NCBI GenBank assembly: GCA_938044705.1
Contig: CALIOL010000134.1
Span: forward strand, 1 to 36,318
Source of the DNA: an uncultured Ilumatobacter sp.
GTDB lineage: Bacteria > Actinomycetota > Acidimicrobiia > Acidimicrobiales > Ilumatobacteraceae
Direction: 5' to 3'
Length of the DNA: 36,318 bases
Position numbers and translations under genes: made by a program. The notes under the pieces are model-generated. The model had not been told where the DNA came from and made no database searches. It was given only the letters and a program-made list of their open reading frames with translations. This document shows, in pieces, positions 1-36,318 of the stretch (the first letter of the stretch is position 1; each line of letters begins with the position of its first letter).

Positions 1-2
1 GC

Positions 3-245
3 ACATCATCGTTCCCGTCGGGTCACGCGAGCGCAGCAACATTCGCCGCAGCGATGCTGGCGCCGCGCACGACCTGGCCGGCCTCGATGATGATCAGAGC
101 GACCGCTGGCGTCGTCGCCACGAGCCGCGCCTACGTCAGAATTCACCACGCTTCAGACGTCGTCGCTGGTCTGGTGACGGGGGCCGTGCTCGTCACGGGC
201 ACGCGTCGGGTGCTTCGCCGGCTCGGTCTTCGTTCGCTGGCCTGA
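3..245 (+). CDS. PAP2-family (phosphatidic acid phosphatase type 2) phosphatase, C-terminal part
   Basis: The reading frame is open from base 3 and runs off the left edge, so only the last 80 residues are present. Two of the three PAP2 signature blocks are visible: SFPSGHAS near the start (block 2, with the catalytic His) and SRAYVRIHHASDVVAG (block 3, SRxxxxxHxxxD). The alternating hydrophobic segments fit the last membrane helices of the family. These enzymes dephosphorylate lipid phosphates or undecaprenyl pyrophosphate at the membrane; which substrate is used here cannot be told. The protein ends in a basic Arg-rich tail. The missing N-terminus and promoter lie outside the window. Confidence 0.85.
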   Translation, partial: TSSFPSGHASAATFAAAMLAPRTTWPASMMIRATAGVVATSRAYVRIHHASDVVAGLVTGAVLVTGTRRVLRRLGLRSLA

Positions 246-294
246 TCGCGGCGCGGCACAGCATCGACGCGCCGATGGCTCGGCGGTCGACGAT

Positions 295-522
295 TCAGGC
301 GATTTCGCTGGCGACAACCGGCGAGATGTCTTCCACAGCGATGGTCGGGCCATCGTGGTTGACATCGGTGAGCAACGTGCGCACGTCGAGCAGGAGGTCA
401 GCGACCTCTCCGGTCGACACGAGGTCGCGCTGCATCATCTTCGCCAGCGCACCATCGATCACGCTCAACGCCTCGTTGATCACGGCGTCGTTGCTGTCAG
501 TGGCGTTCTGCTGATCTGTCAT
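295..522 (-). CDS. Small hypothetical protein, 75 aa
   Basis: I do not recognise this family. The product is a small, acidic, mostly alpha-helical protein starting MTDQQNATDSNDAVINEALS, with no membrane segment, signal peptide or Cys/His cluster. It is read as real because it starts with ATG preceded by GAAGGA and a TACCGT hexamer, its codons end mainly in G/C, and nothing on the opposite strand has a recognisable product. It is transcribed away from the SDR gene at 668, with about 145 bases of shared upstream region. No function can be inferred. Confidence 0.6.
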   Translation of the reverse strand: MTDQQNATDSNDAVINEALSVIDGALAKMMQRDLVSTGEVADLLLDVRTLLTDVNHDGPTIAVEDISPVVASEIA

Positions 523-530
523 TGTCCTTC

Positions 531-536
531 ACGGTA
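531..536 (-). promoter_or_regulatory. Candidate -10 hexamer TACCGT for the small gene at 522
   Basis: On the minus strand TACCGT lies 8 bases before the ATG at 522. A GAAGGA Shine-Dalgarno-like run sits between them, so either a leaderless or a very short-leader transcript is possible. No -35 element is clear. Confidence 0.35.
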
Positions 537-654
537 CCTCGCTCCGTCCTGGGCTGCGCGCACGGAGGCCAAGTTCTCACGGCGTTCATCGAAGATGACG
601 GTTTCGCGACGCCCGCACGCAGCGGTGATCAAGCCATCGGCGTCGGCGCCCACC

Positions 655-660
655 TACGAT
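655..660 (+). promoter_or_regulatory. Candidate leaderless -10 hexamer TACGAT
   Basis: TACGAT (TANNNT) is followed by 7 bases and the ATG at 668. A transcription start about 7 bases after the hexamer would coincide with that ATG, giving a leaderless mRNA. The in-frame ATG at 659 lies inside the hexamer, which argues against it as the start. Confidence 0.5.
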
Positions 661-667
661 GCAACCA

Positions 668-1456
668 ATGGACTTTCACGGGCGCACGACGGTCATCACG
701 GGCGCAGGGCGAGGTATCGGCGAAGCTCTCGCCCGCGAGTTCCACGAGCGCGGCGCAACGGTCGTGCTCGCCGACCTGACCGGCGCTGACGAGGTCGCTG
801 CATCGATCGGCGGCGATCGAGCCGTGGGCATCGACGCGGACGTATCGACCGAAGCCGGCAACATTGCGCTGATCGACGCCGCCCGCGACGCCGTCGGGCC
901 GATCGATCTGTTCTTCGCGAACGCCGGCATCGGCTCGGGAACCTCGCTCGCTGACACCGACGAACGGGTGTGGGAGGCGGCGTTCGACGTCAACGTGCAT
1001 GCGCACCGATGGGCGGCAAAGCACCTGATGCCCGACTGGCTCGAGCGGGGCAACGGCTACTTCTGCTCAACCGCGTCAGCAGCGGGATTGCTCGCCCAAA
1101 TCGGTTCGGGGCCGTACACGTTGACCAAGCGCGCTGCAGTTGCCTTCGCCGAGTGGATGGCCATCACCTACGGCGATGCCGGGGTGAAAGTCACCTGCCT
1201 GTGCCCGCAAGGCGTCAACACTGCGATGTTGCATGCCGGTGACGACTTCGAGTCGGGAGCGAACGTCGTCAAGCTCGCTGGCGACGTTCTCGAACCGGCC
1301 GACGTCGCGATTCAGGTCGCCGACACCATCGAGAGCGAAGGGTTCTTCGTCCTCCCCCACCCCGAAGTCGCTGGATACATGCAGGCCAAGGCGACCGACC
1401 CCGATCGATGGCTCGGCGGCATGCGCAAGCTGCAACGGCGCGCCCTCGGCGGCTGA
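668..1456 (+). CDS. SDR-family oxidoreductase, 262 aa
   Basis: This is a classical short-chain dehydrogenase/reductase with an N-terminal Rossmann fold. The cofactor motif TGAGRGIG is at about residues 9-16, the NAG motif (ANAGIG) follows, and the catalytic Ser plus YTLTK (YxxxK) lie around residues 140-160. An acidic residue at the end of beta-2 (VLADLTG) suggests NAD(H) rather than NADP(H). The length is normal. I chose ATG 668 over ATG 659 because of the TACGAT hexamer just upstream and because the SDR fold begins directly after it. The substrate is unknown. The small gene at 1477 follows 20 bases after the stop and may be co-transcribed. Confidence 0.9.
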   Translation: MDFHGRTTVITGAGRGIGEALAREFHERGATVVLADLTGADEVAASIGGDRAVGIDADVSTEAGNIALIDAARDAVGPIDLFFANAGIGSGTSLADTDERVWEAAFDVNVHAHRWAAKHLMPDWLERGNGYFCSTASAAGLLAQIGSGPYTLTKRAAVAFAEWMAITYGDAGVKVTCLCPQGVNTAMLHAGDDFESGANVVKLAGDVLEPADVAIQVADTIESEGFFVLPHPEVAGYMQAKATDPDRWLGGMRKLQRRALGG

Positions 1457-1476
1457 GCGGACACGAGTCCGTCGCC

Positions 1477-1824
1477 ATGTACCGGTCGGAGTCGGCGCTG
1501 GCCCGCCTGGGGTTGCGGCCTGCTGAAGCGATCCGGTTCAAGCGCAACGACAAGGGCCGCTACATCGTTGGCAAGGTCGAAGGAATCGAAGTCGACGGGA
1601 GCATTGCCCTGCGGGACCCCGACGGCTCCGTTCGGTCGATACGCGCCGAACGCGTCGAGATCCGTCGACCCGGCCCCCACGGTCGACTGAGGTGGCAGGT
1701 CGTGAGCGACGTCGCGATCACCTGGGAGCAACTCGAGCTGTTCGAGACCGCGCCCGAGCCGGAATCGGAGCCCGGGCGCCGCGTCAAGATCCGACGCAAC
1801 CAGCCCACGTTGTTCGACGACTGA
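1477..1824 (+). CDS. Hypothetical protein, 115 aa, with two beta-clamp-binding-like motifs
   Basis: I do not recognise a named family. The first 65 residues look like a small all-beta domain, with alternating hydrophobic strands such as GRYIVGKVEGIEVDG and SIALRDPDGSVRSIRAERVEI. A Pro/Glu-rich linker follows. Near the C-terminus are QLELF (residues 85-89) and QPTLF (109-113); both resemble the QL(S/D)LF pentapeptide used to bind the replication sliding clamp. ATG 1477 is chosen because an upstream in-frame ATG at 1408 lies inside the SDR gene. It starts 20 bases after the SDR stop and converges with the next gene, 14 bases from its end. A role at the clamp is only an inference from the short motifs. 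Confidence 0.65.
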   Translation: MYRSESALARLGLRPAEAIRFKRNDKGRYIVGKVEGIEVDGSIALRDPDGSVRSIRAERVEIRRPGPHGRLRWQVVSDVAITWEQLELFETAPEPESEPGRRVKIRRNQPTLFDD

Positions 1825-1838
1825 ATGTCGCGAACGAT

Positions 1839-2582
1839 CTATCGACCGCCCGAGCAGTCGAGCGTCGTCGCAGTCACATACGAAGCCGCGTCAGATGCGA
1901 GCCAGAGAATCGCCTCGGCGACCTCGCCAGGTTCTCCTGGTCGCCCGATGGGTACCCCTGCACCAACGCGCTCAGCGCGGCCCGGTTCACCACCGCTGGC
2001 ATGGATGTCGGTCCGCACGACGCCCGGGCGGACCGCGTTGACGCGGACGCCCTCGCCGGCGAGCTCACGGCCGAGTCCGATGGTCATCGTGTCGATCGCC
2101 GCCTTGCTCGCTGCGTAGTCGACGTACTCTTGCGGGCTTCCGAGGTACGCGGCCGTCGACGACACGTTGACGATTGAGCCGCCGGCTCCTCCGTGAGCTG
2201 TCGACATCCGACGGGCGGCTTCGCGGGCGCAGAGGAACGCACCGATCACGTTGACGTCGAACACCGACCGCCAACGGTCGACGGACATCTCGTCGAATCG
2301 CATCTGCTGATGCAAGATCCCCGCGTTGTTGACGAGCACCCGGAGGTTGCCGAGCGCCTCGGCGGCAGCGAACATCTCCCTCACCGATTCCTCATCCGAC
2401 ACATCGCCTCGAAACGCCGCGGCGTCAACGCACAGCGACCGACACCGGTCGACGACAGCGGCAGCCGCGTCGGCGTCCGAGGTGTAACCGACGAGGACCG
2501 AGTAGCCGGCGTCGGCAGCCGCCACACACGTCGCTGCACCGATGCCTCGGCTTCCGCCGGTGACCAGGATCGTGTCGCTCAT
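1839..2582 (-). CDS. SDR-family oxidoreductase (FabG-like), 247 aa
   Basis: A second classical SDR, unrelated in detail to the one at 668. TGGSRGIGAAT forms the cofactor loop at about residues 8-18, followed by VNNAG, the catalytic Ser in NVSSTAAY, and YAASK (YxxxK). It ends with the conserved region DCSGGR, as in 3-oxoacyl-ACP reductase-like enzymes (LDVDGG in FabG). ATG 2582 is preferred to ATG 2612, because the Rossmann fold starts immediately after it and the extra ten residues are Cys/His/Arg-rich and unlike the family. A CACGCT hexamer 6 bases upstream could be a variant leaderless -10. It diverges from the gene at 2642. The substrate is unknown. Confidence 0.9.
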   Translation of the reverse strand: MSDTILVTGGSRGIGAATCVAAADAGYSVLVGYTSDADAAAAVVDRCRSLCVDAAAFRGDVSDEESVREMFAAAEALGNLRVLVNNAGILHQQMRFDEMSVDRWRSVFDVNVIGAFLCAREAARRMSTAHGGAGGSIVNVSSTAAYLGSPQEYVDYAASKAAIDTMTIGLGRELAGEGVRVNAVRPGVVRTDIHASGGEPGRAERVGAGVPIGRPGEPGEVAEAILWLASDAASYVTATTLDCSGGR

Positions 2583-2641
2583 CCCTCGAGCGTGACACAG
2601 CCGCGCCGACAAGTCGCCCGAGAAATGGCATCATCGGACCC

Positions 2642-3802
2642 GTGAACACCCCGGGCGAGGACGAAGAGACCCCTGCGCCGTTCCCTCAGAGAGCGCCAGA
2701 TCTCCTTTGGGAGCCGGGCGGGTCACACGTCGACCAGCCGAGGTTCGGCGATGGTGGAACCGGACAGTACGCGGCGAGCTATGGCGTGCCCGCAGACGCC
2801 ACGCAGCACCAACCCCAGCACGAGCCCATCGGTCCCGGCACGGAGCCGTCGCCTCCACCACCCAACGGACCGGCCCCCTCGCAGACACCCAAGCGCGAGT
2901 CGCGCTCCGGCTTGCTCGCACCGATCGCAGCCGCAGTCGTCCTCATCGCCGGCATCGGGTTGCTGATCGTGAACAGCGGCAGCTCCGACGAACCTGTGGT
3001 CAGCACCCCGTCGCAGATCGCAGAGGTCGGCGATCCTGACGAGCCGACGGTGCAGAGCACGGTCCCGAGCGACTCCACGGTCCAGCCAGTCGTCACCAAC
3101 GAGTTGCCTCCGGAGCCGACCATCCCGATCCAGACCTCACCGCCACTCATCGAACCCACCACCATCCCAGCCGACGTCGAACCCGTCACGACCCCTGCCC
3201 CCGAAACCAACCCACCCGTGGCCGGTGGGCCGACACAGGCCGAGTTGGATGCGGCACTCCTGACCATCGATGACATCGGCCCCGGCGACTGGACCGAGGA
3301 ATCACCCGACTTCACGGAGTTCTGCGACACCGTCCCCGACGCCGCGACGCCCGACGCAAGAGCCGATTCGGTGTTCGGCACGGTCCTCACCGACCCGATC
3401 GTCGTCCGTCAGATCAGCAACACGCTACTGACCTACGCAACGGCCGAGCTCGCAGAACAGGCATTCACCTCCGACGTTGCCGAACTCATCGCCTGTAACG
3501 GAACCGCGACCGATCTCGGTGGCGACCAATATCGAGTGCAGGTCACCAGCAGCTCGTTCACTGCCGAGGAGGCAGCGATCTTCCCGTGTTCGGATCAGAC
3601 GTCGTTCTTGATCGTCCAGCTCATCAACGACGAACTCGCCGTGCCCTTCATCGCGCAGTCATCGTTCGCCTTTCGATGTGGGCGCAACATCACGGTGACC
3701 GCGCTTGGTACGACGCTCGATATCCAAGACCTCGAAGACGAGAACTTCACCAATGCTGCGGTGATCTCCAATGTCAACGCCGGCAACCTCCCGGGTTCCT
3801 GA
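2642..3802 (+). CDS. Membrane-anchored protein with Pro/Thr-rich linker and PknH-like sensor domain, 386 aa
   Basis: The GTG-started protein has three parts. Residues 1-90 are a Pro/Gln/His-rich cytoplasmic segment. A single membrane helix spans about 93-114 (LLAPIAAAVVLIAGIGLLIV). An extracytoplasmic part follows, with a long Pro/Thr/Val-rich, low-complexity spacer (about 118-197). The C-terminal domain (about 198-386) begins QAELDAALLTIDDIGPGDW and contains at least four Cys. This layout resembles the PknH-like extracellular sensor domain proteins of actinobacteria, which often lack a kinase. The family match is from general pattern, not a search. No kinase gene is adjacent. It converges with nudC, with only 17 bases between the genes. 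Confidence 0.75.
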   Translation: MNTPGEDEETPAPFPQRAPDLLWEPGGSHVDQPRFGDGGTGQYAASYGVPADATQHQPQHEPIGPGTEPSPPPPNGPAPSQTPKRESRSGLLAPIAAAVVLIAGIGLLIVNSGSSDEPVVSTPSQIAEVGDPDEPTVQSTVPSDSTVQPVVTNELPPEPTIPIQTSPPLIEPTTIPADVEPVTTPAPETNPPVAGGPTQAELDAALLTIDDIGPGDWTEESPDFTEFCDTVPDAATPDARADSVFGTVLTDPIVVRQISNTLLTYATAELAEQAFTSDVAELIACNGTATDLGGDQYRVQVTSSSFTAEEAAIFPCSDQTSFLIVQLINDELAVPFIAQSSFAFRCGRNITVTALGTTLDIQDLEDENFTNAAVISNVNAGNLPGS

Positions 3803-3819
3803 GTCGGAGCGAGTGGGAC

Positions 3820-4683
3820 CTACTCGGCGATCCACGCCTGGATGATCTTGCCGGCGATGCTGATCGTCGGTGGCACCATCGGGAGGTCGTCTTTTCGGTA
3901 CCAGTTCGCATCGAGGATCTCACCCTCTTCGCACACGATGTCGCCATCGACATAGTTGGCCCGGAACCCGACCATGAGGCTGTGCGGGAACGGCCACGGC
4001 TGACTCCCCACGTAACGCACGTCATCGACGTCCACGCCGACCTCTTCTTTGACCTCCCGAATCACCGCTCCTTCGAGGTCCTCGCCCGGCTCCACGAACC
4101 CAGCGAGGCAGGAGTACATCGGCATCGGGAAGTTGACGCCACGGGCCAGCAGCGCCTCCTGATCCGGACCTGGCTCACCGCGAGTCACCAGCGTGATCAT
4201 CGCAGGAGCGACGCGGGGATATGAGATGAGCCCGCAGTCCGGGCACTTCATGCCGCGCTCGCCTGCCGACGGTTCCATCGCCGCTGCACACCGACCGCAG
4301 AATCGGTGGGTGCGTGCCCAGCCAATGGTTTGCACGGCTCGGCCGGCCAGCAGCCATTCGGCCTCTGTCCCGATCGCGAAGTACCCGTACAGATCGACCG
4401 ATGCGCCGTACGACGGGTCGTCGCCGTCGGGCACATCGACAGCCCACCACCCTTCGCCGTCCAGCACACCGATGAAGTGCGCCGGCCACGCTTCGTCTTC
4501 GTTGCGGTCGTCGACGAAGACCTTCGTGCCGATGACGTGGACGAATCGTCGTGGCCCGTCGAATCCGTCCGGAACGTCGTTGAGCGCGTCGTAGAGGGAG
4601 GCGGTGTTCATCGACACCAGAGCGAGGTCGGATTCCTGAGTCATCGACGCCATCTGTAGCACGCCGCCCCGGCGCGACCTCAT
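3820..4683 (-). CDS. nudC: NAD(+) diphosphatase NudC (Nudix hydrolase), 287 aa
   Basis: This is a NudC-type Nudix enzyme, which hydrolyses NAD(H) to NMN(H) and AMP and in E. coli removes NAD caps from RNA. A four-Cys zinc ribbon (C129, C132, C147, C150) precedes the Nudix box [20 protein letters not shown] (G195 to about V217). The NudC-specific SQPWPFP signature follows at 227-233. The N-terminal domain typical of the family is present. The start is uncertain: ATG 4683 gives 287 residues, but ATG 4653 or 4644 would also be in frame and the conserved N-terminal domain seems to begin after them. It diverges from the nitrobindin gene, whose start is only 11 bases away if ATG 4683 is used. Confidence 0.92.
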
Positions 4684-4688
4684 ACGCT
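4683..4688 (+). promoter_or_regulatory. Candidate leaderless -10 hexamer TACGCT
   Basis: TACGCT is followed by 6 bases and the ATG at 4695, and no Shine-Dalgarno sequence is present between them. It overlaps the first codon of nudC if ATG 4683 is used, which favours a later nudC start. Confidence 0.5.
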
Positions 4689-4694
4689 CGGATC

Positions 4695-5216
4695 ATGAAC
4701 GCAGGCCCCGCACTCCACCCAACGGTTCAGATCCTGGCACCGCTGCTCGGCACCTGGCAGGGAACGGGAGCGGGTGAGTACCCGACGATCGACGGATTCG
4801 AGTACGACGAGACGATCACGTTCGGCCATGTCGGCAAGCCGTTCCTCGCGTATCAGCAACGAACGACGGCGAGCGATGACGGGCGCCCGCTCCACGCTGA
4901 GTCCGGATACTGGCGCATCCCATCCGACGGTCTGGCCGAGATCATGCTCGCGCACCCCACCGGCATCACCGAGGTCCTCGAGGGGTTTGCGGCGCCGAAC
5001 AGTCCCGGAGCGACCGACACGGTGATCGTGGACGTGCGGTCGGCATCACTGGGTCGCTCGACGTCGGCCAAGGAAGTGACCCGCACCGAGCGCACGTTCG
5101 AAGTCACCGGTGACGTGCTCCGCTACACCGTGCGGATGGCAGCAGTGGGACAACCGCTGCAACACCACCTCAGCGCGACACTCCGCCGCGCTGGCGCTGC
5201 TGCGACGCCGGCCTGA
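4695..5216 (+). CDS. Nitrobindin-type FABP-family heme-binding protein (peroxynitrite isomerase family), 173 aa
   Basis: The N-terminus carries the family signature [16 protein letters not shown] at about residues 15-31, followed by FEYDETITF and AESGYWR. These are hallmarks of the ten-stranded beta-barrel nitrobindins of actinobacteria and eukaryotes (DUF1794/THAP4-like). Characterised members bind ferric heme and isomerise peroxynitrite to nitrate. A C-terminal His is needed as heme ligand; HHLSATLRR near residues 157-165 is the likely region. The length is typical. There is no signal peptide, so the protein should be cytosolic. The stop lies 3 bases from the end of the convergent M1 peptidase gene. 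Start ATG 4695 fits the TACGCT hexamer. Confidence 0.88.
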
Positions 5217-5219
5217 CGG

Positions 5220-6830
5220 TCAGCGCAGCGGAACGCCGTCGAGTTCCGCTGGGAGCTCGCTGGTGCGCAGCCACTCGTCGAAGAACGAGTCGAGATCTTC
5301 ACCGGAGAATTCCTCGGCCAGTGCCTGAAAGTCATCCGTGGTGGCATTGCCGCCTCCGAACCGTTCGTTCCAGGTTCGCAGCATGTCGAAGAACACCTCG
5401 TCACCGAAGCGGACTCGCAGGGCATGCAGCGTGAACGCTCCGCGCAGATACACCTGAGCTCCGAACAACTGCTGCGGACCGGGGTCGTGAACGTGTCGTT
5501 CGAGCGCCGGGCCGGCGAACAGCAACCGTCGGATCCACTCCTCGTAAGTGAACTCCGGGTCGGATGCTTCGGCCCAGAGGGCTTCGCCGTAGGTCGCGAA
5601 GCCCTCGTTCAACCAGATGTCCTCCCACCGCTCGACCGACACGTTGTTGCCGAACCACTGATGAGCGAGTTCGTGAGCGACGATTGCCTCGGCGTCGCCG
5701 AATCCGAGGACGTCCGCACCGAAGATCGACAACGTCTGCGTCTCCAGCGCACCTCCGAACGAATCTGCGACGACCACGGAGCCGTACACGTCGAACGGAT
5801 ACGGCCCGAACAGTTCCTCGAAGATGTCGATCATCTCCGGCTGCGCATCGAAGATCGGCTCGACGCGTTCGGCCAACCCCGTGTCGAACACGTTGCGCAC
5901 GGGCACGCCGCTCGTACTCGGCTCGTCCTCGACCACGGTGAAGTCTCCGATCACCAGCGTCGTGAGGTACGTCGCCTGTGGATCGGATTGCTCGAAGCTC
6001 CAGGTCGTTCGGTCACCGTTCACCTGGACGTCTTGCAGCGTGCCGCTCGCCGCCACCGTCAGCTCGGATGGCGCCGTGATCCGGTAGCTGAATACGGCCT
6101 TGTCACTCGGATGATCGTTGACCGGGTGGAACGTCGTGGCCGACAGCGGCTCCCCGACGACGTAGACGAACCCGTCGCGGGTGTGCCAACCGGACGGCTG
6201 TCCGACATTGCCTGCGTCGAACGCGTTGTCCACTGGAGTTCCTGAGTACCGAACGACCGCGACGAACCTTCCACCCTCGGCGATCGGTTCGGAAGGCGTG
6301 ATCTCGATTTCGTCATCAGCGCGAACGAAGGCTGCGTCGACCCCGTCGATGCTGATCGCATCGATGTCGAAGCCCGTCAGCTCGAGGTTGAACGACGACA
6401 ACGCCTGCGTCGCAGTGGCCTCGATCTGTGTGATCCCGGTCAGGACTTCGGTCTCGGGTTCCCAGTCGAGGTCGAGCAGGTACGCCGTCACGTCATACCC
6501 CCCGTTACCGAAATCACCGACGTAGGGGTCGTCGAGCGTCGAAGCGCCTGCGGTCGCCGCCTCGGCAGGCTCGGAATCCTCCGAGGCTTCCTCCGACACG
6601 TCGTCCTCGGGCTGCTCCGTCGTGGCCGGCGAGGTCTCGGTCGACTCGGCGTCCTCGGTGTCCCCAGCTTCATCGTTCTCGTCTGCGGTGTGTTCACGGT
6701 CCAGCGGAACCGTCGGGGTGTCACCAACGATCGGATCCGACTCCACACCGATCGCGTCGCGGCCGCCGTTTGCAGTGCACGCCGCAGCGATCACGACGGC
6801 GACGATCAGAGAACAGACGGTCTTGAACAT
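5220..6830 (-). CDS. M1-family zinc metallopeptidase, probable lipoprotein, 536 aa
   Basis: This is a gluzincin aminopeptidase-like protein. HELAH is at residues 386-390 and the third zinc ligand Glu at 409 in NEGFATYGE, matching HExxHx18E of family M1. The exopeptidase substrate motif before it reads GGALETQTLS, so the usual GAMEN is replaced by GALET. The N-terminus MFKTVCSLIVAVVIAAAC is a signal peptide ending at Cys18, a plausible but non-canonical lipobox (AAAC). Residues about 30-95 are a very acidic Asp/Glu/Thr linker. The protein is shorter than full aminopeptidase N and lacks the long C-terminal helical domain, as in other short secreted M1 members. ATG 6830 is chosen over 6851 because the signal peptide starts there. 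Confidence 0.9.
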   Translation of the reverse strand: MFKTVCSLIVAVVIAAACTANGGRDAIGVESDPIVGDTPTVPLDREHTADENDEAGDTEDAESTETSPATTEQPEDDVSEEASEDSEPAEAATAGASTLDDPYVGDFGNGGYDVTAYLLDLDWEPETEVLTGITQIEATATQALSSFNLELTGFDIDAISIDGVDAAFVRADDEIEITPSEPIAEGGRFVAVVRYSGTPVDNAFDAGNVGQPSGWHTRDGFVYVVGEPLSATTFHPVNDHPSDKAVFSYRITAPSELTVAASGTLQDVQVNGDRTTWSFEQSDPQATYLTTLVIGDFTVVEDEPSTSGVPVRNVFDTGLAERVEPIFDAQPEMIDIFEELFGPYPFDVYGSVVVADSFGGALETQTLSIFGADVLGFGDAEAIVAHELAHQWFGNNVSVERWEDIWLNEGFATYGEALWAEASDPEFTYEEWIRRLLFAGPALERHVHDPGPQQLFGAQVYLRGAFTLHALRVRFGDEVFFDMLRTWNERFGGGNATTDDFQALAEEFSGEDLDSFFDEWLRTSELPAELDGVPLR

Positions 6831-6982
6831 GTGGTTTGGGCCGACTCGCATTCGCGGGCAGATCGAAGTGGACCTCGGTGTCAGCGCTGCCCGTCGCTCA
6901 CACTCGCCATACTCCCAGACTCACCCACCTCGGAACGGTCGCCTCGCGGTCAGCCGACTTCGCTCGGCCGGAGCTGATTGCG

Positions 6983-6988
6983 TAGCTT
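6983..6988 (+). promoter_or_regulatory. Candidate leaderless -10 hexamer TAGCTT
   Basis: TAGCTT is followed by 7 bases and the ATG at 6996. The in-frame TTG at 6978 lies upstream of the hexamer and is therefore unlikely to be translated. Confidence 0.45.
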
Positions 6989-6995
6989 GCGGAAC

Positions 6996-8174
6996 ATGTC
7001 TGATGTCGTGATCGTCGATGCCGTCCGCACTCCCATCGGGAAGCGCAACGGTGGTTTGTCCACCATTCACCCCGGCGAGACCCTCGGTCTCGTACAGAAA
7101 GCACTCATCGATCGCACGGGCATCGACCCGGCTGAGGTCGAGCAGGTCGTCGGCGGCAACGTCAGCCAGGTCGGCGAGCAGGCCTTCAACATCACGCGCA
7201 CCGCCTGGCTCGCAGCAGGTCTTCCGCTCACCACCGCCGCCACCACCGTCGACACGCAGTGTGGTTCCAGCCAGCAAGCCACCGGGCTTGCCTCGTCCCT
7301 GATCGGCTCGGGCGTGGTCGACGTTGCGATGGCGTGCGGAGTCGAAGCCATGAGCCGTGTGCCGATCGGTGCGAGCGGGAACAAGAAGCTCGGACTCGGC
7401 GTGCCCATTCCGAAGCCGTACTTCGAGCAGTACGAGATGACCTCACAGTTTGAGGGCGCAGAACGCATCGCTGACAAGTGGGAGATCACCCGCGAAGACA
7501 CCGACGCATTCGGTTTGGCCTCACAGCAGCGCGCCATCCAGGCGTGGGAAGAAGACCGTTTCGCCGGCCAGTACATCAGCGTCGAGGCACCCGTTGTCGA
7601 TGAGGAGGGAAAGCCCACCGGGGAGACGCATCTGGTGGAGCGCGACGAAGGCTTGCGCGAGACCTCGATGGAGAAGCTCGCCACGCTCAAGCCCGTGGCG
7701 CGAGAGAACGGCGTGCACACCGCTGGCAACGCATCGCAGATCTCCGACGGTGCGGCGGCGTTGCTGATGATGACGCAGGAAAAGGCAGACGAACTCGGCC
7801 TGCAGGCTCGAGCGCGCATCGTCGACAGTTGCCTCGTCGGCACCGATCCGGAGTTGATGCTGACAGGCCCCATCGACGCCACCCAGCGATTGTTGAAGCG
7901 CAACGAGTTGTCGATCGACGACATCGACGTGTTCGAACTCAACGAAGCATTCGCATCCGTCGTGCTCGCCTGGGCCAAGGAAACCGGCGCCGACCTCGCC
8001 AAGACCAACCCGAACGGCGGGGCGATCGCACTCGGCCACCCACTGGGAGGCACCGGCGCGTTCCTGATGACCAAGGCGCTCTACGAACTGGAGCGGACCG
8101 AGGGCAAGTACGCGCTCGTGTCGATGTGCTGCGGCGGCGGTTTGGGTACGGGAACGCTCATCGAGCGTCTGTGA
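6996..8174 (+). CDS. Thiolase (acetyl-CoA C-acyltransferase family), 392 aa
   Basis: The product starts MSDVVIVDAVRTPIGKRNGG, the classical thiolase N-terminus. The nucleophilic Cys is C89 in DTQCGSSQQA, the His is H348 in GHPLGGTG and the second Cys is C378 in SMCCGGGLGTG. It condenses or cleaves acyl-CoA; degradative and biosynthetic members cannot be told apart from the sequence alone. The length is normal. Its stop overlaps the start of the adenosine deaminase gene (GTGA, 4 bases), so the two are translationally coupled although their pathways are not obviously linked. ATG 6996 is supported by the TAGCTT hexamer and by the family N-terminus. Confidence 0.93.
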   Translation: MSDVVIVDAVRTPIGKRNGGLSTIHPGETLGLVQKALIDRTGIDPAEVEQVVGGNVSQVGEQAFNITRTAWLAAGLPLTTAATTVDTQCGSSQQATGLASSLIGSGVVDVAMACGVEAMSRVPIGASGNKKLGLGVPIPKPYFEQYEMTSQFEGAERIADKWEITREDTDAFGLASQQRAIQAWEEDRFAGQYISVEAPVVDEEGKPTGETHLVERDEGLRETSMEKLATLKPVARENGVHTAGNASQISDGAAALLMMTQEKADELGLQARARIVDSCLVGTDPELMLTGPIDATQRLLKRNELSIDDIDVFELNEAFASVVLAWAKETGADLAKTNPNGGAIALGHPLGGTGAFLMTKALYELERTEGKYALVSMCCGGGLGTGTLIERL

Positions 8175-9181
8175 GCGACTGGCTTCTCGATCTCCCGAAG
8201 GTCGAGCTGCACTGCCACCTCGAAGGATCGATGTCGTCGGCGACCGTCAAGGCGCTCGCGACAGCGCACGGCGCCGATTGGTCCGAGGTGTGGACCGGCA
8301 AGATCCCCGATCACTTCTCGTTCGTCGACTTTCCCGACTTCGGACGGCAATACCTGTTCGGGCTGTCGTTGCTCAAGCGCGAAGGTGCGCTCGTGACCGC
8401 GGTCGATGATCTCGCTGCGCAGCTCGCTGAACAGAACGTCCGGTACGTGGAGCTGACGACGACCGCCTACAGCCACTTCCTCAACGGCATGCCTCGCGAG
8501 CAGTACCGCGACGAACTCGACGAAGGGCGCCGGCGTGCCGCGGAACGCGGCGTCGAGGTCAGCTGGGTGATCGACATTCCACGCGATCTGGAGATGCCTG
8601 GCGAGGGCGTCACGGTCGACTACCTCGAGTCCGCCCTCACACCGAACGGGCTGATCGGCATCGGACTCGGCGGCTACGAGGTCGGCTTTCCGGCGGCACC
8701 ATACGCAGACCAGTTCCGTCGGGCGAAGGCGCTCGGATTGCACGCGCTACCGCACGCGGGCGAGACCGAGGGGGCCGACAGCGTTCGACAAGCCGTCGTC
8801 GACCTCGGCGCCGAGCGGGTCGGCCATGGCGTCCGCGTGCTCGAAGATCACGAACTCACCCAGCGCCTCGTCGACACGGGGATCATGTGCGAGGTCTGTC
8901 CGACTTCGAATCTGCTCCTGGGCGTGGTCGACGACATCGCCGATCATCCGCTGCAACGAATGATCGATGCGGGCCTACGCGTGTGCGTGAACACAGACGA
9001 TCCGGGATGGTTCGACACCGATCTCGTCACCGAACTCTCGATTGCGAGCGAAGAGCTCTCTGTTGGCCGACCACAGCACCTGGCAATGCAGCGAGACGCG
9101 ACCGCAGCCTGCTTTGCTCCCGCAGACGTCCGTCGGCGCATCGTCGAAGAACTCGACGTGTTCGAGCGCGCACGCACCTGA
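8171..9181 (+). CDS. Adenosine deaminase family protein, 336 aa
   Basis: This is a TIM-barrel amidohydrolase of the adenosine/adenine deaminase family. The zinc ligands H14 and H16 lie in LPKVELHCHLEGS, H195 and catalytic E198 in HAGE, and D276-D277 in NTDDPGWF. The conserved HGVR and CPTSN segments are also present. The reaction would be hydrolytic deamination of adenosine or a related 6-aminopurine to the inosine/hypoxanthine form; aminodeoxyfutalosine or adenine as substrate cannot be excluded. The GTG at 8171 overlaps the thiolase stop by 4 bases. The upstream open frame is thiolase shadow. The family and length are clear; the exact substrate is not. Confidence 0.9.
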   Translation: MSDWLLDLPKVELHCHLEGSMSSATVKALATAHGADWSEVWTGKIPDHFSFVDFPDFGRQYLFGLSLLKREGALVTAVDDLAAQLAEQNVRYVELTTTAYSHFLNGMPREQYRDELDEGRRRAAERGVEVSWVIDIPRDLEMPGEGVTVDYLESALTPNGLIGIGLGGYEVGFPAAPYADQFRRAKALGLHALPHAGETEGADSVRQAVVDLGAERVGHGVRVLEDHELTQRLVDTGIMCEVCPTSNLLLGVVDDIADHPLQRMIDAGLRVCVNTDDPGWFDTDLVTELSIASEELSVGRPQHLAMQRDATAACFAPADVRRRIVEELDVFERART

Positions 9182-9187
9182 CCCGGA

Positions 9188-9193
9188 TAGAAC
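9188..9193 (+). promoter_or_regulatory. Possible leaderless -10 hexamer TAGAAC
   Basis: TAGAAC is followed by 6 bases and the GTG at 9200. The last base departs from TANNNT, so this is a weaker example than the others in the window. It would give the nuclease gene its own promoter 7 bases after the deaminase stop. Confidence 0.3.
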
Positions 9194-9199
9194 GGCGAC

Positions 9200-9727
9200 G
9201 TGAGCCCCCTCCGCCCCGCCATCATCGCACTCGTGGCGCTGGCATGTGGGGCGTGCGAAACCTCCGATGCGTCGGTTCCGACCACGATCGTTCGTGAATC
9301 GGTCGAAGCGAATGCGACCGTTGCCTACGTGGTCGACGGCGACACGATCGATGTCGTCTTCGACGGTGGCCCGGAAAGCGAAGAACGCATTCGCCTCATC
9401 GGCATCGACACCCCGGAGACCAAACGACCGGAGACTCCGGTCGAGTGCTACGGCCCTGAGGCCACGGCGTTCACCGAGGCGTTGCTCCCGGTCGGGACGC
9501 CGATCCGGATCGAGCGAGACACGGTCAATCGGGACGATTTCGGACGCCTGCTCGGCTACGTCTACCGCGCCGAAGACGGCATCTTCGTCAACTACGAAAC
9601 CATCCGCCAGGGTTTCGCCACTCCACTGTCGATCGAACCGAACACGACCTACGAATCACTGTTCGTCGACGCCGCCCGAGCCGCTGAGTCCGACGACGTC
9701 GGACTCTGGGCCGCCTGCACGGAGTAG
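9200..9727 (+). CDS. Secreted thermonuclease-family (SNase-like) protein, 175 aa
   Basis: The product is a staphylococcal-nuclease-like OB-fold protein. It shows VVDGDTIDVVF (calcium site Asp), RIRLIGIDTPETKRP (active-site Arg and Glu region) and DDFGRLLGYVY (second active-site Arg). The N-terminus from GTG 9200 is a signal peptide, LRPAIIALVALACGAC, with two Cys residues that could be a lipidation site or a cleavage region. The enzyme would degrade DNA or RNA outside the membrane, perhaps for nutrient phosphate. It is short, about the SNase core length. It ends with TAG at 9725, which also forms the first three bases of the next gene's putative -10 hexamer. Confidence 0.88.
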   Translation: MSPLRPAIIALVALACGACETSDASVPTTIVRESVEANATVAYVVDGDTIDVVFDGGPESEERIRLIGIDTPETKRPETPVECYGPEATAFTEALLPVGTPIRIERDTVNRDDFGRLLGYVYRAEDGIFVNYETIRQGFATPLSIEPNTTYESLFVDAARAAESDDVGLWAACTE

Positions 9728-9730
9728 CGT
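9725..9730 (+). promoter_or_regulatory. Candidate leaderless -10 hexamer TAGCGT overlapping a stop codon
   Basis: TAGCGT is followed by 8 bases and the GTG at 9739. Its first three bases are the stop codon of the nuclease gene. Confidence 0.4.
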
Positions 9731-9738
9731 TCGTTCTC

Positions 9739-10572
9739 GTGAGTTCACTCGTGGAACGGCTGGGGTACTCCCCCGACACGAAAGCCGTGATTCTGTCGTG
9801 CGACGACCTCGGCGCCAGTCATGCGTCGAACGAGGGCGTCTTCCAAGCGCTGCACGAGGGGTCGGCGACGTGCGCATCGCTGATGGTGCCAGCGGCATGG
9901 GCGTGTCACGCTGCGAACAATGCTCGAGACGAGGACGACATCGGCGTGCACCTCACGCTCAATTCCGAGCACGGCTGCTACCGCTGGGGCCCGGTCACGC
10001 ACTCCCCGTCACTGCAATCGGGTGAGGGCGGCTTTCCTCGCACGCTCGAGGACCTGTGGGATCACGCCGACCCAACCGAGGTGCTGCGCGAGCTTCGTGC
10101 TCAGGTCGAACGAGCCATGGTGTGGGGCCTGGACGTCACCCACCTTGCTCCCCACCTGTCGGCGATCACGCTGCGGCCCGAGTTCTTCGACGTGTACCTC
10201 GAACTCGCCTGTGAATACCAACTGCCGATACGGCTGCCATCCACGATCTCCGCAGAGCAAGCTGGCTTTTCGTTCCGCACGCTCGCTGCCGAGGAAGGCG
10301 TCGTGTTTCCCGACCACTTCGACCACGACTGGCGCGCCGGGAGCACGTCTCGTGTTTTCGATGCGATTTCCGCGCTGCAACCGGGCGTGACGGAGATCCA
10401 CGTCCAACCTGCGATCGACACGCCTGAAGTTCGGGCGTTTGCCGGCGACGCCGCTGACGGCTGGATTGCCGACCTCGAACTCGTGACGAGCGACGACTTG
10501 CGTCAGCGCCTCGAAGACTCGGGAGCTGTGATGCTCGGGTTCCGAGCGCTCCGCGAGCTCATGCGTTCCTGA
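9739..10572 (+). CDS. ChbG/HpnK (YdjC-like) family carbohydrate deacetylase, 277 aa
   Basis: The N-terminal strand VILSCDDLGASHASNEG, with D22, D23 and H28, is the metal-binding and catalytic start of the YdjC/ChbG/HpnK family. IGVHLTLNSE and THLAPHLSAI follow, supplying the expected His residues. Known members remove acetyl groups from chitooligosaccharides (ChbG) or hopanoid-linked GlcNAc (HpnK); neither substrate is suggested by the neighbours here. The C-terminal part, with DHFDHDWRAGS and a closing GFRALRELM, matches the actinobacterial polysaccharide deacetylase branch as I know it. GTG 9739 is the only start before the conserved strand. It converges with the SCP2-like gene, with a gap of 4 bases. 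Confidence 0.87.
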   Translation: MSSLVERLGYSPDTKAVILSCDDLGASHASNEGVFQALHEGSATCASLMVPAAWACHAANNARDEDDIGVHLTLNSEHGCYRWGPVTHSPSLQSGEGGFPRTLEDLWDHADPTEVLRELRAQVERAMVWGLDVTHLAPHLSAITLRPEFFDVYLELACEYQLPIRLPSTISAEQAGFSFRTLAAEEGVVFPDHFDHDWRAGSTSRVFDAISALQPGVTEIHVQPAIDTPEVRAFAGDAADGWIADLELVTSDDLRQRLEDSGAVMLGFRALRELMRS

Positions 10573-10576
10573 TCGA

Positions 10577-10813
10577 TCAGGCGGTGGCGACCAGTGCAGC
10601 GATCGCTGATTTGGGTGCCCCCGATTTGAACAGCGCGAGCACCTCGCCAGAGTCTCCAACGGCTTTGAGCTTGCCGCGCATGAACGCAACGCTCGGGTCG
10701 AAGTCATCAGCGGCCGCATCGACGATCGGAACCGTGATCACGATGTCGGCGTCATCGGGTCCGTCGACGCGTTCGTCCTTCTTCGCCACCACGACCCTGT
10801 ATTGAACGCTCAT
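10577..10813 (-). CDS. Minimal SCP2 sterol-carrier-like protein, 78 aa
   Basis: The core ADIVITVPIVDAAADD followed by DPSVAFMRGKLKAVGDSG matches the second half of the SCP2 sterol-transfer fold, where the acyl/sterol-binding pocket and the typical F-x-G-K-L-x-x-G-D segment lie (residues about 22-62). A full SCP2 domain is about 100-130 residues, so this is a minimal or N-terminally shortened version. Its ATG at 10813 overlaps the mca stop by 4 bases (ATGA), which makes it the second gene of an mca operon. In-frame sequence upstream belongs to mca. A lipid-binding role is inference from the motif; a link with mycothiol detoxification comes only from context. Confidence 0.75.
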   Translation of the reverse strand: MSVQYRVVVAKKDERVDGPDDADIVITVPIVDAAADDFDPSVAFMRGKLKAVGDSGEVLALFKSGAPKSAIAALVATA

Positions 10814-11727
10814 GCGTTGGCAGTCTCGCGGATGCCGGCGAAGAGATCGCGCTCGGTGTCCGACTCCGGGATCGGACCGACCTCGTTGCGAGCCAAGATC
10901 CAGTCCTCCCACGGGTAGGTCTCAGCGAGCTGTTCGTCACTGAGCCCGAACCACCAGCCGGCGTTCGGGTCGACCTGTGTCGCGTGCGCACGCAGCGCTC
11001 CGGTTCGCGCCCACTGGTAGTCGGCGACATCGACCTTGGTGGTGATGCGATGGTCTTGCCCATCTCGGGCGAGCCACTCATCCGAGAACGGCGACTCGCC
11101 GGTGTACTTCAGCATCGCCTCGTGGACTGCGAGAATTCGGGCCTTGGCCCACACCGAGTAGTACAACTTCGACGGCTGGAACGGCTCGCCAAGCTCCGGG
11201 TACCACGTGGGGTCGCCCGCTCGATCGAACGCCAGCACGGAGATGTCGTGCACGCGCAGATGATCCGGATGGGGATAGCCGGCTTGATCGTCGCCGTAGG
11301 TGATGATCACCTGTGAGCGAGTCCGACGAATGATCGCAACCAGGCGGCCGACAGCTTCATCGAGGTCCGCTTGATGAAAGCACTCAGGATGCTCGTTCGG
11401 CTCGGTGTCCGCCATCCCCGAGTCGCGGTATCCGAGCATCACGACCTCGTCGAAGCCGATCACCTCGGCGGACGCCGCAAGCTCGGGTGCCCGCATCGAG
11501 GCGACCAACTCACGCTCGGCTTCAGGTGTCAGTCCGTGGAACGGCTGGCCCTCCTCGCGCAGCGACGGATTCTGAAGGTCTCCCTCCTCTCCGCCGGTAC
11601 AGCAGACCAAGATCGTCTTGGCGCCTTCGGCCTTGTACTTCGCAAGCGTGGGTGCCCCCTTGGACGCTTCGTCGTCGGGGTGGGCGTGCACCGTCAAGAT
11701 GGTCAGCGGAACGTTCGTCTCGGACAC
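10810..11727 (-). CDS. mca: Mycothiol S-conjugate amidase, 305 aa
   Basis: A LmbE-like zinc N-acyl hydrolase with AHPDDE at residues 15-20 (zinc ligands H16 and D19) and YPHPDH at 151-156 (H153, D155, H156). The lysine-containing stretch after the motif (HPDDEASKGAPTLAKY) and the overall length match Mca rather than MshB. Mca cleaves mycothiol S-conjugates to give mercapturic acids for export and GlcN-Ins for re-synthesis, so the cell should make mycothiol. This supports an actinobacterial origin. The start is GTG 11727, preceded by TAGCGT 7 bases upstream; sequence further upstream in the same frame is shadow. It is followed by the SCP2-like gene with a 4-base overlap. Confidence 0.92.
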   Translation of the reverse strand: MSETNVPLTILTVHAHPDDEASKGAPTLAKYKAEGAKTILVCCTGGEEGDLQNPSLREEGQPFHGLTPEAERELVASMRAPELAASAEVIGFDEVVMLGYRDSGMADTEPNEHPECFHQADLDEAVGRLVAIIRRTRSQVIITYGDDQAGYPHPDHLRVHDISVLAFDRAGDPTWYPELGEPFQPSKLYYSVWAKARILAVHEAMLKYTGESPFSDEWLARDGQDHRITTKVDVADYQWARTGALRAHATQVDPNAGWWFGLSDEQLAETYPWEDWILARNEVGPIPESDTERDLFAGIRETANA

Positions 11728-11734
11728 CCCCTGC

Positions 11735-11740
11735 ACGCTA
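11735..11740 (-). promoter_or_regulatory. Candidate leaderless -10 hexamer TAGCGT for mca
   Basis: On the minus strand TAGCGT is followed by 7 bases and the GTG start of mca at 11727. It supports that start over the many in-frame codons further upstream. Confidence 0.5.
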
Positions 11741-11816
11741 TCGACCGACCTCCGACGGGCATCACCGGTTGGCCCCGAGGTGGCGACTCCGCCACGAACG
11801 CGACCGATGCCGGGAC

Positions 11817-11822
11817 TATCCT
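11817..11822 (+). promoter_or_regulatory. Candidate leaderless -10 hexamer TATCCT
   Basis: TATCCT is followed by 8 bases and the GTG at 11831. It lies in the 103-base region shared with the divergent mca gene. Confidence 0.45.
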
Positions 11823-11830
11823 CGCCCTCC

Positions 11831-12523
11831 GTGCCTCGACGAACCTCTCGCCTCGTGGTCGTCGTGACGACGGCCGTGATCCTCGCGTCCTGCGATGTCG
11901 GAGACGGCACCACACTGCGCGATCCGGTTGCGCCCACAACGTTGCCTCCCCCCGACACCACACCCCTCGAGACGGTCCCACTCGAGGATCCTGCACTCGA
12001 TGGCGCTCCGGCAATCGAGTCGCTCCCCGCACCGACCAACCCCGCCACGATCGCCGAAGGTGACGCTGCGACGGGCGGTTTCCAGGTCTTCGCACCATGG
12101 GCCGCCGGGGCGCCGATCGACATTCGGTACACGTGTGACGGATCGAATGCGTCTCCGGCGTTGTCGTGGACGGGTGTCCCCGAAGGAACACAAGAGATCG
12201 CGATCAGCCTGGTCGACGAGACCAACCTGTCGAACGGTCGACCGTTCATCCACTGGGTGCTGAGCGGCATCGACCCGAGCCTCGACCGACTCGCCGAGAA
12301 CGAGGTCCCATTCGGCTCGACTCGGGGCCTCAACTTCTTCGGAGACGTCGACTACACCGGGCCATGCCCCGACCCCGGAACAACTGCGTCCTTCTCGATC
12401 ACCGTGTTCGCACTCAACCAACAAGTCGAACTTGCCGATGGAACTCCTGCAGCAGAATTGCTGGACGTCATCGGGACAGTGACGATCGACTCGACGAGCT
12501 CGATCGGAACCGTCAGCCGCTGA
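11831..12523 (+). CDS. YbhB/YbcL-type PEBP lipoprotein, 230 aa
   Basis: The GTG-started product has a signal peptide with a canonical lipobox LASC at about residues 18-21, so it should be a lipoprotein. After a Thr/Pro-rich spacer comes a phosphatidylethanolamine-binding-protein fold. YTCDGSNASPALSWTGVPEGT carries the family's CDG-N-SP-L-W pattern, and GRPFIHWVLSGID the conserved HW segment, followed by RGLNFFGDVDYTGPCPDPG. These are the pocket residues of YbhB-like proteins. The ligand and role of bacterial PEBPs are largely unknown. Two hairpins lie at and just after the stop codon, before the GGDEF-EAL gene at 12588. Confidence 0.9.
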   Translation: MPRRTSRLVVVVTTAVILASCDVGDGTTLRDPVAPTTLPPPDTTPLETVPLEDPALDGAPAIESLPAPTNPATIAEGDAATGGFQVFAPWAAGAPIDIRYTCDGSNASPALSWTGVPEGTQEIAISLVDETNLSNGRPFIHWVLSGIDPSLDRLAENEVPFGSTRGLNFFGDVDYTGPCPDPGTTASFSITVFALNQQVELADGTPAAELLDVIGTVTIDSTSSIGTVSR

Positions 12524-12553
12524 CGTCCTCATCACCGTCTGCGCAACAGACGG
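12511..12553 (+). terminator. Two tandem hairpins at the end of the PEBP gene
   Basis: CGTCAG-CCG-CTGACG (12511-12525) overlaps the stop codon. CCGTCTG-CGCAA-CAGACGG (12535-12553) follows 9 bases later. Both stems are perfect, of 6 and 7 bp with short loops. There is no T-run, as is common in high-GC actinobacteria, so terminator activity is plausible but not certain; an mRNA-stability role is the alternative. Confidence 0.45.
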
Positions 12554-12587
12554 GGCGGCACCTCGCCTCGCCGAAACGGGACCGACG

Positions 12588-14378
12588 ATGAACGACGACA
12601 ATCACGAGACGCCAGCCACCACACCGCTGCCGCCGCCTGTCCCGCGGCCTGCCTCGACCCTCGACGGCGAGCCGACGATCGACACGCGATTCGGCCCGAA
12701 CGTACATCGCCTCTTGAACGACGACGGCGCAGCTGTCGCGTGGGTCGGCGCCGACGGCACCATTCGCGACCTGACCCAGCCGATGCTCGATCTGATCGGA
12801 GCGTCATCGGTCGACGACGTCACCGCCGGATCGCCAGCGGACGGCGTCCTACGCTCGTTCCTCGATCACCTGCCGAGCGAACTGTCCCGTGGGGGGAACC
12901 ACGTCTGGCGAGGCCGCATCGACCATCGCGACGCCACCGGGCACGGCCTGGTGTTTCGGGCCACGGCGAGCCCACTGGCAGACACGCCCGGCGACGAGCC
13001 CGGCGACATTGCGCTCGTCATGCATGACATGACGTCGCAGAACGACCAGCTCCAAGACCTCACCCGTCGAGCCACTCATGACCCGCTGACCGGGCTCGTC
13101 AACCGGCACCAATTGCTGGCCCAGCTGTCGCAGGCGATCGCAGCGCAACGTTCCCGGCCTGGCCACGTCGCCGCGATCTTCATCGATCTCGACAACCTCC
13201 AATACGTCAACGAGGCATTCGGAAATGCCGCGGGCGACCGCCTGCTCGTGTCATCAGCTCGACGCCTCGAGCAGGCACTTCGCCCCGTCGATCGGGTCGC
13301 TCGCATCGGCAGCGACGAGTTCTTCGTCGTCGCGAGCGGTGTCGGCGACTCCGACTCTGCCTTGGAACTCGCGGAGCGCGCACGCCGAGCGCTGACCGGC
13401 CAACTGCGGGTCGGTGAGCTGGATCTCGAGTTCTCGGTCAGCGTCGGCGTGGCACTCAGCGACGCCGAACTCCTCGATCTGGACAACGACGACGCTGCTG
13501 CGATGTTGATCAGCAACGCCGACTCGGCAATGAACCAGTCGAAGCACAGCGGTCGCGACCGCTGCACCCTGTTCACGGCGGCGATGCGCTCGAAAGCTCG
13601 CGAACGAACCACCATGGCGCGGGCGTTGGCGCAGGCCCTCACCGACGGCGACATCACCGTCGACTACCAACCAATCCGTTCCGCAGTCTCAGGGGCCGCT
13701 GTCGCCGCGGAGGCCCTGGTTCGGTGGACCCACCCGACCTCCGGAGTCGTCGATGCGCTCACCGTCGTCGAGGTCGCCGAAGAGTCGGGGACGATCGGCC
13801 GACTCGGAGAACTCGTGCTCGGTCACGCACTCGCGGATCTCGCCCGTTGGCGAGCGTCGGGCATCGTCGACGCATCGTTCGCGGTCCACGTCAACGTCTC
13901 TCGCGTCCAGCTGGGATCGACGGCCTTCGTGAACGTCGTCGCGGATCGCCTCGCCCGTCACGACCTCGACCCGTCCCAACTGGTCCTCGAGGCACGCGAA
14001 TCACCGCTCCTCGGCCGCGAGTCGGAAGTGATCCGCTCCATCAAGGCGCTTCGCCGGCTCGGCGTGCAGATCGCCGTCGACAACTTCGGAACCGGTTCGA
14101 AGGCGCTGGCGGTACTGACCGATGTGGGCGCCGACGTCCTCAAACTCGATGGTGCTCTGGCATTGCCATCAGGCTCTTCCGACGCCGATCTCCGGCTGGT
14201 GCGCGCCGTCGTCCTCCTCGCTCACGCGCTGGACATCGCAGTCGTCGCACAGCACATCGACGATGACGCGCAGCTACATCAGCTGCGAGCCGCTGGCTGC
14301 GACATGTTGCAGGGCAACCTGCTCGGCCCACCGACTGCCGCCGACATGACCGACTTCTCGAGTTCTCTGCTGGTGTGA
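12588..14378 (+). CDS. PAS-GGDEF-EAL protein with a degenerate EAL domain, 596 aa
   Basis: No membrane segment is visible. A PAS-like domain spans about 40-150, GGDEF about 155-325 and EAL about 340-590. The GGDEF active-site loop reads GSDEF (241-245), with the second Gly changed to Ser, and an I-site-like RPVD lies five residues before it. The EAL domain keeps E375-A376-L377, but other signatures are altered: DDFGTG is D498-N499-FGTG, LKIDRSF is LKLDGAL, and VAEGVE is VAQHID (Q555 in place of Glu). Loss of a metal-binding Asp and the second Glu suggests no c-di-GMP hydrolysis. The protein may be a weak cyclase, a GTP/c-di-GMP receptor or a regulator; this is inference. Confidence 0.9.
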   Translation: MNDDNHETPATTPLPPPVPRPASTLDGEPTIDTRFGPNVHRLLNDDGAAVAWVGADGTIRDLTQPMLDLIGASSVDDVTAGSPADGVLRSFLDHLPSELSRGGNHVWRGRIDHRDATGHGLVFRATASPLADTPGDEPGDIALVMHDMTSQNDQLQDLTRRATHDPLTGLVNRHQLLAQLSQAIAAQRSRPGHVAAIFIDLDNLQYVNEAFGNAAGDRLLVSSARRLEQALRPVDRVARIGSDEFFVVASGVGDSDSALELAERARRALTGQLRVGELDLEFSVSVGVALSDAELLDLDNDDAAAMLISNADSAMNQSKHSGRDRCTLFTAAMRSKARERTTMARALAQALTDGDITVDYQPIRSAVSGAAVAAEALVRWTHPTSGVVDALTVVEVAEESGTIGRLGELVLGHALADLARWRASGIVDASFAVHVNVSRVQLGSTAFVNVVADRLARHDLDPSQLVLEARESPLLGRESEVIRSIKALRRLGVQIAVDNFGTGSKALAVLTDVGADVLKLDGALALPSGSSDADLRLVRAVVLLAHALDIAVVAQHIDDDAQLHQLRAAGCDMLQGNLLGPPTAADMTDFSSSLLV

Positions 14379-14420
14379 CGTCGCTCGCTGGCGTTTCGGA
14401 TTCGGTCAGAGATCGCTCGA

Positions 14421-14426
14421 TAGCCT
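14421..14426 (+). promoter_or_regulatory. Candidate leaderless -10 hexamer TAGCCT
   Basis: TAGCCT is followed by 6 bases and the GTG at 14433, with no Shine-Dalgarno between. The same hexamer at the same spacing precedes the GlpD gene at 15472. Confidence 0.5.
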
Positions 14427-14432
14427 GACATC

Positions 14433-15422
14433 GTGCCGCTGCCGCTGCCTTCGTCCGATCCAGGAGATGCCGACCGCAGGTCGACGCTGCCGCCCCCACC
14501 GACATCCAAGCCAGCTGCACCGTCTGGACTCCCGGCCGCACCGTCGGCTTCGGAGGCGTGCTATCGCCACCCCGATCGGCTGGCGGGCCGTCGATGCACA
14601 CGATGCGGCAAACCCGCGTGCGTCGACTGTCTGCACCAGGCCTCGGTCGGCAGCAACTGCTCCGACTGCGTGAAGGCAGCGCGACCCGATATCAAGACTC
14701 GCGCCCGGTACTGGCAGGCGGGCAAGCCAGCGATCGTCACCACGACGTTGATCGGCATCAACATCGCCGTCTTCATCGGCCTGGGGCTGCTGTACGGCCT
14801 GGGCGACATGTTCGCAGGCTCTCGGACAGAAGCGCATGCTCGCTTCGCACTCCTCGGAGGAACCCTCGACGGAAGTGGCGGCCTCATCGGAACCGGCAAT
14901 GGCGACGCGATCCTGTCGAGCGGCAACGAGTGGTACCGCCTGATCACCAGCGGGTTCTTGCACTACGGCATCATCCACATTGCGTTCAACATGTACATCC
15001 TGTTCATGCTCGGCAACATGCTCGAGCCGCAACTGGGTCGGATCAAGTTCTTGGCGGTCTACTTCGCTTCGATGCTCGGTGGGTCCGCCGGCGCAATCAT
15101 GCTGCAACCCAACGGTCTCGCAGCCGGCGCGTCAGGTGCTGTCTTCGGCCTGCTCGGCGCTGCTGCGGTGGGGATGTGGCATCAAGGCATCAACCCGTTC
15201 TCCACCGGCGTCGGGCGCTTGTTGTTGATCAACCTCGCCTTCACCTTCCTGTGGCCGAACATCTCCATCGGAGGCCACCTCGGCGGCGTGCTGGCCGGGT
15301 CGGTCTGCGCGTTCGTCATCATGGCGCCCGCCTACAAAGGGTTTCCACGATGGGCCGCCCCGGTGACACCAGCGGTCGTCGCGGTGGTTGCGCTGGTTGC
15401 CTCGTTCGTCGCGGTTCGCTGA
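14433..15422 (+). CDS. Rhomboid-family intramembrane serine protease with N-terminal zinc finger, 329 aa
   Basis: After a Pro/Ser-rich N-terminus, residues about 43-80 form a B-box-like zinc-binding module (CYRHPDRLAGRRCTRCGKPAC and two further CxxC-spaced Cys). Six or so membrane helices follow, starting near residue 100. The rhomboid active site is present: the HIAFNMYILFMLG helix, the nucleophile S234 in GASGAVFGLLG and the catalytic H282 in IGGHLGG. The enzyme cleaves transmembrane proteins within the membrane; its substrate is unknown. The zinc-finger plus rhomboid layout is common in actinobacteria. GTG 14433 is supported by the TAGCCT hexamer. Confidence 0.92.
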   Translation: MPLPLPSSDPGDADRRSTLPPPPTSKPAAPSGLPAAPSASEACYRHPDRLAGRRCTRCGKPACVDCLHQASVGSNCSDCVKAARPDIKTRARYWQAGKPAIVTTTLIGINIAVFIGLGLLYGLGDMFAGSRTEAHARFALLGGTLDGSGGLIGTGNGDAILSSGNEWYRLITSGFLHYGIIHIAFNMYILFMLGNMLEPQLGRIKFLAVYFASMLGGSAGAIMLQPNGLAAGASGAVFGLLGAAAVGMWHQGINPFSTGVGRLLLINLAFTFLWPNISIGGHLGGVLAGSVCAFVIMAPAYKGFPRWAAPVTPAVVAVVALVASFVAVR

Positions 15423-15459
15423 TCGAAGAACTCACGACGTCGTCGAGTCGCAGCGGCCG

Positions 15460-15465
15460 TAGCCT
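15460..15465 (+). promoter_or_regulatory. Candidate leaderless -10 hexamer TAGCCT
   Basis: TAGCCT is followed by 6 bases and the ATG at 15472. No Shine-Dalgarno sequence is present. Confidence 0.5.
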
Positions 15466-15471
15466 CGAATC

Positions 15472-17172
15472 ATGGCTCTGCGTCAGACGCACATCGACCG
15501 CATCCGCGACGGAAGCTTCGACACCCTGATCATCGGCGGCGGGATCAACGGCGCGGTGACCGCAGCTTCGCTCGCTGGTCGTGGCGCCAGCGTCGCGCTC
15601 GTGGATCGCGGTGACTTCGGACACTTCACCAGTCAGGCGTCGTCCAATCTCGTGTGGGGCGGCTTCAAGTACCTCGAGAACTACGAGCTGTGGCTCGTGT
15701 TCAAGCTGTGCCAGTCGCGCAACCGACTGATGCGCTCGTACCGAGCGAACATCAAGGAGATCGGCTTCTACGCAGCTCTCCAGGACAAGCCATACAAACC
15801 GTGGTTCGCCGCACTCGGAGCGTTCGGGTATTGGCTCATCGGTCAGTTCGGCACCAAACCGCCTCGCTACCTCTCCACCGAAACGATCGAGAAGGAAGAA
15901 CCGGCCATCACGACCGACACCGTCGCAGGCGGCATCGAGTATCGAGACGGGATCCTGATCGACAACGATGCGCGTTTCGTGTTCAGTTTCGTGCGCTCGG
16001 CAATCGAAGCCGGAGCCGCGGCTGCGAACTACGTCGAGCTGGTTTCGGCCGAACGAGATGGCGATCGCTGGGTCGCCCAACTCCGCGACGTCGACACCGG
16101 CGAGGAGTTCAAGACCTCGGCCCGCACCATCGTCAACGCCGCGGGCCCGTTCGTCGACGAGACGAACCGCGGCTGGGGCCTCGAGACCGACCATCGCATC
16201 GTCTACTCGAAGGGCATCCATCTCGTCGTTCCGCGACTGACGACCAAGCGGCACAACAAGGTGCTTGCGTTCTACGACGATGACGAGCGCCTGTTCTACG
16301 TGATTCCGATGGGTGCCCGCTCGGTGATCGGCACCACCGACACTCGAGTCGACTCTCCGTTCACGGAGGTCACCGACGACGACATCGAGTTCTTGCTGGC
16401 GCAGATCAACGCCCGGATGGATCTCGACTCACCGCTCACCCGCGACGACATCATCGCCGACCGCTGCGGCGTGCGGCCGTTGGTCGTCAAGACGGACGGC
16501 GGCGACCAGCAGGACGTCGACTGGACCAAGCTGTCCCGCAAGCACGCTGTGGAGACCGACCACCGGCAACGAGTCGTCACGATCTTCGGCGGAAAGCTCA
16601 CCGACTGTCTGAACGTCGGCGAGGAGGTCGCCGCGGAGATCGAGGAACTCGGCGTGCCACTCGAACGCGACCTGCACAACTGGTACGGCGAGCCGGCGAA
16701 GGCGACGAAGAAGGAGTTCTTCCGCCAGGCCCGGTTGATGAAGCTCGACCGGCTTCGCCCGAAGCCCGATCTCGAACCATTGTCCGACCGGCTGTGGCGG
16801 CGCTACGGCCGGCGAGCGTTCGCCATGCTCGACGCGATTCGCGAAGAGCCAGCGATGGCCGAAGACATCATGGGCTCGGCCGACTACATCCGGATCGAGC
16901 TGCACGAGGCCGCACGATCTGAGATGGTCACGAAGCTCGAGGACTTCATGCGCCGACGTTCAAAGATCGAGTTGGTGGTCCGCGACGCGGACATCAATGC
17001 GTCGGCCGGGCTCCGAGAGGTCGCAGAGATCCTGTTCGGCGACGCCGATGCCGACCGACGACTCGCCGAGTACTTCGGCGGCGAGGACCGCGTGCCCGAA
17101 GCCGTCAAGGCCGGTCCACCGCCGACCGAAGCAACGAAGTCGGCCGGCGACACGCTCGTCTCACCTCGCTGA
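15472..17172 (+). CDS. glpD: Glycerol-3-phosphate dehydrogenase/oxidase, 566 aa
   Basis: An FAD-dependent GlpD/GlpO-like enzyme. The dinucleotide-binding motif GGGING is at residues 22-27, followed by VALVDRGDFGHFTSQASSNLVWGGFKYLE, the family signature around the FAD. A DAO-type domain continues to about residue 385 (VIPMGARSVIGTTDT, TIFGGKLTDCL). A C-terminal helical domain of the GlpD family covers about 420-540. It would oxidise sn-glycerol-3-phosphate to dihydroxyacetone phosphate at the membrane and pass electrons to quinone. It has no glpF or glpK neighbour here. The last 25 residues are a low-complexity tail. The gene starts 49 bases after the rhomboid stop behind its own TAGCCT hexamer. 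Confidence 0.9.
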   Translation: MALRQTHIDRIRDGSFDTLIIGGGINGAVTAASLAGRGASVALVDRGDFGHFTSQASSNLVWGGFKYLENYELWLVFKLCQSRNRLMRSYRANIKEIGFYAALQDKPYKPWFAALGAFGYWLIGQFGTKPPRYLSTETIEKEEPAITTDTVAGGIEYRDGILIDNDARFVFSFVRSAIEAGAAAANYVELVSAERDGDRWVAQLRDVDTGEEFKTSARTIVNAAGPFVDETNRGWGLETDHRIVYSKGIHLVVPRLTTKRHNKVLAFYDDDERLFYVIPMGARSVIGTTDTRVDSPFTEVTDDDIEFLLAQINARMDLDSPLTRDDIIADRCGVRPLVVKTDGGDQQDVDWTKLSRKHAVETDHRQRVVTIFGGKLTDCLNVGEEVAAEIEELGVPLERDLHNWYGEPAKATKKEFFRQARLMKLDRLRPKPDLEPLSDRLWRRYGRRAFAMLDAIREEPAMAEDIMGSADYIRIELHEAARSEMVTKLEDFMRRRSKIELVVRDADINASAGLREVAEILFGDADADRRLAEYFGGEDRVPEAVKAGPPPTEATKSAGDTLVSPR

Positions 17173-17180
17173 ACGACGAC

Positions 17181-17942
17181 ATGCTCGGTCTGCTTCGTCG
17201 CTGGTTCACACGCCCAACCCCTGAGTTCGACCCCGCGTGGGAACCCATGCTGCTCGAGAAGTACGCGCATTGGTCCACCCTCGAGGGTGGCGAGCTCGAG
17301 CGAATGAAGATGTTGACGGCGAGGTTCATCGCCGACAACGACTGGGAGGCCGCCCAGGGCATGGAGATCACGACCGACGTCCAAGTCTTGGTTGCGGCGC
17401 AGGCCGCGATGTTGTTGCTCGGACTCGAGATCGACGAGTACTTCGACGTGACGTCGATCATCATGCACAAGTCGACGGTGCGCCTCCGTGGCGTTCGCCG
17501 CGGTGCGGCTGGCACCATGCGTGATGGGGTCCAGCACCTCGCCGGTCAGGCGACGCCGAAAGGACCGGTCGTGCTGTCGTGGGCTGCAGTCAAGCGTGGG
17601 GCGTCGCGCTCGGGAGGCGGAGACAACGTCGTGTATCACGAGTTCGCTCACCGTCTCGACATGTTGGACGGATTCACCGACGGCACGCCACCCCTCGGCA
17701 GCGAGGAAGCCGCCGCTCGTTGGGCGCAGGTGTGCACCCCGGCATACGAGCGTGTCCAGGCGGGCGACTCGGTGCTCCGGGGCTACGCCGCCACGAACAT
17801 CGCCGAGTTCTTTGCCGTCGCTACCGAGGCGTTCTTCAATCGGCCAGAGGTTCTCGCTGAGCACGAACGAGACCTCTACGACGAGCTTCGGCGCTTCTTC
17901 GGCCAGGACCCAGCCCGCCGAATCCAGTCGTCACCAACGTGA
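17181..17942 (+). CDS. mtfA: MtfA-like zinc-dependent peptidase, 253 aa
   Basis: The product has HEFAH at residues 153-157 in VVYHEFAHRLDMLDG and a downstream NIAEFFAVATEAFF segment that supplies the third zinc ligand, as in MtfA (YeeI/DUF980). In E. coli MtfA binds the repressor Mlc and so affects glucose PTS expression, and it has aminopeptidase activity; whether that applies here is unknown. The length is typical. The N-terminus, MLGLLRRWFTRPTPEFDPAWEPML, is basic and amphipathic. The gene starts 8 bases after the glpD stop, so it is likely co-transcribed with it. A sigma-28-like promoter follows the gene at 17965. Confidence 0.88.
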   Translation: MLGLLRRWFTRPTPEFDPAWEPMLLEKYAHWSTLEGGELERMKMLTARFIADNDWEAAQGMEITTDVQVLVAAQAAMLLLGLEIDEYFDVTSIIMHKSTVRLRGVRRGAAGTMRDGVQHLAGQATPKGPVVLSWAAVKRGASRSGGGDNVVYHEFAHRLDMLDGFTDGTPPLGSEEAAARWAQVCTPAYERVQAGDSVLRGYAATNIAEFFAVATEAFFNRPEVLAEHERDLYDELRRFFGQDPARRIQSSPT

Positions 17943-17964
17943 CGTCGGTGACGCCTACCGAAGG

Positions 17965-17992
17965 TCAAGTTATGCCTGTTTTCTGCCGATGA
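17965..17992 (+). promoter_or_regulatory. Sigma-28 (FliA/WhiG)-like promoter
   Basis: TCAAGTTA (17965-17972), a 12-base spacer and GCCGATGA (17985-17992) closely match the flagellar/sporulation sigma factor consensus TAAAGTTT-N11-GCCGATAA. The GTG start at 17999 lies 6 bases after the -10 element, so the transcript would be leaderless. The local sequence is also less GC-rich than the flanking genes. Confidence 0.6.
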
Positions 17993-17998
17993 ACTCGT

Positions 17999-20977
17999 GT
18001 GAAAGTTTCAGAACGACTGACAGGTTTTTCGTTCGCCCTGCGACTCCTCACGCTCGTACTCGTCCCACTGCTGGCGCTCGGCGTGCTGTCCTTCCAGCGG
18101 ATCGAGAGCGAACAGGCAGCCGCGACGAGTGCGCGACGCCTCGTCGATGAGGCTCGTTTGCAGCAATCGATCGCTGCGGTCTACGCGCCGGCACAGCTCG
18201 AACAGATCGCGCTGGAAGGACTCGCAACAATCGACGAACTGGGCGTTCCGAGAGAATTCGTCGTCGCCGCGGCCGGTGTCGACTTCGAGAGCACGTACGG
18301 CACCAACGCCGTACAACTCGACCTCCGCCTCGACGAACTCGCCCGAGACCATTCGGACGCCGAGACCAGCAACGGCTCCACCTTGGGTGAGCGGCTGAGC
18401 TTCATTCGCGGCGAGCTCGCCGTCCAGCGGCGACTCTCCGACGAAGGTCGCGCCACCCAGACCGACGTGCGCACCGTCTTCGCCGGACTCGAAGACCTGC
18501 TCTCCGAGGCCCTCGTCGCGGGCGTCACTTCGACCGCTACCGGTCAGCCAGCGTTGAGTTCGGTCTCGACGAGCGCCGGCGCCCAGCTCACTTCACTCAA
18601 CGAGGTGCTGTCGACCGCCGGCGACCGCGGTACAGCGCTCCTCAACGGCCTCCTGGACCCGACAGCGGTGGGCGCAGCCAGCCTCCAACGCGCCACGAAT
18701 CGACTCGACTTTGCGATCGAGCGCTGCGCCGAAGTGCTGGCCCCAGCTCAACGGGAACGCTTCGATCAACTCATCGCCGAACTCAAGCCCGTCCCCGAGC
18801 CGCTCACGAGCGCCAGGGAGGTCGAGTCGATCGCAGTGGACTTCGACCCCAACTACATCGAGACGTCGGCGAGCGCAGTCCTCGACCAAGTCGCGTTCCT
18901 CGGGTCGCTCGAGGAGTACTCCAACGAGTTCCACACCACCGTCGTCGACGACCTGGAACACGAAGCCGTCGACGCGACCGCTGCGGCAGCGCGCATTCGG
19001 CTGCTCGCTGCGGTCGTTGCGATCCTGAGCCTCACCATCGTGGCGCTGTTGGCGTTCTCGACGTTGCGTCCACTTCGCCGACTCACGTTGCGGGCGCAAG
19101 CGATCTCCGACGGCTCGTTCGATGTCGAGCCGCTCGAACACCACGGCCCACGAGACGTTCGGATCCTGACGAGCACCATGAACTCGATGACGGCCACACT
19201 CCGCTCGGTCGATCAAGAGGTTGCCGACCTCGCCTCTGGCGCGTCCAGCGGCAACGACCGTCACATCCCCGGGGCAATCGGCGTCTCGATCAGTCAGTCA
19301 TTCGATCGGATCGAGGCCGCGACGTCGAAGCTGCACGCGAGCGAGCAGCTCGCAGTCGCCATCATCGAGCAGGCTGCCGATGCGATCTGGACGATTGATG
19401 AGCACGGCATGGTCACGATGGCCAACCAGGCCTCCGTCGAGCTCACGGGGATCTCCGCAGACGAACAGATCGGCATGCCGCTGAGACTGCATGTTCCGAA
19501 CAACGATGGCGAGGCGACGATCACGACTCCGTCGGGTGAGACCGCCCGCCTCCTCGTCGCCAGCAGCGAGTTCGAAGCTGGCGACCGCCCGTTGACCACC
19601 GTGATCGCACGCGACATCTCCGAACGACTCCGGTTCGAAGAGAAGCTCGCCTACCAAGCGCACCACGACGCTCTGACCGGGCTCCCGAACAGGTTCGCAG
19701 TCCTCGAGGCCCTCTCCGCCTTGGGGCCAGAGGATCCGCTCGCTGTGTTGTTCGTGGACCTCGATGGCTTCAAGTCCGTGAACGACACTCACGGCCATGT
19801 GGCTGGCGACCGAGTACTCACGGAAGTCGGTCGACGCCTCTCCGACAATGTGCGCCCCGGTGACTTCGTCGGTCGCCTTGGTGGCGACGAGTTCGTGGTC
19901 ATCATGCACGACATCGCCCAGGACAGCGACGCAACGTCATTCGGATACCGACTCATTCGTGAGATCGAGCAGCCATACGACGACGAGAACCACCTCTTCT
20001 CGCTGTCGGCCAGCATCGGTATCGCCATGTTCTCTCGAGGACTCGGCGCGGAAGCATCAGGCCCACTCGATGCGATTCGTCGGGCAGACTCCGCCGTCTA
20101 CGCAGCGAAGCGGCGCGGCCGCGGCCGCGTCGAGGCGTTCGACGAACGCCTCCAAGCACAGATCGTTCAACAAGCCGACATCGAGCTTGCGCTGCGCAGC
20201 GCTGTCCGCAACGACGAACTCGAGCTCCACCTTCAGCCCGTCCACGACGTCGTACTGCAGCGGTTCACCGGCGTGGAAGCGCTGGTTCGATGGAACCGCC
20301 CCGGCCACGGAATGGTCTCCCCCGGCGATTTCATCCCCGTCGCCGAACGTTCCTCCCTGATCGACGAGATCGGTCGATGGGTCTTGACCACGGCATGCTC
20401 GACCCTGGCCCGGTGGGCCGAGGACGACCGCACCGCCGACCTCACGATCGCCGTCAACATCGCTGGCTCCCACCTGCTCGACGGGGACCTCGTTCACGAT
20501 CTCGACGGCGCACTCCACCTGACCGGCGCCGACCCGCGACTGCTCGAGTTCGAACTCACCGAAACGCAGCTCATGGAGGACCACACCCGGGCCGCCGACA
20601 TCCTCGAACAGATTCGCGCTCGAGGCATCAACGTTGCGATCGACGACTTCGGAACCGGCTACTCCTCCATGGCGTACCTCCGTGGCCTGCCGATCGACAC
20701 GCTCAAGATCGACCGCAGCTTCATCGCTCCGATCGGCGAAGCCGACGCTTCCGGGGGCACCGTCGACACGACGGTCGTCGATGCACTGTTGTCCATTGGT
20801 CACGCATTGGGCTTGTCCGTCGTTGCCGAGGGAGTCGAGACTCAACAGCAACTCGACTACGTCGGCGCGCACGGCGCCGACCGGATCCAGGGCTTCTTCC
20901 TCGCACGACCGATGCCGATCGCGGATGCGGAGCGCTTCTTGCACAAAGCCGTGCGGGCCACGTCACCCACGAGCTGA
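17999..20977 (+). CDS. Membrane-bound sensor diguanylate cyclase/phosphodiesterase (TM-HAMP-PAS-GGDEF-EAL), 992 aa
   Basis: Two membrane helices (about 12-31 and 332-355) bracket a roughly 300-residue extracytoplasmic sensor that is mainly helical, possibly NIT-like. HAMP (about 356-405), PAS (about 446-545), GGDEF (about 550-715) and EAL (about 725-985) follow in the cytoplasm. All catalytic signatures are intact: GGDEF at 628-632 with an RPGD I-site five residues before it, E760-A761-L762, ELTET, D882-D883-FGTG, LKIDRSF and VAEGVE. The protein could therefore both make and break c-di-GMP. GTG 17999 fits a leaderless transcript from the sigma-28-like promoter directly upstream, which suggests a tie to motility or development. 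The signal sensed is unknown. Confidence 0.93.
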   Translation: MKVSERLTGFSFALRLLTLVLVPLLALGVLSFQRIESEQAAATSARRLVDEARLQQSIAAVYAPAQLEQIALEGLATIDELGVPREFVVAAAGVDFESTYGTNAVQLDLRLDELARDHSDAETSNGSTLGERLSFIRGELAVQRRLSDEGRATQTDVRTVFAGLEDLLSEALVAGVTSTATGQPALSSVSTSAGAQLTSLNEVLSTAGDRGTALLNGLLDPTAVGAASLQRATNRLDFAIERCAEVLAPAQRERFDQLIAELKPVPEPLTSAREVESIAVDFDPNYIETSASAVLDQVAFLGSLEEYSNEFHTTVVDDLEHEAVDATAAAARIRLLAAVVAILSLTIVALLAFSTLRPLRRLTLRAQAISDGSFDVEPLEHHGPRDVRILTSTMNSMTATLRSVDQEVADLASGASSGNDRHIPGAIGVSISQSFDRIEAATSKLHASEQLAVAIIEQAADAIWTIDEHGMVTMANQASVELTGISADEQIGMPLRLHVPNNDGEATITTPSGETARLLVASSEFEAGDRPLTTVIARDISERLRFEEKLAYQAHHDALTGLPNRFAVLEALSALGPEDPLAVLFVDLDGFKSVNDTHGHVAGDRVLTEVGRRLSDNVRPGDFVGRLGGDEFVVIMHDIAQDSDATSFGYRLIREIEQPYDDENHLFSLSASIGIAMFSRGLGAEASGPLDAIRRADSAVYAAKRRGRGRVEAFDERLQAQIVQQADIELALRSAVRNDELELHLQPVHDVVLQRFTGVEALVRWNRPGHGMVSPGDFIPVAERSSLIDEIGRWVLTTACSTLARWAEDDRTADLTIAVNIAGSHLLDGDLVHDLDGALHLTGADPRLLEFELTETQLMEDHTRAADILEQIRARGINVAIDDFGTGYSSMAYLRGLPIDTLKIDRSFIAPIGEADASGGTVDTTVVDALLSIGHALGLSVVAEGVETQQQLDYVGAHGADRIQGFFLARPMPIADAERFLHKAVRATSPTS

Positions 20978-21000
20978 GACGACTTCTCCACGAGCTGAGA
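20967..21000 (+). repeat. 13-bp direct repeat at a gene end
   Basis: CCACGAGCTGAGA occurs at 20967-20979 and again at 20988-21000, with a 21-base period. The first copy overlaps the stop codon of the GGDEF-EAL gene. A short TGAGT/ACTCA inverted repeat follows at about 21005-21021. It may be a small duplication. Confidence 0.6.
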
Positions 21001-21093
21001 ATGCTGAGTCGAAAGCACTCAACATTGTAACGGTTCGGTGTTTTCGGTCTCGCACGTATTCCCAATCGAATCCAGTTGTGGCATCTTGAAGAC

Positions 21094-21717
21094 ATGCAAG
21101 AAGTCCTGTCCGCCTCCCTCGAGCTCCCGACGATTGTCTTCACCGTCCTGCTGGCCATTTCGGGCTGCATGTGGCTGCTGTCGCTCGTCGGAGCGATCGA
21201 CGTCGAGGTCGACGCCGCTGACGGACTCCTCGACGACGCGCTCGAGCCGATGAACCTGTCGGAGGTTCCCGCCACCGTGCTCCTCACGGTATTTGCCCTC
21301 GGCGGCTGGTTCGTCTCGGTTCTGGCCAGCGTCTTCCTCCTCGACGGTCGGAGCGGAACGGCACTCGTCATCACCTCGGTGGCGATCGGGGTCGGTGCCG
21401 CGATCGCAGCGATCGGATTCGTGATGTGGGTCTCACCGCGTCTCGCGCTCGTGTTCGTCACGACGACCGCTCCGTCAAAGCGTGAGCTCCTCGGTCGGAT
21501 TGCCGAGGTGCGTTCGGCAACGGTGACGGAATCGACGGGTCGCGGCGAAGCCACCTGGCCCGACGGCACCGTCTCGACCGTCGACCTGCGGACCACTGCC
21601 GGCACCGGCGTAGCCGCCGGCGAGCTGAAGCGGGGCGACTTCGCCCTGATCGTCGATTGGGACGAAAAGGCCGACGACTTCTTCGTCGATCGAGTACCAG
21701 CTGAGCTGATCGATTGA
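21094..21717 (+). CDS. YqiJ-like OB-fold membrane protein (flotillin partner), 207 aa
   Basis: Three hydrophobic helices lie at about residues 10-30, 56-78 and 84-107. A cytosolic C-terminal domain (about 130-205) of NfeD/OB-fold type follows, ending GDFALIVDWDEKADDFFVDRVP. The arrangement and size match E. coli YqiJ (DUF1449), whose gene always accompanies the flotillin YqiK, and the next gene here is a YqiK-type flotillin. NfeD-like OB domains are thought to interact with the SPFH partner in the membrane. ATG 21094 is chosen over TTG 21076 because the latter has only poor support. The family assignment leans partly on the neighbour. Confidence 0.8.
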   Translation: MQEVLSASLELPTIVFTVLLAISGCMWLLSLVGAIDVEVDAADGLLDDALEPMNLSEVPATVLLTVFALGGWFVSVLASVFLLDGRSGTALVITSVAIGVGAAIAAIGFVMWVSPRLALVFVTTTAPSKRELLGRIAEVRSATVTESTGRGEATWPDGTVSTVDLRTTAGTGVAAGELKRGDFALIVDWDEKADDFFVDRVPAELID

Positions 21718-21731
21718 CCCGATCAGTGGGC

Positions 21732-21747
21732 CGGGGACACATCCCCG
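21732..21747 (+). promoter_or_regulatory. Intercistronic hairpin after the YqiJ-like gene
   Basis: CGGGGA-CACA-TCCCCG is a perfect 6-bp stem with a 4-base loop, 14 bases after the stop of the YqiJ-like gene. There is no T-run. It could be a weak terminator or a stability element that sets different expression levels for the two products. Confidence 0.4.
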
Positions 21748-21814
21748 TACATCGCGCGCACCGTTTCGGCCATGATGTCTCGAACAGCACGGCCAACCAC
21801 CGATTTCACCACCC

Positions 21815-21857
21815 GATGATCGTCGACCGCCTCCACCAGGCAGCGGCAACGATCATC
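21815..21857 (+). promoter_or_regulatory. Inverted repeat upstream of the flotillin gene
   Basis: GATGATCGT (21815-21823) and ACGATCATC (21849-21857) form a perfect 9-bp inverted repeat with a 25-base middle, which itself contains GCC/GGC. It ends 27 bases before the flotillin ATG. It could be an operator or an mRNA hairpin near the ribosome-binding region. Confidence 0.4.
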
Positions 21858-21878
21858 CATTCAAGAAAGAGCCAGTGA
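21816..21878 (+). CDS. Possible 20-residue leader peptide upstream of flotillin
   Basis: ATG 21816 opens a frame of 20 residues (MIVDRLHQAAATIIHSRKSQ) ending with TGA 6 bases before the flotillin ATG. It overlaps the inverted repeat. The flotillin gene has no convincing Shine-Dalgarno, so coupling to this small frame is possible. Chance occurrence is equally plausible. Confidence 0.2.
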   Translation: MIVDRLHQAAATIIHSRKSQ

Positions 21879-21884
21879 TTCAAC

Positions 21885-23909
21885 ATGGGAAGTGTCCTCG
21901 CAGCGGCCGGCATCGTCGTCGTCGTCGTGGTCATCGTCATCCTCCTCGTCGCCCTGATGGTGTCGAGACTGTTCCGCAAGGTCCCGCAGGGCCAGGCACT
22001 GGTGGTGTCAAAGTGGCGATCGGTCGTGGTCACCTTCACCGGCCAGATCGTGATTCCCGTGGTCCACAAGGCCGAGATCATGGACATCTCGGTGAAGAAC
22101 ATCCAGATCGAACGTCGCGGCAAGGGCAACGGATTGATCTGCAAAGACAACATCCGTGCCGACATCTCGATCGAATTCTTCGTCAAGGTCGATCCGACCG
22201 AGCAGGCCGTCAAGAAGGTGGCTCAGGCGATCGGCTGTGAGCGCGCCTCTGACATCGCCACGCTGAACACGCTGTTCGCAGCCAAATTCTCCGAGGCGCT
22301 CAAGACCGTCGGCAAGAAGTTCGAGTTCGAATCGCTCTACACCGACCGCGATTCGTTCCGCGACGAGATCGTCGAGATCATCGGCAAGGACCTGAACGGT
22401 TACGTCCTCGAAGACGTCGCCATCGACTACCTGGAGCAAACCCCGCTGGCCGACTTCGATCCGGACAACATCCTCGACGCCGACGGCATTCGCAAGATCA
22501 CCGAGCGGACCGCCGTCCAGCACATCGAAACCAACAAGGCCGAGCAACTCGAGCGCGAAGAGACCACGCGTCGCACCGTCGACGCCGACAAGGCCGTGTT
22601 CGAGATGGAGCGCGACCGCGCCGAGGCAGAGGCTCGCCAGCAGCAAGAGATCCGCACGGTCCAGGCCCAGGCCGACGCCGAGGCTAAGCAGATCGAAGAG
22701 GCCGAGCGCAAGAAGGCCGAAGAAGCCCGCCTCGCCACCGAGCAAGGCATCGGCGTTGCCGGCGAGAACAAGGACCGCGAAGTTGCGATTGCCGGATTGA
22801 ACCGCGAGCGCGTCGTCCAGGTCGAAGCGGAGAACATCGAGCGCGACCGCCTGCTCGCAGTGACCGGTCGTGAGACCGCCGTGGCCGAAGCCAACAAGGA
22901 GAAAGAAGAGCGTGCTCGCGAGCTCGCCGATGTCGCCCGCGGACGTGTCGAAGCCGACCTGGGTGTCGCAGAGAAGGAAGAAGCCATCGCGACGCTGCGC
23001 GTTGTTGAAGAGGCCCAGCGCTCGGCTGACGCCGAGATCAAGACCGCCGAAGGAACGGCTCAGGCACTGTTCGTCGGCACCGTCAAGGAGGCCGAGGCCG
23101 CACGTCAGGCCGCAAGCTCCGAAGCAGAACGAGCGACGATTCTCGCTCGCGCCAACGCCGATGCTGCCCAGCAGGACTCACTCGCGGCTCAACGCCGTGC
23201 CGAAGGCGCAAAGGCCGAAGCTGCCGCGAGCGGTCTGGCCGAGGTGCAGGTCGAGCGCGAGCGTGCCGATGCCATCCGAGCACTCGGTCTGGCCGAGGTC
23301 GAGGTCAAGCAGGCCGACGCTGTCGCCGTCCAAGAACTCGGTGCCGCCGAGGGTGCCGCAACCAAGTCCAAGCTCTCAGGTGAAGGCGAAGGTCTCGAGG
23401 CCAAGGCCCAAGGTGTTGGTGCAATGACCGCTGCCGGCCAAGAGCACGAGGAGTTCCGCCTCCGTCTCGAGACGGACAAGGAAGTCGCGCTCGCCGGCGT
23501 CAACGCCAAGGCCGACGTGGCCAAGTCCGCTGCGTCCGCGCTGGGCGAGGCGATGTCGAACGCCGACATGAAGATTGTGTCCGACGAAGGCATCGTCGAG
23601 CGGATCCTCTCGGCGGCTGGTCACGGTCAGGCGATCGACGGGTTCATCAACAGCAGCGACGGCGCACAGCGCTTGCTCAAGCCGTACCTCGATGGCGACT
23701 CCAACCTGGTCCAAGATGTCGCAGCTGGCGTCGGCGGAGTCGGCGCAACCGGCATCCGCGACCTCACCATTGCCGAGTTCGTTGCCCGACTGGGTGGCCG
23801 CATCGGCGACGCCGATGGCGGCTCGGCGCTCATCGAGCAGCTCAAGTCGGCGGTCGAATCGAGCGGAGTCGCCGGTCAGTCCGTCGGCGACGTCATCGAC
23901 GTCGACTGA
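21885..23909 (+). CDS. YqiK-type flotillin (SPFH/band 7 protein), 674 aa
   Basis: An N-terminal membrane helix (about 6-26) is followed by VPQGQALVVSKW and an SPFH/band-7 domain (about 30-210). A long Ala/Glu/Lys-rich coiled coil (about 210-520), with many EA- and AEA-type repeats as in eukaryotic flotillins, comes next. The C-terminal region (about 540-674) turns Gly/Ala-rich and ends SVGDVIDVD. Flotillins oligomerise into membrane scaffolds and organise lipid domains. At 674 residues it is longer than E. coli YqiK. It sits between a YqiJ-like gene and, 8 bases downstream, a giant AAA+ protein, so it probably anchors or organises that protein at the membrane. That last point is inference. 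Confidence 0.92.
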   Translation: MGSVLAAAGIVVVVVVIVILLVALMVSRLFRKVPQGQALVVSKWRSVVVTFTGQIVIPVVHKAEIMDISVKNIQIERRGKGNGLICKDNIRADISIEFFVKVDPTEQAVKKVAQAIGCERASDIATLNTLFAAKFSEALKTVGKKFEFESLYTDRDSFRDEIVEIIGKDLNGYVLEDVAIDYLEQTPLADFDPDNILDADGIRKITERTAVQHIETNKAEQLEREETTRRTVDADKAVFEMERDRAEAEARQQQEIRTVQAQADAEAKQIEEAERKKAEEARLATEQGIGVAGENKDREVAIAGLNRERVVQVEAENIERDRLLAVTGRETAVAEANKEKEERARELADVARGRVEADLGVAEKEEAIATLRVVEEAQRSADAEIKTAEGTAQALFVGTVKEAEAARQAASSEAERATILARANADAAQQDSLAAQRRAEGAKAEAAASGLAEVQVERERADAIRALGLAEVEVKQADAVAVQELGAAEGAATKSKLSGEGEGLEAKAQGVGAMTAAGQEHEEFRLRLETDKEVALAGVNAKADVAKSAASALGEAMSNADMKIVSDEGIVERILSAAGHGQAIDGFINSSDGAQRLLKPYLDGDSNLVQDVAAGVGGVGATGIRDLTIAEFVARLGGRIGDADGGSALIEQLKSAVESSGVAGQSVGDVIDVD

Positions 23910-23917
23910 ACCACGGC

Positions 23918-26900
23918 GTGACCGACACCTCCACCACCGACGAAGCAGCCGGCGAGCAGACGCTGCGCGGCGGGTCCTATGACCTGCTGCGCCGTCGGCT
24001 CGGCGGCCAGGCCGGCGAACTCGAACAGATCGCCCAACGCATCGACGCAGCACGCGTCGAAGCGTTCGGGTCGGTCGGTGTTGCGCTGACCGGCGCAGAC
24101 CGACTCGCCACCGACCTCGCGTGTCTGCCGCGCGACATCGCCCGGATTGGCAACCTCCTCCTGCTCGGGTTCAACATCGATGTGGACTTGAGTATCCAGC
24201 AGCCCGAGCAGGTTTTCGCGCTGTACGAGGCCCGCGACGTCTCGTCCGACCAACCGACACTCTCCCCGCTCGCCAGCGACGATCCGCGATACTTCCTCGC
24301 CGACGCCGACTTCCGATCCGAGTTCGACAAGCTGGTCCGCTTCTTCGGCAAGAGCCGATTCGTCGACCTGCGCACGACGCAGAACCAACTGTTGGCCGTG
24401 TTCCAGGTCGGCGACCGAGTCGACGACGTCCGCGTGTTTCGTTGGACGCTCAGCGGCGACGGGGCCGAGCGCACTGCAACGTTCGTCGACGCTCGCGGCG
24501 ACCGCGATTACGACTGGCCCGCGGCCCACGATCAGGACTGGACGACAGCGAGCCGCGAAGATCAGCGAGCCGGCGCGCACCCCGTGGTCTCGATCAACGA
24601 CGAGGTCTTCGTCGGCTTCCGCAACGGGCGGCTGCAGCTTCGCGTCGAGACCGGCGAAGGTGGCTCACACGCGGAGATCGACGAGCCCGTAGCGAATATC
24701 GGCCAGTCGCTCGCCGACATCGCCGTTGATCACCTCACCGTCGGTGACATCCTGCTCATTCGCGTCAACCTGTACGAAGAGGCACCTCGCACGTACGTGT
24801 TCTCGCGGCGCAGCCGCTCTGGTCAGCGAGTCGACGCTGCGGGCGTCGCGTCTCGCCTCCTTCCAGGCGGCGAAGGAATCGTGTTCCCCGGTGGATTCCA
24901 TCTCACGTCGACGGGCACCCGCGTGTTCGACGTCGACGTCGAGGACCTCCAATTCGAAGAACTCATCGCCGCGCCCAATGGCGAGGACGTGCTGTACGTC
25001 TTTCATCGGCGTACCAACGGCGAGTACCTCTTGATGCCGTACAACCTGGTCAAGCGGCAAGTGGCGCAGGTCATCACGGCCCACGGGTTCGCCACGTTCG
25101 CTGACGGGTCGATGATCCTGTTCCGGGACCAAGCGACCGACGCTGATCCTGCGAAGATTCACCCGATCCAGTGGTGGAAGACGCCGTACGCCGACACCGA
25201 CCACGTTCCCGACGCCGGCGACGACAACCCGTGGATGCAGCGAGTTGGCAACGCGGCGCTGGTCGCCGGGCTCGGCGACGTCTATGACGTGGTACGGCTG
25301 AGCCGCGACGAGCAGCCGACCGCAAGATCCTGGGAGGGTCTGGCGTCGGCGACGCGCCGCTCGATGGATCAGCACCTCTGGTTCGTCGACGACGAAGCCG
25401 AGGGACTCCATTCCGCCGCCACCGAGGTCCTCACGACCGCCGGACAGTTGCTGGACGAGCACAAGTTGGTCGAGCGCAAGCGGTCCGCTGCACGCGCCAC
25501 GTTGGCAACGGCTGAGACTTCGGTGCGCCAAGTCCTGAACGGCATTTCGACCGCATCCACACCCGACCAGGTGGTCGGTGCACTCGGCCAGCTCCGCCGT
25601 GCACGCGGTGAGATGTCGGTCGTGGCCGACACCGACTCGATCGACACCGCCCGCGTCGAAGAACTCATCGGCGAGCTCGATGAAGGCGTGGCCGAACTGT
25701 CCGAACGTGCGGTTGACGTTCTGTCGCGTCCAGGAGCGTTCGGCTCGCTGGAATCCGAGATCGCATCCGCCGAAGCGGCCGTCGCTGATTCGACGACGTC
25801 GGCACAGCTCGACGAGACCGGGGAGCGCCTCGAAGCGATCAGCAACGACCTCGATGCCGTCGTCGACACGGTGTCGGCACTCGAAGGCGGAGACCCGACG
25901 GTGCGAACCGCGATCGTTCGAAGCGTTTCGGACGTCACTGGTGCCGCCAACCGGGTCAAAGCACAGCTCGATTCGAAACGTCGAAACCTGGGCGCAGTCG
26001 AGGCCGCAGCAGCGTTCGACGCCGAGCTCGCGCTGGTCGAGCAGACCCTCAACGGCTCCGTGGCCGGCGCCACCACTCCCGACGAGTGTGACGCGGTCCT
26101 CGCCCGTCTGCTCGTCACGATCGAGCGACTCGAATCCCGTTACGGAGACGACCCCGACGCCAGCGCATCGATCGCCGAGGTGCGGTCGACCGCTCACGAA
26201 GTCGTAGGCGAACGGCGCACTGCCCTGCTCGACGAGCGAAACCGCCGCGCGACACGAATCGTCGATGCAGCCACGCGCCTGCTCGACACCGTGACCCGTC
26301 GGGCGAGCGAGTTCTCCGACGACAAGGAGATCGCTGCATTCTTCGCGACCGACCAGCTCACGTCTCGAGTGCGTGAACTGGCCGACGAACTCGAGTCACT
26401 GGACGATGCAGGCCGCGCGGCGGAGGTGCGCAGCGGACTGCGTGACGCAGCCGAGGAAGCGCGCCGACGGATCCGAGACAAAGCGGCCCTCGTGTCCGAC
26501 GACGGCGCCGTGGTCTTGGGCGGCGTCCGTCTCGCTCAGAACAACCAACCGTTCGAGATGGTGCTGTCGGCCCGCCAAGGCGAGCGTGGCGACGACTCGA
26601 TCGCTGCGACGATCACCGGCACCGACTTCGCCATCGACGTCAGCGACGAGCTCGACGGATTCGCCGACCTCCTCGGTCGATCGTTCCCATCAGAAACACG
26701 CGATGTGTCACGCAGCGAATACCTCGCATGGGCCGTGCTCGAATCGATGACCGCCCAGCCAGGCGGGCTGGCCGAACTCCTGACCGCTACCGCAAACCCG
26801 GCAAAGATGAATGAGCTGTGTCAGGCCGAGGCCGAACGCCGTCACGGTGACGGCTACCAGCGCGGCGTCCACGACCAGGACGCGGCCAGGATCCTCACCG

Positions 26901-28867
26901 CCGTGATGCCTGCCCTGGAGGCCGAACCACTGCTGCGCTTCACCGGAACCGTTCGGGGCCTCGCCCGTCTGTGGCTCTCGCAGATGGACCCAGAGGCTGT
27001 CGCTGCCTGGGTCGCCAAGTCGACGGCGGCCGAGACTGCGGTACAACGTCTCGCCGCAACGGGCCCGGCCGAACGTCTGGCGGAGGAAGCACGCCACGAG
27101 ATCGACCAGTTCGTCACTGCATCCACCGCGCCGGAATCGCACCGTGCGGTGTTCGGAACGATCCAGATCGAACGCGCCGCCGACTACATCGTCGACGAAC
27201 TCGCGACCGGCGCAGAAGTCATCACATCGTCAACCGCCACTGCGCTCGTGGCAGAACTGCAGAACGACCTCGGCAAGGACGGCGTCGCCGAACTCGAGAT
27301 CGCGCTCGCGTCGGAAGCCGATGCCGTCGAGCGATTCGTGCTCGCACAGGACTGGGTCGCAGCGTTCGTGGCCGCAGACGACTCACGCGCCGACCGCGGC
27401 TTCGACGTCGCCGAGGCCGCCGCGATACTGGCGACCCCGGACCTGGCGACGCGAGTGGCAAACCAGGGCGGCGCGATCACGGTCACAGGGCTCGTCGCCG
27501 ATCACCCACGAATCAGCGACGGCGTGCTGGTCACTCGAACCGACGAACTCGCCGAGGGCGCCGGCGCACTCTTCGCCGAGATGCAGCGGCGGTGGCCCAG
27601 GTACTCCGATGCGCGACGCAAGGTGGTCGAACGGCAGAGCGAGCGAGTCAAGCTGGACGAGCATCGTCCATCGGTGATGGCCGGCTTCGTGCGCAACACG
27701 CTGATCGATACCGCACTGCTCCCGCTGTTCGGGCCGAACCTGGGTCGGCAACTGGGCACGGTCGACCCATCCGACGTTGCTCGCCAGGGCCTGCTCGTCG
27801 TCGTGTCTCCGCCGGGCTACGGCAAGACCACGTTGATGGAGTGGATCGCGGACCGATTGGGACTCTTGATCGTGAAGGTCAATGGGCCAGCGCTCGGCCA
27901 CGACACGACCAGCCTCGACCCGGCGGATGCGCCGAACGCTGCAGCGCGAGCCGAAGTCGAGAAGATCAATCTGGCGTTCCAGATGGGGCGCAACGTGATG
28001 CTCTATCTCGACGACATTCAACACACGTCGCCGGTGTTGCTGTCTCGATTCATCCCACTCGCCGACGCAACACGCCGAATCGAGGGTGTTGCAAACGGTG
28101 AGCCGACGACCTTCGATCTCCGCGGCAAGCGCTTTTGTGTCGTGATGGCGGGTAACCCGTACACGACCGGCGGCGGCCGCTTCGAGATGCCCGACATGCT
28201 CGTCAACCGCTCCGACGTGTTCAACCTCGGCGATGTGTCCGGCGAGCACGGCGATGCGTTCGCACGGTCGTACATCGAGAACTCCCTGACTGCGTGTCCG
28301 ACCGTTGCGCCACACGCATCGAAGCTGCTCGACGATCTCGGCTCGGTGCTGCAGATGGCATCCGGTTCGAAACCGGTCGAGACCAGCGGATTGGAACACA
28401 ACTGGGACGGTGCCGAACTGGATGCGACCGTCCGTGCGGTTGCCATGCTCAGCCGGGCTCAAGACGTACTCCTCAAGGTCAACGCCTCCTACATCGCGTC
28501 GGCTGCCACGTCCGAGGAAGATCGGGTTGCGCCTCCATTCCTCCTGCAGGGGTCGTACCGCAACATGGCGCGTATCGCAAGCCGCGTGGTGCCCGTGATG
28601 ACCGAGGACGAACTCGATGTCGTCGTCGACGATCACTACAACTCCGAGGCACAGACCCTGACCGACAAGGCCGAACAGAACCTGCTGGCCTACAAGTCGC
28701 TCTCCGGTCGCATGACGGAGGTCGAAGCCGCTCGTTGGCAAGAGATCCTCGATCGCGCATCGGCGCGCGCCGCAGCCGCCGACGGTGTCGGTCGCGTCGT
28801 CGGCGCTCTCGACCGGCTGACCGGCGCGGTCCTCCACGACCCCGACGACCCCGGCCCCCACGACTGA
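23918..28867 (+). CDS. Giant coiled-coil AAA+ protein ('DNA repair ATPase', DUF3686-type), 1649 aa
   Basis: The N-terminal 60 residues (GGSYDLLRRRLGGQAGELEQIAQ, then VEAFG) match a family that databases label DNA repair ATPase; to my knowledge it has no experimental function. Residues about 60-480 form a repetitive all-beta region, perhaps a propeller (DUF3686, from memory). About 490-860 is long helical/coiled-coil sequence. A mixed domain covers about 865-1250. The AAA+ module at about 1265-1500 has Walker A PPGYGKTT (K1303, T1304), Walker B LYLDD (D1365-D1366, Asp replacing the usual Glu), a sensor-1 Asn in VVMAGNPYTTGG and an Arg in LVNRSDVFNLGD. There is no membrane segment. GTG 23918 lies 8 bases after the flotillin stop, so the two are one unit. 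Confidence 0.85.
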   Translation: MTDTSTTDEAAGEQTLRGGSYDLLRRRLGGQAGELEQIAQRIDAARVEAFGSVGVALTGADRLATDLACLPRDIARIGNLLLLGFNIDVDLSIQQPEQVFALYEARDVSSDQPTLSPLASDDPRYFLADADFRSEFDKLVRFFGKSRFVDLRTTQNQLLAVFQVGDRVDDVRVFRWTLSGDGAERTATFVDARGDRDYDWPAAHDQDWTTASREDQRAGAHPVVSINDEVFVGFRNGRLQLRVETGEGGSHAEIDEPVANIGQSLADIAVDHLTVGDILLIRVNLYEEAPRTYVFSRRSRSGQRVDAAGVASRLLPGGEGIVFPGGFHLTSTGTRVFDVDVEDLQFEELIAAPNGEDVLYVFHRRTNGEYLLMPYNLVKRQVAQVITAHGFATFADGSMILFRDQATDADPAKIHPIQWWKTPYADTDHVPDAGDDNPWMQRVGNAALVAGLGDVYDVVRLSRDEQPTARSWEGLASATRRSMDQHLWFVDDEAEGLHSAATEVLTTAGQLLDEHKLVERKRSAARATLATAETSVRQVLNGISTASTPDQVVGALGQLRRARGEMSVVADTDSIDTARVEELIGELDEGVAELSERAVDVLSRPGAFGSLESEIASAEAAVADSTTSAQLDETGERLEAISNDLDAVVDTVSALEGGDPTVRTAIVRSVSDVTGAANRVKAQLDSKRRNLGAVEAAAAFDAELALVEQTLNGSVAGATTPDECDAVLARLLVTIERLESRYGDDPDASASIAEVRSTAHEVVGERRTALLDERNRRATRIVDAATRLLDTVTRRASEFSDDKEIAAFFATDQLTSRVRELADELESLDDAGRAAEVRSGLRDAAEEARRRIRDKAALVSDDGAVVLGGVRLAQNNQPFEMVLSARQGERGDDSIAATITGTDFAIDVSDELDGFADLLGRSFPSETRDVSRSEYLAWAVLESMTAQPGGLAELLTATANPAKMNELCQAEAERRHGDGYQRGVHDQDAARILTAVMPALEAEPLLRFTGTVRGLARLWLSQMDPEAVAAWVAKSTAAETAVQRLAATGPAERLAEEARHEIDQFVTASTAPESHRAVFGTIQIERAADYIVDELATGAEVITSSTATALVAELQNDLGKDGVAELEIALASEADAVERFVLAQDWVAAFVAADDSRADRGFDVAEAAAILATPDLATRVANQGGAITVTGLVADHPRISDGVLVTRTDELAEGAGALFAEMQRRWPRYSDARRKVVERQSERVKLDEHRPSVMAGFVRNTLIDTALLPLFGPNLGRQLGTVDPSDVARQGLLVVVSPPGYGKTTLMEWIADRLGLLIVKVNGPALGHDTTSLDPADAPNAAARAEVEKINLAFQMGRNVMLYLDDIQHTSPVLLSRFIPLADATRRIEGVANGEPTTFDLRGKRFCVVMAGNPYTTGGGRFEMPDMLVNRSDVFNLGDVSGEHGDAFARSYIENSLTACPTVAPHASKLLDDLGSVLQMASGSKPVETSGLEHNWDGAELDATVRAVAMLSRAQDVLLKVNASYIASAATSEEDRVAPPFLLQGSYRNMARIASRVVPVMTEDELDVVVDDHYNSEAQTLTDKAEQNLLAYKSLSGRMTEVEAARWQEILDRASARAAAADGVGRVVGALDRLTGAVLHDPDDPGPHD

Positions 28868-28880
28868 CCGCCCCTCCCCT

Positions 28881-29003
28881 GGTTTGAGGGAGACATCCTG
28901 CCGTCCCGGGTCGCTTCGTCTCCCGCAAACCCCTGGGCGGACCCGACTCGCGGCTTTGAGGGCGACCAACCGCCCGGGGAGGTCACGATGTCTTCCTCAA
29001 ACC
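28881..29003. repeat. Nested palindromic repeat element, about 123 bp
   Basis: The element has two palindromes. In the first, GGTTTGAGGGAGAC (28881-28894) pairs with GTCTCCCGCAAACC (28918-28931), 13 of 14 bases. In the second, GCTTTGAGGGCGAC (28953-28966) pairs with GTCTTCCTCAAACC (28990-29003), 11 of 14. Each has a 23-base middle with CCCGGG (28905-28910; 28973-28978). The second unit is an inverted copy of the first, so 28881-28910 also pairs with 28973-29003. It follows the ATPase stop by 13 bases. It may be a REP/MITE-like element, a strong structured terminator or both. No other copy was seen in the window. Confidence 0.75.
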
Positions 29004-29019
29004 GGCTGGGGCGATCAGG

Positions 29020-29053
29020 ACCGGGTGATGGTGTCACGGGACCACCGGGTGAT
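29020..29053. repeat. 10-bp direct repeat ACCGGGTGAT
   Basis: ACCGGGTGAT occurs at 29020-29029 and 29044-29053, a 24-base period, in the gap before the YciI gene. It could be a pair of regulator sites or chance. Apart from this, the palindrome and the candidate promoter, I see nothing else in the gap 28868-29165. Confidence 0.5.
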
Positions 29054-29091
29054 CGGGCGGGCTTGGGAGTGGCGAGATTTTCTAGGCGAGG

Positions 29092-29118
29092 TGTCCCCCG
29101 TCGCGCTGCTCGTTCGTC
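29092..29118 (+). promoter_or_regulatory. Candidate ECF-type promoter for the YciI-sigma operon
   Basis: TGTCCC (29092-29097), a 17-base spacer and CGTC (29115-29118) resemble an ECF promoter; the ECF42 -35 box is recalled as TGTCGA, matched here at four of six bases. An inverted repeat ATCGGG-AGATA-CCCGAT follows at 29129-29145 and would lie in the 5' leader. The YciI gene has a clear AGGAA ribosome-binding site at 29156-29160. Confidence 0.3.
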
Positions 29119-29165
29119 GTGTAGTTGAATCGGGAGATACCCGATCACGACAGACAGGAATTCAC

Positions 29166-29519
29166 ATGAAGTACGGACTGCTCCTTTACGACGACCCCGC
29201 CAACGCCAACGACTTCGGCACGCCCGAGATGGATGCCGAGATGCAACAGTGGTTTGCTTTCACCGAGGAACTCACGAACGCCGGCAAGAACCTCGGCGGA
29301 GAAGCTTTGAATCCCGTCGAGACCGCCACGACCGTTCGGGTTCGCGACGGTAAAACCGTCACCGTCGACGGGCCATTCGCCGAGACGAAGGAGACGCTGG
29401 GCGGGTTCTACATCATCGAGGCCGAGAACCTCGACGAAGCCATCGCCTGGGCGGCGAAGATCCCCAGCGCGCCAACCGGATCGGTCGAGATCCGACCGAT
29501 CATGGAATTCGACGGCTGA
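29166..29519 (+). CDS. YciI-like (DGPF domain) protein, 117 aa
   Basis: The protein starts MKYGLLLYDDPANA and contains VDGPFAETKETLGGFYIIEAENLDEAIAWA, the DGPF signature after which the domain was named. Its fold is a ferredoxin-like dimer. Such proteins are the standard partners of ECF42 (and related) sigma factors, encoded next to them, but their role in signalling is unresolved. ATG 29166 follows an AGGAA Shine-Dalgarno at 5 bases, one of the few clear ones in the window. The sigma factor gene starts 9 bases after its stop. A longer open frame upstream is not coding: it runs through the palindromic element. Confidence 0.92.
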   Translation: MKYGLLLYDDPANANDFGTPEMDAEMQQWFAFTEELTNAGKNLGGEALNPVETATTVRVRDGKTVTVDGPFAETKETLGGFYIIEAENLDEAIAWAAKIPSAPTGSVEIRPIMEFDG

Positions 29520-29528
29520 TTCCACGGC

Positions 29529-30758
29529 ATGCCGGCTCGGATCTCTCCGGTCGACCACGCCTTCCGAACGGAATGGGCGCCCCTGGTCGCCACGCTTCTC
29601 CGTGAGACTCGAAGCCTGCAACTCGCCGAAGACGTGGTGTCCGAGGCGTTCGTGGAGGCGTCGGTCCGGTGGCGGACCGACGGAGCTCCACGACGCCCGG
29701 GCGCCTGGTTGCTGACCACCGCACGGCGCAAAGCAGTCGACCAGATCCGCCGACAACAGCGCTTCGACGAACGCCTCCCCGTGCTGGCTGCCGACCTCGA
29801 CGATCCACCGGATGAACGAGCGCATCACCTCGTCGATGATCAGCTTGCGTTGATCGCCGGCTGTGCTCACCCTGCGCTTGACGCCGAAGCCCAGGTCGCC
29901 CTCACGCTGCGATACGTGTGTGGCCTCTCGACCGAACAGATCGCCCACTCCTTCATGGTTCCGACCGAGACGATGAAGAAGCGGCTGACGCGCGCAAAGT
30001 CGAAGGTCGATGCGGCTGGGGTCCCGTTCACCGTTCCCGATCACGAACGCCTTCCCGATCGCCTGACTGCGGTATGCGGCGTGATCTACGCCGTGTTCAA
30101 CGAGGGCTATACCAGTTCGGTCGGCCCCGAGCTGGTGCGTGGTTCGCTCTGCGACGAAGCAATCTGGCTGTCTGAACTCCTGTGCGAGCTGGCACCTGAT
30201 GATGGCGAAGTCCACGGGCTCGCCGGACTCATACTGCTGACCGATTCGCGGCGGTACTCGCGTACCGACGCCAACGGGCTCCCCGTGCTGCTCGAGGACC
30301 AGGACCGAACCGACTGGGACACCGGGAAGATCGAGCGCGGCCTGCGGCACCTCGCTCGTAGCGCCTCGTCCAGTGGTATCGGGCCGTACCGACTGATGGG
30401 CTCGATCGCTGGCCTTCACGCTCGGTCGACTTCGGTCGAAACCACGCCATGGGCCCGCATCGCTGGGCTGTACGGAGCACTCATCGCGCTCCACGACTCC
30501 CCCGTACTCAGACTCAACCAAGCAGCTGCCCTCGCCTGGAGCGAAGGGCCGGCAACGGGTCTCGCGCTGATCGACGAACTCGCGCACGAGCTCGACGACT
30601 ACTCGTACTTCCACTCGTCGCGGGCTGCCCTGCTGGCCAAGCTCGATCGAACCGATGATGCGGTTGCCGCATACGAGCGTGCCATCGCGCTCACGAGCAA
30701 CGAGGCGGAGATCCGGTGGATGACGCTCAGACACTCCTCCATCGCCGGGGAAGCCTGA
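29529..30758 (+). CDS. ECF42-type RNA polymerase sigma factor with C-terminal extension, 409 aa
   Basis: Sigma region 2 is at about residues 8-80 (AEDVVSEAFVEASVRWRTDG, PGAWLLTTARRKAVDQIRRQQR) and region 4 at about 110-165 (LTLRYVCGLSTEQIAHSFMVPTETMKKRLTRAK). A 240-residue C-terminal domain follows, beginning RLTAVCGVIYAVFNEGYTS, with TPR-like helices at the end (AVAAYERAIALTSNEAEIRW). This long extension and the YciI neighbour define the ECF42 group. No anti-sigma factor is present, consistent with ECF42, where the extension is thought to control activity. Targets typically include its own YciI gene. The ATG at 29529 has no evident Shine-Dalgarno and is probably coupled. Confidence 0.93.
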   Translation: MPARISPVDHAFRTEWAPLVATLLRETRSLQLAEDVVSEAFVEASVRWRTDGAPRRPGAWLLTTARRKAVDQIRRQQRFDERLPVLAADLDDPPDERAHHLVDDQLALIAGCAHPALDAEAQVALTLRYVCGLSTEQIAHSFMVPTETMKKRLTRAKSKVDAAGVPFTVPDHERLPDRLTAVCGVIYAVFNEGYTSSVGPELVRGSLCDEAIWLSELLCELAPDDGEVHGLAGLILLTDSRRYSRTDANGLPVLLEDQDRTDWDTGKIERGLRHLARSASSSGIGPYRLMGSIAGLHARSTSVETTPWARIAGLYGALIALHDSPVLRLNQAAALAWSEGPATGLALIDELAHELDDYSYFHSSRAALLAKLDRTDDAVAAYERAIALTSNEAEIRWMTLRHSSIAGEA

Positions 30759-30828
30759 TCGCGTGCGTCGCTCATCCCGTGACGATCCGCACGAGAACGC
30801 AGGCCGCAGGTTCTCATCTCGCCTGGAG

Positions 30829-31824
30829 ATGAAGCGCGCAACGATGATCGGGTTCGTATTGCTTGCAGCAACCGCGTGGGGCACCGTCGTCGCGTCGACC
30901 CCGGACGTCGTCGAGGAGGGAGCAACTGCCACAGAGCCGGCGGACCGAGTCACCCGCCCCGACTCCGCCGCGGTTCCGACCGTCGGCGGCTGCGCTGTCT
31001 TTCCGGCGGACAACCCGTGGAATCAAGACATCTCGACGCTGCCGCTCCACCCGCGTAGCGACCAGATCATCGCAAAGATCCAATCGATCGGCGGCGACAA
31101 CCTTCACCCAGACTTCGGCGAGAACCCCAAGTACGGGATCCCCTACGTCGTCGTCGACGCCGACCAACTCTCCGTTCCCATCACGTACGACGCGTACGGC
31201 GACGAGAGCGACCCTGGACCGTTCCCGATTCCACTCGACGCCCGGGTCGAGGGCGTGCCCGGCGCAACCAGCGGCGACCGCCACGTGATCGCCGTGCAGC
31301 GCGAGACCTGCGAGCTCTTCGAGTTGTTCGCGGCGCGTCAGACAAGCGCGGGCTGGACCGCCGCCTCAGGCGCGCGTTTCGACCTCGGCTCGAACACCCT
31401 GCGACCGCTGGGGTGGACGAGTGCCGACGCCGCAGGTCTCCCGATATTGCCCGGACTCGTCCGCTACGACGAAGTGGCAGCCGGCGAGATCAACCACGCC
31501 ATTCGGGTCACGATGAGCCAGACGCAACGCGGCTACATCCTGCCCGCCACTCACTTCGCATCGAGCTCCACCGACCCGGACCTCCCGCCGATGGGCTTGC
31601 GCCTGCGGCTCCGAGCGGACGCCGATCTCACCCGCCTGTCCGGTCAGGCGCTCGTGATCGCCGAGGCGATGCAGCGCTACGGCCTCATCGTCGCCGACAA
31701 CGGCTCCAACTGGTTCTTCCAGGGCTCGCACGATCCGGGCTGGGACGACGACAACCTCAATCAGTTGAAGGACATCCCGGGTTCGTCGTTCGAAGTCGTC
31801 GACACCGGTCCCGTTCGGAGCTGA
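30829..31824 (+). CDS. Secreted protein of unknown function, 331 aa
   Basis: ATG 30829 gives MKRATMIGFVLLAATAWGTVVA, a signal peptide; an in-frame GTG at 30763 would add 22 charged residues and is less likely. The mature part begins with CAVFPADNPWNQDISTLPLHP and continues with blocks such as YGIPYVVVDADQ, DESDPGPFPIP, GDRHVIAVQRETCELFELF, LRPLGWTSADAAGLPILPGL, INHAIRV, PPMGLRLRL and YGLIVADNGSNWF. I recall this pattern in secreted proteins of many bacteria and plants, without an assigned activity. The two Cys are probably disulfide-bonded. It begins 70 bases after the sigma gene stop on the same strand and could be one of its targets. Confidence 0.85.
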   Translation: MKRATMIGFVLLAATAWGTVVASTPDVVEEGATATEPADRVTRPDSAAVPTVGGCAVFPADNPWNQDISTLPLHPRSDQIIAKIQSIGGDNLHPDFGENPKYGIPYVVVDADQLSVPITYDAYGDESDPGPFPIPLDARVEGVPGATSGDRHVIAVQRETCELFELFAARQTSAGWTAASGARFDLGSNTLRPLGWTSADAAGLPILPGLVRYDEVAAGEINHAIRVTMSQTQRGYILPATHFASSSTDPDLPPMGLRLRLRADADLTRLSGQALVIAEAMQRYGLIVADNGSNWFFQGSHDPGWDDDNLNQLKDIPGSSFEVVDTGPVRS

Positions 31825-31840
31825 GAGCAACGAAGCGTGG

Positions 31841-32713
31841 TCAGTCCAGCGTTGCCTCGATGACGAGAACGAACGGCTGACCGAGGAACGCGCCATCGAC
31901 GACGTCCGACCAGAAACCAGCTGCCGGGTTCGCCGCGACGGCCTCGGCGTCGTAGCAGATGTCGTCGACGGCGCTCAGCCGGAAACCGCTCGCAAGGAGC
32001 GCATTGACGTAGTCGCCGACCTGGTGTGGGTGGTTCCGAACGAACGGCATGCCATCGCCGTGAGCGAAGAACGCCTGACCACCGGAAGCCGCCGTGAACG
32101 GGTGAGGATTCGACATCACCAGTTGTCCACCGGGCCGCAGCACCCGCGCGATTTCCGAGAACACCATATCGAGGTCGTCGGCGTGGCAAACCGCGAGCCC
32201 ACTGACGACCAGGTCGATGCTGTCGTCGTCGATGGGAAGCCGCTCGAAGCTGCCGCTCCGGAAATCAGCGGCGGGCACGGCCCGCTCAGCGACGGCGAGC
32301 ATCTCCGCAGTCAGGTCGACCCCGGTGCTCTCGTAGCCGATCGCAGCCAACTCCGCAGTGAGCCGACCGGTACCGCAGCCCACATCGAGCGCGGCTGCCC
32401 CGGCGCGGAAGTGATGCCGAAGCCGGGTGACCATCGACGGTTGTTCGATTGCCGTCATCGAGTTGCCCGGCGCGTCGTAGCTGTCGGCCCAGAGTGCATA
32501 GCCGTCTGCAGCTTCGTACTCGGCGATCGGCACCGGGAAACGCAACACGTCGTTGCGCTCGTAGTCGGCAGCGATCTCCAGCAGTCGAGCCCTCCGGTCC
32601 GCCGCGTCGACCTGGTACCAGTTGCGCAGCAACGACAGCCCAGCGAGGCCGAGCACCCAATCGCCGAAGGTCGTGCCTGGCGGGTCACCATCGGGCTGAA
32701 GTGTGTCGGTCAC
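31841..32713 (-). CDS. Class I SAM-dependent methyltransferase, 290 aa
   Basis: A Rossmann-like methyltransferase domain starts near residue 100. Motif I is LDVGCGTGRLTAEL, motif II VDLTAEMLAVAE, then a SFERLPIDDDSIDLVVSGLAVCH acidic segment and a VLRPGGQLVMSNPHPFT post-motif. The pattern is that of the UbiE/Methyltransf_11 group. The first 100 residues are family-specific (YERNDVLRFPVPIAEYEAADGYALWADSYDAPGN). The substrate cannot be deduced. It is the third gene of the minus-strand operon; its ATG overlaps the stop of the CinA-like gene by 4 bases. It converges with the secreted-protein gene with 16 bases between the stops. Confidence 0.88.
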   Translation of the reverse strand: MTDTLQPDGDPPGTTFGDWVLGLAGLSLLRNWYQVDAADRRARLLEIAADYERNDVLRFPVPIAEYEAADGYALWADSYDAPGNSMTAIEQPSMVTRLRHHFRAGAAALDVGCGTGRLTAELAAIGYESTGVDLTAEMLAVAERAVPAADFRSGSFERLPIDDDSIDLVVSGLAVCHADDLDMVFSEIARVLRPGGQLVMSNPHPFTAASGGQAFFAHGDGMPFVRNHPHQVGDYVNALLASGFRLSAVDDICYDAEAVAANPAAGFWSDVVDGAFLGQPFVLVIEATLD

Positions 32714-33237
32714 GGGTCGAGACTACGCGTGGCCGAGTCCCGGTCTCGCACGAGTTCGTCGGCGAGCAGCATCAGCGCTGCGGTCGAGAACGCGACCATG
32801 TTGGCGAGGCGGTCGTCGCTGTCCGTCAGCACGTGCTGAGCACGCTCGGAGGGCCCGCTGACGGCAACCCACGCGTGACCGGGAGGGTCGCCGTACGGGT
32901 TTCCGGATGGCCCGGTCGCTCCACCTTCACCAATCCCCCACGTCGCCCGCAGGTGGACTCGCGTCGCACGAGCCAGGTGCGTCGCCCACGGCTCCGATGC
33001 TCCGCGCAACTTGCGTGGCCGTTCGACTGGTCCGGTGAGCATCCCATCGAGTGCATTGCGGGTGTAGATCACACTCCCACCGAGGTAGTAGGCGGAGGCA
33101 CCCGGCACGGCGAGCAAGGCCGCAGACACAAGACCGCCACCGCTGCCCTCAGCAACCGCCACCGTTTCTCCGCGTTCTCTCAGCAACGATCCGCACCGCA
33201 GACCAGCTTCCAGGAGCTCCTCGGGAAGCAAACTCAT
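32710..33237 (-). CDS. CinA C-terminal domain (PncC-like) protein with altered active-site motif, 175 aa
   Basis: The product is a stand-alone CinA C-terminal domain: VAVAEGSGGGLVSAALLAVPGASAYYLGGSVIYT at about residues 26-59, then GGATGPSGNPYGDPPGHAWVAVSGP. Canonical nicotinamide-nucleotide amidases have AESCTGG in this loop; here it is A29-E30-G31-S32-G33-G34-G35, so the usual Ser position is Gly and a Ser sits one place on. I recall a subfamily of CinA proteins with AEGSAGG, so this is probably an established variant and not decay. NMN deamidation is therefore uncertain. It overlaps both neighbours by 4 bases (ATGA), in the middle of the operon. Confidence 0.85.
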   Translation of the reverse strand: MSLLPEELLEAGLRCGSLLRERGETVAVAEGSGGGLVSAALLAVPGASAYYLGGSVIYTRNALDGMLTGPVERPRKLRGASEPWATHLARATRVHLRATWGIGEGGATGPSGNPYGDPPGHAWVAVSGPSERAQHVLTDSDDRLANMVAFSTAALMLLADELVRDRDSATRSLDP

Positions 33238-33959
33238 GCTTTGAGCGCTCCGTCGACGACGAACTCGTGGCCAGTGCAGTACGACGACTCATCGGACGCC
33301 AGGAACAGCACGACGTTGGCGACTTCGTCAGCGGTACCCGTGCGTCCCATCGGAATCCCTGCCGCAGGGTCTGGCACGCCTGACTCCTTCATCATGTCGG
33401 TGTCGATGATCCCCGGATGCACCGAATTGACTCGGACGCCCGACCGAGCGAACTCGAGCGAGGCGGATTTCGTCATCCCGCGAACCGCCCACTTCGATGC
33501 GGCGTACGCGTGGGCGATCCCGACGCCGCCGAGCCCGGCGACCGACGAGATGTTGATGATGCTCCCGCTCCCCTGCTCCTTCATCACTCGCCCACACTCT
33601 CGGATGCCGAGAAACACACCGGTCTGGTTGATCGCGATCATCCGGTTCCAGTCGTCCAGGGATGTCTCCAACACTCGCGCGATCTTGAAGACTCCGGCGT
33701 TGTTCACGAGCACGTCGAGACGACCTTCCGCCTCGACGATCGACGACACGACTGCTTCCCATTCCGGCTCGCTCGTGACGTCGTGTTCCAGAAAGGTCAC
33801 CGCGTCGCCCAGGCGCTTCGCAGTTGCCCGCCCGTCCTCGCGAAGCACATCGGTGATGTACACCGTCGCGCCTTCGGCGACGAAGCGTTCGGCTTCTGCA
33901 GCACCCTGCCCCCGAGCTCCACCAGTGATGAGCGTGACCTTGCCGTCGAGTCTTCCCAT
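33234..33959 (-). CDS. SDR-family oxidoreductase (hydroxysteroid dehydrogenase-like), 241 aa
   Basis: A classical NAD-type SDR: TGGARGQGAAEA at about residues 12-23, DVLRED with an acidic beta-2 end, VNNAGVF, the catalytic Ser in NISSVAGLGG and YAASK. The GARGQG loop and the overall sequence resemble 3-alpha/20-beta-hydroxysteroid dehydrogenase-like enzymes of actinobacteria; the actual substrate is not known. ATG 33959 is used because TACGTT lies 6 bases upstream and the Rossmann fold starts at residue 8. The very long open frame that continues upstream is the antisense shadow of the thiolase gene. This is the first gene of a three-gene operon and diverges from that thiolase. Confidence 0.92.
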   Translation of the reverse strand: MGRLDGKVTLITGGARGQGAAEAERFVAEGATVYITDVLREDGRATAKRLGDAVTFLEHDVTSEPEWEAVVSSIVEAEGRLDVLVNNAGVFKIARVLETSLDDWNRMIAINQTGVFLGIRECGRVMKEQGSGSIINISSVAGLGGVGIAHAYAASKWAVRGMTKSASLEFARSGVRVNSVHPGIIDTDMMKESGVPDPAAGIPMGRTGTADEVANVVLFLASDESSYCTGHEFVVDGALKA

Positions 33960-33965
33960 CGCCGA

Positions 33966-33971
33966 AACGTA
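33966..33971 (-). promoter_or_regulatory. Candidate leaderless -10 hexamer TACGTT
   Basis: On the minus strand TACGTT is followed by 6 bases and the ATG at 33959, first gene of the SDR-CinA-methyltransferase operon. It fixes the start among several in-frame codons. Confidence 0.5.
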
Positions 33972-33999
33972 CAGCGGCCGCCGAGAATGCATCGAAACG

Positions 34000-34012
34000 A
34001 CTACCGGTGAGT
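34000..34012. promoter_or_regulatory. Candidate operator between divergent SDR operon and thiolase
   Basis: ACTACCGGTGAGT is an imperfect palindrome (outer ACT/AGT match, CGG centre) lying about 28 bases upstream of the minus-strand TACGTT hexamer and 68 bases upstream of the thiolase start. A TetR-type regulator of fatty-acid or steroid genes would be the natural guess. It is a single site seen by eye. Confidence 0.3.
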
Positions 34013-34079
34013 AACTTGGGTTGACACGTTGTCGCCGGGCGCTCCTCGCTCGGGACCGAGACCCAGGAGTTCTGAGAAG

Positions 34080-35252
34080 ATGCGCGAAGCAGTGTTCGTT
34101 TCCTACGCCCGTACGGGGCTGGCCAAGGCCGGCCGTGGCGGCTTCAACATGACGCCAGCGATGTCGATGGCGGCCCACGCCATCAAGCATGCGGTCGCCA
34201 AGTCGGGTGTCGACCCTGAGGCCGTCGAAGACGTCGCACTCGGCAACGGTGCACACGGCGCAGGCAACCTCGGTCGCCTGGCTGGGCTGCTTGCTGGCCT
34301 CCCCGTCACCACCGGTGGCAACACGATCCAACGTCACTGCTCGTCGGGCCTGAACTCGATCGCCGTTGCGGCAAGCCAGATCAAGCTCGACGGCGTGGAC
34401 GTCGCCGTCGGCGCCGGCGTCGAGTCGATCAGCCTTCCCGGCGGCGGACTCGAAGGAATCGGCGGCGTCGACCCGGCGCTCACCGAGGAATACCCGGCGA
34501 TCTTCATGGCGATGATCGAGACCGCTGACATCGTGGCACAGCGCTACAACGTGAGCCGCGAGTACCAGGATGAGTACTCCCTCGAGAGCCAACAGCGGAT
34601 GGCCCGCGCGCAAGAGAACGAGCTCTTCGTCGACGAGATCGTGCCGATGGAGACGAAGATGAAGCTCATCGACAAGGAGACCAAGGAAGAGACCATCGTC
34701 GACTACACCGTCGATCGCGACGAGTGCAACCGCCCCCAGACCACCCTCGAAGGGCTCGCGAAGCTCGGCCCGGTGCGCGGCGAAGGCAACTTCGTCACCG
34801 CGGGCAACGCCAGCCAGCTCTCCGACGGCGCGGCAGCTGTCGTGATGATGTCCGATGAGGCTGCGTCCAAGGCGAACATCGAGCCGATGGGTGCGTTCAA
34901 GGGCTGGGCTGTTGCTGGGTGCGAGCCCGACGAGATGGGCATCGGCCCGATCTACGCCGTGCCGAAGCTGCTCAAGCGCCACGGCCTCACCGTGGACGAC
35001 ATCGACATCTGGGAGCTGAACGAAGCGTTCGCCTCGCAGTGCCTGTACTCGCGTGACACGCTCGGCATCGACCCCGAGAAGTACAACGTCAACGGCGGCT
35101 CCATCGCGATCGGACACCCCTTCGGCATGACCGGCACGCGTTGCGCCGGCCATATCCTGCAGGAAGGCAAGCGTCGCGGCGCCAAGTGGGGCGTCGTCAC
35201 GATGTGCATCGGTGGCGGCCAGGGCGCAGCTGGCCTCATCGAGATCTACTGA
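34080..35252 (+). CDS. Thiolase (acetyl-CoA C-acyltransferase, FadA-like), 390 aa
   Basis: The start MREAVFVSYARTGLAKAGRGGFN is typical of the branch of degradative thiolases. Catalytic residues are C87 in IQRHCSSGLNS, H346 in GHPFGMTGTR and C376 in TMCIGGGQGAAGL. It would cleave 3-ketoacyl-CoA with CoA in beta-oxidation. It is only distantly like the thiolase at 6996. ATG 34080 is used, preceded by GAGAAG; the in-frame ATG/TTG codons upstream lie in sequence that does not fit the family. It diverges from an SDR gene, which may act in the same degradation route. A strong hairpin follows the stop by 26 bases. Confidence 0.93.
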   Translation: MREAVFVSYARTGLAKAGRGGFNMTPAMSMAAHAIKHAVAKSGVDPEAVEDVALGNGAHGAGNLGRLAGLLAGLPVTTGGNTIQRHCSSGLNSIAVAASQIKLDGVDVAVGAGVESISLPGGGLEGIGGVDPALTEEYPAIFMAMIETADIVAQRYNVSREYQDEYSLESQQRMARAQENELFVDEIVPMETKMKLIDKETKEETIVDYTVDRDECNRPQTTLEGLAKLGPVRGEGNFVTAGNASQLSDGAAAVVMMSDEAASKANIEPMGAFKGWAVAGCEPDEMGIGPIYAVPKLLKRHGLTVDDIDIWELNEAFASQCLYSRDTLGIDPEKYNVNGGSIAIGHPFGMTGTRCAGHILQEGKRRGAKWGVVTMCIGGGQGAAGLIEIY

Positions 35253-35278
35253 GCCACCACACGCTCAACTGAGCTCTT

Positions 35279-35324
35279 CGACGAAGGCCGCAGCCCCGAC
35301 TTGGGTGGGTTGCGGCCTTCGTCG
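35279..35324 (+). terminator. Perfect 14-bp hairpin after the thiolase gene
   Basis: CGACGAAGGCCGCA (35279-35292) and TGCGGCCTTCGTCG (35311-35324) form a perfect 14-bp stem around an 18-base loop. It lies 26 bases after the thiolase stop and 49 bases before the next gene. No T-run follows, which is usual for high-GC terminators. Confidence 0.75.
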
Positions 35325-35373
35325 CGTTCAAACTCACTCGAATTCACGACGCAGCATCGACCAGGCTTCGTGC

Positions 35374-35787
35374 GTGACCGATGCCGATTCAGCTCAGATC
35401 TTTGAGCAATTCACCGACCTCAGCCTCCCCAAGTCACGATGGACCCACGAAGCACATCTCGTGGTGTGCTGGGTGGCCTTGAGCACGCGGAATCCGTCGC
35501 AGACCCTCGAGTTCCTGCGCACCGCAATCAGCCGATACAACGAGGCGACCGGGGTCGAAAACACCCCGACCAACGGGTACCACGAGACCCTGACCCGCTA
35601 CTACGTCGGAGCGGTACACCACGCCGCCGCTCGGAGCGTCGAGGCGGCCATTGCGGCGCCCCAGTGCGCCGTTGACGCCCCTGGGAAGCACTGGTCTCGC
35701 GAACTTCTCTTCAGTACACGAGCGCGAAAGGCGTGGGTCGAACCCGATCTCCGAAAACTCCCGTGGACCGAACCACAGCACCTCTGA
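35374..35787 (+). CDS. Hypothetical protein with WTHEAHL motif, 137 aa
   Basis: The GTG-started product has FTDLSLPKSRWTHEAHLVVCWVALSTRNP at about residues 11-39 and NGYHETLTRYYVGAVHHAA further on. I recall this pattern (LPKxxWTHxAHL, then GYHETxTRF) in small conserved bacterial proteins of unknown function. The conserved His residues in THEAHL and YHET could bind metal, but that is speculation. It is mainly helical, without a signal peptide. GTG 35374 is the last start before the conserved part; a CAGGCT hexamer six bases upstream could be a leaderless -10 variant. It is separated from the thiolase by the hairpin, so it is probably a separate unit. Confidence 0.75.
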   Translation: MTDADSAQIFEQFTDLSLPKSRWTHEAHLVVCWVALSTRNPSQTLEFLRTAISRYNEATGVENTPTNGYHETLTRYYVGAVHHAAARSVEAAIAAPQCAVDAPGKHWSRELLFSTRARKAWVEPDLRKLPWTEPQHL

Positions 35788-35834
35788 GCAGGGAGAACAC
35801 GACTCACAGAACTCTGAAGTACCCCTTCACTTAA

Positions 35835-36089
35835 ATGGAGTACATGATCTCCACCGCCACCCGCACCGAGCGCACCGCACCCCAGCAGCTCACGCTGCTG
35901 TCGGATTCGTCCACCACGAAGGAACTCCACGAGTCGAACGCCCCGGCGCAGTTTCGACTGTCGAAGTCGACCCGGCAGCGGGGTCTTGCCCATGTTGCCG
36001 AGATTCGTCAGCAACTTGCTGCAGCGCAAGCTCGGCGCGACGCAGCACTCGACCGACCGCTCCGAGCTCAGGACGCGCAAGCAGCCTGA
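35835..36089 (+). CDS. Small hypothetical protein, 84 aa
   Basis: ATG 35835 (or ATG 35844 three codons on) opens an 84-residue frame. The first 35 residues are disordered and Thr/Ser-rich with QQLTLLS at 17-23, vaguely like a sliding-clamp-binding motif. The rest is a helix, RLSKSTRQRGLAHVAEIRQQLAAAQARRDAAL. The upstream 47 bases are less GC-rich and look intergenic. Codon use is in line with real genes. I do not know a named family, though small actinobacterial proteins with a QLxLF-like motif followed by such a helix seem familiar. It converges with the reductase gene at 36105. Confidence 0.6.
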   Translation: MEYMISTATRTERTAPQQLTLLSDSSTTKELHESNAPAQFRLSKSTRQRGLAHVAEIRQQLAAAQARRDAALDRPLRAQDAQAA

Positions 36090-36104
36090 AGTCAGTCGGC
36101 GAAC

Positions 36105-36317
36105 TCAGCGCGCAGAGGGCGAGAGATCTCGTACGGCTTGCCAGTGGTCGAGCTCGGGGTCGAGCGGCAGGATCGCCAGCGAGCTCGTCGTCACGCCGTT
36201 GTCGAAGTAGGCCTGGATCTTGTCTCGGCACGCCGCGGGCGAACCGTGGACGATGAGGTCATCGACCACTTCATCGGGGATCGCCGCGAGGGCCGCTTTG
36301 CGGTCCCCAGCCTTCCA
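36105..36317 (-). CDS. Luciferase-like (LLM class, probably F420-dependent) oxidoreductase, C-terminal fragment
   Basis: The last 70 residues of a gene that runs off the right edge, read on the minus strand from base 36317. The stretch AALAAIPDEVVDDLIVHGSP, then CRDKIQAYFDNGVTTSSLAILP, is the typical C-terminal region of LLM-class flavin- or F420-dependent oxidoreductases, where IPDE, the xGSPxxCRxxI segment and the GV---L strand recur. F420 dependence is inferred from the actinobacterial setting, not from the fragment. The substrate is unknown, and the catalytic core is outside the window. Confidence 0.75.
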   Translation of the reverse strand, partial: WKAGDRKAALAAIPDEVVDDLIVHGSPAACRDKIQAYFDNGVTTSSLAILPLDPELDHWQAVRDLSPSAR

Positions 36318-36318
36318 G

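Follow-up and report, generated by a model that had tools for sequence, protein, structure and literature searches.

Why does a very large ATPase, whose family is annotated as a DNA repair ATPase, sit directly behind the gene for a flotillin? The question is raised by an Ilumatobacter-like draft genome, in which the window (the whole stretch of DNA analysed here, 36,318 nucleotides) carries three plus-strand open reading frames (ORFs) encoding a YqiJ/NfeD-like protein, an SPFH flotillin and a DUF3686-DUF7902-AAA+ protein (Table 1). Both the ORF lengths and the scores for DUF3686 and DUF7902 lie well beyond what chance would give. The sequence-only reading had described three same-strand genes with a 674-residue flotillin followed, 8 bases on, by a 1649-residue AAA+ protein, and this strand, these sizes and this gap were confirmed. 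The gap between the YqiJ-like and flotillin genes is 167 bases, so tight coupling is limited to the flotillin and the ATPase. Scans for promoters and terminators gave no signal above shuffled sequences, and the operon structure is thus based on spacing and conservation.

Table 1. Features of the flotillin-ATPase locus, with positions in the window.
Feature	Position	Strand	Basis
207-aa YqiJ/NfeD-like membrane protein with three hydrophobic segments plus a C-terminal domain	21094..21717 (ATG to stop)	+	ORF, hydropathy, family alignment, profile match
SPFH (Band_7) flotillin, 674 aa, ATPase-linked clade	21885..23909	+	ORF, Pfam, clade, neighbour order
Giant ATPase, 1649 aa; relatives annotated 'DNA repair ATPase'	23918..28867 (from GTG)	+	ORF, Pfam
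DUF3686 region of ATPase, residues 34-486	24017..25375	+	Pfam, poor model, PMC11237479 (passages cited)
DUF7902 region of ATPase, residues 607-690	25736..25987	+	Pfam; 19/19 members
AAA+ core of ATPase, about residues 1257-1589, most conserved part	27686..28684	+	Alignment

The association of the three genes is not new and is in print together with an AAA+ protein of this architecture. In the passages drawn on here, Ravi et al. 2024 (PMC11237479) predict a membrane-stress module of CesT/Tir-PspA-band-7-flotillin-AAA+-YqiJ operons with a YqiJ/YuaF 3TM protein, give beta-propeller repeats for the N-terminal part of the AAA+ protein and include abbreviated operons without PspA. The window contains an SPFH flotillin of the kind they describe (its helical tail judged by eye), an AAA+ ATPase with a large N-terminal extension in the same operon, and a YqiJ/YuaF-like 3TM protein recognised by hydropathy and profile comparison. 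By architecture and context, the window ATPase matches their 'novel AAA+', which the cited passages describe without using the name DUF3686. The full published form carries a CesT-PspA pair, whereas the window holds the abbreviated form without this dyad. Additionally, the ATPase is described there as present 'in some cases' (PMC11237479), but here it is near-constant once the flotillin belongs to the ATPase-linked clade, and this strictness of the flotillin-ATPase pairing is what is new relative to the published gene set.

In 43 of 44 loci, drawn from Actinomycetota, Pseudomonadota, Deinococcota and Bacteroidota, the gene directly upstream of the ATPase is that of the flotillin; the 44th is cut off by a contig end. 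The profiles behind this tally were built from the first 25 loci plus the window, and just 19 of the 44 loci, every fourth new row of the listing for a Streptomyces-like genus, are independent. An ATPase mostly without flotillin neighbours, which the sequence-only reading named as grounds for refutation, is clearly not what this tally and the samples below show. Genes with a split frame were scored as present, namely the flotillin of L029 and L030 and the ATPase of L025 and L054. L057 stops where the ATPase begins, contig ends truncate both L038 and L065, and G473 was excluded because its two contigs are cut inside the genes. Plasmid neighbours were read in 11 of 12 records, leaving out a second Proteus record with the same score.

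With flotillin matches at E 1e-20 or better, flotillin and ATPase occur in the same 9 of 396 genomes of a phylum sample and in the same 81 of 150 genomes of the Streptomyces-like genus (Fisher p about 1e-42; the two 81-genome lists were matched by eye). In a family sample of 200 genomes, which partly overlaps with these two, the ATPase is present in 7, some flotillin match at E 0.001 in 13 and a strong one (at least 243 bits) in 8; the 5 genomes with weak matches (up to 101 bits) all lack DUF3686. One genome (G506) has a strong flotillin and no DUF3686 match, on a contig that stops 30 bases past the flotillin gene (L072). In the Streptomyces-like genus, G682 has only a sub-cut-off DUF3686 fragment. 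Among 72,556 plasmid records, the ATPase is present in 12, and exactly these have a flotillin match of at least 161 bits; the remaining 24 flotillin-bearing records have a distant flotillin (up to 107 bits) and no ATPase. Several of the 12 are chromosome-sized, and 9 are typed as non-mobilizable. No DUF3686 was found in 14 control genomes, E. coli among them, and a DNA-level search of 20,395 E. coli records with the first 3909 bases of the ATPase gene from Proteus found no match. Across these samples, flotillin and ATPase are near-obligate partners, which fits the earlier proposal of one machine.

The flotillin partner is of a particular kind. The window flotillin is just above cut-off for Band_7 in Pfam (26.5 bits vs 23.6), with one N-terminal hydrophobic segment by hydropathy and a long Ala/Glu-rich region; a solved-structure search gave no match at 0.01. 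All 17 ATPase-linked flotillins in a tree of SPFH regions form one clade with support of 100/100, and E. coli YqiK falls outside it. SPFH identity is 38-95% inside the ATPase-linked group and 24-35% between groups. The tree has seven ATPase-less rows, namely E. coli and 6 taken from the 24 plasmid records without the ATPase. For those 6, absence of the ATPase refers to the plasmid record and not to the chromosomes; the Thioclava and Yoonia rows among them are long branches. Wider sampling could break the clade. The designation YqiK-type flotillin does not hold in the strict sense, as the window protein shares 27% identity with YqiK over 460 aligned columns, YqiK lies outside the clade and no such ATPase stands beside yqiK. 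Grouping the window flotillin with the E. coli type was rejected on the separate 100/100 clade. Motor-bearing flotillins are in this way set apart from the YqiK kind without a motor.

Co-divergence of the two proteins bears on whether they touch. Their distance matrices correlate with r = 0.956 over 39 loci and 0.85 inside 25 Streptomyces-type loci, values that are upper bounds for co-adaptation as the matrices share one history. The two proteins might instead be coupled in function and not physically, co-regulated in one stress response and acting apart; operon and co-inheritance evidence is the same for contact and co-function, and YqiK-type flotillins exist without the ATPase. However, the dedicated flotillin clade fits contact better, as does r = 0.85 within one genus set, although shared descent alone also lifts r. 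We regard separate action as unlikely.

The ATPase scores 426.9 bits for DUF3686, 73.5 bits for DUF7902 and 23.5 bits for AAA in Pfam, and all three families occur in 19 of 19 aligned members, the window's included. A Walker A motif (SPPGYGKT, residues 1297-1304 in the window) is present in every member, and D1365, D1366, N1413 and R1431 are invariant in the alignment. We take D1365/D1366 to be the acidic Walker B pair, N1413 the sensor Asn and R1431 the conserved Arg; these residues were read from the alignment, as the Walker B and sensor strings of the pattern search differ by one residue in a few rows. At the level of sequence, the AAA+ core is intact, with Walker A, acidic pair, sensor-type Asn and Arg all kept. 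A coiled coil, judged by eye, is plausible. AlphaFold models from shallow alignments (2 and 3 sequences) reached a pLDDT of 38.7 for the N-terminal 540 aa, a poor, strand-rich model, and 52.6 for the C-terminal 720 aa; both are too weak to assign a fold. The DUF3686 region is probably the part published as beta-propeller repeats. Foldseek with the C-terminal model returned 638 matches, all of them weak and none reaching E 0.001, and AAA+ proteins make up most of the 50 listed. Searches of solved structures with the ATPase found matches to the P-loop, plus a few weak matches to coiled coils; the best E was 0.0018.

Could the protein be the DNA repair ATPase of its Pfam and RefSeq names, with the flotillin merely tethering a DNA or nucleoid complex to the membrane? 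RuvB_N is weakly matched by 14 of the 19 members, and an SMC-like model weakly matches residues 581-701 (E 0.0004; 19 bits vs a cut-off of 300). The RuvB similarity is limited to the P-loop, however, and the constant partner is a membrane scaffold rather than a DNA-repair gene; no repair gene recurs beside the loci. In the open-licence literature, no paper containing 'DUF3686', no paper naming both 'DNA repair ATPase' and 'flotillin', and no experimental basis for the name were found. In all samples, bar one sub-cut-off fragment, the ATPase is accompanied by one specific flotillin clade, and because it travels in this company the name 'DNA repair ATPase' appears to mislead. A role in DNA repair is very improbable.

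The first gene of the locus is less constant. Its frame opens at TTG 21076, and a simple hydropathy window places the starts of three hydrophobic segments near residues 9, 64 and 93 of this 213-aa frame. The expected three-helix OB-fold protein is thus borne out in its three hydrophobic segments but not in its OB fold, as the window protein has no NfeD match of its own in Pfam; NfeD is weakly matched by 2 of 16 relatives (best E 0.0024). The family profile aligns with E. coli YqiJ at an hhalign probability of 93.9 (E 1.6e-7), and the solved-structure search returned nothing relevant. HMM relatives precede the flotillin gene in 38 of the 44 loci and were not detected in L008, L028, L032, L067, L069 or L057, the last having no room for the gene.

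No fourth universal neighbour joins the three-gene set. A YjfI or Tir-like gene and PspA stand upstream in the pQBR103 and Hymenobacter loci, and the ATPase is followed by PLD and TelA in Vibrio and by TelA in Photobacterium. The scanned window neighbours include no CesT/Tir-PspA dyad. In an insensitive single-sequence test, PspA and CesT queries from two loci found no match in the window or in any other locus of the set; thus, PspA is an exception among the loci read. One PspA is encoded elsewhere in the window's genome (contig C295).

Transport genes near some loci raise the alternative that the module serves ion or osmotic homeostasis, with K+ channels and transporters being assembled or regulated by the scaffold and its motor. 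Of 30 Streptomyces-type loci, 10 have a TrkA_N channel-like gene nearby, a lower bound with many loci read just ~1 kb downstream, and in 5 of the 10 it follows the ATPase by 31-61 bases on the same strand. One of the 10 is a short 75.7-bit fragment, and three full-length proteins have an RCK-2TM-RCK arrangement by Pfam and hydropathy. Beside the plasmid copies L008 and L004 lie NhaA or Trk/antiporter genes. A PucR-type regulator occurs in 21 of the 30 loci, a count made without a background control, and PucR regulators are abundant in streptomycetes. Both this regulator and the channel-like gene were seen in the Streptomyces-type set alone, which includes two named plasmids. The rise of BacB on osmotic shock in Pseudomonas aeruginosa (PMC2587700) points the same way. 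Nevertheless, no channel-like gene turned up in the remaining 20 loci of the set, in the window or in loci of other phyla, and we consider a role in ion balance quite unlikely.

Very large AAA+ proteins occur in anti-phage defence, and the module could sense membrane injury during infection, with the ATPase hitting phage components or triggering arrest. Its patchy distribution (7/200 in the family, 81/150 in one genus), its presence on large plasmids, and helicase and DNA methyltransferase genes upstream in pQBR103 agree with this. PA3728-PA3732 are also among 17 genes upregulated in every phage-infected P. aeruginosa sample (PMC12041424), but this induction fits an ordinary Psp-type envelope response as well. 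PADLOC (2023 release) gave weak P-loop matches only (best relevant E 0.003) and no known defence family, and no recurrent defence genes were seen among the neighbours, which were read directly rather than scanned with PADLOC. Overall, defence appears improbable. A viral origin was also considered and rejected: 50,697 phage records contain no homologue, and two peptide patterns run over the IMG/VR viral contigs hit 57 stretches, of which none is a relative, so the module does not look phage-carried.

The locus is best read as encoding an obligate machine of SPFH scaffold and AAA+ protein that would serve in envelope stress rather than in DNA repair. We give a probability of about 0.55 to a cell-envelope machine for membrane remodelling or quality control, built from a flotillin scaffold and a DUF3686 AAA+ motor. 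Near-obligate genomic pairing, co-divergence, a separate flotillin clade and an intact AAA+ core are the observations behind it, and the PspA, PLD and TelA neighbours of single loci also speak for it. The flotillin, aided by the YqiJ/NfeD-like protein, would form an oligomeric scaffold, perhaps a cage, at the cytoplasmic face of the inner membrane. The ATPase would dock on it as its dedicated motor, in physical contact with the scaffold and held there by the long N-terminal region. Under envelope stress, the motor may spend ATP on taking apart or refolding a client at the membrane. The most attractive candidate client is a PspA/ESCRT-III-like polymer, because PspA is present in the published full operon and in two loci read here. 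With its constant flotillin partner, a protein without known function becomes a tractable two-protein problem.

In E. coli YqiJ-YqiK, as in the window, a membrane protein precedes an SPFH flotillin, but YqiK has 553 aa and no DUF3686 ATPase is annotated beside yqiK. The P. aeruginosa bac operon (PA3732-PA3727), in the descriptions used here, encodes a DUF2170/CesT-like BacA, a PspA-like BacB, an NfeD-like BacC and the SPFH protein BacD/PaFlo3, followed by two more genes, with PA3728 listed as an ATPase. Judging by gene order, BacE is presumably PA3728, and PA3728 presumably a DUF3686 protein. This operon is probably the same module, although it carries the CesT-PspA pair that the window locus lacks. 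The view that the 'DNA repair ATPase' family is without experimental function largely stands, with the bac work as its likely exception. PaFlo proteins are said to lack a conserved genomic context (PMC13086221), which conflicts with our view if PaFlo3 belongs to the ATPase-linked clade. Several observations count against an envelope machine. In P. aeruginosa, mutants in SPFH genes, among them the likely relative paFlo3, are reported with slight phenotypes only (PMC13086221), a mutant with an insertion in pa3728 grew normally and was used as a control (PMC12599236), and the yqiK deletion in E. coli showed no defect (PMC10434171); the lack of PspA beside the window genes and of a Foldseek match at E 0.001 or better weighs the same way. 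In favour of the machine, an SPFH protein of the B. subtilis PspA-YdjGHI system brings PspA to the membrane and localises it; it is a different SPFH protein, and the passages cited name no giant ATPase for it (PMC8581546).

If flotillin and ATPase are in contact, this could help explain why single SPFH deletions look silent in standard assays, and the pair would add a second case in which an AAA+ engine is joined to an SPFH scaffold. FtsH is a membrane-anchored protease; unlike FtsH, the window ATPase has no hydrophobic segment by hydropathy and no protease family match in Pfam. HflK-HflC with FtsH, an SPFH cage holding an AAA+ protease (PMC11260169), resembles the proposed pair in joining an SPFH oligomer to an AAA+ enzyme at the inner membrane. 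As a tentative and still doubtful extension, DUF3686 proteins may be the motors of a second SPFH-cage/AAA+ class, independent of HflKC-FtsH and protease-less, in which a bacterial functional counterpart of Vps4, docked on a dedicated flotillin cage, dismantles PspA-type membrane polymers.

The genes for the flotillin and the giant ATPase form a near-obligate pair. The sequence-only reading described three same-strand genes, and an ORF search recovers them on the plus strand at those positions. It also proposed a tally of neighbours, which favours the cassette: in 44 further DUF3686 loci, a same-strand flotillin of the module family lies directly upstream of the ATPase in 43, and a YqiJ-like protein is present in 38, making YqiJ a frequent but non-universal partner. 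Of these loci, 14 were taken from the phylum and family searches and 19 from a genus that seems Streptomyces-like; the remainder come from plasmids, with 11 of 12 records read. The search profiles were made from 25 of them plus the window, leaving the other 19 as the independent part. The single exception, L057, begins at a contig end, and the flotillin of that genome sits on another contig. Among the 39 long-frame loci, window included, the two genes always share a strand, with spacing from overlap to 263 bases, the overlaps being possibly an artefact of choosing the first start codon. Split frames, attributed to decay or assembly errors, affect the flotillin in both copies of one genome (L029 and L030 of G182) and the ATPase in one G128 copy and in G593 (L025 and L054).

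Coordinates of the module, its surroundings and features in related loci
Locus	Feature	Coordinates	Strand	Evidence
Window	GGDEF-EAL protein	12588-14378		
Window	DAO-type oxidase and M90 peptidase genes	15472-17942		
Window	GGDEF-EAL protein with HAMP and PAS	17999-20977		
Window	YqiJ-like protein, 207 aa	21094-21717	+	ORF
Window	Flotillin, 674 aa	21885-23909	+	ORF; Pfam Band_7
Window	ATPase, 1649 aa	23918-28867	+	ORF; Pfam DUF3686, DUF7902, AAA
Window	YCII-domain protein, then ECF sigma factor with DUF6596	29178-30758		Domain scan
L027	PucR-type regulator	5151-6209		
L053	PucR-type regulator	530-1588		
L031	TrkA_N channel-like gene	4533-6575		
L043	TelA (Photobacterium)	14580-15662		
L044	PLD-domain gene and TelA (Vibrio)	13831-15609		
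L075 (Yoonia)	Flotillin-domain protein, 1129 aa	4992-8381		

The same pairing appears across whole genomes, in samples that partly overlap. DUF3686 occurred in 9 of 396 genomes of the phylum sample and over cut-off in 81 of 150 genomes in the genus of G128, with flotillin at E 1e-20 in the same 9 and the same 81 (Fisher p about 1e-42 for the latter); one more genome of that genus held only a DUF3686 fragment below the cut-off. In the window's family, DUF3686 was found in 7 of 200 genomes and a strong flotillin match in 8, namely the same 7 and one whose contig stops just past the flotillin; five additional genomes had weak flotillin matches without DUF3686. The ATPase is encoded by 12 of 72,556 plasmid records, several of them chromosome-sized. 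A flotillin query matched 36 of these records, the 12 with the ATPase scoring 161-270 bits and the remaining 24 scoring 107 bits or less. DUF3686 was absent from all 14 control genomes.

The linked flotillins constitute a dedicated clade. In the SPFH-region tree, one branch (support 100/100) separates 17 linked flotillins from 7 ATPase-less ones, the latter being E. coli YqiK and six plasmid flotillins, with two long branches among the seven. SPFH identity is 38-95% inside the linked group and 24-35% across groups. Because the groups split in this way, the label "YqiK-type" in the sequence-only reading is too loose; the window protein is a flotillin of a sister kind. Three ATPase-less flotillins belong to PspA-OB-fold/YqiJ-flotillin triads (Vitreoscilla, Rhizobium and Bosea). 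Across 39 loci, the flotillin distance matrix tracks that of the ATPase with r = 0.956, where the highest of 2000 permutations reached 0.45; for 25 Streptomyces-type loci alone, r is 0.85. Shared descent accounts for part of this correlation. A Yoonia locus (L075) encodes an unusually long flotillin-domain chain, with no ATPase or YqiJ annotated next to it.

The window ATPase has an intact AAA+ core. In an alignment with 18 relatives, whose identity to the window ATPase is 32-85%, the core is the most conserved part, with a mean majority fraction of 0.75-0.79 over residues 1251-1450 and 0.35-0.64 in the preceding blocks. All 19 proteins carry the Walker A motif SPPGYGKT, D1365, D1366, N1413 and R1431 are invariant, and the AAA, AAA_5 and AAA_22 models match weakly in all 19. 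The conserved P-D-M-L-x-N-R-x-D stretch that follows the sensor Asn may resemble MoxR-type proteins. No hydrophobic segment was seen in the window ATPase, so a membrane location would need a partner.

The draft genome to which the window belongs, as contig C134, measures 3.88 Mb and is 81.85% complete; the two named relatives are Ilumatobacter metagenome assemblies with ATPase best-segment identities of 87% and 72%. Gaps of 167 and 8 bases separate YqiJ from flotillin and flotillin from ATPase. Three hydrophobic segments were seen in the YqiJ-like protein, for which no Pfam domain passed the cut-off; the profile built for its family does align with E. coli YqiJ. The scanned neighbours, a GGDEF-EAL gene upstream and a YCII gene with an ECF sigma factor downstream, appear unrelated to the module. 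Of the two GGDEF-EAL genes on the contig, the second ends 116 bases before the YqiJ-like gene; in two Deinococcus plasmids the module likewise has a GGDEF gene ahead of it. The YCII protein and DUF6596-type sigma factor are a common pairing. The oxidase and peptidase genes recur near the module in three same-genus relatives (L034, L037 and L072).

The full form, with YjfI or a Tir-like gene and PspA ahead of YqiJ and flotillin, occurs in pQBR103 and Hymenobacter; queries from these two found no PspA elsewhere in the locus set in a low-sensitivity search. The pQBR103 locus also carries DUF2491, DUF350, DUF1190 and glutathionylspermidine synthase genes. In Vibrio the ATPase is directly followed by a PLD-domain gene and then by TelA, TelA lies downstream in Photobacterium, and LemA and TPM genes stand upstream and divergent in Proteus. 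TelA downstream provides a link to toxic-anion genes. In the Streptomyces-type set, a one-family PucR-type protein, mostly divergent, accompanies 21 of 30 loci as a candidate regulator, and a TrkA_N channel-like gene lies near 10 of 30, starting 31-61 bases past the ATPase in five (L031, L063, L064, L066 and L068); three full-length copies read as RCK-2TM-RCK. Gene context in the relatives is more suggestive of membrane and ion stress than of DNA.

By analogy with SPFH cages (PMC11260169), flotillin and YqiJ would assemble into an oligomeric platform at the cytoplasmic face, where the ATPase might dock and use ATP to act on some membrane client, for which PspA is a candidate. We give this general form a probability of roughly 55%; a Vps4-like version of it is less likely than not. 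With so strict a pairing and a split between clades, the question lends itself to direct testing.

The gene arrangement is real, well conserved and already in print, and should hold little surprise for specialists aware of the 2024 paper. Ravi et al. 2024 (PMC11237479) describe the gene set both in a form that has the CesT-PspA pair and in one that lacks it, and suggest that it acts in membrane complex assembly during envelope stress; Hinderhofer et al. 2009 (PMC2636767) report conserved NfeD-SPFH operons, yqiJ-yqiK among them. The six genes of the P. aeruginosa bac operon are co-transcribed (PMC10948618). PA3728, putatively a DUF3686 member, is listed as an ATPase (PMC8190622), and its insertion mutant served as a normally growing control in another study (PMC12599236). 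Phage infection raises PA3728-PA3732 (PMC12041424), and deletion of paFlo3, the bac operon flotillin, lowers biofilm by about 20% (PMC13086221). In an ESCRT survey (PMC10936438), SPFH proteins are likewise linked to PspA/ESCRT-III.
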